From contig NZ_JACJUK010000002.1 of assembly GCF_014235875.1 (NCBI RefSeq), positions 186,001 through 250,000 on the forward strand: a stretch of 64,000 nucleotides of DNA. The letters run 5' to 3'. The translations under genes and the position numbers were made by a program. The notes beneath the pieces are model-generated. The model was given only the letters and a program-made list of their open reading frames with translations. It searched no databases and was not told the origin of the DNA. This DNA comes from Croceivirga lutea (GTDB lineage Bacteria; Bacteroidota; Bacteroidia; Flavobacteriales; Flavobacteriaceae). The number at the start of each line of letters is the position of its first letter. Position 1 is the stretch's first letter. Shown piece by piece: positions 1 through 64,000 of this stretch.

Positions 1-1183
1 GAATTTGACCGGTATTGCTAACTATTAAACCTCCTAAGGTTTCATAATCTTCACCTTCTGGCAACTCTAGCTTATAAGTCTCATTAACATAATCCACTTC
101 TAAACGGGCAGAGAATTTGTAATTAAATTCATCTAATTGCTCTTCATACAAATCTGTAGAATCATGCTCATCTTCTATTTCACCAAATAATTCTTCTACA
201 ATATCTTCTACTGTCATAATACCAGAAGTGCCACCGTATTCATCTAAAACCACAGCTATACTTTTTCGTTTTTTGGTGAGCACATTTAAAATTTCATGTA
301 TAGACATGGTTTCTGGTACAAATTCAACAGGTCTTAAAATACTTTTAATGGTTTTTGGTTTTTTAAACAGTTCATAGGAATGTACATATCCAATAATATC
401 ATCAATGGTCTCTTTATAAACCAATATTTTAGAATACCCTGTATCACTAAAGAGTTTTGCTAAATTTTTAGGCGTGTTATGAAGTTCAATTGCCATGATT
501 TCTGTTCTGGGTATCATTACTTCTCTAGCCTTTACTTCAGAAAATTCTAATGCATTTTGAAATAATTGTATTTCAGAATCAACATTATCCTCTTCTTCAA
601 CTGCTTCTAATTGCTCCGAAATGTAATCGCCTAGCTCTATTTTACTAAACGCCAACTGTATTTCATCACCTTCTGTTCTAAAAAATACTTTCAAAACAAA
701 ATCTGATACCTTAATAACAAACCAAGAGATTGGGGTAAATAATAAGTAAAAAACATATGCCGGAAACGCCAATATCTTTACAAAAGTGTTCGCATAAATC
801 TGAAACAATACTTTTGGTAAAAACTCGGCGGTAAGTAAAATTATTAATGTTGAAATCACCGTCTGTGATAGCAAACTAAAATCTTGCAATAATAGGTTTA
901 CCAAATTGTTAGCTGAAGGTAGAAAGGTTTTAAACCAAGCCATTAGCTTGTCTCCCATAAAAAGACCATACACCACTAAAGCAATATTATTACCAATGAG
1001 CATTGAGGCAATAAACTTTGATGGTTTTCTTGTAATCCACCCAAGAACTTTAGCCAAAAATCCTTCTTGTTTTTTCTCTATTTCAATATGGATTTTATTA
1101 GCTGAAACAAAAGCTATTTCCATTCCTGAGAAAAACGCAGAAAAGAGTAAAGCAGTGCTAATTATAAGAGATGAACTATCCAA
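1..1183 (-). CDS. CNNM/CorC-family membrane protein (DUF21 plus CBS pair), partial
   Basis: About 394 residues are visible; the C-terminal end lies beyond base 1. The reverse-strand translation starts with hydrophobic segments typical of DUF21/CNNM (the first contains FFSGMEIAFVSANK). A cytoplasmic CBS-pair region follows (REVMIPRTEIMAIE, then VVLDEYGGTSGIMTVEDIVE and ELFGEI), and then the start of the CorC/HlyC C-terminal domain. The family is linked to Mg/Co efflux, and some flavobacterial members (GldE) are tied to gliding; nothing here decides the substrate. The start is a TTG at 1181-1183, two bases after the stop of the upstream small gene. The first in-frame ATG would cut into the first membrane helix, so TTG is preferred. 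It is the last visible gene of the coaX to LptC minus-strand block. Family assignment is secure, the function is not. Confidence 0.85.
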   Translation of the reverse strand, partial: MDSSSLIISTALLFSAFFSGMEIAFVSANKIHIEIEKKQEGFLAKVLGWITRKPSKFIASMLIGNNIALVVYGLFMGDKLMAWFKTFLPSANNLVNLLLQDFSLLSQTVISTLIILLTAEFLPKVLFQIYANTFVKILAFPAYVFYLLFTPISWFVIKVSDFVLKVFFRTEGDEIQLAFSKIELGDYISEQLEAVEEEDNVDSEIQLFQNALEFSEVKAREVMIPRTEIMAIELHNTPKNLAKLFSDTGYSKILVYKETIDDIIGYVHSYELFKKPKTIKSILRPVEFVPETMSIHEILNVLTKKRKSIAVVLDEYGGTSGIMTVEDIVEELFGEIEDEHDSTDLYEEQLDEFNYKFSARLEVDYVNETYKLELPEGEDYETLGGLIVSNTGQI

Positions 1184-1185
1184 GA

Positions 1186-1404
1186 TTATTGGTTTTGATT
1201 CTCTCGCTTACGTTGTTCAAATTTTTTATAATAATGTCTTCTAAAGAAGAAGTTGAATCCAGTCACCAAAGCAAGCAAAATAAAAATATAGGCTTTATTT
1301 CTATCTCCCTGCCAATTACTTACCGCCATAAAAACTGATAATATCGAAACTATCAGATTAATGTAAATGGTATATTTTAAAAATCCTTTCATTTTTAATT
1401 TCAA
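1186..1404 (-). CDS. Small two-TM membrane protein of unknown function
   Basis: This is a 72-residue protein that I do not recognise. Two hydrophobic stretches (about residues 12-31 and 38-53) are joined by a short polar loop (NWQGDRNK). The C-terminus is strongly basic (RRHYYKKFEQRKRE), which suggests a helical hairpin with a cytoplasmic tail. It lies between the LptC-like gene (54 bases upstream) and the CNNM/CorC gene, whose TTG start is two bases past this stop, so the two are probably co-translated. It may be an accessory subunit of that transporter, but this rests on position alone. Confidence 0.7.
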   Translation of the reverse strand: MKLKMKGFLKYTIYINLIVSILSVFMAVSNWQGDRNKAYIFILLALVTGFNFFFRRHYYKKFEQRKRENQNQ

Positions 1405-1458
1405 CTAATTTTGATTCAAAAGTATATCTTCAAAATCAATAAAATGCTGTCTTTGTAA

Positions 1459-2061
1459 TTATTCTTCTTCACTTATGGTCATTAAACCATACGTTTTGTG
1501 CGCATTAAAATAAGTGAAATCGTTATTGAAGTCCATACCCTCACCGTCCATTATGGTTCCATCTTCAGGGTTAGTGTAGGTAAATTTTGCTTCAGTAAAT
1601 ATCCATTTTTTAGCCCTATCCCAATATAACTGTGGTGTTTCTAGTTTTTTACCGTCATGACTTGTAATTACCACATTACCTTGCAAATCAATAATATTAG
1701 TTTCAGAATACATAATGCCATAATCTGCTACAACTGTACTTTTTTTACCTTCTTTATCATAGAAGTCTACCTCAACACCTTCTGGAAATAATTGATGCGC
1801 AAATTTTAAATTATCATAATTCTCATTTAACGGACTACGGAGCGTAAATACCAATTTGGTATCAGAAGAATCTTGTGAAGATAACGGTTCAGTTATTTCT
1901 GTATATGTAACTGTAAAGTTTTTGGCAACACCCTGAGGAAAAACCCGCTCACTTACCTCTTGCCCTACTCTTTTGTAATTATCCTTACAGCCCACAAAAA
2001 GGATTGCCACGGTAAAAACCGTGGCAATGCTATATAGTGTTCTCGAAGGTATTTTCTTCAT
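1459..2061 (-). CDS. lptC: LptC-like LPS export lipoprotein
   Basis: This 200-residue protein starts with a lipoprotein-type signal (hydrophobic segment and FVGC, lipidated Cys at 25). The rest is a beta-rich LptC/OstA-like domain with sequence such as GIMYSETNIIDLQGNVVI and a pattern for stacked strands ending in FNNDFTYFNAHKTYG. LptC links the inner-membrane LPS extraction ATPase complex to the periplasmic LptA bridge. The E. coli protein has a TM anchor, whereas Bacteroidota versions are often predicted lipoproteins. The start codon overlaps the stop of the upstream TPR gene by one base (TAATG), so translation is coupled. Assignment rests on fold-like pattern and gene context; specific activity is inferred. 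Confidence 0.8.
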   Translation of the reverse strand: MKKIPSRTLYSIATVFTVAILFVGCKDNYKRVGQEVSERVFPQGVAKNFTVTYTEITEPLSSQDSSDTKLVFTLRSPLNENYDNLKFAHQLFPEGVEVDFYDKEGKKSTVVADYGIMYSETNIIDLQGNVVITSHDGKKLETPQLYWDRAKKWIFTEAKFTYTNPEDGTIMDGEGMDFNNDFTYFNAHKTYGLMTISEEE

Positions 2062-3431
2062 TATAAGGCAGGTACTTTTACGCTACCACCAACCCAACAG
2101 CTGAAAGATATAGTTTGACCAGCCTTGCCTGAGTTAAAAATCATTGTTTTGTCTGGAGCTTTAGCTCTATAACTTGCTGCCGCTCTGCTTGCTGAACCAC
2201 TTACAGAAGGGTCAACTCTTGCACCTTTTTCTGCAATATTAGCCGCCATCCAGTAGATTGCTCTTTTTTCAAAAGTATCTTTACCACATGCATTAGCACT
2301 TGATGCTACCAAACTAGCTTCTAAGATATAAGCTCTACCGTTAGATGGATTAGCTTGAACTGCTTTTCTTAAATAACTTCTAGCTTGAGACTTACTGCTT
2401 CTACGTACTATAGTGGCAATTTTGTAAAGAATATTTGACTTTTTAACAGCATCTGCTTCTAACTCAACAGCTTTGTTAAAATCAGCAATAGCTCCATTCT
2501 TGTCACCATTTTTAGATTTCAAAGTACCCAAATAAACATATACATCTGCAGATGGATCTAACTCTGCCTGTACTTCTACCATTTTAGCAAATAAAGGATC
2601 ATCTGTACATTCTTTGGCAAACATTCTACCTACAGCACTCTTAACCCATTTAACATCTCCTTTTTTAGCATCGAAATTTTTCTCGTATAAAGGAATTAGG
2701 TTACTACAATCGGCTAGTTTACCTAGTTTAGCATCAACACTTTCAGATACTTTACCAAGTGCCTCTGAATTTCTACTGTAAATACCTAAGTTCTTTTTTT
2801 CTTTTGAAGAAATAGTACCCGCTTCTTCTTTTGCTAAAAGCTTGGTAATGTTATTTGTATATCCCTTATTAATGTTATCCATTTGCTCAACTACAGCATC
2901 ATAAGTATCAAATACTTCTTGTATGTCTTTTGCACCTGAATCGTAAAGGTTTACTAAACTAGAGAAGTATAGATACAAACCTTTTGGATTTTTAAATGAT
3001 GTTGGATTAGCTTTGAATTCGGTATCCATCATATCAAAAACCTGCTTATCAGAAGCCATGTTTTGTTGATCCATTAAGATTGCCTTATCACTAATAACAT
3101 CACCTTTTGGATATTTAGAAGCAAAATATTTATTAGCATCATCATAAAGCGATAAAAGCTCTTGAACATAACCGTCTTTATCTGCTCCAGAAGAGTTTTT
3201 AATTTTATGCTTTAAAATTCTTTCTCCGTAAGAAATGTTTGCCTTGTTTAAATCTGGGCAATCAGTCATTACTTTTTTCCAGGGCTCATAAGCGGCATCG
3301 TAATTTTTAACTTTTGCATGCTCTGCGTAAATTGAAAGATTAGTCATACACTCAGGATTTTGAGCCTGGGCTACACTTAAACCCGCCGACATAATCACTG
3401 CAATCATCGTTAAGTAGTAAGTCTTTTTCAT
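2061..3431 (-). CDS. Secreted TPR-repeat protein
   Basis: The frame is open to 3500, but the upstream extension overlaps the preceding barrel gene and lacks a signal. The Met at 3431 begins MKKTYYLTMIAVIMSAGLSV, a clear signal peptide ending AQAQ, giving 456 residues. The mature protein is largely helical. It has a recognisable TPR near the C-terminal third (YVYLGTLKSKNGDKNGAIAD, then FNKAVELEAD) and further helix pairs around it, and ends in a Gly/Ser-rich tail. TPR proteins act as periplasmic scaffolds. This one is fixed between an outer-membrane barrel gene and lptC, so an envelope assembly role is plausible. No catalytic motif is visible. Confidence 0.8.
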   Translation of the reverse strand: MKKTYYLTMIAVIMSAGLSVAQAQNPECMTNLSIYAEHAKVKNYDAAYEPWKKVMTDCPDLNKANISYGERILKHKIKNSSGADKDGYVQELLSLYDDANKYFASKYPKGDVISDKAILMDQQNMASDKQVFDMMDTEFKANPTSFKNPKGLYLYFSSLVNLYDSGAKDIQEVFDTYDAVVEQMDNINKGYTNNITKLLAKEEAGTISSKEKKNLGIYSRNSEALGKVSESVDAKLGKLADCSNLIPLYEKNFDAKKGDVKWVKSAVGRMFAKECTDDPLFAKMVEVQAELDPSADVYVYLGTLKSKNGDKNGAIADFNKAVELEADAVKKSNILYKIATIVRRSSKSQARSYLRKAVQANPSNGRAYILEASLVASSANACGKDTFEKRAIYWMAANIAEKGARVDPSVSGSASRAAASYRAKAPDKTMIFNSGKAGQTISFSCWVGGSVKVPAL

Positions 3432-3472
3432 CTTATTAATTTTGAAGTGGTTAATGTACAAATTTTTATAAT

Positions 3473-4750
3473 TTAATCTATTTGTCTTTTCTGGAACCAT
3501 TTGGCGTTCAATGACAATCCTAAGTTCACTTTGAAATAACTTTCCTCTATGAGTTGCGCATCTGTGGTTCCTCTTCTGCCGAGTTCAAACCCAACGTTTA
3601 AATTTGAGAATCTATCTACACCAACACCAGTGAGTGGAAAACCTAGTCCAAAAGTTATGCCAAAGTTGTTTATATCTTTTCCGTTTACCACCATTCCGGT
3701 TTGATCATAACGCAAACCTGCACGATAAGTTACCCGTTTTAAAAAGCTTGAAAAGGAAGTATAATCAGGAATCCAATAACCACCTAATGATAGTGTAGAC
3801 GCATCATCATAACCCACATTATCTAACTGTAAGAAGGCATTTTCAAATTCGCTATTCTTTTGCGTGCTGTATTCACCCGCTACAAACCATTTTTTTTCTT
3901 CTCCTAAACCTAAACCGAGCGTAAAAATGGTTGGTACTCTAATAGAAGTTCTATCAAGATTTTGTGCAGCTAAATCCACATCTATAACCTCGATATCTTG
4001 ACCCGTAGTTAACGAAAATGATCCTAAACTTTGCTCGTTATCAGCATTAAGGTTTACTTGAGTATTTGCACCTAAAAAGGAAAATAGTTTCAATTTATCG
4101 GAAATCATTGGGGTGTAATTCAAGGTGTAATTAAAATCAAAACCTTGAATTCTTGAAGTTCTATCATCTATAGTTCCCAACTGCACACCTTCTACACTCT
4201 GTATTCTTGTGTATTCAAACCTACCAAAGTTGTAATTAACAGTAGCACCAAGCGTTAAATTCTTTGCTGCCTGAAACCCAAGCGACATGTAAACTCGGTT
4301 TAAACCACCTTCACCAGAAAATGCATTGATAATTTCTTCGCCTTGTGTATTAGAAGAAGTTTGACTTAGGCTATAACCTACAGAAGAGTATGGCAACAAA
4401 CCAAAACCTAAACCTATATTTTTTCCTAACGGCAACCCTATAGCTAAATAGTCTAGATTAGTTACCGATGTATTTTGCTGCTCATTAGCATCTTTAAGCC
4501 TAAACTCTTTATGACCAATACCCGCCGCATAGGTTGTTAGTCTTAGGTTGGAGTATGCCGCAGGGTTTCTTAAGTTAATGTGGATACTATCGGCATACAT
4601 GCGTAAGCCACCCATCATTTGATTCTCAACTGTACCTACATCTCTAAAATCTCCAATACCAAAGAAAGAATAAGGTGAAACGGTACCATTTTGTGCAAAA
4701 ATCCCATAAGACGATAGGCACATAAATGCAATCAAAAGTTTCTTAGCCAT
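3473..4750 (-). CDS. Outer-membrane beta-barrel protein
   Basis: This 425-residue protein has a signal peptide (MAKKLLIAFMCLSSYGIFAQ). Its body has alternating hydrophobic and polar strands with many Gly and aromatic residues (GIGLPLG-type turns, NLGFGLGF-like segments), typical of a 14-strand FadL-like barrel. N-terminal motifs such as SPYSFFGIGDF and LRNPAAYSNLRLTTY resemble a barrel family common in Bacteroidota near coaX and the TPR/LptC genes. The start codon follows directly on the coaX stop (4751), so it is in one transcript with coaX. The cargo is unknown. The fold call is good, the transport role is inferred. Confidence 0.75.
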   Translation of the reverse strand: MAKKLLIAFMCLSSYGIFAQNGTVSPYSFFGIGDFRDVGTVENQMMGGLRMYADSIHINLRNPAAYSNLRLTTYAAGIGHKEFRLKDANEQQNTSVTNLDYLAIGLPLGKNIGLGFGLLPYSSVGYSLSQTSSNTQGEEIINAFSGEGGLNRVYMSLGFQAAKNLTLGATVNYNFGRFEYTRIQSVEGVQLGTIDDRTSRIQGFDFNYTLNYTPMISDKLKLFSFLGANTQVNLNADNEQSLGSFSLTTGQDIEVIDVDLAAQNLDRTSIRVPTIFTLGLGLGEEKKWFVAGEYSTQKNSEFENAFLQLDNVGYDDASTLSLGGYWIPDYTSFSSFLKRVTYRAGLRYDQTGMVVNGKDINNFGITFGLGFPLTGVGVDRFSNLNVGFELGRRGTTDAQLIEESYFKVNLGLSLNAKWFQKRQID

Positions 4751-5482
4751 TTATTGTTTGTTGTACTCCAGTAGGTGATTTAATCCTTCTAGCAAAAATT
4801 TAGAATTCGCAAATATGATATTTTTTAAGCGTTTAGCAAAAAAATGCGAATCGCCCCCTGTTAAAATGACTGTTAAATCTTTAAAACGTGCGTTATATTG
4901 GTTGATTACACCATCAACTTCTTGCAAAACTCCATTTAACACTCCACTATGCATACAGTTTTCTGTTGTATTTCCAATAAAGTCAATTAGCTCATTTTGG
5001 GGTTCTAATAATGGTAATGAAGCCGTATGCTCATGCATAGCTTTGTAACGCAAACCTAAACCTGGAGAAATAGCTCCTCCAAGATACTCTCCATAATCAT
5101 TTACCATATCATAAGTTATGCAGGTACCTGCATCAATAACCAAAACATTTTTACCCCGGTAACTACAATAAGCCCCTGCTGCTAACGCAATTCTGTCTAC
5201 CCCTAAACTTTGAGGAGATGCATAACTGTTTTTAAAGGGCAATTTAGTTTGCGCATCTAAAACATGTACCTTACAGAATAAAGAAAGTACCTGAATTTCA
5301 TTTTTTACCTCACCCCCAACAGAAGCTACCAAGGCCCTTTTTATTTTAGGATGTGAGTTAAAAACTGTTTTTATAGATTCAAGAAAATTTTCTCTGTGAC
5401 TAATTTGGTCTTCAACCAGACCATTTCTATCAAAAACACCCAGTTTTATTCGGGTGTTACCAACATCAACAACTAGATTCAT
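4751..5482 (-). CDS. coaX: Type III pantothenate kinase
   Basis: CoaX phosphorylates pantothenate in the first step of coenzyme A synthesis and, unlike CoaA, is not feedback-inhibited by CoA. The 243-residue length fits the family. Visible motifs are the N-terminal phosphate loop DVGNTRIKLG (residues 6-15), SLGVDRIALAAGAY near residue 95, VIDAGTCITYD near 115 with the catalytic Asp, and GGAISPG. It is the first gene of the minus-strand block coaX, barrel, TPR, lptC. No other pantothenate kinase is seen in the window. Confidence 0.95.
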   Translation of the reverse strand: MNLVVDVGNTRIKLGVFDRNGLVEDQISHRENFLESIKTVFNSHPKIKRALVASVGGEVKNEIQVLSLFCKVHVLDAQTKLPFKNSYASPQSLGVDRIALAAGAYCSYRGKNVLVIDAGTCITYDMVNDYGEYLGGAISPGLGLRYKAMHEHTASLPLLEPQNELIDFIGNTTENCMHSGVLNGVLQEVDGVINQYNARFKDLTVILTGGDSHFFAKRLKNIIFANSKFLLEGLNHLLEYNKQ

Positions 5483-5536
5483 AACACAAATATGAGCAAT
5501 TGATAGGCATTCTTGAATGCTTTTTTGTTATTTTTA

Positions 5537-5567
5537 TTTGTATATCTACAAATTGAAATTATATTTG
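5537..5567 (+). promoter_or_regulatory. Bacteroidota-type promoter of tRNA-Phe
   Basis: TTTG at 5537-5540, a 19-base spacer and TATATTTG at 5560-5567 match the Bacteroidota housekeeping consensus (TTTG, about 19 nt, TAnnTTTG) exactly. The tRNA begins 33 bases downstream, leaving a short 5' leader. Confidence 0.75.
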
Positions 5568-5600
5568 CACCCGCCTTAACAAAAAGGCACTTGAAATACT

Positions 5601-5673
<73 letters not shown>

Positions 5674-5682
5674 CTTCAACGA

Positions 5683-5712
5683 AAACCCACGCATTAGTTG
5701 CGTGGGTTTTTC
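5683..5712 (+). terminator. Rho-independent terminator after tRNA-Phe
   Basis: The inverted repeat AACCCACGC / GCGTGGGTT (5684-5692 with 5700-5708) has a 7-base loop and is followed by a T run to 5711. It lies 10 bases after the tRNA 3' end. Confidence 0.85.
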
Positions 5713-5748
5713 GTTTTAGGCTTTCCCCGTATCTTGTAAAGAAAAAAA

Positions 5749-6720
5749 TTGAAAAAATTTTCACTCGACTCTTCCTTTACAGCCATTGAAAACTATTTAA
5801 AACTACAAGGTGTAATTCAACCCAACGAATTTATAATTGCAGTGGAAAAACCAGGAGAAGGTAATATGAATGTGGTTTTACGAATTAAGACTGATGTTAC
5901 TTCTTACATTTTAAAGCAATCTAGAGCATACGTTCAAAAATATCCTCAAATACCTGCCCCTTTACATAGAATACAAGTAGAATACCAATTTTACAATAAC
6001 CTTAAGAAAAGTAAAGCTGCACGTTCTTTCCCAAAGATTTTGCATTTTGATCCCAATAATTACACGCTTATACAAGAAGATTTGGGTAACATTCAAGACC
6101 TTACTACAATTTATGACCAAAAAAGTATAGCTCCATCTGACGTCACCTCTTTAATAGAACTCGCACAGTTGATTCATAAAACTCCAATTAAAAACACGCC
6201 TCTAAAAAATAAGGAGCTACGGCAATTGAATCACCAGCATATTTTTGTACTACCTTTTGAACAAGAAAACGGTTTTAATCTAAATGATGTACAAACCGGA
6301 TTACAACAATTAGCTGAGCCTTTTAAAAATGATGAGGAATTAAAAACCATCATCAAAAGTCTTGGAGAATTGTATTTAAGTGAAGGAGAGGTATTAATTC
6401 ATGGCGACTACTACCCTGGTAGTTGGGTAAAAAGACAAAATTCGCTCTTTGTTATCGACCCCGAATTTAGTTTTTTAGGCTTCGCTGAATTTGATTTGGG
6501 TGTAATGGCCGCCCATGTAATTATGGCAACTGGCAACAAGCAAATTTTTACCGATATTAAGAATTCTTATACTGAAGATTTTTCGATGAAAATAACTCAA
6601 CAAATAGCTGGCATTGAAATTATGAGAAGAATAATTGGGTTAGCGCAATTGCCGCTAACTAGAAGCCTATCAGAAAAAGAACGTTTACTTGTACTAGCTA
6701 AAAACCTAATTCTACAATGA
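5749..6720 (+). CDS. APH-family phosphotransferase, methylthioribose-kinase-like
   Basis: This is a 323-residue small-molecule kinase of the aminoglycoside/choline/methylthioribose kinase fold. It has the catalytic loop IHGDYYPGSW (HGD at 218-220) and the metal-binding DPEFSFLG (237-243). The DPEF and following GFAEFDLG resemble 5-methylthioribose kinase (MtnK) more than antibiotic phosphotransferases. The N-lobe shows PGEGNMNVVLRI as nucleotide loop and YILKQ with the probable Lys. The start is a TTG at 5749 (TTG-AAA-AAA); no better start is present upstream. The next gene overlaps by four bases (ATGA), so the two are coupled. Substrate is not proven; a sugar or nucleoside-derived ribose is a reasonable guess. 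Confidence 0.75.
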   Translation: MKKFSLDSSFTAIENYLKLQGVIQPNEFIIAVEKPGEGNMNVVLRIKTDVTSYILKQSRAYVQKYPQIPAPLHRIQVEYQFYNNLKKSKAARSFPKILHFDPNNYTLIQEDLGNIQDLTTIYDQKSIAPSDVTSLIELAQLIHKTPIKNTPLKNKELRQLNHQHIFVLPFEQENGFNLNDVQTGLQQLAEPFKNDEELKTIIKSLGELYLSEGEVLIHGDYYPGSWVKRQNSLFVIDPEFSFLGFAEFDLGVMAAHVIMATGNKQIFTDIKNSYTEDFSMKITQQIAGIEIMRRIIGLAQLPLTRSLSEKERLLVLAKNLILQ

Positions 6721-8012
6721 AAAAATATGCGCAATTATTAGTTTTAATTCTTCTTTCAGCCTGCGCCAAAGAGCAAAAATCGAGTATTAACATACCTTCA
6801 CCAAACACCAGTTTTTCTCAAGATACTTTTGCTATTTCTAAGGAAGACTATTATGATAAAGTTTTGGGAGCGCTTGTAGGCTCTGCAATAGGTGATGCCA
6901 TGGGTGCTTCAACAGAAATGTGGCACAGAGATAATATTCAATTAAAATATGGCTACATAACAAATTTAACCCCGGCCTTACGAGTTCAGTCTCCTGAGGG
7001 TACTTGGGAGCATAACTTACCGGCTGGAGCTACAACTGACGATACTCGTTGGAAAATGCTTGCAACAGCCTACCTTACCGCTAATCAAAACAACCAAAAC
7101 GCTGAAAATTTTGTCGATTTTATTCTAAGCTATTACCAACAAGAAGTTGAAAAGCTAAACACCAAAGAAACATTTAATAGTACCGATTTTTTAGATGATG
7201 CTATTGAAAAAATAGATTGGATTAAAGAATGGGCTAGGGTTGCTCAGGCCTATAAAAAAGGAACCTCTGCTTATCTTGAAGCCTCTAACAGATTTTATGG
7301 CGGTGAAATGTCTTGTGCTGGCCAACTTTACACACCCATGTTTGGCTTATGGGCCAATTCTCCTGAAGAAGCCTACGTAAACGCCTATGCGCATTCTATT
7401 TTTGATATAGGCTACGCTAAAGACATTTCTGGTCTAGTTGCAGCTTTAACCAACAAAGCCATGCGTACCCAAAACATAGACTCTTTAATTACAACTACTC
7501 TTGTTGTAGACCCCCTAAAATACCAAGATAGTAGATTGGTTGGTAGAATTTCTGCAGGTATTACCGAAACTTCTTTAACAGCAGTATTACTAACCCAAAA
7601 AGAAGCAAAACTGGATAGTTTATTTATTGATAAAAATATCGTAGAAATGCCAAATTCATATCCCAGAACTGAGTTAGACTGGGCAATTGAAAACATGTTA
7701 TTTTTATATTTAGAGGAAAACGAAAAAGCAATTGCGTTCCATTCGGGCGAAATTTACCAGATACTAATTACTGCACTTAAATATGCTGATGGAGATTTTG
7801 AAAAATGCATGCAATTTATTGTAAACTACGGCAGAGATAATGATACAGTTGCCGCTGTAGCTGGCACTATTTTAGGCGCAATGCATGGCTATAAAAATTT
7901 ACCCAAAGACCTCAAAAACAAAGTCATTAAAGTAAATAAAGAAATAATGGGAATAGACCTAGAAGTACTGGCTTCTAAGCTAACCCAAGCCAAGTACCAA
8001 CAAATCAATTGA
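6717..8012 (+). CDS. ADP-ribosylglycohydrolase-family lipoprotein
   Basis: This 431-residue protein has a lipoprotein signal (LILLSAC, Cys16) and an ADP-ribosyl-glycohydrolase (DraG/ARH) domain from about residue 45. Motifs are GALVGSAIGDAMGA (51-64), the first Mg-binding signature TTDDTRW (106-112) and the C-terminal GRDNDTVAAVAG with the second metal site. These enzymes remove ADP-ribose from proteins or hydrolyse related ribosyl compounds. The lipoprotein signal places this one in the periplasm or on the outer membrane, so the substrate is probably a scavenged ribosyl compound rather than a cytosolic protein. It overlaps the upstream kinase gene by four bases, which suggests hydrolase and kinase act on one ribose compound in sequence. 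Confidence 0.85.
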   Translation: MKKYAQLLVLILLSACAKEQKSSINIPSPNTSFSQDTFAISKEDYYDKVLGALVGSAIGDAMGASTEMWHRDNIQLKYGYITNLTPALRVQSPEGTWEHNLPAGATTDDTRWKMLATAYLTANQNNQNAENFVDFILSYYQQEVEKLNTKETFNSTDFLDDAIEKIDWIKEWARVAQAYKKGTSAYLEASNRFYGGEMSCAGQLYTPMFGLWANSPEEAYVNAYAHSIFDIGYAKDISGLVAALTNKAMRTQNIDSLITTTLVVDPLKYQDSRLVGRISAGITETSLTAVLLTQKEAKLDSLFIDKNIVEMPNSYPRTELDWAIENMLFLYLEENEKAIAFHSGEIYQILITALKYADGDFEKCMQFIVNYGRDNDTVAAVAGTILGAMHGYKNLPKDLKNKVIKVNKEIMGIDLEVLASKLTQAKYQQIN

Positions 8013-8136
8013 AAATCAATGATTTTGTTGTAAACTTCATAAAAATATATTAAATATTAACTTGGTGTTTGAGAATTTAACATTTTGTCGTATAATGGCG
8101 GATTAATAATTATACTTTACAAATTCTATATAAAAA

Positions 8137-8364
8137 ATGGCAGACGATTTGCTACAATTGGCCACTGAGTTTGAGAATAGAAAACTCAGCCATATGTCAA
8201 CGAGTGACAGGGTGGCCGCTTCACGTGAGGCTAAAAGCCTCATACTTTCGATAAATGAAATCTATAAGAAGACTAAAGATGCTGACCTTATGGATGTTAT
8301 GAAACGATTGACGGAGAAGAAAAAGAAAATTGAAAAACGATTAAAGGGTAATCCTTTAACTTAA
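8137..8364 (+). CDS. Small helical protein of unknown function
   Basis: This is a 75-residue, charged and probably all-helical protein (ATEFENRKLSHMS, SREAKSLILSINEIYKKTKD, VMKRLTEKKKKIEKRLKG), with a basic C-terminal helix and no Cys or signal. I do not recognise the family. It sits alone, 124 bases after the glycohydrolase gene, and ends at a strong terminator. Its length, codon use and clean ATG support a real gene. Confidence 0.65.
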   Translation: MADDLLQLATEFENRKLSHMSTSDRVAASREAKSLILSINEIYKKTKDADLMDVMKRLTEKKKKIEKRLKGNPLT

Positions 8365-8391
8365 AAAAAGCCCCAAATTGGGGCTTTTTTT
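8363..8391. terminator. Bidirectional terminator
   Basis: A run of A, AGCCCC, a short AAATT centre, GGGGCT and a T run form a near-perfect hairpin with A and T tails on both strands. It ends the 75-residue gene on plus and the GH32 gene on minus, whose stop codon (8390-8392) is inside the tail. Confidence 0.9.
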
Positions 8392-9946
8392 ATTCCCAAA
8401 TACTATAAACTTCTTGTACTGTAAAATCTTTTATTACCATTTTGGTATTAGAAAGGTTCTTGAACTCTATTTGATTATAAGGTTCACTTGGAAAAATTTG
8501 TTCTGTCATAACACCTTCTCCTTTATTAACAAACAATTCTGAAGAAGAAGCGTCTACAAATACCTCCCAAGCCATTGGATTTGCTGACTTATCTTCCAAA
8601 ATCATATAATGTAATTTATTTCCAAAATCATAATTAAAACCGGTATCGCCAGAATTAGTTCTATCTACCATGACCATATGTTCAACTGCTTCATAGATAA
8701 AACTCAAACTTTCTTTTTTACCATTAGATAGGGTTAGACTAAGGTCTTTTCTAGGTAATTGTAGACTTATTTTTGATTGATTTAAATTGGCTACCTCCAC
8801 AACTTTTGATTCACCCGGCGCCAAAGAAAATTCAGTTGTAGCATCATTTTTTAGAAGGCTTTGTAAGCTTTCCACTGGGTAATTCACCAACACATACTCA
8901 TCTTCAATTTTTTTGAGTTTTAAATCTCGCGGAAGCGTCATTGCGCTTCGCCAAGTTGTTGTAGGGGTTTTTAAAGCATACTGCCAGTTACTCATCCAAC
9001 CAATAAACTTTCGTTTTCCATCAGGCGTATTGTTATACGTTACTCCAGCATAATTATCTGTTCCCCAATCTAACCACTTAAAATTTTCATGTGCTGCTGT
9101 AAAGGTTGTGCCATCAAAATCACCTACAAAATATTGTGTTCCACTGCCCCCATTTGGTGCACCAGAACCTATACTAATTATCATCACCCACTTTTTTTCT
9201 CCTGTTTCTTCAACCACTAACGGAAAAAGGTCTGGACACTCCCAAACTCCGCCATGCGCCCCATTATCTTCTCCAAAATCACTGATATTATCCCATTCTT
9301 TGAGATTTTTTGAACGGTAAAACTTAGCATGGTCACCCGCAACTAAAATCATAATCCAACTTTCAGAAGCCTGGTGCCAAAAGACTTTAGGGTCTCTAAA
9401 ATCTTTAATTCCGGGATTTTTAATTATGGGATTATCCGCAAATTTTGTCCATGTTTCTCCATTATCTAAACTGTAAGCTATGCCCTGACTTTGCCCATCT
9501 ATTTCTCCCCTTTTTTCTTTATCCATAGAAAAATAAGTGTATATAGCCACCAAAGGCACTTTTCCATTTGACCCAAAACCTGAGGTATTATTCTTGTCTA
9601 CAACTGCACTACCCGAAAATATAGCTCCTATCTCATCAGGATATAAGGCTATTGGTTTGTGCTCCCATTTTACCAGGTCTGTACTTGTTGCATGCCCCCA
9701 ATGCATTGGGCCCCAAACCGTAGCATTAGGGTAATATTGATAAAATAAATGGTAAACTCCTTCATTGAAAACCAAACCATTAGGGTCATTCATCCAAGAT
9801 GTTGGTGGAGAAAAATGATATTGCGGACGATGCTTTTCTTGATATAAGACGCTGTCATCACTTGCTAATTGTTCGGCTTCTTTAGGGTTGTTCTTGCAAC
9901 ATACCAATAGCAATATGGCAGTTATACTGGTAACTTTTTTTAACAT
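8390..9946 (-). CDS. GH32 fructan beta-fructosidase/levanase lipoprotein
   Basis: This 518-residue secreted enzyme cleaves beta-fructosyl links (sucrose, inulin or levan). All three GH32 signatures are present: WMNDPNG with nucleophile Asp54, FRDPKVFW (stabiliser Asp185) and WECPDLF with acid/base Glu236. The N-terminal five-bladed propeller runs to about residue 345 and is followed by a C-terminal beta-sandwich (SSSELFVNKGEGVMTEQIFP). The signal ends LLLVCCKNN, a lipobox with Cys16 or 17, so it is probably outer-membrane anchored. It stands alone, with no SusCD pair or fructokinase beside it. Levan versus inulin preference cannot be read from sequence by eye. Confidence 0.93.
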   Translation of the reverse strand: MLKKVTSITAILLLVCCKNNPKEAEQLASDDSVLYQEKHRPQYHFSPPTSWMNDPNGLVFNEGVYHLFYQYYPNATVWGPMHWGHATSTDLVKWEHKPIALYPDEIGAIFSGSAVVDKNNTSGFGSNGKVPLVAIYTYFSMDKEKRGEIDGQSQGIAYSLDNGETWTKFADNPIIKNPGIKDFRDPKVFWHQASESWIMILVAGDHAKFYRSKNLKEWDNISDFGEDNGAHGGVWECPDLFPLVVEETGEKKWVMIISIGSGAPNGGSGTQYFVGDFDGTTFTAAHENFKWLDWGTDNYAGVTYNNTPDGKRKFIGWMSNWQYALKTPTTTWRSAMTLPRDLKLKKIEDEYVLVNYPVESLQSLLKNDATTEFSLAPGESKVVEVANLNQSKISLQLPRKDLSLTLSNGKKESLSFIYEAVEHMVMVDRTNSGDTGFNYDFGNKLHYMILEDKSANPMAWEVFVDASSSELFVNKGEGVMTEQIFPSEPYNQIEFKNLSNTKMVIKDFTVQEVYSIWE

Positions 9947-9988
9947 AAAATCAGCTTAGTTTGAACTAAAAATAAAGAATTTTAAGCA

Positions 9989-10015
9989 TTGTATTTTTAG
10001 GTTAATGTATCTTTG
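9989..10015 (+). promoter_or_regulatory. Candidate promoter of the rhodanese/arsenosugar genes
   Basis: TATCTTTG at 10008-10015 fits TAnnTTTG. A TTG at 9989-9991 gives a spacer of 16 bases, shorter than ideal. The ATG at 10023 is only seven bases after the -7 box, so the mRNA would be leaderless or nearly so. Confidence 0.4.
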
Positions 10016-10022
10016 ATTCGCT

Positions 10023-10511
10023 ATGAGAATACACTACATACTGTTTTTGCTGTTTGTAATACCTCTAGGTTGTCTACCACAGAAAAACATTGACAAAACT
10101 CTAGAAAAAATGAATAGTGGGTCAGTTTCTTACGTAACGCCACAAGAACTACCTAACCAAAAAGTTGTTTTATTGGATACTAGAGAACTCGAAGAATTCA
10201 AGGTAAGCCATTTAAAAGATGCTCTTTGGGTAGGTTATAAAGATTTTGACATTACTACCGTATTAGAAAATATTCCTGAAAAAGAAACACCAATTGTTGT
10301 GTATTGCTCTATTGGTGTAAGGTCAGAAGATATTGGAGAAGAACTTCAAAAAGCTGGTTATACCAATATCAAAAACTTATATGGCGGAATCTTTGAATGG
10401 AAAAACCAGGATAAAGTCGTAATTGATTCTTTAGGTCAAGAAACAGAAAATATTCATGCTTATAGTAAGTATTGGGGAAAATTGTTGACCAAAGGAAACA
10501 AAGTATATTAA
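10023..10511 (+). CDS. Rhodanese-domain lipoprotein
   Basis: This 162-residue protein has a lipoprotein signal (FVIPLGC, Cys17) and a single rhodanese domain from about residue 38. It shows LLDTRELEEFKVSHLKDA, and YCSIGVRSE with the persulfide-forming Cys95, then LYGGIFEWKN. Rhodanese domains carry sulfane sulfur or act as thiol/arsenate-related redox modules. It is the first gene of a plus-strand run leading into the arsenosugar genes (21 bases to the next), and an envelope sulfur-transfer or arsenic-handling role is inferred from that only. Confidence 0.85.
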   Translation: MRIHYILFLLFVIPLGCLPQKNIDKTLEKMNSGSVSYVTPQELPNQKVVLLDTRELEEFKVSHLKDALWVGYKDFDITTVLENIPEKETPIVVYCSIGVRSEDIGEELQKAGYTNIKNLYGGIFEWKNQDKVVIDSLGQETENIHAYSKYWGKLLTKGNKVY

Positions 10512-10532
10512 ACATTTAACCAACTTCATCGA

Positions 10533-11171
10533 TTGAAAAACACTACCGAAAACCTTTTACTGATTTTCACTAGAAATCCGGAATTAGGTAAATGCAAAAC
10601 AAGATTAGCAGCAACTGTAGGCGACAAAACTGCATTAACCATTTATAATTTTTTATTAGAACACACCTTTGCAATCACTAAAGAAATTTCTGCCCACAAA
10701 CAAGTCTATTATACCGAAGAAATTTGGGAAGATGATGTTTGGGAAAGTAGTATTTATGACAAAAAACTACAAGACGGCATTAATTTAGGTGACCGCATGC
10801 AAAATGCCTTTCAAGCTGGTTTCAAAGCAGGTTTTAAACGAATTGTTATTATTGGGAGTGACATGTATGATATTAGTAAAGAAGATATTGAACAAGCTTT
10901 TATAGCGCTTCAAAATCATGATTTTGTAGTCGGCCCTGCTGAAGACGGCGGCTATTATTTATTAGGAATGACCAATTTACATGAACCTCTATTTCAAGAT
11001 AAAGTTTGGGGCACAGGAACCGTACTTAAAAACACGCTTTCTGATTTAAAAAATAAAAAGTACACTACTCTTTCTATTAAGAACGATGTAGATGTGTATG
11101 AAGATATTGAACATATAGATGCATTTCAACCCTTTTTAAAAGCGTATAAAAATGACAAAAAAACAACTTGA
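10533..11171 (+). CDS. TIGR04282-type arsenosugar glycosyltransferase
   Basis: This is a 212-residue nucleotide-diphospho-sugar transferase-like protein (DUF2064). It has the N-terminal signature FTRNPELGKCKTRLA (12-26), the Asp-containing VIIGSDMYDIS (106-115) and GPAEDGGYYLLG (134-145). NCBI models name this family arsenosugar biosynthesis-associated glycosyltransferase TIGR04282 because it occurs with ArsM/ArsS. The start is a TTG at 10533, since MKNTTENLLLIFTRNP is the expected N-terminus. The downstream phosphorylase begins inside its last codons (20-base overlap). It would transfer or activate a group on the dimethylarsinoyl-ribose; the exact step is not established. Confidence 0.85.
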   Translation: MKNTTENLLLIFTRNPELGKCKTRLAATVGDKTALTIYNFLLEHTFAITKEISAHKQVYYTEEIWEDDVWESSIYDKKLQDGINLGDRMQNAFQAGFKAGFKRIVIIGSDMYDISKEDIEQAFIALQNHDFVVGPAEDGGYYLLGMTNLHEPLFQDKVWGTGTVLKNTLSDLKNKKYTTLSIKNDVDVYEDIEHIDAFQPFLKAYKNDKKTT

Positions 11172-11967
11172 AGAATCAGCCGCATACTTAAAAAGTAAAG
11201 GTTTTGAAAAACCAGAAATTGGTATTGTTTTAGGTACTGGCTTGGGGCAATTGGTTACTGAAATTAAAGACCAAACCGTAGCCCACTACCATCAAATACC
11301 ATATTTTCCTTTAGCCACCGTTGAATTTCATTCTGGAAAACTCATATTCGGAAGCCTTGGTGGAAAAAAAGTGGTAGTTATGCAAGGTAGATTTCATTTA
11401 TATGAAGGCTATGATTTTGTTGACATTACCTACCCTATTCGTGTAATGCACGAGCTGGGAATTCAAAAACTATTTATTTCTAACGCGGCAGGAGCTATAA
11501 ATCTCGACTATAAAAAGGGAGATATGATGCTGATTGAAGATCATATAAATCTTCAGGGCGGATCTCCCCTAGCTTTTAAAAATGTTGGGGAATTTGGAGA
11601 ACGATTTGTTGATATGAGTGAACCTTACAATCTAAAAATGCGTAAGGTTATTGAACAATTAGCCGACAAACATAACATCTCGTTAAAAAAAGGTGTTTAT
11701 GCCTCAGTGGTAGGACCACAATTAGAAACTAAGGCTGAGTACAGAATGTTGAAAATTTTAGGTGCAGACGCGGTTGGTATGAGTACCGTACCCGAAGTAA
11801 TTGTTGCCAACCACTTAAAGTTACCAGTAGTAGCAATTAGTGTGTTAACAGATGAATGTGACCCAGATAATTTACAGCCAATAAATATTGAAGAGATAAT
11901 TAAAATTGCGAACCAAACCGAACCAAAAATGGTAAGGTTGTTTAAAGAATTAATAGAAGAAATATGA
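11152..11967 (+). CDS. Purine-nucleoside phosphorylase (class I)
   Basis: This 271-residue phosphorylase splits purine nucleosides into base and ribose-1-phosphate. Visible motifs are the phosphate-binding GTGLGQL (28-34), VEFHSGKL with His60, QGRFHLYEGY (79-88, Arg80 and His82), ISNAAGAIN (109-117) and the C-terminal VLTDECDPDN specificity segment. Its place inside the arsenosugar run, overlapping genes on both sides, suggests that it removes adenine from the 5'-deoxy-5'-dimethylarsinoyl-adenosine intermediate, a role proposed for PNP in such clusters. It can equally serve general purine salvage. It overlaps arsM by four bases (ATGA). Confidence 0.93.
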   Translation: MTKKQLEESAAYLKSKGFEKPEIGIVLGTGLGQLVTEIKDQTVAHYHQIPYFPLATVEFHSGKLIFGSLGGKKVVVMQGRFHLYEGYDFVDITYPIRVMHELGIQKLFISNAAGAINLDYKKGDMMLIEDHINLQGGSPLAFKNVGEFGERFVDMSEPYNLKMRKVIEQLADKHNISLKKGVYASVVGPQLETKAEYRMLKILGADAVGMSTVPEVIVANHLKLPVVAISVLTDECDPDNLQPINIEEIIKIANQTEPKMVRLFKELIEEI

Positions 11968-12929
11968 GCTATTTAGATGCGACTCAAGATTTGTATAAAG
12001 AAGCTGCACTAACCCCAGATGTAGGTCTTTGCTGCACTACAAACCCTATTTGGCAGTTCCCCGGACTATCTATTCCTAAAATAATGCAAGAAATGAATTA
12101 TGGCTGTGGTAGCACCGTTTCTGCACAAGATTTAGTTAATAACCCCAAAATACTTTATGTAGGCGTTGGCGGCGGTATGGAACTTTTACAATTTTCATAT
12201 TTCTCTAGACAAGTAGGTGGCGTTACAGGTGTTGACTCTGTAGATGAAATGTTAGAAGCTTCTCGCAAGAACTTTAAAATTGCAGAAGAAGAAAATGATT
12301 GGTTTAAAAGTAACTTCGTTAATCTTGTTAAGGGTGATGCATTAAACTTACCTATTGAAAATGAAAGTATTGATGTTGCGGCTCAAAACTGCCTTTTCAA
12401 TATTTTTAAAATGGAGGATTTAAAAAAGGCGGTTGCTGAAATGTATCGCGTTTTAAAACCGCATGGTAGATTGGTTATGAGTGACCCCATTTGTGAGCAA
12501 CCTATGAATAACGAACTCAGAAATGATGACCGTTTAAGGGCGCTTTGTCTCAGTGGCAGTATTCCCATGAAAGATTATATTAAAGTGCTTACAGATGCCG
12601 GTTTTGGAACTATAGAAATACGTGCTAAACACTCTTATAGAGTTTTAAGTCCTAATCATTATCCTACGGAAGAATTAATTCATATTGAATCTATTGAAAT
12701 AGCTGCCATTAAAGACCCAATGCCAGAAGATGGCCCATGTATCTTTACCGGCAAAACTGCTATTTATTACGGTAACCAAGAATATTTTGATGACGGCGCT
12801 GGCCATGTTTTACTTCAAAATCAACCGCTTGCAGTATGTGATAAAACAGCCGCCGCATTAGCTAAAGCTGACCCACAAATTCATGTAAGTGAAAGCACTT
12901 TTCATTATAATGGAGGTGGTTGCTGTTAA
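11964..12929 (+). CDS. arsM: Arsenosugar-type arsenite methyltransferase
   Basis: This is a 321-residue SAM-dependent methyltransferase. Motif I is LYVGVGGGMELL (65-75), the SAM acidic loop VTGVDSVDEML follows, and FNIFKMEDLKKAVAEMYRVL with VMSDPICEQPM complete the fold. The N-terminal GLCCTTNPIWQFPG (21-34) and YGCGSTVS are hallmarks of the ArsM type linked with arsenosugar synthesis, where the cysteines bind As(III). The C-terminus ends GGGCC, a further vicinal thiol pair. It methylates arsenite to mono- and dimethylarsenite in the cytosol. It is translationally coupled to the PNP gene, and the TIGR04283-type transferase follows after 13 bases. Confidence 0.92.
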   Translation: MSYLDATQDLYKEAALTPDVGLCCTTNPIWQFPGLSIPKIMQEMNYGCGSTVSAQDLVNNPKILYVGVGGGMELLQFSYFSRQVGGVTGVDSVDEMLEASRKNFKIAEEENDWFKSNFVNLVKGDALNLPIENESIDVAAQNCLFNIFKMEDLKKAVAEMYRVLKPHGRLVMSDPICEQPMNNELRNDDRLRALCLSGSIPMKDYIKVLTDAGFGTIEIRAKHSYRVLSPNHYPTEELIHIESIEIAAIKDPMPEDGPCIFTGKTAIYYGNQEYFDDGAGHVLLQNQPLAVCDKTAAALAKADPQIHVSESTFHYNGGGCC

Positions 12930-12942
12930 GTAAATTAAGGTA

Positions 12943-13632
12943 ATGTCTTTACTAAGTATTATCATACCCGTTTTAAATGAAGAAAATAACATATTGAAGC
13001 TGCTTGAGCACCTCAAAGCAGCTTCTTTTGATTTTAATAACATTGAAATAATTTGCGTTGATGGCGGAAGCACTGACCAAACTATTGTACAGTTAAAAAA
13101 TTCAGAAATACCCTTTAAAATATCTAAAAAAGGTAGAGCTCTTCAGATGAACGCTGGTGCTGAAATGGCTAAAGGCAAAATCTTATATTTTTTACATGCA
13201 GATACCTTGCCTCCTAAACATTTTGACTTACATATTAGAAATGCTGTTCTTAAAAACTGGCAAGCTGGTTGTTTTAGAATGCAGTTTGCTCCATCAAACT
13301 TATTTCTTGATTTTTTCGCGTTTTTAGCGCAATTTAATTTGCCTATATGCAGAGGTGGTGACCAATCATTATTCATCACCAAAAGTCTATTTGATAGCAA
13401 TTACGGATTTAATACAACGTATAAAATATATGAAGATGTGGAGTTTACAAACAGACTCTACAAACACGTAAATTTTAAAATACTTAAGTCAAAAGTGATT
13501 ACCTCATCTAGAAGGTATCAACAAAAGGGATTTTTAAAATTGCAATATCATTTTGGAATTATTCATTTAAAAAACCTTTTAGGAAAAGGTCCAAATGATT
13601 TACATAATTATTATCAAAAATACATTGCTTAA
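12943..13632 (+). CDS. TIGR04283-type arsenosugar glycosyltransferase (GT2)
   Basis: This 229-residue family 2 glycosyltransferase has SIIIPVLNEENNI (5-17) for nucleotide binding, CVDGGSTDQT (about 37-46) and the metal-binding motif FLHADTLPP (about 84-92). The acidic segment YEDVEFTNRLYKH supplies the probable catalytic base. There are no clear membrane helices. The family (TIGR04283) is named from co-occurrence with arsenosugar genes. With the TIGR04282 protein it probably builds the ribose aglycone link. It is the last gene of the plus-strand run and meets a minus-strand gene. Confidence 0.88.
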   Translation: MSLLSIIIPVLNEENNILKLLEHLKAASFDFNNIEIICVDGGSTDQTIVQLKNSEIPFKISKKGRALQMNAGAEMAKGKILYFLHADTLPPKHFDLHIRNAVLKNWQAGCFRMQFAPSNLFLDFFAFLAQFNLPICRGGDQSLFITKSLFDSNYGFNTTYKIYEDVEFTNRLYKHVNFKILKSKVITSSRRYQQKGFLKLQYHFGIIHLKNLLGKGPNDLHNYYQKYIA

Positions 13633-13637
13633 AAAGA

Positions 13638-13748
13638 AGGAATAGGAAATAATCTTAGGATATTTTTTGTTCATATAGTGTCACAAAATTCCAATGTCCA
13701 CCCCACTTGACATTCGGAAGTACCTTCCGTTAGACAACTCCTATTCCT
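13638..13748. repeat. Inverted repeat spanning a convergent junction
   Basis: AGGAATAGGA (13638-13647) and TCCTATTCCT (13739-13748) are exact 10-base inverted copies about 90 bases apart. Between them is a small perfect hairpin CGGAAG-TAC-CTTCCG (13715-13729). There is no T run, so a simple terminator is unlikely. The right arm covers the stop codon of the minus-strand gene. Confidence 0.45.
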
Positions 13749-14712
13749 GTAGTTCTATTGTTGCGTAATCATTAAAAATTCCGCTCGTTATGGTATTGGT
13801 TAACCATGTTTTATTTGGCTTAACCCTTACTCTGCCTTCTGCTTTTACATTAGAAGTGTTTTCTATTTCTAATAATGTTAACGGAGGCATTGCATTCTTT
13901 GCTAGGTACACATTGTTTTTTTGCGCAAAAACTTTGGTAAAATCTTTACCCGTTGCAATTTTCTTTTCTTTTAAAATATTTTGAAGATTGTGTGCAAAAC
14001 GCTTTCCCTCTGAATTATCATCGTGGTAAATAGAAACTTTATGATAAATACTGTTATCTAAAGCCTCATCTAGATTGATTACTACCAAACGCTGGTATTT
14101 TCCAAAATTCTTAAGATAGGCACTATTAATAATATCAACATATTCTCTCATATCTTGTATTGGAGCCATTGGAGCTTCTGTCTTACTTGTATATTCAAAA
14201 GAACCTATATCTGAGACTTGGTCTTCTGCATTGCCTTTAAGAAGATAAACTTTGGCCCCATTTACCATTAACTCTTCAGCGATAGAACGTAAAACCTCTT
14301 CTTTTAAATTACTTAGCTCTGCCTTTTCATCTTCACTATTAGAGGCTAACATTAAATAAATTATCGCATTTTTAAGATGGTCACTTTTGGTATTTAAAAG
14401 GGCAAGTTCTTCATTAAAAATGGCCGTTTCTGTACCTTTTTCTAGGTCCATTTTAACACCCATGTTTTTGTAAGAGTCTTCCACCAAAGGAATAAAATAT
14501 TGCTTGCCTAAAACCAATTCACTCCCATTCTTGAGATTTTCTTTATTAATGGTCAAAAACTCGCCGTAGTATTTTACGGGATCTAATCCTTCTTTTCTTA
14601 ATAGGGAAAAAATACCGTCTCCCTGCGCTGCAGTTACAGTATACATTTCTTCTTGAGCTGTTGTATATAGCCCAGAAACGAGTAACGTAAAAATTAAAAA
14701 TATGGTTCTCAC
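13741..14712 (-). CDS. Degenerate Amidase_3 paralogue, probably non-catalytic
   Basis: This 323-residue exported protein (signal peptide ending TTAQ) parallels the amidase encoded at 15904-16914 along its length. GDGIFSLLRKEGLDPVKYY matches GDGIFSLLRKNEMSPSEYL, and KNFGKYQRLVVINLDEA matches KNIGKYQRLLVTHVDSR. The zinc ligands are lost. The SGHGG motif is replaced by a LASNSE segment, the second His (222 in the paralogue) is Asn213, and only the catalytic-type Glu282 (LEIEN) survives. It probably cannot cleave peptidoglycan and may bind it or regulate the active paralogue. It has its own promoter with a repeated operator-like site. Pseudo-enzyme status is inferred from alignment by eye. Confidence 0.75.
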   Translation of the reverse strand: MRTIFLIFTLLVSGLYTTAQEEMYTVTAAQGDGIFSLLRKEGLDPVKYYGEFLTINKENLKNGSELVLGKQYFIPLVEDSYKNMGVKMDLEKGTETAIFNEELALLNTKSDHLKNAIIYLMLASNSEDEKAELSNLKEEVLRSIAEELMVNGAKVYLLKGNAEDQVSDIGSFEYTSKTEAPMAPIQDMREYVDIINSAYLKNFGKYQRLVVINLDEALDNSIYHKVSIYHDDNSEGKRFAHNLQNILKEKKIATGKDFTKVFAQKNNVYLAKNAMPPLTLLEIENTSNVKAEGRVRVKPNKTWLTNTITSGIFNDYATIELQE

Positions 14713-14740
14713 AAGATTGATTTAGTAGTCGGGGTTATAA

Positions 14741-14771
14741 CAAATATAGTATCTAATCGATAAAATGCAAA
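14741..14771 (-). promoter_or_regulatory. Promoter of the degenerate amidase gene
   Basis: Read on the minus strand, TTTG (14771-14768), a 19-base spacer and TATATTTG (14748-14741) match the Bacteroidota consensus exactly. The start codon is 28 bases further on. Confidence 0.7.
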
Positions 14772-14787
14772 AAACATCGATAAAATG
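14756..14787 (-). repeat. Direct-repeat operator candidate on the promoter
   Basis: Two identical copies of CATTTTATCGAT (minus strand; 14787-14776 and 14767-14756) are repeated with a period of 20 bases, about two helical turns. One copy abuts the TTTG box upstream and the other fills the promoter spacer, so a protein bound there would touch RNA polymerase. The regulator is unknown. Confidence 0.55.
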
Positions 14788-14842
14788 TATCGTATTTTTT
14801 TAGAGAAACTTCTAAATACTATCGAAATGCGCTGTAAACAAA

Positions 14843-15844
14843 TTATAATTTACCGTAAAATGATTGAATTACCTTTTCGGCCGGTTTATTCTGTGGTGTA
14901 AATCTGTTGTCTGCTTCACCACCTACTTCATCATGTCTTAGAAACCATTTCCAAATAAAACCGCCCATAAACCAATCTTGACTCCAAAATTCTTCAAATG
15001 TCACCTGTAGTGCATCTGACTGTGCTTCTAAATTCACATTGGTTTCATTACGGTCTACGAGCCAAGGCTTGTGGGCTGTATAATCCATACTTCTATACCC
15101 AAACTCTGTAAATAACACTGGCCTATCTACTTCTTTAGATTTTTCGTACAACTCTTTTTTCCACTTTTGCCAACCTTCTTTCATTTGTTCTTTAGAAGGA
15201 TGTTGTGATTCTGAAAGCGGAAAATAGGCATCAACCCCTATAAAATCTAAATCGTCCCAAAAAGGTGTTCGGGTATATTCATCCCAATTAGCAGCATATG
15301 TTAGCTTACCTGTAAAGACCTCTCGAATTTGCGCTATTAATTGAAACCAATATTCTGGTCTATTTTTTACAAATTCTTCAAGCTCTGTACCAATACAAAA
15401 GATATCGGCATTGGTTTCTTCTGCTAAACCAGCATAGGTTAATACAAAATCTGTATAACCCTCTTCTAAGGTTTTCCATTCTTCTTCTGAATTCATTACC
15501 AAATCACCGGTGAATTGACCGTGCCGTATCCATATTTGAGGTTTGACCATAACCTTTATACCATTGGCGTGTAACTGTTCTATATATTGCTTTCCGCCTA
15601 CTTTTGTCTCACCGAACCATTGTCTTTCACTATTGTGAATTACTACCGGATTATTTATATCACTTATAAATCCAAAAGGCATTACAGCAGCGTAATTGGC
15701 ATTTATTTTTAAAATAGGTTCGATATGTACTTGCTCAGCCTTTTCTCTAGAAGCTACGAAACTAACACCATTGATTTTTTGGACAGATTGGCTAGCACAA
15801 GAGAGCGTGAGCAAAATAGGAAGTAGTACTAAAAGTCTTTTCAT
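14843..15844 (-). CDS. GH113-like glycoside hydrolase lipoprotein
   Basis: The frame opens at 15889, but the Met at 15844 begins a clean lipoprotein signal (MKRLLVLLPILLTLSC, Cys16), so 333 residues are preferred. The body is a TIM-barrel. One candidate catalytic Glu is in FCIGTELEEF and the other in LFTEFGYRS; MVKPQIWIRHGQF and FIGVDAYFPLSE are further conserved segments. This pattern resembles family GH113 and related beta-mannanase or glucosidase barrels. It lies between the active and the degenerate amidase genes on the same strand, so it might act on an envelope glycan, though dietary glycan use is equally possible. Confidence 0.75.
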   Translation of the reverse strand: MKRLLVLLPILLTLSCASQSVQKINGVSFVASREKAEQVHIEPILKINANYAAVMPFGFISDINNPVVIHNSERQWFGETKVGGKQYIEQLHANGIKVMVKPQIWIRHGQFTGDLVMNSEEEWKTLEEGYTDFVLTYAGLAEETNADIFCIGTELEEFVKNRPEYWFQLIAQIREVFTGKLTYAANWDEYTRTPFWDDLDFIGVDAYFPLSESQHPSKEQMKEGWQKWKKELYEKSKEVDRPVLFTEFGYRSMDYTAHKPWLVDRNETNVNLEAQSDALQVTFEEFWSQDWFMGGFIWKWFLRHDEVGGEADNRFTPQNKPAEKVIQSFYGKL

Positions 15845-15903
15845 AGGTAGTTGATTACTACCTAAATTAAAGTAAATCAACCTATTCAACCAAAATATTA
15901 AGA

Positions 15904-16914
15904 TTATTTTGCATTTTTAATAGTAGCCGTTTCATAGTCTAAAACAATTCCCTCAAAAATCCATTTTGCTAGAGCCTGCCTGTTTTCTGGGTCAAAAATG
16001 CGTTTTTGGTCTTTTTTATTTTTAATATTTCCAATTTCGATATATGCCATTGCCGGCAAAGTTTTTTTAACCAAATACAAATTACTTCTTTCAGAAAAAG
16101 TACCTGTGTAAGTTCTGTTGGGTTGAAATTGTCTGTATTTCTTTTCAAAAGTTTCATGAATACTCTTAGCTAAGTTCAATCCATTTTTACTTTTTTCATG
16201 ATGATAGAAAAAAACGTCTATATTTTTTCCTTTAGTTCTACTATCAACATGGGTAACTAATAACCTTTGGTACTTACCTATATTTTTTCTGTATAATTCA
16301 TTTACCTTTTTAGTTCTTTGCTCTAAACGTTCAACTTGGTTTAAAGGTATTTCTTCTTGGTTCAGCAATTTTTCATCGGTATCTAGTTCTAAAGCTCTAG
16401 CATTTCTAATACCATCGTTTTCATCTTGAATGATTATATGTACCTCAGCACCATTAGCAATTAATTCTCTAGCCAGTCTCAAGGTAACATCATAGGCATA
16501 TTCATCTTCAGACACAACAACATCTCCATACTTAGCGATGGCCCCAGGGTCAGGACCACCATGCCCCGAGATTAAATAACATACCGTCCCCGAAAGTCTA
16601 TTACTTATAGAATCTACTACTTCATAATCTTTACCAAAAATTGCATATCTAGTTAATTGTGCTTTTTTTAAGGCATCTGTCTTCTTTGGTAATTTATATG
16701 TTTTACCCGCAATTAGTTGGTTATCTTTTGTTATGTAAGCGCTATTTAACTGAATGAATGGCTTTAAATACTCAGAGGGGCTCATTTCATTTTTTCGTAA
16801 AAGCGAAAAAATGCCATCACCGGTCTCAGCAACTACTGTTTGTAAAGAGTCTTGTGCACTACTAGGTATGGCAAGAATAAAGATTAATACTATGTACGCA
16901 ATTCTATTTTTCAT
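15904..16914 (-). CDS. N-acetylmuramoyl-L-alanine amidase (Amidase_3)
   Basis: This 336-residue exported zinc amidase (signal ending SSAQ) cuts the muramic-acid to L-Ala bond of peptidoglycan. The N-terminal 25-80 segment (TGDGIFSLLRK, LIAGKTYKLP) resembles a LysM-like wall-binding module. The catalytic domain shows LISGHGGPDPGA (His118), VVSEDEYAYDV (Glu136 or 138), LVTHVDSR (His222) and YIEIGN (catalytic Glu293). It starts a minus-strand run that continues with the GH113-like gene. Its paralogue at 13741-14712 keeps the layout but not the zinc site. Confidence 0.88.
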   Translation of the reverse strand: MKNRIAYIVLIFILAIPSSAQDSLQTVVAETGDGIFSLLRKNEMSPSEYLKPFIQLNSAYITKDNQLIAGKTYKLPKKTDALKKAQLTRYAIFGKDYEVVDSISNRLSGTVCYLISGHGGPDPGAIAKYGDVVVSEDEYAYDVTLRLARELIANGAEVHIIIQDENDGIRNARALELDTDEKLLNQEEIPLNQVERLEQRTKKVNELYRKNIGKYQRLLVTHVDSRTKGKNIDVFFYHHEKSKNGLNLAKSIHETFEKKYRQFQPNRTYTGTFSERSNLYLVKKTLPAMAYIEIGNIKNKKDQKRIFDPENRQALAKWIFEGIVLDYETATIKNAK

Positions 16915-17056
16915 AATCCAACAACATATTATTCCGATACAAATATTTTTAATTATTTGCCATCATTCTTAAAAAGAGAAAAAAAGTATATTTATTTAAT
17001 CAACAACAATCTTACCGTTTTATTCATTATTGTACATTACTTACAAAGTAGACTGC

Positions 17057-17070
17057 AACAGTTAACTGTT
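17057..17070. promoter_or_regulatory. 14-base perfect palindrome
   Basis: AACAGTTAACTGTT is perfectly self-complementary. It lies 10 bases beyond the stop of the Omp85 gene and about 140 bases upstream of the amidase start. It could be a dimeric regulator site; there is no T run to make it a terminator. Confidence 0.35.
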
Positions 17071-17080
17071 ACTTATACAT

Positions 17081-18337
17081 TTAAAAATACTGTCCAATAC
17101 CAAACACAAATCCTTTTGTGCTATTAGAGGTAACTCCATACCCATAATCAATTCTAAAAATCGCATTAAAAATTCTTTTATGCATAAATCGAATTCCTAT
17201 ACCTGGGTAAATTCTGAGATTTTGTTTTTCTGTGAAATCGCCCAAATCTCCCCCAGGATTTCGCCAACTACCCCCATCAATGAATATATTACTCTGCATA
17301 ACAAACCAATCTTTCTCTATTAATGTATGTCGGTATTCTGTATTAAGTACTATGGCTGCGGTACCTCTATCTATGATATTACCAACACCTCTAATGTTTA
17401 AATTATTATCTACAGCGAAAGGGGCAAATGGAGTATTAAAATTACTAGCCAATCCGAAACGTAAACGTGTTGCCCAATTACCTTTTTGACCCACTCTTTT
17501 ATAGAAGGCAAAATCATTAAAGCCAATCCAAAAATCTGGTAATTGTTCACTAGAACTTGTAACCATTTGCAGGTTTAAATTGCTTTTAAAGCCGTCTAAA
17601 AAATAATAATAGTAATCTATCTTTTGGTAGTTATATAAAAGCTTCAGTAAAAACTTATCTACTTTTAATTCTTGCGGCACATTGGGGTTAGTCGCACCAA
17701 ACAAATACTGATAATCCTCTATAAATATATTGAAACCCAACTCAAGCTGATTTTTGTTATTGATTTGGTAAAGCCCCAAAAGTTCTATTGCATGGTTATT
17801 GTATTTGTAATCTGCCGTTCCATTCTCTAAAAAAACAGGTTCTTGGGTAGTTAAATCTTGATAATTTAGAGCTAAACCAACTTTTTTAGAAAACAGAAAT
17901 GGTGCTCTAATATTTAGTCCATAAGAATTAAAAATATCATATTGATAGAAAGCGCCCAAAGTGATGTTTTCCCCTAAAAAATTAAACTCTTGCAAACCCA
18001 CTCTAAAGGCAAATTCATCATTACTAGAGGTGTAAATGTTAGCAAACGGGATAATAGTAAAGTTTTCTTCTACATCATATATTACCTTAACCTCTGAATT
18101 GGAAAGTGGAACAACCTTAAAAAAGGCGTGAGTAATTGATGGTAGCTGTTTTAATCTATTAATATCTTGATGTAAAACTGTAGAATCTAGCCTTTGCCCT
18201 AATTTAAGCTGAGAGATACGTTTTACTAAAGTTGTTTTTGTTGTTCGATTACCTTTAATTTCAAATTCAGACACTAATTCTTGACTCCCTAAAGATTGAG
18301 CTAGAAATAAAAGCAATAAAACTACTTTTTTAATCAT
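17081..18337 (-). CDS. Small Omp85/BamA-TamA-like outer-membrane protein
   Basis: This 418-residue protein has a signal peptide (to SLGSQ), one or at most two POTRA-like modules (about 25-100: FEIKGNRTTKTTLVKRISQL, then VKVIYDVEEN) and a C-terminal 16-strand-type barrel. The barrel part has GVGNIIDRGTAAIVLNTEYR and IYPGIGIRFMHKRIFN, where Omp85 proteins keep the lid-lock and last-strand motifs; it ends in Phe (FGIGQYF). It is much shorter than BamA (about 800 residues with five POTRA domains), so it is an accessory family member. The client is unknown. Confidence 0.8.
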   Translation of the reverse strand: MIKKVVLLLLFLAQSLGSQELVSEFEIKGNRTTKTTLVKRISQLKLGQRLDSTVLHQDINRLKQLPSITHAFFKVVPLSNSEVKVIYDVEENFTIIPFANIYTSSNDEFAFRVGLQEFNFLGENITLGAFYQYDIFNSYGLNIRAPFLFSKKVGLALNYQDLTTQEPVFLENGTADYKYNNHAIELLGLYQINNKNQLELGFNIFIEDYQYLFGATNPNVPQELKVDKFLLKLLYNYQKIDYYYYFLDGFKSNLNLQMVTSSSEQLPDFWIGFNDFAFYKRVGQKGNWATRLRFGLASNFNTPFAPFAVDNNLNIRGVGNIIDRGTAAIVLNTEYRHTLIEKDWFVMQSNIFIDGGSWRNPGGDLGDFTEKQNLRIYPGIGIRFMHKRIFNAIFRIDYGYGVTSNSTKGFVFGIGQYF

Positions 18338-18395
18338 AAGTTTAAGCTATCCTAAATTTTGAATAGCGTAATTTATTTTACTGTATTTAAACAGC

Positions 18396-18434
18396 TAAAG
18401 TCCTTTTCAAATACCAAAATTTGAAAGGACTTTT
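18396..18434 (-). terminator. Hairpin terminator after the barrel-protein gene
   Basis: AAAGTCCTTTTCAAAT and ATTTGAAAGGACTTT are inverted copies with one bulged base and a six-base loop. The hairpin begins 19 bases beyond the stop codon at 18453. The flanks are A/T-rich but there is no long T run. Confidence 0.6.
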
Positions 18435-18452
18435 ATTAAAAAATCACCATAT

Positions 18453-19340
18453 TTAAAATACAGCTCTTAAACCTAAATTAAAGGTTTGTCCCAAACCGGT
18501 ATCTGTACCTCTTACAAAATTGGTATACAATGCCTCTACATTTAATTCTTGTGTTAATTGGTATTTAACCCCACCCCCTAATGCCGTAAAATTTTGCGTA
18601 AAATTATTACCTAGATTTAACAATTGTGAGTGTTGAACCAAACCTAAGACCGTGAATTTTGTGCTTGGAAAATAACTTAAAAAAACACCTGGCGTTAACC
18701 GCAAACTATTATTAGCAAAACTATCTTGTTGATTTCCTAAATTTAGTTCAGAATTTAGTTCGGTGAATAATTGCCATTTATCTTGGGCAAAAGAATAATC
18801 ATAAAAAAATCTATTTTGCCAGATATATCCTTTTTGGTCTAAAAAGACCCCGTTTTCTGTTTCATTATCAACTAAAGGAATAAATAATGCACTCTGAATT
18901 GAAAAGTTGTTTATTGACTTGAATGGGGTAAATTTTATAGCTGGAGCAAAAGAAGTAAACCCTGACCTTGCACTGCCTTCTTCCCCGTCAAACGATAAAA
19001 AATCAAATATTCCTCTACCACCAACGGTATTCGACCTAAATTCTAACAACAAACCTAAGTTTACTCTTTTGTTGTTACCAACCCCCGTAAAAATATCTAG
19101 GGTAGATGTAAAAAAAACATTTCTGGGAATATCACCATTAAAGGTATCTTCTGTCTCTGTATACAGATTGTTAAACCATTTAATATCCCATTGCCCTTTA
19201 CCAATAAGTTTTGAAGGAGTTAGGTTCTGTATATTACTGCCTTGTTTGTTTTGAACAATAGATTGATTGTCTTGAGCTATTAAGTTTAACATAGACAATA
19301 TAAATGCAGCCACTAGTAAGTGGTTTTTTAAATTTTTCAT
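18453..19340 (-). CDS. Exported beta-barrel protein of unknown function
   Basis: This 295-residue protein has a signal peptide (to LIAQ) and an amphipathic strand pattern throughout (WDIKWFNNLYTETED, KRVNLGLLLEFRSNTV, FFYDYSFAQDKWQLFTELNSE). It ends LGLRAVF with the terminal Phe of outer-membrane barrels. GLGQTFNLGLRAVF and the central LGGGVKYQLTQELNVEALYT resemble phenol-degradation meta-pathway type barrels. It is encoded 18 bases after the DUF547 gene, so they are co-transcribed. I do not recognise a substrate. Confidence 0.7.
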   Translation of the reverse strand: MKNLKNHLLVAAFILSMLNLIAQDNQSIVQNKQGSNIQNLTPSKLIGKGQWDIKWFNNLYTETEDTFNGDIPRNVFFTSTLDIFTGVGNNKRVNLGLLLEFRSNTVGGRGIFDFLSFDGEEGSARSGFTSFAPAIKFTPFKSINNFSIQSALFIPLVDNETENGVFLDQKGYIWQNRFFYDYSFAQDKWQLFTELNSELNLGNQQDSFANNSLRLTPGVFLSYFPSTKFTVLGLVQHSQLLNLGNNFTQNFTALGGGVKYQLTQELNVEALYTNFVRGTDTGLGQTFNLGLRAVF

Positions 19341-19358
19341 AATATTAAGATTACGTTG

Positions 19359-20087
19359 TTATTTGATACTATTAAGCGTCCAATCGTATGGGTAATAGCT
19401 CACTTTAGAAGAAGGGTCTAATTTTTCTGTTCTAAACTTGTTTATAAAGTCAATTTCATTGCTTCCGTTTTTTACAAAATCTGTTTTGTACCACTCAAAA
19501 ATTTGTGATAGCAATACTTTTTTGCCTTTGACCCTAATAAAATTTGGATTGTTTAAAGCGAGTTCTGTTTGTTTTTGAAGTTGATTTTCTAGTTTACTAG
19601 GCACATAAGCTTCATTAATGATAGGCGGACATCCCAAACCAGCACATACCAATACAAAATGAAATCTTGCTTCATCAGGAAAATTACCCCGCAGCACTTT
19701 ATTTTCAATATCGTTAAGCGAAATTTCTTTTCCTCCAATGCTGTGTTTTGTAGCATCAAAAAAACCAGTAATTGCTAAGGGCGACTTTACAGGATATTGT
19801 TCAACAATGCCGTTAATTACAAGCAAATTATAAGCATTAACCCAAAAGGCTTGATACGCAATAGGCTTATTCTTATCAACTTTAATATTCTTAGCAAGAT
19901 TTATCAAATCTTTCAGTTGGGCAGGGTTCATTTTTATTTTTTCGTAATCTACTTTCCCATCACTTACATAGGTTTGAAAGAATTCGTTAGACTTAGAAAA
20001 AAAAGACTCTAATTCTTGAGCTAAACCAAGCTGAAACCAAGCAGAAAAGAGCAATATTAGTATTGGTTTATGGATTATCTTTTTCAT
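19359..20087 (-). CDS. DUF547-domain exported protein
   Basis: This 242-residue protein has a signal peptide (to GLAQ) and a DUF547 domain. The domain is marked by AFWVNAYNLLVINGIVEQYP (about 80-99), FFDATKHSIGGKEISLNDIE, RFHFVLVCAGLGCPP and FEWYKTDF near the C-terminus. DUF547 proteins are widespread in marine bacteria and of unknown function; the conserved Cys pair in CAGLGC suggests a thiol-protease-like fold, but this is not established. It is the first gene of a two-gene unit with the barrel gene. Confidence 0.85.
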   Translation of the reverse strand: MKKIIHKPILILLFSAWFQLGLAQELESFFSKSNEFFQTYVSDGKVDYEKIKMNPAQLKDLINLAKNIKVDKNKPIAYQAFWVNAYNLLVINGIVEQYPVKSPLAITGFFDATKHSIGGKEISLNDIENKVLRGNFPDEARFHFVLVCAGLGCPPIINEAYVPSKLENQLQKQTELALNNPNFIRVKGKKVLLSQIFEWYKTDFVKNGSNEIDFINKFRTEKLDPSSKVSYYPYDWTLNSIK

Positions 20088-20302
20088 AACAATTTTTAAT
20101 TTTCTTAAAGCTTATGTCGAACAAAAATCAAAAACCCTACAAAATATCTAAATTTTAATCCATTTTTTTGATGATGTTTCGTGTTCGAAAATTAGGGGTA
20201 ATACTTACAATTATTATTAAATTTATTTCTATTCTAAATTAAAAACTGCTTGTTAAGTTTCTATCTTTAAAAGCGACACACCTTTAAACTGCTAACAACT
20301 TC

Positions 20303-21652
20303 ATGGAACATGTGGTCATCATTGGTAATGGAATAGCGGGAGTTTCCGCTGCCAGACATATTAGAAAGCTATCAGATAAGCGAATTACTTTAATTTCAGC
20401 CGAGACAGATTATTTTTTCTCTAGAACTGCATTAATGTATGTCTACATGGGACATATGAAATTTGAACACACACAACCTTATGAGAATTGGTTTTGGAAG
20501 AAAAACAACATCAATTTATTAAACGCTTTTGTCACCAACGTTGATGTTGAAAATAAGATTTTAAAAATTGCCAATTCAACTGATGTCTCTTATGATAAAT
20601 TAATTATTGCTACAGGTTCTAAACCAAATAAATTTGGATGGCCAGGTCAAGATTTAAAAGGCGTTCAGGGCTTGTATTCTAAACAAGATTTAGATAATCT
20701 TGAAGAATATGCACCAAATAAAGAGGTATGCAAGAGAGCAGTAATTGTTGGTGGTGGATTAATTGGAATTGAGTTAGCAGAAATGCTTAGAAGTAGAGAT
20801 ATACCTGTTACTTTTTTAGTAAGAGAAAGTAGCTTCTGGAATGGAGTATTACCAGATGGAGAGTCTACCATGATTAACGAACATATCTTAGAACACCATA
20901 TAGACTTAAGATTAAGCACTAATCTTAAAGCCATAATTGATGACGGTAATGGAAAAGTGAAATCTATACTAATTGAAGAAACCGGTGAAGAACTACCTTG
21001 TGACTTTGTAGGTTTAACGGCCGGGGTTACTCCTAACATTAATTTTTTGGAAGATTCTACAATTGAAACAGGAAAAGGAGTAAAAGTTAATAGACTTTTA
21101 GAAACCAGTTGCAACGATATTTATGCTATTGGTGATTGTGCAGAACAGCGTCAACCCATTGGTAACAGAAGACCTGTAGAGGCTGTATGGTATACCGGAA
21201 GAATGATGGGCGAAACGGTTGCCCAAACTATTTGTGGTAATCCAACTGAATATAAACCGGGGCACTGGTTTAATTCCGCAAAATTTCTCGATATAGAATA
21301 TCAGACCTATGGTTGGGTTTTTGGCAAAAAGGGGAGACCTGAATATGAAGCGCAATTTCATTGGAGACATCCAAATGAAAAAGTTTGTATTACCCTTTCA
21401 TTCCATAAAGAAAGTCGACAATTTCTTGGTATTAACACCTTTGGAATTCGAATGCGCCATGAAATTTTTGACCGCTGGTTAACGCAATCAAAAGATGTGG
21501 ACTATGTACTATCTCATCTAGCAGATGCCAATTTCGACCCTGAATTTTACAAAAAGTACGAAACCTCTATAGTGGCCAAATACAATTCAGATTTTCAAAA
21601 AAACCTGAAATCGAGAAAGAAAAGCATAAAAAGAATATTTCAATTTAACTAA
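20303..21652 (+). CDS. FAD/NAD(P)-dependent oxidoreductase
   Basis: This 449-residue pyridine nucleotide-disulfide oxidoreductase-type flavoprotein has an N-terminal FAD motif (VVIIGNGIAGVSAARHI), a central NAD(P) motif (AVIVGGGLIGIELAEML) and the FAD ribityl motif DIYAIGDCAE. These resemble rubredoxin reductase and the NirB N-domain. There is a roughly 120-residue C-terminal extension (WRHPNEKVCITLSFH, then a helical basic tail). No redox Cys pair is seen, so it probably passes electrons to an iron-sulfur partner. The polyferredoxin gene starts two bases after the stop, making this the natural partner. The promoter was not identified with confidence. Confidence 0.85.
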   Translation: MEHVVIIGNGIAGVSAARHIRKLSDKRITLISAETDYFFSRTALMYVYMGHMKFEHTQPYENWFWKKNNINLLNAFVTNVDVENKILKIANSTDVSYDKLIIATGSKPNKFGWPGQDLKGVQGLYSKQDLDNLEEYAPNKEVCKRAVIVGGGLIGIELAEMLRSRDIPVTFLVRESSFWNGVLPDGESTMINEHILEHHIDLRLSTNLKAIIDDGNGKVKSILIEETGEELPCDFVGLTAGVTPNINFLEDSTIETGKGVKVNRLLETSCNDIYAIGDCAEQRQPIGNRRPVEAVWYTGRMMGETVAQTICGNPTEYKPGHWFNSAKFLDIEYQTYGWVFGKKGRPEYEAQFHWRHPNEKVCITLSFHKESRQFLGINTFGIRMRHEIFDRWLTQSKDVDYVLSHLADANFDPEFYKKYETSIVAKYNSDFQKNLKSRKKSIKRIFQFN

Positions 21653-21654
21653 CA

Positions 21655-23259
21655 ATGAGCAATTACGACAGAAGCATGGCACTCACTGGTCAACCTCCAG
21701 TAAGCCTTAGCACAAATCAGAAATTAGCAACCTTGGTTGGCATGTTTGGTCTAGCTGTTTTATTACTAGCCGCTTTTAATATTAATTTTCCCAATAAAAC
21801 GTTATGGCTAACTATTGCCCTAAGCTCCATATTTTCAGGCACTATTTGGTTTGCTTGGGATGCTTATCTAGATAAAGCTCCGGGTATTAAAAATGATGGA
21901 GTATGGTTCAAATCTATCTCTAGTCGTGGTCTTTGGGGTTGGGTAGCTGGCATAGCCCTTACAGGTTTTTATATTGTACTTTATTTTTTTCCAGAATATT
22001 TAGGCTTAGTAAAAGATGGTGACAACAAGGGTGTTATTGCTTTATTCGACCCGTTGAGCAAAGCATTAAGTGGTAATCCAGCAAGTCAATGGTTTGTTTA
22101 CGGCACTTTATATACCGTTGCTATTTTAGCTTTTGGTATTAAATTCTTATGGAAGTATAGACATAATAAGTATGAGCGCATACGCACCATGAGCGTAATG
22201 TTTTTTCAAACCGCATTTGCCTTTATTATTCCAGAATTAATGGCACGTTTAAATGGAAGTTCTGTCTTAAACGGTGGCAGTTTACCCTATTACGACCTTA
22301 AAAACATTTGGCCTTTAAATTATTATAATTTTGAAGGTTATCGTATTAAAAGTTTTGTGAGCTCTGGTGATATTGGTCTCGCTCTTTTACTTTTTGGTAT
22401 TGCTTCTATTTTTATAATTACCCCAATTCTTACCTATCGTTTTGGTAAACGTTGGTATTGCTCTTGGGTATGCGGTTGTGGGGGTTTAGCTGAAACTGTT
22501 GGCGACCCTTTTAGACAATTAAGTGATAAATCACAATTTGCTTGGAAAGTAGAACGATGGGTAGTACACAGTGTTGTGGTATTTGTTACCTTGATGACAA
22601 CAGCCGTTATTTATTCGTATCTGGGTAATGATACTAGTAAATACTGGCTTACTAAACCTTCTTTTTTAATTGGTGTTGCCACATTGCTAACAGCCGTCTT
22701 TGTTTGGGCAATGGTATTTAAACGCAATCAGCTACAAAAAGATGCCAAATATGGAGCAGTAGGTTATTTCGTGATTATAATGTCTTTAGTAGCTTTTCAC
22801 TTTTTAAGTGGTGAAGGCCAAGTTTTTCTATTTAAATCTGAAACCTTAAGAAAAACGTATTCGTTTTTAATTGGCAGCATATTTTCTGGAGTTATCGGAA
22901 CAGGGTTTTATCCCATTTTTGGTAACCGAGTGTGGTGTAGATTTGGTTGTCCTATGGCAGCTATTTTAGGGTTTCAACAGCGTCTCTTTTCAAAATTTAG
23001 AATTACCACTAACGGGGGTCAATGTATCTCTTGTGGTAATTGTTCTACGTATTGCGAGATGGGAATTGATGTTAGAGCATATGCCCAAAAAGGTGAAAAT
23101 ATTGTTCGTTCTAGTTGTGTGGGCTGCGGTATCTGTTCCGCAGTTTGCCCAAGAGGTGTTTTAAAATTAGAAAATGGCCCGTTAGAAGGTAGAATTGATA
23201 GCAATCAAGTTTTATTGGGTAATGATGTGGACTTAATGAAATTGGTAAACCAAAAGTAG
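21655..23259 (+). CDS. Membrane polyferredoxin (NapH/CcoG/NosR-like)
   Basis: This 534-residue protein has about eight to ten membrane helices. Two cysteine clusters sit next to membrane segments (WYCSWVCGCGG and WCRFGCPMAAILGF), and two 4Fe-4S ferredoxin motifs follow near the C-terminus (CISCGNCSTYC and CVGCGICSAVCPRG). The layout is that of NapH/NosR/CcoG proteins, which move electrons across or to the inner membrane. It is immediately downstream of the flavoprotein gene and shares a one-base overlap (TAGTG) with the next gene. It probably accepts electrons from the flavoprotein. The final acceptor is unknown; no denitrification or cbb3 genes are nearby. Confidence 0.85.
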   Translation: MSNYDRSMALTGQPPVSLSTNQKLATLVGMFGLAVLLLAAFNINFPNKTLWLTIALSSIFSGTIWFAWDAYLDKAPGIKNDGVWFKSISSRGLWGWVAGIALTGFYIVLYFFPEYLGLVKDGDNKGVIALFDPLSKALSGNPASQWFVYGTLYTVAILAFGIKFLWKYRHNKYERIRTMSVMFFQTAFAFIIPELMARLNGSSVLNGGSLPYYDLKNIWPLNYYNFEGYRIKSFVSSGDIGLALLLFGIASIFIITPILTYRFGKRWYCSWVCGCGGLAETVGDPFRQLSDKSQFAWKVERWVVHSVVVFVTLMTTAVIYSYLGNDTSKYWLTKPSFLIGVATLLTAVFVWAMVFKRNQLQKDAKYGAVGYFVIIMSLVAFHFLSGEGQVFLFKSETLRKTYSFLIGSIFSGVIGTGFYPIFGNRVWCRFGCPMAAILGFQQRLFSKFRITTNGGQCISCGNCSTYCEMGIDVRAYAQKGENIVRSSCVGCGICSAVCPRGVLKLENGPLEGRIDSNQVLLGNDVDLMKLVNQK

Positions 23260-23729
23260 TGTCTCGAATTTTACTTACCATTCTGCTTACCACTGGTTTT
23301 TTAAACAGTAAATTTTATCATCGTGAATTCTACGATACGGGTAAACTCAAAGCACAAGGTTGGTTTATTGATTTTAATAAAGAAATGTATTGGACTTATT
23401 TTTACGAGAATGGTAAAATAATGGAGTCTGGACACTATAAAAACAATCTCCGTGATGGGTACTGGTATTTTTATTCCAAAGATGGAAAGCTAGAGATGGA
23501 AGGACATTTCAATAAAAATCAGAAAGTAAAATGGTGGTTATTTTATGATAAAAACGAAAAGGTAAATCACAAATGCCAATTAAAAGATGGTGTTAAAAAT
23601 GGTTACTGTCTTAAGTATAGAAATGAGGAATTAACTTCAGCAGAAAAATTTAAAGATGGCAAAAAGGTAAAAGAATGGTTTAGCTTTGCCAGCTTCAAGA
23701 AAGAAAATAAACTTTCAGACTTAAAATGA
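23259..23729 (+). CDS. MORN/YwqK-like repeat protein
   Basis: This 156-residue protein starts with GTG, which overlaps the previous stop by one base. A short hydrophobic N-terminus is followed by about five MORN-like repeats (YDTGKLKAQGWF, YENGKIMESGHYKNN, SKDGKLEMEGHF, KDGVKNGYCLKY and so on). Such repeats occur in YwqK-type proteins and bind membranes or partner proteins. It sits between the polyferredoxin and a polyprenol-phosphate glycosyltransferase gene, with a four-base overlap (ATGA) to the latter, so it belongs to the operon. Its role is unknown. Confidence 0.75.
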   Translation: MSRILLTILLTTGFLNSKFYHREFYDTGKLKAQGWFIDFNKEMYWTYFYENGKIMESGHYKNNLRDGYWYFYSKDGKLEMEGHFNKNQKVKWWLFYDKNEKVNHKCQLKDGVKNGYCLKYRNEELTSAEKFKDGKKVKEWFSFASFKKENKLSDLK

Positions 23730-24418
23730 CATCCTCAATTAAAGTTATTATACCCGCCTACAACGAAGAAGATTCTATAGGGAAAGTCATCGCAGAAATT
23801 CCAGATATTGTTTCAGAAATTATTGTTGTAAACAACAATTCTTCTGACAATACAGCCAAAAACGCAAACAAAGCAGGAGCAACTGTTGTTGATGAACCTC
23901 AACCCGGATACGGTAATGCATGCTTAGCAGGAATTAATTATATCGAAAATCAATCCAACTTACCCCATATTATCGTATTTCTAGATGGAGATTACTCTGA
24001 TTACCCTGAAGAACTGTTAAAGATTATTGCACCAATTCAAAATGAAAACATGGATTTGGTTATTGGTGCTAGAAAAAAAGAGTTACGAGAGCCTGGCTCT
24101 ATGACTCCACAACAAGTTTTTGGCAACAGTTTGGCAACATTTTTAATGAAATTGTTTTTTGGGGCTAATTTTACGGATTTAGGTCCTTTTAGAGCCATAA
24201 AATATGAATCTCTCAAAAAATTAGAGATGAAAGATAAAACTTATGGGTGGACCGTTGAGATGCAACTCAAGGCAATTCGTAAAAATCTGGCTTACAAAGA
24301 AGTACCTGTGCGTTACAAACGTCGAATAGGCGTCTCAAAAGTTTCTGGTACCGTAAAAGGTACTATATTTGCAGGCATAAAAATTTTGGGTTGGATTTTT
24401 AAATATAGTATCAAATGA
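23726..24418 (+). CDS. DPM1-like glycosyltransferase (GT2)
   Basis: This is a 230-residue soluble GT2 enzyme of the dolichol/polyprenol-phosphate mannosyltransferase or glucosyltransferase type. Motifs are VIIPAYNEEDSIGKVI (6-21), VVNNNSSDNTA (33-43), the DxD-like VFLDGDYSDYPEE and LGPFRAIKYESLKKL with EMQLKA. It would load a sugar on polyprenyl phosphate at the cytoplasmic face. It overlaps both neighbours by four bases. The downstream multi-TM transferase with a GT-C pattern could use its product, which supports a lipid-linked sugar pathway. Confidence 0.85.
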   Translation: MTSSIKVIIPAYNEEDSIGKVIAEIPDIVSEIIVVNNNSSDNTAKNANKAGATVVDEPQPGYGNACLAGINYIENQSNLPHIIVFLDGDYSDYPEELLKIIAPIQNENMDLVIGARKKELREPGSMTPQQVFGNSLATFLMKLFFGANFTDLGPFRAIKYESLKKLEMKDKTYGWTVEMQLKAIRKNLAYKEVPVRYKRRIGVSKVSGTVKGTIFAGIKILGWIFKYSIK

Positions 24419-25905
24419 CAATAGGTTTAACCATAGCATACATCATCATAGGAATATACAGCATTGCACTAATGCTTATATTCTTTTATAGCCTTGCGCA
24501 ATTAAATTTGCTGGTTAACTATTTAACGTACAAAAAACAAAATGAAGAGGCCCCTAAATACAATCTTCTAGACCCTCGTGAAATTCCATATGTTACTATT
24601 CAGCTCCCCGTATACAATGAAGAATATGTAATGGACCGCCTGTTAGACAACATTGCAAAAATTGAATACCCAAAAAGTAAATTAGAAATTCAAGTTTTAG
24701 ATGATTCAACTGATGACACGGTTATAAACACTGCAAAAAGAGTTGAAGAATTAAAAGAAACTGGATTAGATATAGAACACATTCGTAGAGAAAATAGAGT
24801 TGGTTTTAAAGCTGGTGCCTTAAAAGAAGGTTTAGCAATTGCCAAAGGTGATTTTGTCGCCATTTTTGATGCAGACTTTATGCCAGAATCAGATTGGTTA
24901 AAAAAGACTGTTCCTTATTTTAAAGACCCTGAAATTGGAGTGGTTCAAACCCGTTGGGGGCACATCAACAGAGATTATTCGACCTTAACTAGAATTCAAG
25001 CTTTTGCTTTAGATGCGCACTTTACGCTAGAGCAGGTAGGTAGAAATTCTAGAGGGCACTTTATAAACTTCAATGGTACGGCTGGTATCTGGAGAAAAGA
25101 TTGCATTTTAGACGCTGGTAATTGGGAAGGTGATACCCTAACTGAAGATTTAGATTTAAGTTACCGTGCGCAGCTTAAAAACTGGAAATTTAAATATCTA
25201 GAGGACGTAGAAACTCCTGCAGAATTACCTGTAGTAATGAGTGCAGCGCGTTCACAACAATTTCGTTGGAATAAGGGTGGCGCTGAAAACTTTAGAAAAA
25301 CAGTAATGACTGTAATTTCTGCTAAAAACTTAGATTTTAAAACTAAGTTTCATGGGGTTATGCACTTATTAAATAGTTCAATGTTTCTTTGTGTATTCTT
25401 GGTTTCGATTTTAAGTATTCCAATGCTGTACATCAAAAATACCTACGGACATTTGTCTTGGGTTTTTGAAGTAACTAGTTTCTTTATAGTATCTACAATC
25501 ATCTTATTCTTCTGTTACTGGTTCACATATCGTAGTATGCAAGGTGGTGGTTTTGACAAGTTTGTAGATTATATAAAACTATTTTTCACCTTCTTCTCTG
25601 TAGCTTTAGGCTTGTCTTTACATAACTCTATTGCCGTTTTAGAAGGGCATCTAGGTAAACGAAGTGAATTTGTTAGAACACCAAAATTTAATATCAACAA
25701 TCTTACTGATAGTTGGAAAGGAAACAAGTACTTAGCTAAAAAGTTATCTCCTAATATGATACTTGAATTTGCACTTATGTTATACTTCTTATTTGGAATG
25801 TACAGTGCAGTTCCCTTAAATGATTATGGTTTATTTCCATTTCACTTAATGCTATTCTTAGGTTTTGGATTTGTATTCTTTAAAAGTTTAGTAGCTAAAG
25901 CATAA
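24415..25905 (+). CDS. Processive GT2 glycosyltransferase (cellulose synthase-like)
   Basis: This 496-residue membrane enzyme has an N-terminal helix, a cytoplasmic GT2 domain and at least four C-terminal helices. Catalytic motifs are VLDDSTDDT, IFDADFMPE (DxD), the base motif TEDLDLSYRAQ and QQFRWNKGG (the Q-x-x-R-W of processive synthases). This arrangement matches CslA-like beta-mannan or glucomannan synthases and related bacterial proteins. With the preceding DPM1-like and following mannosyltransferase genes it suggests synthesis of an envelope polysaccharide or glycolipid. The linkage made cannot be told from sequence alone. Confidence 0.85.
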   Translation: MTIGLTIAYIIIGIYSIALMLIFFYSLAQLNLLVNYLTYKKQNEEAPKYNLLDPREIPYVTIQLPVYNEEYVMDRLLDNIAKIEYPKSKLEIQVLDDSTDDTVINTAKRVEELKETGLDIEHIRRENRVGFKAGALKEGLAIAKGDFVAIFDADFMPESDWLKKTVPYFKDPEIGVVQTRWGHINRDYSTLTRIQAFALDAHFTLEQVGRNSRGHFINFNGTAGIWRKDCILDAGNWEGDTLTEDLDLSYRAQLKNWKFKYLEDVETPAELPVVMSAARSQQFRWNKGGAENFRKTVMTVISAKNLDFKTKFHGVMHLLNSSMFLCVFLVSILSIPMLYIKNTYGHLSWVFEVTSFFIVSTIILFFCYWFTYRSMQGGGFDKFVDYIKLFFTFFSVALGLSLHNSIAVLEGHLGKRSEFVRTPKFNINNLTDSWKGNKYLAKKLSPNMILEFALMLYFLFGMYSAVPLNDYGLFPFHLMLFLGFGFVFFKSLVAKA

Positions 25906-25907
25906 CA

Positions 25908-27275
25908 ATGCTTTCTATTTTAAAACAGCATAAACTCCCCTTACTTTTAGTATGTGGGAGTATTTTATTTTACACTGTTTTTGCGTATGATTTTGATAGA
26001 GAAGACTTTATTAAGCTTATAACACTATACGCTGCACTCTTTTTTTTACACCTTAAACTTATTCAATTTCAACAGTGGAATTTTAGTTTTCTATTTGCAA
26101 CAGGAATCCTGTTTAGACTTGTTTTTATTGTAGCTCTTCCAAGCTTATCTCAAGATTTCTATCGGTTCATTTGGGATGGTGAACTAATTACTCAAGGGAT
26201 TAATCCGTATGCATATACCCCTAATCAAATTGTAATTGAAAGCGTACACCTAGGTCAAAACATAGCTATACCAAATCAGGCAGAACTGTACCAAGGAATG
26301 GGTGAACTAAGTGCAAAACATTATAGCAACTACCCTCCTATAAATCAACTTTTATTTGCCATGAGTACTTTCTTAGGGTTTGGTTCAATTTTAGGTAGTG
26401 TTATTTGGATGCGCTTGTTTATAATTATTGCAGATGTAGGCACTGTTCTAATTGGGAGAAAACTATTGAAGGAATTAGAAAAAAAGGAATACCTAATTTT
26501 CTTTTACTTTTTAAACCCACTTGTAATCTTGGAACTAACCGGAAATTTACATTTTGAAGGTATTATGTTTTTCTTATTTATTACAGGATTTTATCTTATC
26601 ACCAAGAACAAGCTACTTTCGGCAGCTCCTATTTACGCGGCTTCCATATTTTTAAAATTAGTTCCATTACTCTTTCTACCTATCTTCTTTAAATATTTAA
26701 AATTTAAAAAAAGTATTCTATTTTACACCATGGTAGTTGGTTGCTGCGCACTGTATTTACTACCGTTTATAAACGAGAATTTGCTTGATAATTACCAAAA
26801 AACCATCGATTTATGGTTTTCAAATTTTGAATTTAATGCAAGTATCTATAACCTCGTAAAGTATGTTTTCGTTACTTTTTTCGAAGCTAAACCTTGGGAG
26901 CTCATCATTACTTATGGCTCTTTAGTCAAAGTAATCTCGGTATTCATAATTCTGTCTCTAGCGTTTATCCCAAAAAACAACTCTCCAAAACAAGTATTAA
27001 CTTCTATTTTAATTGTTTTAACTGCGTACTACTTTTTATCTGCAACCGTTCATCCTTGGTATATAGTTTTTTTGGTGGGCTTAGCTGTTTTTTCAGATTT
27101 TAAATATCCTATTGTCTGGTCTGCAGCTGTAATCCTAAGTTATTTTACGTATTCTCAACCTAACTTTGAAGAAAATCTTTTTCTTATTTCTTTAGAATAT
27201 ATATTGGTTTTTGGGGTTTTGTTTTTCGAAGTTTTTAAAAATCATAACATTATTAATAGTATTCGTAAAAAGTAA
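25908..27275 (+). CDS. GT-C-type polytopic mannosyltransferase
   Basis: This 455-residue protein has about ten to twelve membrane helices. The first large loop has SQDFYRFIWDGELITQGINP, the pattern seen in GT87/DUF2029 and MptA/B-like mannosyltransferases, which use polyprenyl-phosphate-mannose. The loop SAKHYSNYPPINQLLFA is also typical. It is the last gene of the plus-strand redox/glycosyltransferase operon, two bases after the processive transferase gene. The arginine leader promoter begins shortly after its stop. Confidence 0.8.
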   Translation: MLSILKQHKLPLLLVCGSILFYTVFAYDFDREDFIKLITLYAALFFLHLKLIQFQQWNFSFLFATGILFRLVFIVALPSLSQDFYRFIWDGELITQGINPYAYTPNQIVIESVHLGQNIAIPNQAELYQGMGELSAKHYSNYPPINQLLFAMSTFLGFGSILGSVIWMRLFIIIADVGTVLIGRKLLKELEKKEYLIFFYFLNPLVILELTGNLHFEGIMFFLFITGFYLITKNKLLSAAPIYAASIFLKLVPLLFLPIFFKYLKFKKSILFYTMVVGCCALYLLPFINENLLDNYQKTIDLWFSNFEFNASIYNLVKYVFVTFFEAKPWELIITYGSLVKVISVFIILSLAFIPKNNSPKQVLTSILIVLTAYYFLSATVHPWYIVFLVGLAVFSDFKYPIVWSAAVILSYFTYSQPNFEENLFLISLEYILVFGVLFFEVFKNHNIINSIRKK

Positions 27276-27285
27276 TCACAAAATG

Positions 27286-27314
27286 TTGAGCATCTAAGTT
27301 TTTTTATACTTTTA
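27286..27314 (+). promoter_or_regulatory. Promoter of the arginine operon leader
   Basis: TTG at 27286-27288, an 18-base spacer and TACTTTTA at 27307-27314 fit the Bacteroidota consensus with one mismatch in the last position. The leader-peptide ATG is at 27322, so the 5' UTR would be only a few bases. Confidence 0.6.
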
Positions 27315-27321
27315 CCTCATA

Positions 27322-27411
27322 ATGAAAGAACAGAGACACATAGCTATAACTAAAAACGCGAGTATTCCATCTCCCGTTCGTCCGTTCTTTGTGCGCCGCC
27401 GTCGCCCGTAA
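27322..27411 (+). CDS. Arginine-rich leader peptide of the arg operon
   Basis: This is a 29-codon frame with an ATG at 27322 and a TAA at 27409-27411. It starts MKEQRHIAITKN and ends VRPFFVRRRRP. Six of 29 codons are Arg, four of them consecutive (CGC CGC CGT CGC, 27394-27405) directly before Pro-stop. This is the form of a ribosome-stalling attenuation peptide that senses charged tRNA-Arg. It lies alone between the operon promoter and the first arginine biosynthetic gene. The downstream RNA can fold into mutually exclusive hairpins. The codon run and position are seen directly; the regulatory role is inferred. Confidence 0.75.
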   Translation: MKEQRHIAITKNASIPSPVRPFFVRRRRP

Positions 27412-27455
27412 GGGTGCCAATATACTATTGGGATTAGGTGTGTCCATTCCCGCTT
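27403..27455 (+). promoter_or_regulatory. Attenuator hairpins of the arg operon
   Basis: Three stems overlap. Stem 1 is CGCCC-GTAA-GGGTG (27403-27416), which covers the last Arg codon and the stop. Stem 2 is CCAATA-TAC-TATTGG (27417-27431). Stem 3 is GGGA...TCCC with inner GG/CC pairs (27430-27451), followed by GCTTTT. Stems 2 and 3 share 27430-27431 and cannot form together. A ribosome stalled on the Arg codons would block stem 1 and leave stem 2 free to prevent stem 3, the terminator-like one. The T run after stem 3 is short (four), which is the weak point. No other signal is seen up to 27501. Confidence 0.5.
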
Positions 27456-27501
27456 TTCGTAAAAATCTAAATTCATTTTTAATTTAATTTATTCATCAAC
27501 G

Positions 27502-28122
27502 ATGAAAATTGTTGTTGCTAACGCATCGCATTTAAAATATGCACAAATCATAAGCGAGACTATTACAGACTCTGCAAAAGTTCGTGGTACCGGTATTGCC
27601 AAACGTACCCCAGAATATATTGCGCAGCGTCTACGAAATGGTAATGCTATCATCGCTTTAGATGACGATAAATTTGCAGGATTTTGTTACATCGAAGTTT
27701 GGGGCAATAAAAATTTTGTTGCAAACTCAGGTCTAATTGTACATCCTGATTATAGAGGCGAAGGTCTAGCCAGCAAAATAAAACAGCGCATTTTTGAATT
27801 ATCCCGAGAAAAATTTCCGGATGCCAAAATCTTTGGCATTACTACAGGACTTCCGGTAATGAAAATGAATTATGCTTTAGGTTACAAACCTGTAACATTT
27901 TCAGAACTCACTGATGACCCAGATTTTTGGAAAGGCTGTCAAACTTGTAAAAACTTTGACATTCTTACCAGAACAGAACAAAAAATGTGCCTCTGTACTG
28001 GAATGTTATATGACCCAAAAGAAAAAAATAACCATCCAAAAGCTGAAAAAATAAATTCTAAAACTTTTCAGCGATTAAGAAGTATTAAAGAAAGCTTACT
28101 TATAAAAAAGAAAGAAAAATGA
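27502..28122 (+). CDS. GNAT acetyltransferase, probable acylglutamate synthase
   Basis: This is a 206-residue GNAT-fold protein. The acyl-CoA motif is GLIVHPDYRGEGLASKIKQR (77-96), preceded by AIIALDDDKFAGFCYIEVWG and followed by GITTGLPVMKMNYALGYKPV. As first gene of an arginine operon with no argA or argJ, it is the best candidate for making N-acetyl- or N-succinyl-glutamate. The C-terminal part carries CQTC (146-149) and CLC (163-165), a possible metal site unusual for GNAT enzymes. It overlaps argG by four bases. The catalytic role is inferred from position. Confidence 0.75.
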   Translation: MKIVVANASHLKYAQIISETITDSAKVRGTGIAKRTPEYIAQRLRNGNAIIALDDDKFAGFCYIEVWGNKNFVANSGLIVHPDYRGEGLASKIKQRIFELSREKFPDAKIFGITTGLPVMKMNYALGYKPVTFSELTDDPDFWKGCQTCKNFDILTRTEQKMCLCTGMLYDPKEKNNHPKAEKINSKTFQRLRSIKESLLIKKKEK

Positions 28123-29300
28123 AAAAATTAGTATTGGCTTATAGTGGCGGACTAGATACATCCTATTGCGCCATGAACTTATCTAAAGAGCATGGTTTTC
28201 AAGTACACGCGGTAAGCGTTAACACAGGTGGTTTTACACCAGAAGAAATTAAAACCATAGAAGAAAAAGCATTGGCTTTAGGGGCTAGCACCTATACTTC
28301 TATAGATGCCGTACAGAATTTTTATGATAAAGTGGTTAAATACCTCATTTTTGGCAATGTACTTAGAAACAACACCTATCCCCTTTCGGTAAGTGCAGAA
28401 CGTATTGTACAAGCGGTAGAGATTGTAGAACATGCCAAAAAAATTGGGGCCAAATATATTGCTCACGGTAGTACCGGAGCGGGTAACGACCAAGTACGTT
28501 TTGATATGATTTTTCAAACGCTTGCTCCTGAAATTGAAATTATAACTCCTATTAGGGATAACAAACTCGCAAGAGAAGAAGAGATTGCTTATTTACAAGC
28601 CAATGGCGTGGATTATTCTTGGGAAAAAGCTAAATATTCTATCAACAGGGGACTTTGGGGTACATCTGTAGGTGGTGAGGAAACCTTGACCAGTGAAAAA
28701 CCCTTGCCAGACAGTGCTTACCCTAGTCAACTACAAGAAAAAGAACCTACCCAAGTAAGCCTTTCTTTTGAAAAAGGCGAATTGGTAGCGATTAATGGCG
28801 AAAAAGATACGCCCGTAGCCAATATTGAAAAATTAGAAGCTATTGCCAACAAATATGCCATAGGTAGAGACATTCACGTGGGTGATACCATAATAGGAAT
28901 TAAAGGTAGGGTTGGATTTGAAGCGGCCGCACCATTAATTATCTTAAAAGCCCACCATTTGCTAGAGAAGCACACCTTGAGTAAGTGGCAGCAATTTCAA
29001 AAAGAACAACTGGGTAACTTCTATGGTATGTTGTTGCATGAAGGCAACTACCTAGACGAAGTGATGCGCAACATAGAAGCCTTTTTAACCGATACACAGA
29101 AGAACGTCACGGGCGAAGTATTTGTTAGCTTGTACCCTTTCCAATTTAGATTAGACGGAATTAAATCACCAAACGATTTAATGAATGCCTCTTTTGGTAG
29201 CTATGGCGAAATGAACAAAGGTTGGACTGCAGATGACGCCAAAGGCTTTATTAAAATCTTATCCAATCCGGGTAAAATCTCTAATCACGTAAACGGCTAA
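28119..29300 (+). CDS. argG: Argininosuccinate synthase
   Basis: ArgG joins citrulline and aspartate with ATP. The 393-residue protein has the N-terminal ATP-pyrophosphatase loop YSGGLDTSYC (9-18), HGSTGAGNDQVRFD (about 116-129) for citrulline/Asp binding, IRDNKLAREEEIAY and YSINRGLWGTSVGGEE. The length is as usual. It is coupled to the GNAT gene by a four-base overlap and followed by argC after two bases. Confidence 0.97.
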   Translation: MKKLVLAYSGGLDTSYCAMNLSKEHGFQVHAVSVNTGGFTPEEIKTIEEKALALGASTYTSIDAVQNFYDKVVKYLIFGNVLRNNTYPLSVSAERIVQAVEIVEHAKKIGAKYIAHGSTGAGNDQVRFDMIFQTLAPEIEIITPIRDNKLAREEEIAYLQANGVDYSWEKAKYSINRGLWGTSVGGEETLTSEKPLPDSAYPSQLQEKEPTQVSLSFEKGELVAINGEKDTPVANIEKLEAIANKYAIGRDIHVGDTIIGIKGRVGFEAAAPLIILKAHHLLEKHTLSKWQQFQKEQLGNFYGMLLHEGNYLDEVMRNIEAFLTDTQKNVTGEVFVSLYPFQFRLDGIKSPNDLMNASFGSYGEMNKGWTADDAKGFIKILSNPGKISNHVNG

Positions 29301-29302
29301 AT

Positions 29303-30277
29303 ATGGCTAAAATTGGAATAATCGGAGGTTCTGGCTATACAGGAGGCGAGTTGATTCGTCTGCTGCTAAACCATAGCGATATCACTATAGATTTTGTATA
29401 CAGCACTACCAGAGCTGGCAAAAAAATTAGTAGTGCCCATGCCGATTTAATTGGCGCTACCAACCTTACTTTTACTGGGGAAGTTAACACCCATGTAGAT
29501 GTTGTTTTCTTGTGCTTAGGGCATGGAAATTCTAGTAACTTTTTAAAGGAACATAAATTTTCTGAAGAAACACTTTTAATCGACTTGAGTAATGATTTTA
29601 GGCTTCAAGCAGATGCTACATTTCAAGGTAGAACTTATGTTTACGGCTTACCTGAACTGAACAAAGAAGCGATTAAAAAAACAGATGCACTGGCTAATCC
29701 AGGTTGTTTTGCTACCGCTATACAATTAGGGTTATTGCCCTTAGCAAAAGCCGGAATGCTTCAAGATGATATTCATGTAAATGCGGTAACGGGCAGTACG
29801 GGGGCTGGTGTAAAACCAGGGGAAACTACCCATTTTAGCTGGCGAAACAACAATGTGAGTTGGTACAAACCCTTTACACATCAACATTTAGGGGAAATTG
29901 GCGAAAGCTTAAATTCTTTTAGCAACCCTACAGGTAAAATTTATTTCTTACCCAATAGAGGTAATTTTACTAGAGGGATATTGGCTACCACCTATACCAA
30001 ATTCAATGGTAGTGTTGAAGAAGCAAAAAGTCTGTTTACAGATTTCTACAAGGAGGCCAAATTTACCCAAGTGGTAGATGACCCCATTCATTTAAAACAA
30101 GTGGTGAATACCAATAATTGCCATATTCACTTGCACAAACATGATGACATTTTGCTGATAACCTCTGCCATAGACAACCTTTTAAAAGGTGCTTCTGGAC
30201 AAGCCGTACAAAACATGAATTTGATGCTAGGTTTTAAAGAAACCAAAGGATTAAAATTAAAGGCAGGCGTATTTTAA
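29303..30277 (+). CDS. argC: N-acyl-gamma-glutamyl-phosphate reductase
   Basis: ArgC reduces N-acyl-glutamyl phosphate to the semialdehyde with NADPH. The 324-residue protein has the N-terminal dinucleotide fold IIGGSGYTGGELIRLL (5-20) and the active-site Cys in LANPGCFATAIQLGLLPL. TGSTGAGVKPGE and the HQHLGEIGESL His motif follow. It sits in operon order between argG and proC. Confidence 0.96.
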   Translation: MAKIGIIGGSGYTGGELIRLLLNHSDITIDFVYSTTRAGKKISSAHADLIGATNLTFTGEVNTHVDVVFLCLGHGNSSNFLKEHKFSEETLLIDLSNDFRLQADATFQGRTYVYGLPELNKEAIKKTDALANPGCFATAIQLGLLPLAKAGMLQDDIHVNAVTGSTGAGVKPGETTHFSWRNNNVSWYKPFTHQHLGEIGESLNSFSNPTGKIYFLPNRGNFTRGILATTYTKFNGSVEEAKSLFTDFYKEAKFTQVVDDPIHLKQVVNTNNCHIHLHKHDDILLITSAIDNLLKGASGQAVQNMNLMLGFKETKGLKLKAGVF

Positions 30278-30300
30278 AAACCAAACCGTAAAACTTTACC

Positions 30301-31095
30301 ATGAAAATAGCAATTATAGGAACCGGGAACTTAGGCCAATCTATTGCCAATGGCATTCTAAATTCTAATGGTGCAACCAGTATGTACCTTACCAAACGTA
30401 ATCCTGATAAATTAAAGCATTTTGAAGATTACGGTAATGTAACCGTTACGGCTAGCAACGAAGAGGCGGTCACTAATTCAGATATTTTAATTTTTGCCGT
30501 GCAACCAGGTCATTTTGAAGCTATTTTGTATGATATTAAAGACCAACTCACTGAAAAACATGTGGTAATTAGTGTTATAACGGGTTTTTCAATTTCTAGA
30601 ATTGAGTCTATCATTGGTGCAGACAAATACATATTACGTTGTATGCCCAACACCGCTATTTCCGTAGGCAAATCCATGACCTGTATTTGTAGTAATGGGG
30701 TTGGTAAAAAACGAGTGGACTTGGCCAAAGCTATTTTTAATAGAATGGGACATACCTTGGAAATTCCAGAAGAGCAAATGCAAGCGGCAACCGTGATTTG
30801 TGCCAGTGGTATTGCCTTTTGGATGCGTTTAATACGTGCAACCACACAAGGTGCCATACAATTGGGATTCGAATCTAAGGAAGCGCAAGAATTAGCAATG
30901 CATACCTGTAACGGCGCAGCAGCTTTATTAATTGAAACCGGCAACCATCCAGAGCAAGAAATAGACCGTGTAACCACACCAAAAGGTTGTACTATTGAAG
31001 GTTTGAATGAAATGGAACACCAAGGATTGAGCTCTTCCCTAATCCAAGGTATTGTAAGCTCATACAAGAAAATTAGTGACATAAAAAACACCTAG
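30301..31095 (+). CDS. proC: Pyrroline-5-carboxylate reductase
   Basis: ProC makes proline from pyrroline-5-carboxylate. This 264-residue protein has the N-terminal Rossmann motif IIGTGNLGQSIANGIL (4-19), VQPGHFEAIL, LRCMPNTAISVGKSM and the C-terminal family signature VTTPKGCTIEGLNEMEHQG. It lies inside the arginine operon, so proline and arginine synthesis are expressed together. It is followed by a 40-base gap before argD. Confidence 0.94.
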   Translation: MKIAIIGTGNLGQSIANGILNSNGATSMYLTKRNPDKLKHFEDYGNVTVTASNEEAVTNSDILIFAVQPGHFEAILYDIKDQLTEKHVVISVITGFSISRIESIIGADKYILRCMPNTAISVGKSMTCICSNGVGKKRVDLAKAIFNRMGHTLEIPEEQMQAATVICASGIAFWMRLIRATTQGAIQLGFESKEAQELAMHTCNGAAALLIETGNHPEQEIDRVTTPKGCTIEGLNEMEHQGLSSSLIQGIVSSYKKISDIKNT

Positions 31096-31135
31096 ACTTA
31101 GGTTATATAGCCTAATAACTAGAAAAAACAACAGC

Positions 31136-32260
31136 ATGAAATTATTTGATGTTTACCCTTTATATGATGTTACCCCTGTAAGCGCAAAAGGCATTGAGGT
31201 AATTGATGATAAGGGTCAAAAATACTATGATTTCTACGGCGGGCATGCCGTGATTTCCATAGGGCATTCCCACCCACATTATGTTAATATGCTTACCGAC
31301 CAATTGCAACAAATTGGTTTTTATAGCAACTCTATAAAAAATCCATTGCAAGAGGCGTTGGCAGAGAAACTAGGCCAACTCTCTGGCTGTGAAGATTACA
31401 ACTTATTCTTATGTAATTCTGGAGCAGAAGCCAATGAGAATGCTTTAAAAATGGCATCGTTCCATACCGGGAAATCCAAGGTCTTGGCATTTAAAAAAGC
31501 CTTTCATGGGCGTACCTCAGCTGCAGTGGCTACAACGGATAATCCAAAAATAAACGCACCTATAAATCAACAGCAAAAAGTAACTTTTATTGATTTTAAC
31601 GATGTCGAAAACTTAAAAGCAGAACTAGCTTCAGGAGACTATTGCGCGGTTATTTTAGAAGCCATACAAGGGGTTGGTGGTTTGGATGAACCCACAACCG
31701 AATTTTACCAGCTTATTCAAACCGAATGCAAAAACCACGGTGTAGTACTTATTGCAGACGAAGTACAGGCCGGTTTTGGTAGAAGTGGTAAATTCTTTGG
31801 ATTTCAACACCATAATATTAAACCAGATATTATCTCAATTGCCAAAGGTATGGGTAATGGGTTTCCCGTAGGTGGTATCTTAATTCATGAAGATATTAAG
31901 GCTTCTTATGGGTTGTTGGGCACTACTTTTGGTGGTAACCACCTTGCTTGTGCCGCTACCCTGGCGGTTTTAGAAGTTATAGAAAAAGAAGACCTGTTAA
32001 CCAATGCGCAAGCCATGGGTGCCTACTTCACAGCAGAGGCAGCCAAAATTCCGCAAGTAAAAAAGGTAAAAGGGAGAGGGTTAATGTTGGGGCTCGAGTT
32101 TGATTTTGAGGTAGCAGAACTTCGCAAAAAACTCATTTTTAATCAGCATGTATTTACGGGCGGCGCAGCCAATAAACAGGTACTTCGGTTCTTGCCAGCG
32201 TTAACTATTGGCAAAGCAGAAATCGATTTGTTCTTTAACGCTCTAAAAGCGGAATTGTAG
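31136..32260 (+). CDS. argD: N-acylornithine aminotransferase
   Basis: This 374-residue class III PLP aminotransferase has LCNSGAEANENALKMA (about 93-108), KAFHGRTSAAVATTDN, LIADEVQAGFGRSGKFFGFQ (about 204) and SIAKGMGNGFPVGG with the PLP-binding Lys. It converts the N-acyl-glutamate semialdehyde to N-acylornithine. ProB follows after one base. ArgD and succinyl-ornithine transaminases are close relatives, so the acyl group is not resolved by this gene. Confidence 0.93.
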   Translation: MKLFDVYPLYDVTPVSAKGIEVIDDKGQKYYDFYGGHAVISIGHSHPHYVNMLTDQLQQIGFYSNSIKNPLQEALAEKLGQLSGCEDYNLFLCNSGAEANENALKMASFHTGKSKVLAFKKAFHGRTSAAVATTDNPKINAPINQQQKVTFIDFNDVENLKAELASGDYCAVILEAIQGVGGLDEPTTEFYQLIQTECKNHGVVLIADEVQAGFGRSGKFFGFQHHNIKPDIISIAKGMGNGFPVGGILIHEDIKASYGLLGTTFGGNHLACAATLAVLEVIEKEDLLTNAQAMGAYFTAEAAKIPQVKKVKGRGLMLGLEFDFEVAELRKKLIFNQHVFTGGAANKQVLRFLPALTIGKAEIDLFFNALKAEL

Positions 32261-32261
32261 C

Positions 32262-33026
32262 ATGAAAAAGCGCGTTCTCATCAAAATTGGTTCTAACACA
32301 CTGACCAAAGAAACAGACCAGATATCCCGTGGTAAAATAGAGGATATCGGCAGGCAATTGGCGGTATTAAAAGACCAATACGAATTTATCTTGGTCTGCT
32401 CTGGGGCCATTGCAACAGCAAAGCAATTTGTACAATTAGAACACACCGGTAAAGACATTAATGTTAAGCAAGCCTTGGCAGCTATTGGTCAACCCCGTTT
32501 AATGCATATTTTTCAAGAGAATTTTAGAGAACTGGGCTTATTTACATCGCAATGCTTGTTTTCGTATTCGGATTTACGGGATGACGAATCGCGCCAGAAC
32601 ATAAAAAACACCATTGATGTGCTACTACAAAATAACGTAGTACCCATCATTAATGAAAACGACACTGTAGCCACAGAAGAGATTAAATTTGGCGATAATG
32701 ATAAGCTGGCGGCCTACACCGCAGCCTTTTTAGAAGCAGATTTACTTATAATCGCTACCAATACCAATGGCGTATATAGCAAAGCATCTATGGAAAATGG
32801 AACACCAGAAACCATTTTAGAAGTGCATGATTTGCAAGCCATGCAAAAGGAAATTAGCACAGCAAAATCGTCTCACGGAACAGGTGGCATGCAATCAAAA
32901 ATAGAAGCTTCGGCAATAGCACAAAAAGCACATATAGAAACTTGGATAGTGAACGGCTTATTGGATAATTTTATCCTAGATAGTTTTAATGCCAAACAGC
33001 CTTTCACCAAAATAATAGCAACATAA
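32262..33026 (+). CDS. proB: Glutamate 5-kinase (no PUA domain)
   Basis: ProB phosphorylates glutamate at the start of proline synthesis. The 254-residue protein has the amino-acid kinase fold with RVLIKIGSNTLTKE (3-16), VCSGAIATAKQF, VPIINENDTVATEEIKFGDN and GTGGMQSKIEAS. The C-terminal PUA domain found in E. coli ProB (367 residues) is missing, as in several Bacteroidota. ProA, its usual partner, does not follow; argF' begins two bases after the stop. Confidence 0.94.
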   Translation: MKKRVLIKIGSNTLTKETDQISRGKIEDIGRQLAVLKDQYEFILVCSGAIATAKQFVQLEHTGKDINVKQALAAIGQPRLMHIFQENFRELGLFTSQCLFSYSDLRDDESRQNIKNTIDVLLQNNVVPIINENDTVATEEIKFGDNDKLAAYTAAFLEADLLIIATNTNGVYSKASMENGTPETILEVHDLQAMQKEISTAKSSHGTGGMQSKIEASAIAQKAHIETWIVNGLLDNFILDSFNAKQPFTKIIAT

Positions 33027-33028
33027 CA

Positions 33029-33967
33029 ATGAAGCATTACTTACATATCAACGATTTAGACAGTTTACAACAAACGGTACAAGAAGCTATCGAACTAAAA
33101 AAAGAACCCACCCAGTTTAAACAACTAGGTGCTGGCAAAACCATTTGCTTGTTGTTCTTTAACAATAGCCTACGTACCCGTTTAAGCACACAAAAAGCTG
33201 CCATAAATTTAGGGTTAGATACTATTGTTATGAATTTTGGTAGTGAAGGCTGGCAGTTAGAGTTTGAAGAAGGAGCCGTAATGGACCAAGGTAAAGCAGA
33301 ACACGTAAAAGAAGCAGCACAAGTGGTGAGCCAATATGCCGATATTGTAGCGATACGTGCCTTTGCTGGTTTAACCGACAAAGAAGCTGACGAGGCCGAG
33401 TTGGTCTTAAACGCCTTTAAAAAATATGCGAACATTCCCGTAGTAAATATGGAAAGTTCTGTTGGGCACCCCTTACAAGCATTGGCTGATGCCATTACCT
33501 TAGAAGAAAATAAAATTGCCCAAAAACCTAAAGTAGTTTTGTCTTGGGCACCACACCCACGCGCTTTGCCGCATGCGGTTGCCAATAGTTTTGTTGCGAT
33601 GATGAAATTGCAAGATGCCGATTTTGTAATTACCCATCCAGAAGGGTATGAGCTAAACCCGGAAGTAACAAAAGGATGTAAAATTGTGCACGACCAAGAA
33701 GAAGCGCTTAAAAATGCGAAGTTTGTATACGTAAAAAACTGGAGCAATTACCAAGATTACGGTAAAGTAAAAAACACCGATAGCAATTGGATGATGACCA
33801 AAGAAAAATTGGGGAAGGCCAAGTTTATGCACTGTTTGCCAGTACGTAGAAATGTGGTAGTAGAAGATGCTGTTATGGATAGCGACCAAAGCCTATGTAT
33901 GGAACAGGCCAACAATAGAACTTATGCAGCCCAAGTGGTGCTAAAACAACTAATAAAAGACCTGTAA
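33029..33967 (+). CDS. argF': N-acylornithine carbamoyltransferase (ArgF')
   Basis: This 312-residue transcarbamylase belongs to the N-acetyl/N-succinyl-ornithine type rather than the ornithine type. NNSLRTRLSTQKAA (45-58) is the carbamoyl-phosphate site, and SWAPHPRALPHAVANSF and FMHCLPVRRNVVVEDAV are hallmark segments shared with Bacteroides fragilis SOTCase. The specificity residue, Pro90 in B. fragilis and Glu92 in the Xanthomonas acetyl-specific enzyme, is Ala90 here (QGKAEHVKEA). Known E92 to A, S, P or V changes in the Xanthomonas enzyme favour succinylornithine, so succinyl substrate use is likelier. It makes N-acyl-citrulline for argE to release. Confidence 0.9.
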   Translation: MKHYLHINDLDSLQQTVQEAIELKKEPTQFKQLGAGKTICLLFFNNSLRTRLSTQKAAINLGLDTIVMNFGSEGWQLEFEEGAVMDQGKAEHVKEAAQVVSQYADIVAIRAFAGLTDKEADEAELVLNAFKKYANIPVVNMESSVGHPLQALADAITLEENKIAQKPKVVLSWAPHPRALPHAVANSFVAMMKLQDADFVITHPEGYELNPEVTKGCKIVHDQEEALKNAKFVYVKNWSNYQDYGKVKNTDSNWMMTKEKLGKAKFMHCLPVRRNVVVEDAVMDSDQSLCMEQANNRTYAAQVVLKQLIKDL

Positions 33968-33982
33968 GCTGCTACAAATTAA

Positions 33983-34759
33983 ATGGAAGATTTAAGCATA
34001 GTTAAAATTGGTGGTAATATAATTGAGGATAGCGATGCGCTAGACCAGTTTCTTACCCTTTTTGCGCAATTGCCCGGTCATAAGATTCTGGTGCATGGTG
34101 GTGGTAAAAAAGCAACCCAGTTGTTACCCAAATTAGGAATAGAACCAAAAATGGTGAACGGCCGCCGTATTACCGATGCAGCAACTTTGGAAGTGGTTAC
34201 CATGGTTTACGGTGGACTTGTAAATAAAAATGTGGTGGCACAATTGCAGGCTAAAGGTGTAAATGCTATTGGACTAAGTGGTCCGGATGCGAATACCATA
34301 CAGGCACAAAAGCGCCCCGTTACTGAAATTGATTATGGGTTTGCCGGCGATGTTAAAGGTGTTGGTGGAAAAACCATTAGCCAATTGATAAGTATTGGAT
34401 TAACTCCCGTATTTTGTGCCCTAACGCACAACCAAAAAGGACAATTACTCAACACCAACGCAGACACCATTACCTCAGAAGTTGCCATTGGTCTCAGCGA
34501 CTTTTACAACACAACCATCTATTATTGTTTTGAATTGGATGGCGTACTAGAAGACATCAACAGAAAAGATTCTTTAATTAAACATATTGATACAACTACT
34601 TACGATGCCCTGGTAGCAAAAGGCGTTATTGCAGACGGCATGTTGCCTAAGATGCATAATTGTTTTCACGCCCTAAAAAATGGTGTAAAACAAGTTAAAA
34701 TTGGAAATTTAGGAATGTTTCAAACAGCAAACACCAACTATACAACATTGGTTTTATGA
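33983..34759 (+). CDS. argB: N-acylglutamate kinase
   Basis: ArgB phosphorylates N-acylglutamate, the second step of the pathway. The 258-residue amino-acid kinase has VKIGGNIIED (7-16), LVHGGGKKATQLLPKLG (about 36-52), GLSGPDANTIQAQKRP and GMLPKMHNCFHAL near the C-terminus. It lacks the N-terminal helix that makes arginine-inhibited hexamers in some bacteria, so feedback control by arginine may be weak; this would fit control by attenuation. It overlaps argE by four bases. Confidence 0.94.
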   Translation: MEDLSIVKIGGNIIEDSDALDQFLTLFAQLPGHKILVHGGGKKATQLLPKLGIEPKMVNGRRITDAATLEVVTMVYGGLVNKNVVAQLQAKGVNAIGLSGPDANTIQAQKRPVTEIDYGFAGDVKGVGGKTISQLISIGLTPVFCALTHNQKGQLLNTNADTITSEVAIGLSDFYNTTIYYCFELDGVLEDINRKDSLIKHIDTTTYDALVAKGVIADGMLPKMHNCFHALKNGVKQVKIGNLGMFQTANTNYTTLVL

Positions 34760-35823
34760 AGTTAGATAAAAAAGCTTTGGGCACAGAAGCCCTAGAATTA
34801 CTAAAACAATTAATTGCTATTCCTTCTTTTTCTGAAGAAGAAGATGAAACGGCTACATTAATAGACAATTGGTTGCAAGGTCATGGGGTGACAACCAAAA
34901 GACAGTACAATAATATTTATGCTTTTAACAAGTATTATGATGAAAGCAAACCCAATTTATTATTGAATTCCCACCACGATACGGTGAAGCCCAATAAGGC
35001 CTACACCAAAGACCCTTTTAATCCGCATATAGAAGATGGTAAATTGTATGGATTAGGAAGTAATGACGCCGGCGGTGCTTTGTGTTCCTTGTTGGCCACT
35101 TTTGTACATTTTTATGAGCGAGAAGATTTGAGCTATAACATTATCATGAGTGCCACGGCAGAAGAAGAAGATGCTGGCGATAAAAGTATTTCGGCCTTAT
35201 TACCTATTCTTCCAGAGATTGATGTAGCTATTGTAGGTGAGCCAACCCAAATGCAATTGGCCATAGCAGAAAAAGGCTTAGTGGTTTTTGAAGGAACCGT
35301 AGAAGGCACACCTTCGCACGCCGCCCATCCTAACGATAATAATGCCATTTACAATACCATAAAAGTGTTGGAATGGTTTAAAAACTATCAATTTGAAAAG
35401 GTATCCGATGTTTTAGGCCCTGTTAAAATGACGGTTACCCAAATTAACGCGGGCAGCCAACACAATGTAGTACCAGCACAGGTAGATTTGGTGATAGACA
35501 CCCGTGTTAACGATTGTTACACCAATGAGGAAATTAATGAAATGCTACAGCGTGAAGCACCTTGTAAACTAAGACCTAGGTCGTTGAACTTAAGTAGTAG
35601 TTCTATTCCTATTGAGCATCCGTTGGTGCAATCTGGTATTGCTTTAGGTAGGGAAACTTATGGTAGCCCTACACTATCAGACCAAGCAGAACTTAGCTGT
35701 CAATCTTTAAAATTAGGTCCCGGGTATAGTCCAAGAAGTCATTCAGCAGATGAGTTTATCTATGTTGATGAAGTGTACGAAGGGGTACAGCTTTATATTG
35801 ATATTTTAGAGGGATTTTTGTAG
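34756..35823 (+). CDS. argE: N-acyl-citrulline/ornithine deacylase (M20)
   Basis: This 355-residue M20-family metallopeptidase has LLNSHHDTVKP (metal His and Asp, about 72-82), GLGSNDAGGALCSL (bridging Asp), ATAEEEDAGDKS (catalytic Glu and metal Glu), IVGEPTQMQLAIAEKG and SHSADEFIYV (last metal His). In pathways with ArgF' it removes the acyl group from N-acyl-citrulline to give citrulline for ArgG. The last bases run into a flavobacterial intergenic repeat. It is coupled to argB by the four-base overlap. Confidence 0.92.
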   Translation: MKLDKKALGTEALELLKQLIAIPSFSEEEDETATLIDNWLQGHGVTTKRQYNNIYAFNKYYDESKPNLLLNSHHDTVKPNKAYTKDPFNPHIEDGKLYGLGSNDAGGALCSLLATFVHFYEREDLSYNIIMSATAEEEDAGDKSISALLPILPEIDVAIVGEPTQMQLAIAEKGLVVFEGTVEGTPSHAAHPNDNNAIYNTIKVLEWFKNYQFEKVSDVLGPVKMTVTQINAGSQHNVVPAQVDLVIDTRVNDCYTNEEINEMLQREAPCKLRPRSLNLSSSSIPIEHPLVQSGIALGRETYGSPTLSDQAELSCQSLKLGPGYSPRSHSADEFIYVDEVYEGVQLYIDILEGFL

Positions 35824-35843
35824 CCCCCTAGCCCCCAAAGGGG
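35824..35843. repeat. Flavobacterial intergenic repeat, CCCC-AAA-GGGG type
   Basis: Immediately after the argE stop, CCCCTAGCCCCCAAAGGGG gives a C-rich duplication and a short hairpin (CCCC 33-36, GGGG 40-43 in the 35800s). From memory, similar sequences recur in intergenic regions of Flavobacteriia. There is no T run, so a terminator is not certain. Confidence 0.5.
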
Positions 35844-35886
35844 AATAGTTAAGTGACGAGGAAAATAATTTGAATTAAATAATATC

Positions 35887-35909
35887 AGGTCGAGCGCAGT
35901 CGAGACCTT
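35887..35909. repeat. Flavobacterial palindromic repeat, GGTCGAGCGCAGTCGAGACC type
   Basis: AGGTCGAGCGCAGTCGAGAC with its CT end forms a bulged hairpin (AGGTC/GACCT outer, GA/TC inner). From memory, the same motif is dispersed in many marine Flavobacteriaceae genomes. It sits in the only long gap inside the arg operon, 44 bases before argH. Confidence 0.55.
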
Positions 35910-35952
35910 AGAATAAGATTCCTGCATTTGCAGAAACTGTAAAAAAAGAACT

Positions 35953-37233
35953 ATGAAACTCTGGGACAAAGGATTCAGCACTGATAAAAAAATAGATACA
36001 TTCACTGTTGGCAACGACAGGGAACTCGATTTACTATTGGCCAAGTATGATGTTATCGCCTCCACAGCGCATGCAAAAATGTTGGCCAAAGTAGGATTAA
36101 TTTCTGATGATGAAGCGAAGCTTTTGGTAAAAGAATTGGCTGCCATTGGTAAATCTATTGAAAAAGGAGACTTTACCATTGAAGATGATTTTGAGGATAT
36201 GCACTCTAAAATTGAGTACATACTCACCGAAAAATTGGGAGATGTAGGTAAAAAAATTCATACCGCACGCTCTAGAAATGACCAAGTTCTAGTGGCTATG
36301 CAATTGTATTTAAAGGCAGAACTCACAGAAATCAAAAGTCAGACCAAGCAGTTGTTCAATTTACTGATGAAACTGGCCGAGAAACATCAAAAAACGCTTT
36401 TACCCGGTTATACGCATTTGCAGATTGCCATGCCTTCTTCTTTTGGATTGTGGTTTTCCGCCTATGCAGAGAGTTTAATAGACGACTTGTACTTTGTGGA
36501 TGCGGCATATAAAATTACAGACCAAAATCCGTTAGGTAGCGCAGCTGGTTATGGCAGTTCTTTCCCAATAGATAGAAGTTTTACAACGGCAGAATTGGAT
36601 TTTGCTACACAAAAATACAACGTAGTTGCGGCGCAAATGGGCCGTGGAAAGGTAGAAAAGGCAACGGCTTTTGGTATCTCTAGCCTAGGAGCCACCTTGT
36701 CTAAAATGGCTATGGATATTACCTTGTATATGAGCCAGAATTTTAATTTTATTTCCTTTCCAAACGAGCTCACCACCGGTAGTAGCATAATGCCTCATAA
36801 AAAGAATCCGGATGTATTTGAGTTGATACGTGCCAAGTGTAATAAAGTACAAGCTACGCCCAATCAGTTAATACTAATTATGAATAATTTACCAAGTGGG
36901 TATCATAGAGATTTGCAATTGGTGAAAGAAGTAATAGTACCGGCTATACAGGACATGAAAGCTTGTTTAGAAATGTTACACTTTAGTTTGAAAGAAATAA
37001 AAGTGAATGCAGCTATTCTAAGTGACACCAAATACGATTACCTCTTTAGCGTAGATACGTTGAATGAAATGGTTAAAAACGGTATGCCGTTTAGAGATGC
37101 TTACAAAACCATGGGTAAGGCCATAGAAAATGGCAATTTTAAACCCAAAAGAGATATTAAACACACCCATGAAGGTAGTTTGGGAAATCTGTGTTTAGAA
37201 GAAATTAAAAAGAAGATGGAAAAAATTAGTTGA
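35953..37233 (+). CDS. argH: Argininosuccinate lyase
   Basis: ArgH splits argininosuccinate to arginine and fumarate. The 426-residue protein has KLWDKGFSTDKKIDTFTVGN at the start, FEDMHSKIEYIL, HTARSRNDQVLVAM (about 98-111) and the superfamily signature GSSIMPHKKNPDVFELIRAK. The family is usually nearer 460 residues; the difference lies at the C-terminus. It is the last gene of the arginine operon, separated from argE by 129 bases holding two repeats, so its expression may partly uncouple. Confidence 0.95.
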   Translation: MKLWDKGFSTDKKIDTFTVGNDRELDLLLAKYDVIASTAHAKMLAKVGLISDDEAKLLVKELAAIGKSIEKGDFTIEDDFEDMHSKIEYILTEKLGDVGKKIHTARSRNDQVLVAMQLYLKAELTEIKSQTKQLFNLLMKLAEKHQKTLLPGYTHLQIAMPSSFGLWFSAYAESLIDDLYFVDAAYKITDQNPLGSAAGYGSSFPIDRSFTTAELDFATQKYNVVAAQMGRGKVEKATAFGISSLGATLSKMAMDITLYMSQNFNFISFPNELTTGSSIMPHKKNPDVFELIRAKCNKVQATPNQLILIMNNLPSGYHRDLQLVKEVIVPAIQDMKACLEMLHFSLKEIKVNAAILSDTKYDYLFSVDTLNEMVKNGMPFRDAYKTMGKAIENGNFKPKRDIKHTHEGSLGNLCLEEIKKKMEKIS

Positions 37234-37242
37234 AATACCTAA

Positions 37243-37303
37243 ACCTAAAAGAAAGGCTTGTACGCTACCAAATTCTTTAATAAGACAACAATTTCTTTTA
37301 GGT
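37243..37303. repeat. 12-base inverted repeat after argH
   Basis: ACCTAAAAGAAA (37243-37254) and TTTCTTTTAGGT (37292-37303) are exact inverted copies with a 37-base loop. The element ends 42 bases before the giant surface protein gene. It could be a structured 3' end of the arg transcript, or a regulatory site. No T run follows. Confidence 0.5.
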
Positions 37304-37345
37304 CAAATATAACGCTCGTAAGTTGTTGGTAATTAACCAAACAAC

Positions 37346-40300
37346 ATGAGTAAGACCCACTTTTTATTCATTTTTCTACTTATTGGATATTCAGCATTTG
37401 GCCAATCTTTTAGATCTACATGGAATACCACTAATATAGAATCTGGCTCTTCCGCCAACAACCAGATTACTATACCTACCAACCCTGCCTATACTTACAA
37501 CTATACAGTTTATTGGGGAGATGGTAATTCTGATACTGGTGTTACTGGCAACATAACCCACACGTATGCAACCCCTGGTACGTACACCATAGAAATTAGT
37601 GACACTTTCCCTGCTATTTATTTTAATGACGAAAACGCCAGCGATAAACTAAAAATCTTAGAAATATTGGCTTGGGGAAGTCAACAATGGCAAACCATGG
37701 AAAATGCCTTTTATGGTTGCGAAAATCTCAATTTCGATGCTATTGATGCGCCAGATTTATCCCAAGTTACAACGCTGCAAAACATGTTTAGGGGCTGTGA
37801 AGCCTTTAATGGTATTGTTAATAATTGGGATGTTAGTACCATAACTAATATATCAGGCCTCTTTCAAGAATGTATCGTTTTTAACAGACCATTGGATTTA
37901 TGGAATACAGCCAATATCACAGATATGTCTTACACCTTCCACAGGGCAAGAGCATTCAATGAACCCTTAGACAATTGGAATGTAGCATCTGTTACAGATA
38001 TGGAGTATTTTTTATCTGAAGCTTCTTCTTTTAACCAAAACATCAATAATTGGAACATATCAAATCTCACCAATTTAATTGGAACATTTAGATACACAAG
38101 CCGATATAATCAGCCCTTAGATAATTGGAATGTGACCAATATCACAGATCTTACCGGGACTTTTCAGGGCTCTGCATTCAATAGACCAATAAACAATTGG
38201 AATGTAAGTAATGTAGTTTCCATGGAAGCCACCTTTAGAGAATCACAATTCAACCAGCCCATAAACTTATGGAATGTGAGTAATGTAACCAATATGTCTC
38301 AAATGTTTCATAGAAACCGAACATTTGACCAACCTATAAACAATTGGAATGTAAGTAATGTTACAGATATGTCTGGGATGTTTGATGGTTGGATTTGGGG
38401 AGCAGTCTTTAACCAACCATTGGATAATTGGGATGTGAGTAATGTAACAGACATGGAATACATGTTTAGAGATAACTCTGCCTTTAATCAAGACATTGGC
38501 ATGTGGGATGTTAGTGGGGTAACCAACATGCGGGGCATGTTTGAAGAAAACCCAGCCTTTAATCAAAACATTGACAACTGGGACGTTAGCAATGTCACTA
38601 TAATGAGTTATATGTTTAATGAAGCTACTGCATTTAATCAGCCATTAAACTCTTGGAACATCAGCAATGTTACTGCAATTGAAGGAATGTTTTTTAGGGC
38701 TACTGCATTTAATCAACCTTTAGGTAATTGGGATGTATCTAGTGTGGATGGCCTTAGAGATATGTTCCGGTCAGCAACTAATTTCAATCAAGATATTAGT
38801 TCATGGAACGTTTCAAATGTTACACGGTTTTCAGCAATGTTTTTAAATGCTGGTTCATTTAATCAAAATCTTGCTAATTGGAATGTTGCAAACGCAACGC
38901 AAATGAGCAATATGCTTTCTAATAGTAGCTTATCTCAAGAAAATTATGATAACACCCTAATTGGTTGGGCGGGCCAAACAGTACAAAATGGGGTAAGTCT
39001 AGGTGCTAACGGACTACAGTATTGTGATGCACTAAATCAAAGACAAGGATTGATAGATACAAACGGTTGGACTATTACTGGGGACAGTGTGAACTGTTCT
39101 TATGTGCTCTGTACAGAAATTACCATGCCAGCGGCAGGAGACAACATGACACCTGCCAATAGTGATATTAGATGGAATCCTGCTCCAAATGCGGACGGGT
39201 ACAGAGTTACCCTAGAAATTGAACGCGGTGGCTCTAGAAACTATGCTACAATTAATGGGAACGTTGCTAATAATTATGATGTCGGCAATACCATTGGGTT
39301 AGATTTTACAAATGAATTTCTACCAGGCGATACCGTTTATGTAACGGTTGTACCTTATAATACCGAAGGTCCTGCAACAGGTTGCCAAGAACTCTCCTTT
39401 ACAGTTGTTGAAAGCTGGGTGAACAGTCCAGATGCCTTTAAATTAACATATGATACTAGCATAACAGAATCGGGGTCAACGCCTACCAATCAGTTAAAAA
39501 TTGAAGCAAACACCGGTTATCCAGATTATCTAACATATAATTATTCTATTGATTGGGGAGATGGGCAATATAACAACAATGTTACTGGTGAAATTATACA
39601 TACCTACTTAAACCCCGGTGTTTATACGGTATCAATTATAGGAGATTTTCCAGCTCCTTATCATTGGGTAAGTAATTCTGACCATATCAAACTTATATCT
39701 ATAGACCAATGGGGCACACAAGTTTGGCAATCTATGAATTACGGATTTTATGGTTGTGCAAATATGGAATACAACGCAACGGATGTACCTAATCTTTCTC
39801 AAGTCGAGTTAGCCTCTAACATGTTTTCTGGCTGTACCTTATTTAATGGTGCAATAGACAATTGGGATGTAAGCAATATTACCAACATGCAGAGCATGTT
39901 TATTTCTGCACGTAGTTTTAACCAACCTCTAAACAGTTGGGATACAAGCAATGTTACCAATATGTACGGAATGTTTGGGGCTGCTCAATTATTTAACCAA
40001 CCTTTAAACAATTGGGATGTAAGCCAAGTGACGAACATGAATTTTATGTTCGCCCGAACGGAGGATTTCAACCAAGATTTAAGTAGTTGGGACACTGGTA
40101 ATGTTACAGATATGGGACGTATGTTTCAAAGTTCAGAGGCTTTTGACCAACCTTTAAACAGCTGGAATGTTAGTCAAGTAACCAATATGTCAGAAATGTT
40201 CCAAAGAGCAGAGGTATTTAACCAACCCTTAGATAACTGGAATACAGCTAATGTAACGGACATGTCTGCCATGTTCTATGATGCAGAATTGTTTAACCAG

Positions 40301-43300
40301 AACATCAATAGTTGGGATGTATCATCAGTAACAGATATGAGCCAATTGTTTTATGCTGCAATAGCATTTAACCAACCCTTGAATAACTGGAATGTTAGTA
40401 CCGTTACCAATATGACCTCTATGTTTTCTAGAGCTGAAGCTTTTGATCAAAATATTGATAGCTGGAACGTAACCAATGTAATTAACATGAATAGTATGTT
40501 CAATTACGCCATCTCTTACAATCAACCCATGAACAGTTGGGACGTAAACTCTGTTGTAAACATGAACGGCATGTTTAGGGGTGCCCAAGTATTTAACCAA
40601 CCATTAAATAATTGGGACGTTAGTGCTGTTGCCAATATGAGCAATATGTTTGAACATGCCGAAGTATTTAATCAACCCATAAATACATGGAATGTAAGTT
40701 CGGTAACGCTAATGCCATCTATGTTCGAATCGGCTTTTACTTTTAACCAACCTTTAAACAGTTGGAACGTTGGTGTAGTTACCAATTTTGATTCTATGTT
40801 CAAAGAAGCAGAAGCGTTTGACCAACCCCTTAATAATTGGGATACAGGTGAGGTTCAAAATATGGCAGAAATGTTCTATGGAGCTACTGTATTCAATCAA
40901 GATATTGCTAGTTGGAATACCTCTTTCGTAACCACTATGCAAGAGATGTTTAGAGAAGCAAGTGCCTTTGACCAGTCACTTGATATCTGGAACGTTGCCT
41001 CTGTAACTACTATGCGAGGTATGTTTCAGGATGCTACAAGCTTCAATAGCTCAATTAACAACTGGAACGTTCGTGGTGTTACCACTATGCAAGACATGTT
41101 TAATGGTGCTAATAGTTATAACCAAAGTTTAAACAACTGGCGCGTAAATGGAGTGACCAATATGGAAGGGATGTTCTACGGTGCTAGTGCGCTTGACCAA
41201 TCTTTTGATCAATGGTTAATTGGTACCGTTTCTATGCGCAATATGTTCCATGATGCTACGGCATTTAATCAATATTTAGGCGATTGGAATATAGAAAATG
41301 TAACCAATATGCAAGGCATGTTGGATGATACTGCCCTTTCAAGAGAAAATTATGACAATACCTTAATAGCTTGGTCAGAACAGACATTAACACCAGGTAT
41401 TAACCTTGGGGCAAATACGCTACCCTATTGTGATGCAGTTGAAGAACGCCAATCTATGATAGACAATTTTGGATGGACTTTTACAGGTGATGTTCTCGAT
41501 TGTCCTATTCCCGAATGCACCCAATTGGTTGCACCGCTAAATGGAGCAACGGACGTTCCTGTGAATACGAATATTACATGGGAAGCGGTTCAGTTTGCGC
41601 GAGAATACAAATTATTTGTTGGCACCTCACCCGGAGGCACAGATATTTTAAATAATGAAGTGGTAGTGAATAATACCTCATTTGAATTTGCTGCAGACTT
41701 TAACCCAGATGTTACGGTTTATGTTACCATTATCCCATCCAATGAAAATGGCGATGCGGTTGGGCCTTGTACTGAAGAAAGTTTTACAGTAACAAATAAT
41801 CCACCAACTGTACCAGATTGTACCAATCTGACCTTACCGTTAAACAATGCTACCGATATTTCTTTTGATACGGATTTAAACTGGAACGCGGTAAGTAATG
41901 CAGATGGATATAGAATCAATGTAGGAACAACCTCTGGAGGCACGGATTTAGTTAATAATGAAGATGTAGGTAATGTAACCGAATATGATTTTTCTACGGA
42001 TTTACCGGAAAACACTTTAGTTTATGTAACCATTATCCCTTACAACGAAGTTGGGCCTGCTACAGCTTGTACAGAAGAGTCTTTTAGAACTGAGTTTATT
42101 CCAGTTCCCCCTTCATGTACTACAATTGCTAGCCCAATAAACGGTGCTGTAGATGTAGCTATTGATACAGATTTAAGCTGGAATGCCGTTGCCGACGCTA
42201 CCGGATATTTGGTAAGCGTAGGTACTACTTCTGGTGGAATAGAAGTTGTTAATAATATAGATGTAGGCAATGTTACCACTTATTCTTTTACGGCTGACCT
42301 TCAAGAAAATAGGATGCATTACGTTCAAATTATTCCCTACAATGCTGTTGGCGATGCCTCTGGCTGTTCAGAAGAAATATTCACAACCGGAGCAGGAAGT
42401 TTATCAAATCCACCCAATTGCACCACAATTAACAATCCATTAAATGCAACAACAGATGTGGTCATAAATTCCGATATCAGCTGGAATGCTGTAGCCAATA
42501 CAGATGGGTATTACCTTACTGTAGGCACCACTTCTGGCGGAACCGATATTTTGAATGCAGAGGACGTGGGTAATGTTGTTACCTATGACTTGCCTGCAGA
42601 TTTACCTGAAAACACGGAGATATTCGTAACTATTGTTCCTTATAATTCTTTCGGAAGCGCTACCGGATGTAACGAAGAATCCTTTACCACCGAAACCCTG
42701 CCAACTGTACCCAGCTGTACTAGTTTAAGTTCACCGCTTAATGCAGCTACCGACGTTTCAATTGCTACCGATTTAAGTTGGAATGTTGTGGCCAATGCTG
42801 ATGGCTATTACTTAACCGTGGGTACCACTTCAGGGGGAAATGATATTTTGGATAACGAGGATGTCACAGGCTCTACTTTTGACCTGCCCAACAATCTACC
42901 TGAAAATACCGTAATATTCGTATCTATTGTTCCTTACAATGCTGTAGGAGATGCTTCCGGATGTATAAAAGAATCCTTTACAACGGAAACTCTAGCTACA
43001 ATACCTAGTTGTACTAGTTTAAGTTCACCGCTTAATGCAGCTACGGACGTTTCAATCTCAACTAATCTAAGTTGGGACGCCGTAGGTAATGCTGATGGTT
43101 ATTATTTGACCGTTGGTACCACTTCAGGAGGAAATGATATTTTGGATAATGAGGATGTCACTGGCACTGCTTTTGATTTGCCAGCTGATTTACCAGAGAA
43201 CACACAGATATTCCTAACCGTTTTACCGTACAATGGGGTTGGTTCAGCTACAGGTTGTACCGAGGAATCCTTTACAACGGAAACTCTGGCCACAATACCT

Positions 43301-44773
43301 AGCTGTACTAGTTTAAGTTCACCGCTTAATGCAGCTACGGACGTTTCAATTTCTACCGATTTAAGTTGGAATGTTGTGGCGAATGCTGATGGCTATTACT
43401 TAACCGTGGGTACCACTTCAGGGGGAAATGATATTTTGGATAACGAGGATGTCACAGGCACTACTTTTGACCTGCCCAACAATCTACCTGAAAATACCGT
43501 AATATTCGTATCTATTGTCCCGTATAACGGTGTGGGCAATGCAACGGGCTGTACCGAAGAATCGTTTACCACCGAAACCGTGGCCACAATACCTAGCTGT
43601 ACTAGTTTAAGTTCACCGCTTAATGCAGCAACGGACGTTTCAATTTCTACAGATTTAAATTGGAATACAGTTGCAGATACAGACGGATATTACCTTACGG
43701 TTGGTACTACTGCTGGTGGAAATGATATTTTGGATGCTGAAGATGTAACTGGAACCACTTTTGACCTAACTACAGATTTACCTGAAAACACGGAGATATT
43801 CGTTACTATTGTTCCTTACAATGGGATTGGAAACGCCGTTGGGTGTATTGAAGAATCTTTTACTACAGAGATTGAACCCACCATACCAGAGTGTACAAGT
43901 TTACTACAACCTCAAGATTTAGCTATTGATGTCTCAGTGACGACAACTTTTGAATGGTCAGCAGTTGCTAACGCTGATGGCTATATAATAAATATTGGAA
44001 CAGCTATTGGTTCATATAACATAATTTCAAATGAAGATGTTGGTAATACCACCACGTTTAATCTATCGGAAGATTTACCAGAATCAACAGAAATATTTGT
44101 TTCAATTACTCCTTATAACACAGTGGGTAACGCTGATAATTGCATTATTTCTTCTTTCATAACCGAAGATATTCCTCCAACACCACCTAGCTGCACCTCA
44201 ATAGTTTTACCCGAAAATGGAAGGTTTAATGTTGCAGTCGATACCAATATTAGTTGGGAAGAAGTTCCTGAAGCTGAAGGCTATTTTATAAGCATAGGAA
44301 CAAGTGATGATAAGGGAGCAATCATAAATAATTTAGATGTAGGATTAGTGACTTCATATGAACCAAATGAAACGCTACCATATAACGAGCAAATTTTTGT
44401 GATAATAACGCCGTATGTTGAAAACATAACTTCATCTGACTGCAATACCTTTTCATTTTCCACAGAAGATGAACCTAAAATAGAATCTAAATACGGTTTC
44501 TCTCCAGATGGAGATGGCATTAACGATTATTGGACAATTAATGGTATTGAGCAATACCCAGAAAATACCGTAATTATCTTCAATAGATGGGGAGATATGG
44601 TTTTTAAAATTGAGGGGTACAATAACACATCAAATGTATTTACAGGTGAAGCAAACGTGCTAACAAGTTTTGGTGCTAACAGCTTACCTGAAGGCACCTA
44701 TTTCTTCCAAATTAATATACCTGAACAACACAACCTTAAAGCTACCCAAGGATACTTGGTATTAAAAAGATAA
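37346..44773 (+). CDS. Giant BspA-like T9SS type-B surface protein
   Basis: This is a 2475-residue secreted protein. After the signal peptide (to AFGQ) come a PKD-like domain (about 45-95, WGDGNSD and GTYTIEIS), a DUF285/BspA-like array (about 140-580; FNQPLNNWDVSNVTNM-type units of about 23-25 residues), a fibronectin-III-like domain (CTEITMPAAG), a second PKD-like domain (about 725) and a second DUF285 array (about 815-1380). Ten tandem 98-residue fibronectin-III-like domains follow (about 1391-2380). The end is a gliding motility-associated C-terminal domain (SPDGDGINDYW, VIIFNRWGDMVFKI), the type-B signal for T9SS. BspA-like arrays often mediate adhesion or protein binding. The following gene encodes a PorP/SprF-like partner. 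Confidence 0.92.
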   Translation: MSKTHFLFIFLLIGYSAFGQSFRSTWNTTNIESGSSANNQITIPTNPAYTYNYTVYWGDGNSDTGVTGNITHTYATPGTYTIEISDTFPAIYFNDENASDKLKILEILAWGSQQWQTMENAFYGCENLNFDAIDAPDLSQVTTLQNMFRGCEAFNGIVNNWDVSTITNISGLFQECIVFNRPLDLWNTANITDMSYTFHRARAFNEPLDNWNVASVTDMEYFLSEASSFNQNINNWNISNLTNLIGTFRYTSRYNQPLDNWNVTNITDLTGTFQGSAFNRPINNWNVSNVVSMEATFRESQFNQPINLWNVSNVTNMSQMFHRNRTFDQPINNWNVSNVTDMSGMFDGWIWGAVFNQPLDNWDVSNVTDMEYMFRDNSAFNQDIGMWDVSGVTNMRGMFEENPAFNQNIDNWDVSNVTIMSYMFNEATAFNQPLNSWNISNVTAIEGMFFRATAFNQPLGNWDVSSVDGLRDMFRSATNFNQDISSWNVSNVTRFSAMFLNAGSFNQNLANWNVANATQMSNMLSNSSLSQENYDNTLIGWAGQTVQNGVSLGANGLQYCDALNQRQGLIDTNGWTITGDSVNCSYVLCTEITMPAAGDNMTPANSDIRWNPAPNADGYRVTLEIERGGSRNYATINGNVANNYDVGNTIGLDFTNEFLPGDTVYVTVVPYNTEGPATGCQELSFTVVESWVNSPDAFKLTYDTSITESGSTPTNQLKIEANTGYPDYLTYNYSIDWGDGQYNNNVTGEIIHTYLNPGVYTVSIIGDFPAPYHWVSNSDHIKLISIDQWGTQVWQSMNYGFYGCANMEYNATDVPNLSQVELASNMFSGCTLFNGAIDNWDVSNITNMQSMFISARSFNQPLNSWDTSNVTNMYGMFGAAQLFNQPLNNWDVSQVTNMNFMFARTEDFNQDLSSWDTGNVTDMGRMFQSSEAFDQPLNSWNVSQVTNMSEMFQRAEVFNQPLDNWNTANVTDMSAMFYDAELFNQNINSWDVSSVTDMSQLFYAAIAFNQPLNNWNVSTVTNMTSMFSRAEAFDQNIDSWNVTNVINMNSMFNYAISYNQPMNSWDVNSVVNMNGMFRGAQVFNQPLNNWDVSAVANMSNMFEHAEVFNQPINTWNVSSVTLMPSMFESAFTFNQPLNSWNVGVVTNFDSMFKEAEAFDQPLNNWDTGEVQNMAEMFYGATVFNQDIASWNTSFVTTMQEMFREASAFDQSLDIWNVASVTTMRGMFQDATSFNSSINNWNVRGVTTMQDMFNGANSYNQSLNNWRVNGVTNMEGMFYGASALDQSFDQWLIGTVSMRNMFHDATAFNQYLGDWNIENVTNMQGMLDDTALSRENYDNTLIAWSEQTLTPGINLGANTLPYCDAVEERQSMIDNFGWTFTGDVLDCPIPECTQLVAPLNGATDVPVNTNITWEAVQFAREYKLFVGTSPGGTDILNNEVVVNNTSFEFAADFNPDVTVYVTIIPSNENGDAVGPCTEESFTVTNNPPTVPDCTNLTLPLNNATDISFDTDLNWNAVSNADGYRINVGTTSGGTDLVNNEDVGNVTEYDFSTDLPENTLVYVTIIPYNEVGPATACTEESFRTEFIPVPPSCTTIASPINGAVDVAIDTDLSWNAVADATGYLVSVGTTSGGIEVVNNIDVGNVTTYSFTADLQENRMHYVQIIPYNAVGDASGCSEEIFTTGAGSLSNPPNCTTINNPLNATTDVVINSDISWNAVANTDGYYLTVGTTSGGTDILNAEDVGNVVTYDLPADLPENTEIFVTIVPYNSFGSATGCNEESFTTETLPTVPSCTSLSSPLNAATDVSIATDLSWNVVANADGYYLTVGTTSGGNDILDNEDVTGSTFDLPNNLPENTVIFVSIVPYNAVGDASGCIKESFTTETLATIPSCTSLSSPLNAATDVSISTNLSWDAVGNADGYYLTVGTTSGGNDILDNEDVTGTAFDLPADLPENTQIFLTVLPYNGVGSATGCTEESFTTETLATIPSCTSLSSPLNAATDVSISTDLSWNVVANADGYYLTVGTTSGGNDILDNEDVTGTTFDLPNNLPENTVIFVSIVPYNGVGNATGCTEESFTTETVATIPSCTSLSSPLNAATDVSISTDLNWNTVADTDGYYLTVGTTAGGNDILDAEDVTGTTFDLTTDLPENTEIFVTIVPYNGIGNAVGCIEESFTTEIEPTIPECTSLLQPQDLAIDVSVTTTFEWSAVANADGYIINIGTAIGSYNIISNEDVGNTTTFNLSEDLPESTEIFVSITPYNTVGNADNCIISSFITEDIPPTPPSCTSIVLPENGRFNVAVDTNISWEEVPEAEGYFISIGTSDDKGAIINNLDVGLVTSYEPNETLPYNEQIFVIITPYVENITSSDCNTFSFSTEDEPKIESKYGFSPDGDGINDYWTINGIEQYPENTVIIFNRWGDMVFKIEGYNNTSNVFTGEANVLTSFGANSLPEGTYFFQINIPEQHNLKATQGYLVLKR
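42713..43888 (+). repeat. Four tandem 294-base units inside the surface protein gene
   Basis: Units begin at 42713, 43007, 43301 and 43595 and are each exactly 294 bases (98 codons). Stretches of more than 200 bases in the first and third units differ at only a few positions, far less than the other domains of the array. This indicates recent duplication or gene conversion. Copy number may vary between strains. Confidence 0.85.
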
Positions 44774-44776
44774 ACT

Positions 44777-45697
44777 ATGATAAAGAATATTCTTACCTTA
44801 TTTTTTATAGTTATTATCGGACTTCACCACTCTGATGGACAACAAACGCCCTCATTTACAGAGTACAATTATAATCCGTTTGTTATCAATTCAGCATATG
44901 CTGGGGTTTTAACGCAAAGTGAAGCTAGCTTAAGCAATATTGGTTTTGGCAACCAGCAATTTAGTGGTATGCCACGAACCTTAGCATTTACTTTTAACAC
45001 CCCCATTTCAAGAAATAAAATGGGTATAGGGTTTGGTTTTATAAATGACGAAATAGGGGTTACCTCATCGACTCAATTTTTTGGAGCATATTCTTATAAG
45101 ATTATTTTGAACGATAATGTACACCCTTATTGGAAAGTATATGATAAGACATTTATTTCGTTTGGGTTAAATGCCGGATTATTACTTTACAATCAAGATT
45201 TACAAAGTCTTGCTATACAAGATGATGGTAATTTTAGTGAAAACGTAAGTACCACCTTACCCTCTATGGGGGCTGGAGTATTATTTGGTCATGCTAATTT
45301 CTTTGCTGGAATTTCTATACCTAACTTATTGGCAGATACCTTTTCTAATCAAGATAATTTAAAACTATCAAGACCTGTGTATGCATATTCAGGATATCAT
45401 TTTATAGTAAATAAATACCAACCTAGTTTTATTCTTAAACCTAGTTTTTTGATTAAGTATGAAAATGGAGCTCCACTACAAATAGATAGTAATCTTTCTT
45501 TAAGCTATAAAAATGTGTTTGAAATTGGTGCTGGGTATCGCACAAGTAGTACGTTAAATGCATTTTTAGGCTTGTACATTTTAAACAATTTTAGAGCTGT
45601 TTATAGTTATAGTCAGGGTAGCGCAGATTCGCCTTTAGGAAATACCCATGGTATAATTCTTAGCTATAGAACAGGAAATGGCTTTGCCTTTAGATGA
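44777..45697 (+). CDS. PorP/SprF-family T9SS membrane protein
   Basis: This 306-residue outer-membrane barrel has a signal peptide (to SDGQ). The N-terminal family pattern is PSFTEYNYNPFVINSAYAGV, followed by SRNKMGIGFGFINDEIG and FEIGAGYRTSSTLNAFLGLY. The PorP/SprF family (TIGR03519) commonly follows genes for type-B T9SS cargo and helps secrete or hold it. The start is three bases after the stop of the giant protein, so the two are a cargo/partner pair. It ends in FAFR rather than a plain Phe. Confidence 0.92.
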   Translation: MIKNILTLFFIVIIGLHHSDGQQTPSFTEYNYNPFVINSAYAGVLTQSEASLSNIGFGNQQFSGMPRTLAFTFNTPISRNKMGIGFGFINDEIGVTSSTQFFGAYSYKIILNDNVHPYWKVYDKTFISFGLNAGLLLYNQDLQSLAIQDDGNFSENVSTTLPSMGAGVLFGHANFFAGISIPNLLADTFSNQDNLKLSRPVYAYSGYHFIVNKYQPSFILKPSFLIKYENGAPLQIDSNLSLSYKNVFEIGAGYRTSSTLNAFLGLYILNNFRAVYSYSQGSADSPLGNTHGIILSYRTGNGFAFR

Positions 45698-45727
45698 TAT
45701 TTTATCTGAATAATGAATGTCTGTAAT

Positions 45728-46579
45728 CTAAATCATTCCAAGATTAATTACCTCTTGGCTGGTTAAGAAACGCCAATGACCTCGAGGCAAATCTTTTTTA
45801 GTTAAACCGGCAAAAACAACCCTATCTAATTTAGAAACTTCGTAGCCTAAATGTTCAAAAATTCTTCTTACTATTCGGTTTTTACCAGAATGAATTTCAA
45901 TACCAATCTCTTTTTTAGAAGCACCCGTTACATAGTCAACTTCATCTACTTCAATTTTTCCATCTTCTAGTTCTAGACCTTCTCTAATTTTTCGTAAATC
46001 AGCTATTGAAACGTTTTTATCCAAAAATACGTGGTAAATCTTGCGTATGTTATGCTTTGGATGTGTCAACTTTTTAGCCATATCTCCATCATTTGTAAAT
46101 AACAATAAGCCTGTTGTTGCTCTGTCTAATCTACCAACGGGATATAGTCTATTGTTAGATGCACTACTGATCAATTCCATTACCGTTCTTCTACCTTTTT
46201 CATCTTTTGTTGTAGTGATAAAGTTTTTAGGTTTGTTAAGTAGTACATACTCCTTTTTTTCTGGATTCAAACGTCTTCCATCAAAACGAATATCGTCTGA
46301 TTTCTTAACCTTGTACCCCATTTCTGTTACAACCTTGCCATTAACAGTTACACTACCTGCTGCAATGTAAATATCAGCATCTCTCCTAGAACACATTCCT
46401 GAATTGGCGATGTACTTATTAAGTCTAATTAAGTTGGGGTCGCGTTTTACTTTTTGTGAAGAATTGTTGCCTTCTTGCTTTCTTTTAATTGGAGCATTAC
46501 CCCTTGCAAAGCTTTTTTTTCTGTCTTTGCCACCTTGTCTACCTGAGGCTCTATTGCCCTTGTTGTCTGATCTCGTCAT
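45728..46579 (-). CDS. rRNA pseudouridine synthase (RsuA/RluB family)
   Basis: This 283-residue protein has a 55-residue basic N-terminal extension, an S4 RNA-binding domain (LNKYIANSGMCSRRDADIYI) and a pseudouridine synthase domain with catalytic motif YPVGRLDRATTGLLLFTNDG (Asp in GRLDRAT). EIHSGKNRIVRRIFEHLGY near the C-terminus is typical of RluB/RsuA. The target base is probably in 23S rRNA, but RsuA, RluB and RluE/F cannot be separated by eye. It is the last gene of the minus-strand block that starts with mvaD. Confidence 0.9.
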   Translation of the reverse strand: MTRSDNKGNRASGRQGGKDRKKSFARGNAPIKRKQEGNNSSQKVKRDPNLIRLNKYIANSGMCSRRDADIYIAAGSVTVNGKVVTEMGYKVKKSDDIRFDGRRLNPEKKEYVLLNKPKNFITTTKDEKGRRTVMELISSASNNRLYPVGRLDRATTGLLLFTNDGDMAKKLTHPKHNIRKIYHVFLDKNVSIADLRKIREGLELEDGKIEVDEVDYVTGASKKEIGIEIHSGKNRIVRRIFEHLGYEVSKLDRVVFAGLTKKDLPRGHWRFLTSQEVINLGMI

Positions 46580-46624
46580 CAGTCATAAATTTTGGCAAAG
46601 GTAGTTATAAGCTAATTGCTTAAG

Positions 46625-47581
46625 CTATTTATTTTCAATAATTTCAATTGTTGACTGTCTTTCTCTATTGACAATTAATTTGGTTACATCTGGTCTAGAA
46701 TAATGCCCTACGGGGTCAAAATTCTGACGTTCTTCTAAAACGCGATTAAAATCTAACGTGTGGTAAAAAATACCTTCTTTAAAAGTTATGGGTTCTACTT
46801 CCCATTTACCATCTGGTCCTGCAATTGCGGAACCTCCATTTGCTAACGTATCAGGGCAAGTTTCTAAAATTTGCTCTAGATAAGGGGTGTCTTTTGGAAA
46901 ATCGTGTTTGGTCATTAAACCAGATACTGATATTACATAACTGCGAGATTCTCTTGCTATAAAACGGGTAATATCTTTAGTATTATGTAAACTTCCGGGC
47001 CAAACTGCTATATGTAAATTCTCACCTTGACCATAAAGAGCTGCTCGTGGTAAGGGCATCCAATTTTCCCAACAATTTAAACCCCCTACCGTAAATTTTT
47101 TGAGTGGATGAACTCGTAAGCCATTACCGTCTCCTGGAGCCCATGTTAAACGTTCGTCATAGGTTGGTTGCAATTTTCTATGGACTGATTTTATTTGACC
47201 TTCTTCATTTATATACACTAAAGATGCATATATGCTATGCCCTCCTCTATCTTTGGCTCTTTCTATAATACCTATGTAGATGGCGATATGATGTTCTTTA
47301 GCCATTTTTTTTAGAACATCTAATTCACCACTCTCTGGGTCTATAGCATTTGTAATATAATGTGCATGTAGTTGTTTATTAACCTTTAAATTCCAAGCTG
47401 CCCCGTTAGTATATGCTAACCAAAAAGGATAGCCTGGTAAAAGTGCTTCGCCAAAAACAATTAACTCGGCCTTTTCTTTTGCGGCTTCGCTAATAGAAGA
47501 TTCAATTTTCTCTAATGTTAGTTTTTTATTTAGCCAAACTGGAGATATCTGAGCAAGTGCTACTCGTAGTTCGTTTTCCAT
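46625..47581 (-). CDS. Carbon-nitrogen hydrolase (nitrilase-like)
   Basis: This is a 318-residue member of the nitrilase superfamily. The catalytic Glu is in VFGEALLPGYPFW, the Lys in HRKLQPTYDE, and the Cys in GLNCWENWMPLPR, the CWEN context typical of true nitrilases. It would hydrolyse an organic nitrile to an acid and ammonia, although many members act on amides. It is coupled to the UbiA gene by a one-base overlap. Its position in an isoprenoid block is unusual and the substrate is unknown. Confidence 0.87.
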   Translation of the reverse strand: MENELRVALAQISPVWLNKKLTLEKIESSISEAAKEKAELIVFGEALLPGYPFWLAYTNGAAWNLKVNKQLHAHYITNAIDPESGELDVLKKMAKEHHIAIYIGIIERAKDRGGHSIYASLVYINEEGQIKSVHRKLQPTYDERLTWAPGDGNGLRVHPLKKFTVGGLNCWENWMPLPRAALYGQGENLHIAVWPGSLHNTKDITRFIARESRSYVISVSGLMTKHDFPKDTPYLEQILETCPDTLANGGSAIAGPDGKWEVEPITFKEGIFYHTLDFNRVLEERQNFDPVGHYSRPDVTKLIVNRERQSTIEIIENK

Positions 47582-48486
47582 TATAAAATTCGGTTTAATA
47601 CCAGATTAATATCAATAAGCAATATACTGAAAACACCCACCACAATTATAAATTTCAACAGGTTGTGTAGCCAAATAAAATGCTTTTTACTAGTAGCTTT
47701 CCAAAGTAATAGTAAAGCTATAAGTAATAAAACCATACTACTATAAAAGTAGAGATACATATAACCCACATTAAATTTTGTAACCAATAACCAAGAGGGA
47801 ACTAAGGTTAATACAATTAAAAGACCTATTAGAACTTTTGAACGCTTTACCCCATACAGAATTGGTATTGTTTTATAGCCTTGGGCCATATCACCTGCTA
47901 AATTTTCTAAATCTTTAATAATCTCTCTTGCAGAAATAAGCAAAAACAAAAACAAGGCATGAACAAAAATTACAGTTTCAAAATTTCGGTAATACACAAA
48001 AACCACAAAAAATGGAGCTATAGCTAAGGTCGCAGAAACTAAATTACCTATGAATGGTAGCCGCTTAAGTTTGTGAGAATAGAGCCATATTCCAAAAATA
48101 TAAGCAGCAAAAAATAATACAGCTTTAAAGGAAATATAGCTGGCAGCTACTACCGCTAAAAAATTTAGTATAAAATATGTGGTTAACTTAAATCTTTGAG
48201 AAACAAGTCTGTCTAACTTGCTTTTATAAGGTTTGTTAATTAAGTCTTTTTCAGCATCATAAAAATTATTAATTATATAACCAGAAGCTATGGCGAGTGC
48301 TGAAGCAGTAACAATTAAAAACAGATTAATATCAAAAACAACCTCTCGTAAAGGTAAGTCCGGAGCTAATATGTAAATAGACGCTAAATATTGAGCAAGC
48401 GTAATTACAAGTATATTGTAACCTCTTACAACAGAGAACAAACTAAGTACTTTAAAAAGTAGAAGTTTGTGTTTTCTATTTAACAT
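47581..48486 (-). CDS. UbiA-family prenyltransferase
   Basis: This 301-residue inner-membrane protein has about eight to nine helices. The two prenyl-diphosphate-binding motifs are NNFYDAEKDLIN (about 72-83) and REIIKDLENLAGDMAQG (about 187-203). NCBI often labels flavobacterial versions geranylgeranylglycerol-phosphate geranylgeranyltransferase. The gene follows mevalonate kinase after nine bases, so it probably uses the polyprenyl product of that pathway. The acceptor cannot be told. Confidence 0.85.
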   Translation of the reverse strand: MLNRKHKLLLFKVLSLFSVVRGYNILVITLAQYLASIYILAPDLPLREVVFDINLFLIVTASALAIASGYIINNFYDAEKDLINKPYKSKLDRLVSQRFKLTTYFILNFLAVVAASYISFKAVLFFAAYIFGIWLYSHKLKRLPFIGNLVSATLAIAPFFVVFVYYRNFETVIFVHALFLFLLISAREIIKDLENLAGDMAQGYKTIPILYGVKRSKVLIGLLIVLTLVPSWLLVTKFNVGYMYLYFYSSMVLLLIALLLLWKATSKKHFIWLHNLLKFIIVVGVFSILLIDINLVLNRIL

Positions 48487-48495
48487 TTGAAATTA

Positions 48496-49428
48496 TTAGA
48501 AGTTGTAGACAACCTCTAAGTTATGGCCTTCTAGAGACTTTCTAGCCTTGCTAATATCTTCTGTAAAGCCGAGAATATAACCACCACCACCTGAGCCACA
48601 TAATTTAAGGTAATAGTCGTTTGAATCTATACCTTTTTGCCATAGCTGGTGAAATTGTTGTGGAATCATGGGCTTAAAATGGTCTAAAACTACGTTTGAA
48701 AGCTGTTTTACATGACCAAATAATCCTTTAACGTCTCCATTTAAAAAATTCTCAACACAGGCATCAGTATGTTTTACAAATTTGTCTTTTACCATATTTC
48801 GAAAACCCTCTTGCTTCATTTTCTCCATAAATATTTGAACCATTGGTGCAGTTTCGCCAACAATTCCACTATCTAATAAGAAAACAGCTCCTTTACCTTC
48901 TTTATTCTGAGTGGGTAAACTCGTAGATTCTATATTGTCTTTTGAGTTAATTAAAATGGGTAAACTCAAATAACTATTTAAAGGGTCTAAGCCAGAAGAC
49001 TTACCATGGAAAAAGGATTCCATCTCCCCAAAAATTGCTTTTAATTTTAGTAATTTCTCTCTAGTTAAATTTTCTAATACGGTAATCTTGTTAAAAGCAT
49101 ATTTATCATAAATGGCTGCAACTAATGCTCCACTACTACCTACACCATACCCTTGCGGAATTGAACTATCAAAATACATTCCGTTGGCAACATCATTTTT
49201 TAGACTATCTAAATCAAACTCAACTATACCTTTTTCTTGAATAGTGCTTAAATATTCTGCGAAATTTTTAAGTGCATTATTTGAACTCAATGCCTTACCT
49301 TCTAACTCATCTGAAGTTTTTAAGGCGCCTTTGAAAAAGTTATAAGGAATAGAAAGGCCTTTAGAATCTTTTATAATTCCGTATTCTCCAAAAAGTAGAA
49401 TTTTAGAATAAAACAATGGTCCTTTCAT
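48496..49428 (-). CDS. GHMP kinase, mevalonate kinase
   Basis: This 310-residue GHMP-family kinase has KILLFGEYGIIKDSKGLSIP at the N-terminus, IPQGYGVGSSGALVAAIYDK (ATP phosphate loop) and LCGSGGGGYILGFTED at the C-terminus. The frame opens 12 residues earlier (49464), but the Met at 49428 gives the usual family start MKGPLFYSK. It phosphorylates mevalonate and follows mvaD in the same direction. Assignment to mevalonate kinase rests on family similarity and on the neighbouring decarboxylase gene. Confidence 0.87.
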   Translation of the reverse strand: MKGPLFYSKILLFGEYGIIKDSKGLSIPYNFFKGALKTSDELEGKALSSNNALKNFAEYLSTIQEKGIVEFDLDSLKNDVANGMYFDSSIPQGYGVGSSGALVAAIYDKYAFNKITVLENLTREKLLKLKAIFGEMESFFHGKSSGLDPLNSYLSLPILINSKDNIESTSLPTQNKEGKGAVFLLDSGIVGETAPMVQIFMEKMKQEGFRNMVKDKFVKHTDACVENFLNGDVKGLFGHVKQLSNVVLDHFKPMIPQQFHQLWQKGIDSNDYYLKLCGSGGGGYILGFTEDISKARKSLEGHNLEVVYNF

Positions 49429-49563
49429 ACTATCGTTTTTTAAGATATTATTTTTGTTTAACATCTGTTGGATTAAAATTAAACATTTTTTCAGTAGTAT
49501 AAACTACAATTGGCATAACTTTAATCTTGTTTGGCTATTTGAAACGTAAAAATCTTCAGTTAA

Positions 49564-50655
49564 TTACAAGCTAATTAATTTTTTCGACCCATTACCAACG
49601 CGGTCGCAAATATAATGTCCATTTTCGCAGTGAACAACTAATTCATCCTTAACAAATTGAATAGTTTCTGTTTTCTCCGCTTCGGGATATAGCAAGTGAA
49701 CATTGGCTCCAGCATCCAATGTAAAACACGCATGTAGACCTGTTTTTTTTCTAAAATTCCAAATCTTTTCAATAATTGCTAATGTTTCTGGTTTCATTAA
49801 AAGAAAATAGGGTATGCTAGTCATCATCATTGCATGCAAAGTCAGGGCTTCACTCTCAACAATTTCTATGAATTCATCTAAATTACCTTCTGCAAAAATT
49901 GTTTGTAGTTTATTTAAATTTTGATGCGCCTGTTCAAAACGTTTTTCTGCAAAAGGATGCCCCTTCATAAGTCCATGACCAACCGTACTACTCACTGTCT
50001 TTTGCCCTTTATGAACTAACAAAATTGTATCATGGTAATTTTCAAAAACTGGAGCCATTTTATAAGGATATTTGACACCAAATAAATCAGAGCTATTTTG
50101 AATATGGTCATTTTTTCCCCACTGAATTAATGACCCACTAATGCTTCTACAAGCAGACCCTGAACCCAAACGAGCTAAGAAAGATGCTTTTTTATTAAAA
50201 AAATCTACGGTCATCTGAGATTTACTACTACGTTCAATATCTAACAAACATAGAGATAAGGCTGCCATACCACTAGCCGAAGAAGCTATACCACTACTAT
50301 GCGGAAATGAGTTTGTAGTTTCTATTGTAAAATGATAGTCTTTTAAAAAGGGTAAATAGGGCTCAATTCTCCTAAAAAAAGTTTCAATTTTCGGCTTAAA
50401 ATCTGGTTTTGGTTCCCCTTCGAACAACAAGTTGAAAGAAAAGTTTTGGCTTGGTTTTGATAGCTTTTCAAATGTTAGGTTTGTTCTTGTAGCACATGCA
50501 TCTAGTGTAAAACTAATTGAAGGATTAGCCGGAATTTGATTTTCTTTTTTTCCCCAATATTTTACCAAAGCAATATTGCTTGGTGATTTCCAAGCTATTT
50601 TACCATTATTTGGAAGATTTAGATTGGTTGAAGGAATAAATTCTGACACTACCAT
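49564..50655 (-). CDS. mvaD: Diphosphomevalonate decarboxylase
   Basis: MvaD turns mevalonate diphosphate into isopentenyl diphosphate. The 363-residue protein shows SPSNIALVKYWGKKENQIPA (about 24-43), SISFTLDACATRT, SFPHSSGIASSASGMAALSL (phosphate loop), GSGSACRSISGSL and FTLDAGANVHLLYP near the C-terminus. It is the first gene of the minus-strand isoprenoid block, with mevalonate kinase about 135 bases downstream. Confidence 0.93.
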   Translation of the reverse strand: MVVSEFIPSTNLNLPNNGKIAWKSPSNIALVKYWGKKENQIPANPSISFTLDACATRTNLTFEKLSKPSQNFSFNLLFEGEPKPDFKPKIETFFRRIEPYLPFLKDYHFTIETTNSFPHSSGIASSASGMAALSLCLLDIERSSKSQMTVDFFNKKASFLARLGSGSACRSISGSLIQWGKNDHIQNSSDLFGVKYPYKMAPVFENYHDTILLVHKGQKTVSSTVGHGLMKGHPFAEKRFEQAHQNLNKLQTIFAEGNLDEFIEIVESEALTLHAMMMTSIPYFLLMKPETLAIIEKIWNFRKKTGLHACFTLDAGANVHLLYPEAEKTETIQFVKDELVVHCENGHYICDRVGNGSKKLISL

Positions 50656-50738
50656 TTAAAATTGCTTTTTTAGCAAAGATAAGATGCAGTTACCGATTTA
50701 AATAAATTGTTATTTTAGTGCATAGAGAGTTTTATTTA

Positions 50739-51212
50739 GTGAAAAGGAAAATCTTCAAAATTATAATTGCAGTTGCTATATGTCTTCTAGTAGGAGCATT
50801 GTCAAGCATTGCTACCCAATCATCTGTTAACGACTGGTATTTGACTTTAAACAAACCTAGCTTTAATCCTCCAAATTGGATTTTTGCCCCTGTTTGGACA
50901 ATTTTATATGTGATGATGGGTGTTGCTGCGGGTATTGTTTGGGGTAAAGGCTTCCACCATATTTGGGTTAAAACCGGGCTATATCATTTTGGATTTCAAT
51001 TACTCTTAAATGCTATGTGGAGTCTAGTATTTTTTGGTTTGAAAGAACCCTTTTATGCGCTTTTAATAATCATAGCTTTAGCCATATTAATTGTACTTAC
51101 CATCAAATGGTTTAATGTAGTAAGCAAAAAGGCTGCGTGGTTACTTGTACCCTATCTGCTTTGGGTGATTTTTGCAACTGCACTTAACTTTAAAATTTGG
51201 GAACTTAATTAG
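50739..51212 (+). CDS. tspO: TspO/MBR-family protein
   Basis: This 157-residue membrane protein has five helices. Family motifs are LSSIATQSSVNDWYLTLNKP, FNPPNWIFAPVWTILYVMMG (about 41-60) and LLNAMWSLVFFGLKEP. TspO binds porphyrins and is linked to oxidative stress and tetrapyrrole control. Two GTG starts are possible. The one at 50718 adds seven residues; the one at 50739 gives the usual MKRKIFKII start, so it is preferred. It meets the DUF1697 gene tail to tail with an eight-base overlap. Confidence 0.88.
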   Translation: MKRKIFKIIIAVAICLLVGALSSIATQSSVNDWYLTLNKPSFNPPNWIFAPVWTILYVMMGVAAGIVWGKGFHHIWVKTGLYHFGFQLLLNAMWSLVFFGLKEPFYALLIIIALAILIVLTIKWFNVVSKKAAWLLVPYLLWVIFATALNFKIWELN

Positions 51213-51741
51213 TTGAGGCTATATCAAGCATCTTTTTCATAGTTCGTAAATTTCTAGTAGTAGCTAATATGTTTAGCTTTTTCTCAATAAGGTTGTTATT
51301 AAGTTTAGCCTTACCCATACCTGCTTTACATACCAAGTAAACACAGTTTTCAGCAACCTTGAATTCTTCATTTTTAAAAGATTCTATTTCTAACTCAGTA
51401 ATTAAATTATGTTCTGGCTTCTGAATTAACAATACAAAATAATGTTTATTCTCTTCAGCTAATTTATTAAAGGGATTTCTATTTAAAATTACCTGTATTT
51501 CCTCTGGGGTAGCTACAAAAGTTGGTACAGTAAAACCATAAGTATCACTAATAGCTTGTCTAATTAAATTACCTACTTCTGTTTTATCCTTGTTGCTGCG
51601 AACAAGAATATTTCCACTCTGAATATATGTCACAACCGTATTGAAACCTTTTGTTAGTAGTAGTTGTTTTAAATCGGCCATTTTAATCTTTTTTTGACCA
51701 CTTACGTTAATACCTCTCAGAAAAACCAAGTAAATTTTCAT
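51205..51741 (-). CDS. DUF1697-family protein
   Basis: This 178-residue protein starts at the Met at 51741 (MKIYLVFLRGINVSGQKKIK), which is the strongly conserved DUF1697 N-terminus. The upstream extension to 51873 crosses glpK and is not used. Further motifs are MADLKQLLLTKGF, VVTYIQSGNILV and the C-terminal ATTRNLRTMKKMLDIA. The family is of unknown function with a ferredoxin-like fold. It is divergent from glpK, 67 bases away. Confidence 0.88.
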   Translation of the reverse strand: MKIYLVFLRGINVSGQKKIKMADLKQLLLTKGFNTVVTYIQSGNILVRSNKDKTEVGNLIRQAISDTYGFTVPTFVATPEEIQVILNRNPFNKLAEENKHYFVLLIQKPEHNLITELEIESFKNEEFKVAENCVYLVCKAGMGKAKLNNNLIEKKLNILATTRNLRTMKKMLDIASTN

Positions 51742-51808
51742 AAGACCCAAATTAATAAATCTAACTACAATAATTTTATTTAGTATTTTAAAAGACTGAA
51801 CTAACTGA

Positions 51809-53305
51809 ATGAATACATATATTTTAGCATTAGACCAAGGAACAACTAGTTCAAGAGCGGTTGTTGTTGACAAAAAAGGAAAGATAATCTCTGTTGCTCA
51901 AAAGGAGTTTTCACAACTATTTCCTAAACCAGGATGGGTTGAACATGATGCCACTGAAATTTGGTCTACACAAGCTGGTATGGCCGCTGAAGCTGTGACA
52001 AAAATGGGCTTAGAAGGCTCACAAATTGCTGCCATTGGAATAACAAATCAACGTGAAACAGCCGTAGTCTGGGACCGTATTACCGGAGTTCCCATATACA
52101 ATGCTATTGTATGGCAAGATAAAAGAACTTCCGATTATTGTGATGAGCTTAAAAAACAAGGAAAAGTTGAACTGATTAGAGAAAAAACAGGATTGGTAAT
52201 TGACTCGTATTTTTCTGCCACCAAAGTAAAATGGATTTTAGATAATGTTGAGGGCGCCAGAGTTAAGGCCGAAAACGGCGAGCTAGCTTGGGGCACTATT
52301 GACTCATGGTTAATTTGGAAAATGACGCAAGGCAAATTACATATTACTGATGTCACCAATGCCTCACGCTCATTACTATTTAATATTAAAACCTTAGAGT
52401 GGGATGCCGAGTTGCTAGATTTGTTTACCATACCCAAAAGCATGATGCCTAGTGTTAAACAATCTAGTGAGGTGTATGGCTATACAAGTCCTAATTTTTT
52501 TGCAAATAAAATTCCAATTGCCGGTATTGCTGGTGACCAACAAGCGGCTCTATTCGGTCAAATGTGCACCAAAAAAGGTATGGTTAAAAACACTTATGGA
52601 ACAGGTTGTTTTATGCTCATGAATATTGGTGAAGATGCTAAAACTTCTACCAACAATTTACTTACCACAATTGCATGGCAATTAAATGGCAAAACCACGT
52701 ATGCTTTTGAAGGAAGTATATTCATTGCAGGGGCAGTTGTACAATGGTTAAGAGATTCTTTAAAAATTATAAAAACATCATCAGACGTTGAGAAATTAGC
52801 CGCTTCTGTTGAGAATTCTGAGGGCGTTTATTTTGTGCCTGCATTTGCAGGTTTAGGTGCTCCCCATTGGAATCAAAAAGCTATGGGTACCATATTTGGT
52901 TTAACTCGTGGCACCACTGATGCTCATATTGCTAAGGCTGCTCTTGAGGCTATAGCTTACCAAACAATGGACGTATTAAAAGCCATGGAAGCCGACGCAG
53001 AAATAGCAATAAAAGAGCTAAGGGTTGATGGGGGTGCAACAGTGAATGACATGCTAATGCAATTTCAAGCAGATGTTCTCAACACAACAACGGTTAGACC
53101 AGAAGTTATTGAAACCACTGTGATGGGTGCCGCCTATCTAGCTGGTTTAGCAGTTGGTTATTGGAATAGCCTAGAAGAAATTCAAGAAATTTGGAAAATA
53201 GATAAAAGTTTTGAACCTACTAGCGAACAAGAACATATTAAAGAAGGTATCAAAGGATGGTATAAAGCCATTAAAACACTTCAATTCTGGACTGAACAAC
53301 ACTAA
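51809..53305 (+). CDS. glpK: Glycerol kinase
   Basis: GlpK phosphorylates glycerol to glycerol-3-phosphate. The 498-residue FGGY kinase has [18 protein letters not shown] (7-24), [15 protein letters not shown] (about 76-90), [27 protein letters not shown] and [20 protein letters not shown] near residue 410. Length is as usual. GlpF follows after 12 bases. GlpD is not in the window. Confidence 0.97.
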
Positions 53306-53317
53306 AAACTAACTAAA

Positions 53318-54049
53318 ATGACTCCATTTATTGCAGAAATTGTGGGCACCTTTATTCTTATTTTATTAGGGTGTGGTGTTAATGCAAATGTTTCTTTAAA
53401 CAAAACCTACGGTAACGGGTCAGGCTGGATAGTAATAACTACCGGCTGGGCTTTTGCAGTTTATTGTGGTGTTGTTGTAGCGGGTCCACATAGTGGAGCG
53501 CATTTAAATCCTGCCGTGACCATTGGCTTGGCTGCCGCAGATAAGTTTTCTTGGAATGATGTTCCACTTTTTATCATTGCCCAATTTGCTGGAGCAATGC
53601 TAGGTGCATTTTTGGTATGGTTAATCAACAAAGACCATTTTAATGCCACAGAAGATGGCAACACTAAAAGAGGAGTTTTTTGCACTGCTCCAGCCATTCC
53701 AAACATCCCAGTAAATCTTTTAAATGAAATAGTAGGCACTTTTGTATTAGTTTTTGTTGTTCTTTTTTTTACTGATGCTACTTTAAATGAAAATGAGCCT
53801 GTGACAATTGGCTTAGGGTCCTTAGGAGCCTTACCTGTAGCGCTGTTAGTCTGGGCTATAGGAATGTCTTTGGGGGGTACCACTGGTTATGCTATTAATC
53901 CTGCAAGGGATATGGGGCCGCGTATAATACATGCTATTTTGCCACTGAAAAATAAAGGTGATAACGGCTGGAGCTATTCTTGGATACCTATTGTAGGCCC
54001 AATTATTGGCGGTGTTTTATCCGCATTTTTGTTATTAGCGTTGAGCTAA
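53318..54049 (+). CDS. glpF: MIP-family glycerol facilitator
   Basis: This 243-residue six-helix channel has both NPA motifs, HSGAHLNPAVTIGLA (about 62-76) and GYAINPARDMGPRI (about 192-205). The second is followed by Asp-Met-Gly-Pro-Arg as in glycerol-conducting channels. It brings glycerol into the cell for the GlpK encoded directly upstream. It overlaps the convergent BaiN-type gene by 15 bases. Confidence 0.95.
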   Translation: MTPFIAEIVGTFILILLGCGVNANVSLNKTYGNGSGWIVITTGWAFAVYCGVVVAGPHSGAHLNPAVTIGLAAADKFSWNDVPLFIIAQFAGAMLGAFLVWLINKDHFNATEDGNTKRGVFCTAPAIPNIPVNLLNEIVGTFVLVFVVLFFTDATLNENEPVTIGLGSLGALPVALLVWAIGMSLGGTTGYAINPARDMGPRIIHAILPLKNKGDNGWSYSWIPIVGPIIGGVLSAFLLLALS

Positions 54050-55294
54050 AGACGCCGCTACGTCTTGCGCTGCTATGTAAGCACTTGTCCATGCGTTTTG
54101 AAAATTGAAACCTCCTGTAATAGCATCAATATTTAAAATTTCGCCAGCAAAATATAGTCCTGGTACTAATTTGCTTTTGTAGGTCTTAAAATCAATTTCC
54201 TTTAGGTCAACACCACCGGCAGTTACAAACTCCTCTTTGAAGGTACTTTTGCCCGCTACCTGATATTCCCCTTGGGTTAATTCCTCAGCAAAATTATGTA
54301 AAGTAGCTTTTGAGACATCGGCCCAAGTAACACCTTCACTAATGTCAGAACTGCGACAAAAACTTATCCATAGTCGTTGGGGTAGATTAACTGCCTTTGT
54401 TCTTAAAATTGTTTTTTTAGGTGTTTGTTTTTTTACTTCCATAAAATAGGCCAAGAGTAATTCTAAATTGTATTCTGGTAGCCAGTTTATTATAATTTTA
54501 AAAACGTAACCCATTTTATTTAAATCTAGTGCCCCCCACGCAGAGAGTTTTAAAATTGCAGGTCCGCTTAGACCCCAGTGTGTTATTAAAACGGGCCCTT
54601 CTGCGTGTAAACCTAATTTTGGTTGGGCACTTTTAGTTTCGACCTTGCTTTCTTTAATCTCTACATATGCATTTGCACTTATACCTTGATTTCCTTTAAG
54701 ACGCTTGTCTTGTATATTAAAGGTAAATAGCGAGGGTACTGGCTTACTAATGGTATGGCCAAGCAGTTTAAGCTTGTCCCAAATTTTAGAGCTACTGCCT
54801 GTTGCTAAAACAATCTTTTGAGAAAAATAGGCTTTATTAGCTGTAACCACTTTCCAGACATCTTCTTCTTGGCTATGCTCAAAGTCTTTAACCTGACTGT
54901 TTTTTAAAATCCGGATATTTAATCGCTCTGCTTCAACTAAAAAACAATCAATTATAGTTTGTGAAGAATTACTTTGTGGAAAAATTCTACCATCTTCTTC
55001 AATTTTAAGGGGTACACCACGCTGTTCAAAAAAAGAAATAACATCACCTGTCATATATTGGTGAAACGGACCTAAAAGCTCTTTTTCTCCTCTAGGATAA
55101 TTTTTTGCAAGTTCTTTAGGAAGAAACTCAGCGTGGGTCACATTGCATCTACCCCCGCCAGAAACTTTAACCTTGCCAAGTACCGTTTTACCACGTTCAA
55201 AAATAGCTATAGAAGCACCTGGATGCGCTTCAGCTATATTAATGGCAGCGTAGAAACCCGCAGCTCCACCACCAACAACAATTACATCAAACAT
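54035..55294 (-). CDS. BaiN/HI0933-type flavoprotein
   Basis: This 419-residue NAD(P)/FAD-dependent oxidoreductase has an N-terminal VVGGGAAGFYAAINIAEAHP dinucleotide motif, the family mark VSGGGRCNVTHAE (about 44-56), GRIFPQSNSSQTI and the C-terminal DAITGGFNFQNAWTSAYIAA. The HI0933/YhiN/BaiN family is of mostly unknown substrate. Its ATG overlaps the stop of the upstream GDPD gene, so the two are coupled. Confidence 0.9.
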   Translation of the reverse strand: MFDVIVVGGGAAGFYAAINIAEAHPGASIAIFERGKTVLGKVKVSGGGRCNVTHAEFLPKELAKNYPRGEKELLGPFHQYMTGDVISFFEQRGVPLKIEEDGRIFPQSNSSQTIIDCFLVEAERLNIRILKNSQVKDFEHSQEEDVWKVVTANKAYFSQKIVLATGSSSKIWDKLKLLGHTISKPVPSLFTFNIQDKRLKGNQGISANAYVEIKESKVETKSAQPKLGLHAEGPVLITHWGLSGPAILKLSAWGALDLNKMGYVFKIIINWLPEYNLELLLAYFMEVKKQTPKKTILRTKAVNLPQRLWISFCRSSDISEGVTWADVSKATLHNFAEELTQGEYQVAGKSTFKEEFVTAGGVDLKEIDFKTYKSKLVPGLYFAGEILNIDAITGGFNFQNAWTSAYIAAQDVAASLAQR

Positions 55295-56046
55295 TACAGC
55301 GCCCTTTCTGGATAATTGATGAAAATACCATCAACCCCATAATCGCGCATTTTTGCAATATCTGACGGTTCATTAACTGTATATGTATATACTTTGAACC
55401 CTTCTTCTTGTATTGCTTTAATATTTTCTTTGGTAACCGTTTTATACCACGGATTAATTGCAATTGCATTTAATTCTTTGGCAACAGGAATGGCTTTTGT
55501 TGGGTCTTCATCCTCAGTTAAAACAGCAATTGCCACATCAGGATTGATTCTACGCATTTCGCGCAACTCATCCCAATTAAAACTAGAGATTACAAAATTG
55601 TCCCAAGACCAACCACGTTCTCGCACGTAATAATCCATAATAAAATTAACACGGTCAGAAGTTTCAGCGCCTTTCAACTCTATATTTAAAGCCACTTTGT
55701 TATCAATAGTTTTTAATACATCTTGTAACATTGGAACTTTATGATTGCCATCTAGAATTAACTGTCTAACCTCAACAATATAAAAGTCTTCTATATTTCC
55801 GGTTGCATTGGCAAGTCTATCTACTGTGTCATCATGAAAAACAACTATCTCACCACTTTTAATTTTAAAAACATCAATTTCTATCATATCTACACCCAAA
55901 TCGAGTGCTTTTTGAACGGATGCAATTGTGTTTTCTGTTTCGTGCCCCATAGCGCCTCTATGGCCAATAACTAATAAATCTGTTTTCTTCAAATTGCAAG
56001 ATGCTAGCAATAATAGTAGGGTTAATGTTAAGTGTATTTTTTTCAT
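55294..56046 (-). CDS. Glycerophosphodiester phosphodiesterase lipoprotein
   Basis: This 250-residue enzyme has a lipoprotein signal (LTLLLLLASC) beginning at the Met at 56046; the 19 upstream residues up to 56103 are not needed and run into the GH13 gene. The GDPD domain shows LVIGHRGAMGHETENT, MIEIDVFKIKSGEIVVFHDD (metal Glu, Asp and His) and VALNIELKGAE. It would release glycerol-3-phosphate from phospholipid head groups outside the inner membrane, which fits the nearby glpK-glpF glycerol genes. Confidence 0.92.
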   Translation of the reverse strand: MKKIHLTLTLLLLLASCNLKKTDLLVIGHRGAMGHETENTIASVQKALDLGVDMIEIDVFKIKSGEIVVFHDDTVDRLANATGNIEDFYIVEVRQLILDGNHKVPMLQDVLKTIDNKVALNIELKGAETSDRVNFIMDYYVRERGWSWDNFVISSFNWDELREMRRINPDVAIAVLTEDEDPTKAIPVAKELNAIAINPWYKTVTKENIKAIQEEGFKVYTYTVNEPSDIAKMRDYGVDGIFINYPERAL

Positions 56047-56089
56047 TTTATAGTGATTTAAGGTTCTCAAAAATAAAAAAGATACCGCT

Positions 56090-57964
56090 TTATTTTTGTT
56101 CAATTGAAAATATAAATGATTCTAGTGGTGCAATATTTAAGGCTATATGACCAACACCATTAGCTATTTTTAGTTCTGATTTGTGCTTACCGTTTAGTTT
56201 ATCTGTTAACGTATAATTGCTTTTATTTAAGTCCCATTTTTGCACCACCTCTGGCGAAAGTTTAAAGTCAATGTCATACCTTTTTTGTGTGTCAAAATTA
56301 GATATGATTATTAATTTTTCTTCATCACTCCATCGAACAAAAGAAAATATTCTGTGGTCATAAGTATCTGTATTTTCTTTATTGTAATAATGAATTTCTT
56401 GATATGGCCCCATTAAAGCCGAACTTTCTAAAGTGAAGTTTAAAAGGGTTTTGTAAAACGTTCGAAGCTCTTTTTCTTTATTGGTAAGCTGACCGCCATC
56501 AAATTTTTTATTATTAACCCACCTTTGATGAGCGGGAACCCCAATGTAGTCAAAAATTGAAGTTCTCGTTGGACTACCAAAACCGGCATCTTCAGAACCG
56601 TCTTCTCCAACCTCTTGTCCAAAATAAATCATAGTTGGTGATGTACTAATGGTAGCTGAGACTACCATTGCAGGTTTAGCTATGTTTGCATCATTTACAA
56701 ATTCTGGACTTGAAATTCGTTGTTCATCATGATTTTCTAGAAAGTGAAGCATATGATGTTCAATATCTTGCATGCCAGATTGCACGGTATGTATATGGTC
56801 TGTCCAACCGTAACCTTTCATAATATGCTTAAGACTATCATATAGCTCTACCTTATCATAGAGATAATCCATTTTACCCTTTCTAATGTAATCTCTGTAG
56901 AGATTTGGATTGTAAACTTCAGCCAGTAAGAACGCGTCAGGATTTTTCATTTTTATGGATGAGTTCATAAAACTCCAAAATTCAACAGGTACCATTTCAG
57001 CCATATCAAAACGAAAACCATCAACTCCCATTTCTAACCAATACAAAGCAATATCTCTAAATTTATACCAAGAGCTGGGTAATGATTTTTCCTTCCAAAA
57101 ATTATAATGTTCTTGATAATCTAATTGGTCATAACCTTGGGGTAGTTCTTCAAAATCTTTGGAGCCATCTGGTCTTACACCATAATTAATTTTAACAGTC
57201 TCATACCAATCATTAAAATCTGGCTGTGATAATCTTGAACCATTACCCGTCCATTTTGCCGGTACTTCTAAAAATTTTGAATCCTCTAATCTATTAGAAT
57301 CGCCTCCTAAAGGTGAATACCAGTCTGGCCAATTAGGTACTTTAAATTCAGAATTGGGAATGTAATAATAATTGTTATCACGAGCATATTCCAGAGAAGA
57401 ATCATCTTCTGCACCAAAATCGGAAACACCTTTAGGATTTGTTTTACCCGCATAATTACGAGCAACATGATTGGGTACAATATCTATTAGAACTTTTAGC
57501 CCATGCTTATGCGTTCTTTGAATTAATTCTTGAAACTCAACAAGTCTATTTTCTGGATTAATGGCTAAATCAGGATTTACATTATAATAATCCTTAACAG
57601 CATAAGGTGACCCGGCTCTACCTTTTACCACATCTGGGTCATCATTACTAATACCAAATGCCGTGTAATCATTAATTACTGCATGGTGCGGCACACCTGT
57701 ATACCAAATATGGGTAACACCTAATTCTTTTATTTGATTTAACGCTACATTATCAAAATCAGCGAACTTACCAACCCCATTTTCTTCAATTGTGCCCCAA
57801 GGTTTATTTGTAGTGTTGGTGTTGCCAAAAAGCCTTGTAAAGACTTGATACACCACTTTTTTTCTGTTTTGCATAGTGGGTTTAGAATTCACTTGCTTTT
57901 CTTCGGTTTTACAAGAATGTAACACCATTGCTAAGCAAGTAATTACTAGATATTTAATTTTCAT
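56090..57964 (-). CDS. GH13 alpha-amylase-family lipoprotein
   Basis: This 624-residue secreted enzyme of the alpha-amylase family has a lipoprotein signal (VLHSC, Cys18). Family regions are region I DIVPNHVAR (161-169), nucleophile Asp320 in GVDGFRFDMAE, acid/base Glu349 in FLLAEVYNP, and Asp413 in FLENHDEQR. It hydrolyses alpha-1,4-glucans or maltodextrins at the cell surface or in the periplasm. It overlaps the GH65 gene by four bases (57961-57964) and is in one unit with GH65 and the LacI-type regulator. The exact subfamily is not decided. Confidence 0.93.
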   Translation of the reverse strand: MKIKYLVITCLAMVLHSCKTEEKQVNSKPTMQNRKKVVYQVFTRLFGNTNTTNKPWGTIEENGVGKFADFDNVALNQIKELGVTHIWYTGVPHHAVINDYTAFGISNDDPDVVKGRAGSPYAVKDYYNVNPDLAINPENRLVEFQELIQRTHKHGLKVLIDIVPNHVARNYAGKTNPKGVSDFGAEDDSSLEYARDNNYYYIPNSEFKVPNWPDWYSPLGGDSNRLEDSKFLEVPAKWTGNGSRLSQPDFNDWYETVKINYGVRPDGSKDFEELPQGYDQLDYQEHYNFWKEKSLPSSWYKFRDIALYWLEMGVDGFRFDMAEMVPVEFWSFMNSSIKMKNPDAFLLAEVYNPNLYRDYIRKGKMDYLYDKVELYDSLKHIMKGYGWTDHIHTVQSGMQDIEHHMLHFLENHDEQRISSPEFVNDANIAKPAMVVSATISTSPTMIYFGQEVGEDGSEDAGFGSPTRTSIFDYIGVPAHQRWVNNKKFDGGQLTNKEKELRTFYKTLLNFTLESSALMGPYQEIHYYNKENTDTYDHRIFSFVRWSDEEKLIIISNFDTQKRYDIDFKLSPEVVQKWDLNKSNYTLTDKLNGKHKSELKIANGVGHIALNIAPLESFIFSIEQK

Positions 57965-60264
57965 GCTTTGATAGCTTCACCAGACTTAAGCACCAAACGC
58001 TTGTCATTAACTCTGATTGTCATTTCTTCATCGCCAGACATTTCATAAAATGACCCCTCTTTAGTAACAGTCACTTTAATAATCCTATTTCTAAAATTGA
58101 TTTTAAAAGAGTAAGAATTCCAACCTTCTGGTATTCTGGGGTGAAAATTCAATTTGTCATTTAATATTCTCATACCTCCAAAACCCTCTACAATGCTCAA
58201 CCAAGTTCCTGCCATTGAGGTAATGTGTAGGCCTTCTTCTACCTCTTTATTATAATCATCTAAATCTAATCTGGAGGTTCTTAGGTAGAATTGGTACGCC
58301 TGGTCCATTCTATCAAGCTTCGCTGCTTGTATACTGTGAATACAAGGCGAAAGTGAGGATTCATGCACCGTAAAGGGTTCATAAAAATCAAAATGTTTCT
58401 CCAATTCCTTTGTAGTAAAATGGTCTTCAAAGAAATAAAAACCTTGTAGAACATCAGCTTGTTTAATATATGGTGACCTTAGTATTCTATCCCAACTCCA
58501 TTTTTGATTTATTGGTCTGTTTGACTTTTCTAAATTTTCAACAGTTACCAGTTCTTTATCAAGAAATCCGCTTTGTTGCAAATAAATTTCATGTTCTTTT
58601 GAGTAAGGAAAGAACATACTATCTGCAACTTTTTTCCACTGCAACACTTCTTCATCAATAAGTTTAGTTACTCCCATGATACGTTGGTAATCATCCTCAT
58701 ATCCTTCTTTAACCTTGTCTAATTGCTCAATTGTATAATCTATACACCATTTTGCAAGGTAGTTGGTATACCAATTGTTGTTGACATTATTTTCATATTC
58801 ATTTGGTCCAGTAACCCCTAGAATAACGTACTTTTTCTTTTTCTCTGACCAATTAGCTCTTTGATGCCAAAAACGAGCAATACCAATTAACACTTCAAGT
58901 CCCATTTCTGGTATGTAACTGTAATCGCCAGTAAAACGATAATAATTAAAAATAGCAAAAGCAATAGCGCCATTTCTATGAATTTCCTCAAATGTAATTT
59001 CCCACTCATTATGGCATTCTTCACCATTCATTGTTACCATTGGGTATAATGCAGCACCGTTTTTAAAGCCAAGCTTTTCTGCATTTTCAATTGCTTTTTC
59101 TAAATGATTGTATCTATATTTTAACAGATTCCAAGCCACAGTTTGGTTTTTTGTTGCCATGTAAAATGGCAAACAATAAGCTTCTGTATCCCAATAGGTG
59201 CTACCACCATATTTTTCGCCCGTAAATCCTTTTGGACCTATATTTAATCTAGAATCTGTACCTAAGTAGGTTTGATTTAATTGAAAAATATTAAATCGAA
59301 TACCTTGTTGTGCTTTAACATCGCCTTCAATTGCAATATCAGCCATCTCCCAAATAAGACCCCAGGCTAGTTTTTGAGCTTCAAGTAAAGCATCAAAACC
59401 CATAGCTGTAGCCTGGTTAATGGCATTCTCAGCTGCATCAACTAATTTATCTTCAGGGTGATTTCTATCTACGGTATATCCACCAAATTTTACAAGTTGT
59501 ATTTGCTCACCTTTTTTAACTGATGCATTGTACTCAAAACCTATTTTTGTTTCTTCCTTGAGCGTATTTGTATGAGTTATTTCCTTATCACCCACATTAA
59601 CTTTTGTATTCATATAGGTACATACTTTGAAATTAGTTTTCATTGTATGTAGTTCAATAAAGGCGCTATTTGCTTTTTCTAAAATATTGGTGGTGTTCCA
59701 GAATTTATCATCCCAGTTACTATCTTTATTTGTTATACCGCTATCGATATAGGGCGTTAACTGCACATCCGCATCTTTATTAAGAATTTTAATTTGGTAT
59801 TTAATGGCTCCAACCTCGTCGAACTTTAGACTTAAAAATCGAGTAGAAATTACTTCTAACTGAACGGCGTTTGGCAAAGTAGCTGTAAAACTTCTTTGGT
59901 AATAACCTTCTTTCATGTTAAGCTCTCGCTTAAAATTTTGAATTGAAGAACAAGTATTCAAATCAAATACCTCACCATTAATTTTTACATGTATACCAAT
60001 CCAATTTGGAGCATTTAATACTTTGGCAAAATATTCTGGATATCCATTCTTCCACCAGCCAACTCTTGTTTTATCTGGATAGTATACACCAGCTATATAA
60101 CTACCTTGAAAAGTATCGCCTGTGTAATCTTCTTCAAAATTGGCTCTTTGACCCATGGCGCCGTTTCCTAGGCTAAATAAACTCTCTGAAGATTGTATGC
60201 GTTCTTTATCAAAGTCTTCTTCTAGAATAGACCATACATTGGCCTTAATATAATCTTGATTCAT
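57961..60264 (-). CDS. GH65 maltose phosphorylase-like enzyme
   Basis: This is a 767-residue family 65 glycoside hydrolase/phosphorylase. SLGNGAMGQRANFEEDYTGD (31-50) and YYPDKTRVGWWKNGYPEYF are typical of the N-terminal domain. The (alpha/alpha)6 barrel contains GEECHNEWEITFEEIHRNG, and GVTGPNEYENNVNNNWYT carries the general-acid Glu489. It splits maltose with phosphate to beta-glucose-1-phosphate and glucose. No beta-phosphoglucomutase gene is seen nearby, although it often accompanies this enzyme. It is the first enzyme gene after the LacI-type regulator, 35 bases downstream. Confidence 0.92.
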   Translation of the reverse strand: MNQDYIKANVWSILEEDFDKERIQSSESLFSLGNGAMGQRANFEEDYTGDTFQGSYIAGVYYPDKTRVGWWKNGYPEYFAKVLNAPNWIGIHVKINGEVFDLNTCSSIQNFKRELNMKEGYYQRSFTATLPNAVQLEVISTRFLSLKFDEVGAIKYQIKILNKDADVQLTPYIDSGITNKDSNWDDKFWNTTNILEKANSAFIELHTMKTNFKVCTYMNTKVNVGDKEITHTNTLKEETKIGFEYNASVKKGEQIQLVKFGGYTVDRNHPEDKLVDAAENAINQATAMGFDALLEAQKLAWGLIWEMADIAIEGDVKAQQGIRFNIFQLNQTYLGTDSRLNIGPKGFTGEKYGGSTYWDTEAYCLPFYMATKNQTVAWNLLKYRYNHLEKAIENAEKLGFKNGAALYPMVTMNGEECHNEWEITFEEIHRNGAIAFAIFNYYRFTGDYSYIPEMGLEVLIGIARFWHQRANWSEKKKKYVILGVTGPNEYENNVNNNWYTNYLAKWCIDYTIEQLDKVKEGYEDDYQRIMGVTKLIDEEVLQWKKVADSMFFPYSKEHEIYLQQSGFLDKELVTVENLEKSNRPINQKWSWDRILRSPYIKQADVLQGFYFFEDHFTTKELEKHFDFYEPFTVHESSLSPCIHSIQAAKLDRMDQAYQFYLRTSRLDLDDYNKEVEEGLHITSMAGTWLSIVEGFGGMRILNDKLNFHPRIPEGWNSYSFKINFRNRIIKVTVTKEGSFYEMSGDEEMTIRVNDKRLVLKSGEAIKA

Positions 60265-60299
60265 ATGTTGTATGCTGAAAGTTTTTTGGGCAAACTTAA

Positions 60300-61322
60300 C
60301 TAAAATGTGGATTCTCGTTCAATTAAGGTGGGTGCTATAATCTTGGTTTGGTAATTTGGTTCTTCATCTTCTTCATTTTCAACTCTATCAATCAACATTT
60401 TAGCTGCCATTTCACCCATTTTTTCGCCATGTTGTGCAACAGAAGTGATAGCAGGATTGGCATGTTGAGCTAACAAACCATCTGTAAAACCAATTATTGA
60501 AATATCATTTGGAATTTCAAAGCCTTTTTTCTGAAGTACACGCATGGCAAAAATTCCAAAAATTTCATTGGTACTTAATATAGCATCAGGTTTTGTTCTT
60601 TCTAAAAATTCAGATATAGCTTTATCATCAACATCCATAAAAGGTAATTTCAATATAAAATCATCTTTTACTTTAACTCCAGCATCCTTTAATGCTTTTT
60701 GGTATCCTAAATTCCTATTTAAACTAACGCTAAAAAAATCTTGCGTTGTTAATAAAACAATACGTTTTCGACCTTCATCAATTAATTTTTTTGTTGCTAC
60801 ATAGGCCCCTTGAATATCATCAATTACTACTTTATCACAATCTATTTCATTGGTAACACGATCAAACAACACTAATGGTATACCTTGATCTGTAACTTCT
60901 TTTAAATGATTAAAATCTTTTTTCTTCTCGGTACCAGCAGATAATGACATGATAAAACCATCAATACTACCGTTAGCAAGCATTTCCATATTAATAACTT
61001 CTTTATCGAAAGATTCATCTGAAAGACAAACAATTACGTTATACCCTTTTTCTAAAGCATAATTTTCAACACCTCTTATTACCGTAGTAAAAAAGTGATG
61101 CACAATATCTGGAATTATTACTCCGATATTTTTAGTTCTTTTATTTTTAAGACTTACCGCTATGTTATTTGGTTTATAGTTGTAAAGTCTAGCAAAAGCT
61201 TGAATCTTTTCTTTAGTATCTCTACTTATTTCTTCACTATTCTTAAGTGCCTTTGAAACCGTAGAAATAGATACTTCTAACTCCTTAGCTATATCTTTTA
61301 GTTTAATCTTCTTTTTTATCAT
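60300..61322 (-). CDS. LacI-family transcriptional regulator
   Basis: This 340-residue regulator has an N-terminal LacI-type DNA-binding domain (KLKDIAKELEVSISTVSKAL, then LYNYKPNNIAVSLKNKRTK as hinge). A sugar-binding periplasmic-protein-like domain follows (IGVIIPDIVHHFFTTVIRGV, PLVLFDRV, DAILSTNEIFGIFAM, IIGFTDGLLAQHANPAITSV). The Met at 61322 is preferred; the frame also opens at a TTG nine bases upstream. It is divergent from the SusC gene and leads GH65-GH13, so it probably senses maltose or a related sugar and controls both directions. Confidence 0.92.
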   Translation of the reverse strand: MIKKKIKLKDIAKELEVSISTVSKALKNSEEISRDTKEKIQAFARLYNYKPNNIAVSLKNKRTKNIGVIIPDIVHHFFTTVIRGVENYALEKGYNVIVCLSDESFDKEVINMEMLANGSIDGFIMSLSAGTEKKKDFNHLKEVTDQGIPLVLFDRVTNEIDCDKVVIDDIQGAYVATKKLIDEGRKRIVLLTTQDFFSVSLNRNLGYQKALKDAGVKVKDDFILKLPFMDVDDKAISEFLERTKPDAILSTNEIFGIFAMRVLQKKGFEIPNDISIIGFTDGLLAQHANPAITSVAQHGEKMGEMAAKMLIDRVENEEDEEPNYQTKIIAPTLIERESTF

Positions 61323-61658
61323 TCTATTCAACCCTTAATTCAACTAATTTAAAGAACACTTGAGTATTGACAAATGGTTAATTCTTTAACAGTCTTAATC
61401 CTACTTTAATGAAAATTCACTAAGCTTTTAAAAATACCTATATTTGAGGAAAAATTGTTAAATACCGAATTTTATGTCGTACATTTTTACGAATTCAATA
61501 AATTTCGCTTGTATGAATTGTGTAAACGCTGTTTTTTAAAGTTGTTAACACGAAACCGTTTTCGAAAGTGTTTAGCATATTCGAAACAAGGTTTTAACAC
61601 TATTTTTACATATGTTTAACTCTTGAATTTAAATTAACTAAACTTAAAATTAATTTCT
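61323..61658. promoter_or_regulatory. Divergent LacI/SusC regulatory region
   Basis: These 336 A/T-rich bases contain no gene. A plus-strand TATATTTG (61439-61446) fits the -7 consensus but has no clear TTTG partner. TATGTTTA (61611-61618) is a weaker -7 candidate closer to the susC start. Two operator-like sites lie at 61551 and 61582. No riboswitch or leader peptide is seen. Confidence 0.5.
61551..61564. promoter_or_regulatory. LacI-type operator candidate
   Basis: CGAAACCGTTTTCG is a near-perfect palindrome (six of seven pairs) with a central CG, the form typical of LacI-family operators. A related partial copy, CGAAACAAGGTTTT, lies at 61582-61595. Both are between the divergent regulator and susC starts. 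Confidence 0.5.
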
Positions 61659-64000
61659 ATGAAGATCACGCTTCTTAAAAGCTTGCTTCTTTTTAGTGCA
61701 TTTTTAGTGGTAAATGCACTGCAAGCTCAGACGGTATCTGGTACTGTTTCTGACTCCAATGGCCCTTTACCGGGAGCCAGTGTTGTGGTTAAAGGAACTA
61801 CCAACGGTACTCAAACTGATTTTGACGGTAATTACACCTTGAACGATGTCGATTCTGGTGCAACTATTGTCTTTAGCTACATTGGTTACTCTACACAAGA
61901 AATTGCTGTAGGTGGTCAAACAACCATTAATATTACTTTGCAAGAAGATGCTCAGGCTCTAGATGAAGTAGTTATTATAGGTTATGGTCAAACTACTATT
62001 AAAGATGCTACTGGTGCTGTTGCTGCAGTAACGTCTGAAGATTTTAATGGTGGTGTTATTGCTTCTCCAGAACAATTAATACAAGGTAAAACTGCTGGTG
62101 TTCAAATTACGCAAACTAGTGGTGAACCTGGAGCTGGGGTTGAATTAAGAATTAGAGGTACAAACTCTGTACGTTCTAATAATAATCCATTATTTGTGGT
62201 TGATGGAGTGCCATTGGCTGGTGACGATACTTCCGCTAACGGTCAAGATACTGGTTTTGGTTCAGCAGGTTCTAGAAACCCGTTGAACTTCTTAAACCCA
62301 GCTGATATTGAAAGCATAAGTGTTTTAAAAGATGCTTCTGCAACGGCTATTTACGGATCTAGGGGTGCTAATGGTGTTGTTATCATTACTACTAAAAGTG
62401 GTAGATCAGGCGGTGGAAACTTTGAGTTTTCTTCTCAATTAAGTATCTCTAGCCCTGCCAATGAATATGATTTGTTAAGCGCTGGAGATTATTTACGAGC
62501 TGTTGGTGATTATGGAGGAAATGTTGCGAACGCGAATTTCGGTTCTAATACAGATTGGCAAGATGTGGTTACTAGAACAGTAGCTTCTCAAAACCAAAAC
62601 TTATCATGGTCTAACAACTACGGTGATGGAAACATAAGAGCTACTTTTGGTTATGGAAAACAATTTGGTGTTGTTGAAAACTCATCATTAGAGCGTTTAA
62701 CCGGTAGATTAAACTGGAGCCACAGGTTCTTTGATAACAAATTGAGCTTAAATTTACAAGCAACTGTTTCTCGAGTTAACGATGAAGCTCCGCCAGTAAG
62801 TGGTAGTGCTGGTTTCCGTGGTGACTTACTAGGTGCTGCTTATTCAGCAAATCCAACTTGGCCAAACAATGCCAATTTTAATCCTCAAGTTGGTTTACCT
62901 GTTCCATCTAATGTTCTAGAAAACACGCAAAGTGTTTCTAATACAAATCGTTTCTTAGGAAACTTTTCAGCTGAGTATGCATTTACCCCTGAATTAAAAG
63001 GTAAAGTAACTTTTGGTTATGACACTTCTGAATCAACCAGATACTCAATGACAAACGCTAATATCATTGGTCTAGATAATGGATCTGCTGGTAATGGTAG
63101 AGGTAATGTTAATGATATTAACGTTGAAAACAGATTATTAGAAGCTACTCTTAACTATACTAAAGAATTTGAAAACTCAAATATTGATGTATTAGTTGGT
63201 TACTCTTTCCAAGATTTTGGTAGAGAAGGTAGAAATGTTCAAGGTTGGGGATTCAGTACTACAAACTTAGATAATATGGGTACTGATTTAGAAAACTCAG
63301 CAAACACTATTGAATCTTCTATTTCTGGTAGCTACCAGCAGTTTGGTATTGGTACAAACCAATCTGAGATTTTTGTTAATAGATTATTCCCTTCTGTTCA
63401 AACTGATTTTATTGCTCCTGAGCAAATTGCTGTACGTTCTATTTTTGCTGATACTTTTGATTTTACTGATGAGTTACAATCATTCTTTGGTAGAATTAAT
63501 TACTCCATTGCAGGTAAGTATTTATTTACTGGTACGGTTCGTGCTGACGGTTCATCTCGTTTTGGTCCTGACAACCAATATGGTATTTTCCCTTCTGCCG
63601 CATTTGCATGGCAAATTGGAGAAGAAGATTTTATTGGTGAAGCTATCTCTACATTAAAACTTAGAATTGGTGGTGGTATAACTGGTAACCAAGAAGGTTT
63701 AGGGTATGGTAACTTTGTTCGTCGTGAAAGATATGGAGGAACTGGTATCGCAAACGACGGGGCTATCAATGGTATTCCTGGAACTGGTGTAGTTTCTTTC
63801 GTAAACAACTCACTTAAATGGGAGGAAACCTTACAATATGGTGTAGGTCTTGACTTCGGTTTTAACAACGACAGACTTTCTGGATCTATTGACGTATACC
63901 GCAAAGAAACAAACGATTTATTATTGAGCTTACAATCTGCACAACCTGCTCCACAGCCATTTGTGTTTGATAATATTGATGATGGTAAAGTGATTAACCA
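61659..64000 (+). CDS. SusC/RagA TonB-linked receptor, partial
   Basis: About 780 residues are visible and the frame is open to the right edge. After the signal peptide (MKITLLKSLLLFSAFLVV, ending ALQAQ) comes a carboxypeptidase-regulatory-like domain (VSGTVSDSNGPLPGASVVVK, DFDGNYTL). The TonB-box-like DEVVIIGYG and plug follow (VQITQTSGEPGAGVELRIRG, PLFVVDGVPL). Then come the SusC signatures NPLNFLNPADIESISVLKDA and SATAIYGSRGANGVVIITT and the start of the barrel. It imports sugar oligomers with a SusD partner, which should lie just beyond the window. Context with GH65, GH13 and LacI indicates maltodextrin or starch fragments. Confidence 0.95.
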   Translation, partial: MKITLLKSLLLFSAFLVVNALQAQTVSGTVSDSNGPLPGASVVVKGTTNGTQTDFDGNYTLNDVDSGATIVFSYIGYSTQEIAVGGQTTINITLQEDAQALDEVVIIGYGQTTIKDATGAVAAVTSEDFNGGVIASPEQLIQGKTAGVQITQTSGEPGAGVELRIRGTNSVRSNNNPLFVVDGVPLAGDDTSANGQDTGFGSAGSRNPLNFLNPADIESISVLKDASATAIYGSRGANGVVIITTKSGRSGGGNFEFSSQLSISSPANEYDLLSAGDYLRAVGDYGGNVANANFGSNTDWQDVVTRTVASQNQNLSWSNNYGDGNIRATFGYGKQFGVVENSSLERLTGRLNWSHRFFDNKLSLNLQATVSRVNDEAPPVSGSAGFRGDLLGAAYSANPTWPNNANFNPQVGLPVPSNVLENTQSVSNTNRFLGNFSAEYAFTPELKGKVTFGYDTSESTRYSMTNANIIGLDNGSAGNGRGNVNDINVENRLLEATLNYTKEFENSNIDVLVGYSFQDFGREGRNVQGWGFSTTNLDNMGTDLENSANTIESSISGSYQQFGIGTNQSEIFVNRLFPSVQTDFIAPEQIAVRSIFADTFDFTDELQSFFGRINYSIAGKYLFTGTVRADGSSRFGPDNQYGIFPSAAFAWQIGEEDFIGEAISTLKLRIGGGITGNQEGLGYGNFVRRERYGGTGIANDGAINGIPGTGVVSFVNNSLKWEETLQYGVGLDFGFNNDRLSGSIDVYRKETNDLLLSLQSAQPAPQPFVFDNIDDGKVIN

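Follow-up and report, generated by a model that had tools for sequence, protein, structure and literature searches.

Control of bacterial arginine operons is usually credited to repression by ArgR. Among described systems in which a short leader frame senses an amino acid, the speF leader of Salmonella carries orf34, whose consecutive Arg codons are reported to sense arginine, with Rho and RNase G involved (PMC6386406), and the uORFC-8-2 motif is described as standing before cysS in Rhodobacterales (PMC8632094). In Flavobacterium psychrophilum, clues to leader-peptide attenuation precede amino-acid operons, and where it discusses them that survey names pheA, hisG, and others, but not an arginine operon (PMC9723704). 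Short frames resembling leader peptides lie in long 5' UTRs of Bacteroides thetaiotaomicron, with arginine unmentioned in the main text (PMC7366714). A literature search by title and the opening of the abstract, supplements aside, found no report of a leader peptide for an arginine operon in Bacteroidetes.

Here we describe such a leader in a window of 64,000 nt from Croceivirga lutea. Judged by sequence comparison, the arginine leader element is real, is widespread in one family, and is undescribed as far as our literature searches show. A sequence-only reading of the window had proposed an Arg-codon attenuator that would be new or little described; the novelty stands, in that no arginine-operon leader peptide from Bacteroidetes was found in the literature searched, but the trp/his mechanism that came with it is unsupported. 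The parts of the leader are as follows, with H1 and H2 corresponding to stems 1 and 3 of that reading.

27285 to 27288, + strand: possible -33 element GTTG, a weak candidate, 18 nt before the -7 box
27307 to 27314, + strand: -7 promoter box TACTTTTA, of the TAnnTTT[GA] type, ending 7 nt before the leader ATG
27322 to 27411, + strand: leader frame of 29 codons from the ATG at 27322 to the TAA at 27411, reading MKEQRHIAITKNASIPSPVRPFFVRRRRP then stop and ending VRRRRP
27394 to 27405, + strand: run of four Arg codons, CGC CGC CGT CGC, the last of which is the 5' end of H1
27403 to 27416, + strand: hairpin H1, CGCCC-GUAA-GGGUG, with the stop codon within its loop
27417 to 27429, + strand: spacer, holding most of the window's stem 2
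27430 to 27451, + strand: hairpin H2, with a covarying stem, a bulged A, GG-CC closing pairs, and the loop UGUGU
27452 to 27501, + strand: tail to the first gene, with no conserved U-tract

Behind the leader are ten codirectional genes (27502 to 37233, + strand), nine of which have HMM matches to arginine or proline pathway families in the window; the first gene has only a general GNAT match. The frame with four Arg codons in a row (27322 to 27411) between a promoter and a ten-gene arginine/proline operon is thus as the sequence-only reading described it.

27502 to 28122, + strand: GNAT acetyltransferase (PF00583/PF13508), possibly an argA-like first enzyme, a role suggested by its position
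28119 to 29300, + strand: argG, argininosuccinate synthase (TIGR00032, above cut-off)
29303 to 30277, + strand: argC (TIGR01850, above cut-off)
30301 to 31095, + strand: proC (TIGR00112, above cut-off)
31136 to 32260, + strand: argD-like class III aminotransferase (PF00202; TIGR00707 is the best match but under its cut-off)
32262 to 33026, + strand: proB, glutamate 5-kinase (TIGR01027, above cut-off)
33029 to 33967, + strand: argF-type N-acylornithine carbamoyltransferase (NF003384, above cut-off)
33983 to 34759, + strand: argB (TIGR00761, above cut-off)
34756 to 35823, + strand: argE-like M20 deacylase (PF01546; TIGR01910 under its cut-off)
35953 to 37233, + strand: argH (TIGR00838, above cut-off)

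We note that the GNAT protein (27502 to 28122) has a C-terminal Cys pattern, CQTC..CLC, which resembles a metal site, and that proB and proC are present but proA is absent among the ten genes (27502 to 37233). Immediately past the operon, positions 37346 to 44773 code for a 2,475-aa protein built of many similar repeats.

Two sets of relatives were compared. The close set comprises the 80 best first-gene loci out of 514, with titles that are nearly all Flavobacteriaceae; the wide set takes one genome per genus, and the first gene is present in 98 of 149 family genomes, giving 97 upstream stretches besides that of the window. Counts of Arg codons, spacing, folding, and stem 2 refer to 154 sequences (80 close and 74 wide), all of which have the exact H1/H2 pattern, and leave out the 23 of the 97 wide sequences that lack it. 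Eight of the 97, lacking the apical H2 pattern (seven that are negative for the R1 model described below, and L212), are left out of the U-tract and tandem-frame counts. An ATG frame ending RRP is found just upstream of the first gene in 79 of the 80 close loci; the 80th (L007) has 124 nt of upstream DNA, too little to judge, and is omitted from the Arg-codon, spacing, folding, stem-2, and promoter-box counts.

The frame is strongly enriched for arginine. In the 12 codons before the CGC that belongs to H1, there are on average 2.90 (close) and 3.14 (wide) in-frame Arg codons, compared with 0.33 to 0.76 in the other two frames of the same stretch (0.35 to 0.54 in the wide set alone) and 0.82 to 0.95 in shuffles. 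No in-frame stop occurs in this stretch in any of the 154 sequences, whereas 25 and 43 sequences have one in the other frames. Leader Arg codons are mostly CGT or CGC, while the commonest Arg codon in 14 ORFs of the window is AGA (9.6 per 1,000; CGC, 2.4), and the synonymous codons vary among relatives (CGT, CGC, AGG, CGA, AGA), so it is arginine itself that is kept. A comparison among Flavobacteriaceae had been suggested with the initial reading, and across much of the family the Arg-codon run is indeed kept with varying flanks. An Arg-codon leader frame before this operon is, on these comparisons, more than chance, and conservation of the frame points to a translated leader whose run of codons specifies the end product. 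It stands before an operon for the amino acid it would sense, as seen from the HMM matches in the window and, in 90 of the 97 relatives, from its place before that first gene.

A TAnnTTT[GA] box lies 6 to 9 nt before the in-frame leader ATG in 62 of the 80 close sequences; the rate in random 20-nt windows is 1.1%. In the window's genome such a box also precedes the ATGs of the trp and his leaders, by 5 and 7 nt. With the box 6 to 9 nt before the ATG, the mRNA should start at or just before it, and the leader is presumably close to leaderless, given the usual promoter geometry. In F. psychrophilum only 5.5% of the mRNAs examined are reported to be leaderless (PMC9723704).

Stems 1 (27403 to 27416) and 3 (27430 to 27451), which had been proposed from the window alone, proved to be conserved hairpins. 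The folding energy of the single window leader is unremarkable (z -0.17), and the evidence is comparative. A model of the hairpin element, R1, was built from an alignment (A1) of 39 of 81 close sequences, picked by eye for variety. In a 91-row alignment (A2), which is fitted to R1 and so is biased toward the structure, and which omits the seven of 97 stretches without an R1 match (L200, L203, L258, L260, L264, L265, and L266), H1 stem pairs are kept in 95.0% of cells, with both-side changes at two of five pairs, and H2 has both-side changes at all six stem pairs and at one of two apical pairs. Together the two hairpins have 95 cells with both-side changes, versus 22.5 after shuffling and no more than 24 after sliding. 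The unfitted close alignment gives 15 such cells versus 5.3 shuffled and none slid, but changed pairs (2 versus 1.7) and pair types (4 versus 3.7) are not above shuffles; these two of the five covariation measures fail because most pairs are invariant among close relatives.

H1 is short, with five pairs of which one is G-U, and it varies less than H2, although L189 and L202 have an alternative stem, CGCAC/GUGCG. The stop codon lies 3' of H1 in L223, L230, L234, L245, and others (e.g., ..RRPLGV*), so what is kept is the hairpin rather than a stop in its loop. H2 has one U-U mismatch in the window; its loop, UGNGU in most relatives, and its closing pairs show little variation, in contrast to its changing stem sequence. 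The distance from the first C of H1 to the apical G of H2 is 32 to 36 nt in all 154 sequences, and 33 or 34 nt in 131 of them. H2 is 43 to 52 nt from the first gene in close relatives; L221, L240, L248, and L254 have extra sequence there, partly hairpin-like by eye, so this distance seems not to be strictly required.

In the window's own genome R1 finds a single copy at E ≤ 10, before the arginine operon (E 2.3e-21). One-per-genus searches of the family give a match in 89 of 149 genomes at E ≤ 3.7e-4, 88 of which are among the 98 with the first gene, leaving 10 of those 98 without a match at that threshold; at E ≤ 0.01, R1 is found in 90 of the 97 upstream stretches. Across the order, 14 of 246 genomes match at E ≤ 0.001, all from the same family, although the large genus g2, which also belongs to this family, has no match at that threshold in its 18 listed members. 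Across the class, 32 of 198 match at E ≤ 0.1, but only the window's genome (G000) and G134 fall below 1e-3, and weak matches outside the family were taken as chance. We note that G281 carries the element (L169, about 1480 to 1560) before a different ORF of 194 aa, and that the usual first gene has no relative in that genome at E ≤ 1e-20. Rfam covariance models, including Bacteroid-trp, have no match in 27250 to 27520 of the window at E ≤ 10, nor, at E ≤ 0.1, in any of the 20 upstream stretches searched among the 97 from relatives. H2 was also considered as a widespread motif and rejected: AGGTGNGTCC occurs 10 times in the genome, the arginine copy with six flanking stem pairs and the other nine with one to four. 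Separately, AGGTGAGTCC occurs five times on the minus strand of G000:C16:49281-50838, at spacings of 258 nt or triple that distance; with just one to four flanking stem pairs, these copies are not H2.

ArgR repression has the same target pathway as the arginine leader, but a search limited to the ArgR C-terminal domain (PF02863) detected it in none of the 149 Flavobacteriaceae genomes, while 8 of 14 control genomes were positive, Bacteroides included. The locus is accordingly not assigned to an ArgR-type regulon, and the arginine leader apparently works without the usual arginine repressor. A family without detected ArgR carries instead an Arg-codon leader and a conserved two-hairpin RNA.

How the leader might act was first read as classic trp/his attenuation, with stem 2 as the antiterminator and H2 as a weak intrinsic terminator. 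The Arg run, the promoter, and the order of leader and operon fit such a scheme, and the window has a 6-bp stem 2 (27417 to 27431) that overlaps H2, is contained in the minimum-energy fold in place of H2, and is predicted to be the stronger without a ribosome (probability 0.77, versus 0.21 for H2); TTTT follows H2. With a ribosome on the Arg codons in a masking model, these values become 0.19 and 0.69, and with a ribosome at the stop codon H2 reaches 0.91. A stalled ribosome is thus predicted to favor H2, the wrong sign for trp-type antitermination, and since stems 1 and 2 do not overlap, stalling on the Arg codons does not free stem 2. The window departs from the mean over the 154 sequences, where H2 has a probability of 0.60 to 0.75 whether the ribosome is absent, on the Arg codons, or at the stop. 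Few relatives have a stem of 5 bp or more that extends into H2 (7 of 80 in the close set, 19 of 74 in the wide set), and no recurrent alternative pairing linking H1 to H2 is predicted over the 154 folds. The mutual exclusion of stems 2 and 3 is therefore a fair prediction for the window but is not conserved, and no antiterminator-terminator pair was found beyond this wrong-signed competition in the window. Base pairing between the Arg codons and GGUG in the H2 loop was also rejected; it occurs in the window's minimum-energy fold but does not recur over the 154 sequences, and the facing bases do not covary, as judged by eye in the alignments. No terminator-like site is present at 27200 to 27700 in the window. 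The paucity of T after stem 3, only four and admitted at the outset as a weak point, is telling, as most relatives have fewer: the first 8 nt past H2 hold 0 to 2 T in 66 of 81 close sequences and 0 to 3 in 67 of 89 wide ones. The same genome supplies the positive comparison for an intrinsic terminator with a U-tract. Its trp leader, a Bacteroid-trp RNA (66.9 bits, above cut-off), reads MKLRIENNWWWNNLRRTS, with a 10-bp hairpin at its end followed by AATTTTTT; its his leader reads MTKYHVHHHTFTIAQAR and has a strong terminal hairpin followed by TTTTTTT, such that the T runs number six and seven (L267, G000:C19:38402-38516, and L268, minus strand). Crude scans of the ilvD and homoserine dehydrogenase loci revealed no clear leader. 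With no recurrent exclusive stems, stem 2 rare and not overlapping stem 1, and no U-tract after H2, the trp/his reading fails; the arginine element is, judging from these comparisons, not of that type, and classic attenuation is an unlikely account of it.

Two other explanations also have to be weighed against control by ribosome position. TnaC and the fungal arginine attenuator peptide are precedents for nascent-peptide arrest, and a C-terminal RRRP could stall the ribosome at Pro-stop in response to free arginine; the RRP end in 79 of 80 close loci, with the stop right after Pro in most sequences read, would suit this. Pro-stop is dispensable, however, with relatives that end ..RRPLGV*, ..RRTSVRV*, ..RRTFVRA*, or ..RRLVRV* and keep H1, so RRP seems mostly to reflect the 5' arm of H1. 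The rest of the peptide varies widely, no conserved Pro-stop is found, and arrest by the peptide is very improbable. It is somewhat easier, though still hard, to believe that the two hairpins form an RNA that binds a ligand or protein, as a riboswitch would or via the UGNGU loop, with the frame serving only to open H1. Little variation in the loop and closing pairs of H2 while its stem changes, together with the constant H1-H2 spacing, speaks for this, but the RNA is small and, outside H1, Arg codons are conserved for no visible RNA reason. We regard it as probable that an arginine-sensing leader peptide controls the operon by ribosome position, without a terminator of the trp/his type.

A second leader frame is often present. 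Among the 89 wide sequences, 34 have an ATG frame upstream of the element with at least three Arg in its last eight codons, against none in a reverse-strand control, and 33 of these end 161 to 180 nt before the H2 loop; the other, in L171, lies 251 nt before it and is probably chance. Carriers include L193, L197, L205, L207, L211, L213, L235, L237, L241, L244, L247, L259, and others, with an upstream frame such as MKNLKNKIRCTVPGFPVRFRRRY. In 29 of the 33, the frame that is open through H1 starts 117 to 123 nt before the H2 loop, with GTG (13), TTG (12), or ATG (4). The same start-codon test at other 7-nt offsets gives 0 to 5 of 33, except for 17 of 33 at 60 to 54 nt; many of these carry an ATG immediately in front of the Arg codons (MRRxFPRRP), which may be another start. 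Such tandem leaders would be a natural double sensor.

The leader very probably senses arginine and raises the expression of arginine-making genes in shortage. That its frame senses Arg-tRNA is highly likely from the conservation of the frame and of the Arg run, and the overlap of frame and hairpin, the covariation, and the constant spacing make it likely that H1 is a ribosome-dependent switch with H2 as its partner. When arginine is plentiful, the ribosome would pass quickly, terminate inside H1, and leave, so that H1 could fold and, together with H2, lower expression of the operon. When charged Arg-tRNA is scarce, a ribosome on the Arg codons would hold H1 open and the operon would be read. 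H1 alone may not separate these states, since ribosomes on the last Arg codons and at the stop codon cover nearly the same nucleotides. As to the output, we tentatively favor a premature, non-intrinsic end of transcription, most plausibly Rho-dependent or pause-linked; mRNA decay and an effect on translation of the first gene are both doubtful, and a U-poor intrinsic terminator is rather unlikely. In its fullest form, which we consider evenly balanced between right and wrong, the proposal is of a family-wide RNA switch replacing ArgR, in which the ribosome toggles H1, H1 acts at a constant distance with H2, whose UGNGU loop is near-invariant, to end transcription or let it continue with no intrinsic terminator, and tandem Arg leaders feed the same operon in more than one third of the genera sampled.

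Several features are shared with described leaders. Bacteroid-trp RNAs (RF01692; PMC2864571) and trp/his attenuators, as described, likewise have codons for the regulated amino acid and a biosynthesis operon downstream, and in the window's genome, where a Bacteroid-trp RNA precedes the trp genes, the trp and his leaders also have a promoter box 5 to 7 nt before the leader ATG. These two leaders finish in an intrinsic terminator and a T run, however, whereas the arginine element has no such terminator and shows no competition between its two conserved hairpins, which points to a different control of the operon by a stalled ribosome. The uORFC-8-2 motif resembles the arginine element in that codons for the amino acid it senses lie within the first of its two prominent stems but, compared by description only, it concerns cysteine, a tRNA synthetase gene, and another class of bacteria (PMC8632094). 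The rbfL leader of Staphylococcus aureus also uses a short Arg-codon frame to sense arginine limitation, but it is described as acting on the next gene, a biofilm regulator, by masking its ribosome site and as lowering its expression in starvation (PMC13009471). In the speF leader, orf34 similarly has a hairpin at its stop codon and a second hairpin just downstream, and the authors report having found no Rho-independent terminator; by the same description it differs in its 34-codon frame, its 516-nt leader with long-range structures, and its polyamine gene (PMC6386406). By this analysis the speF leader would be the nearest tested precedent, and a similar Rho-dependent or pause-linked output is our best guess for the arginine leader, if a cautious one.
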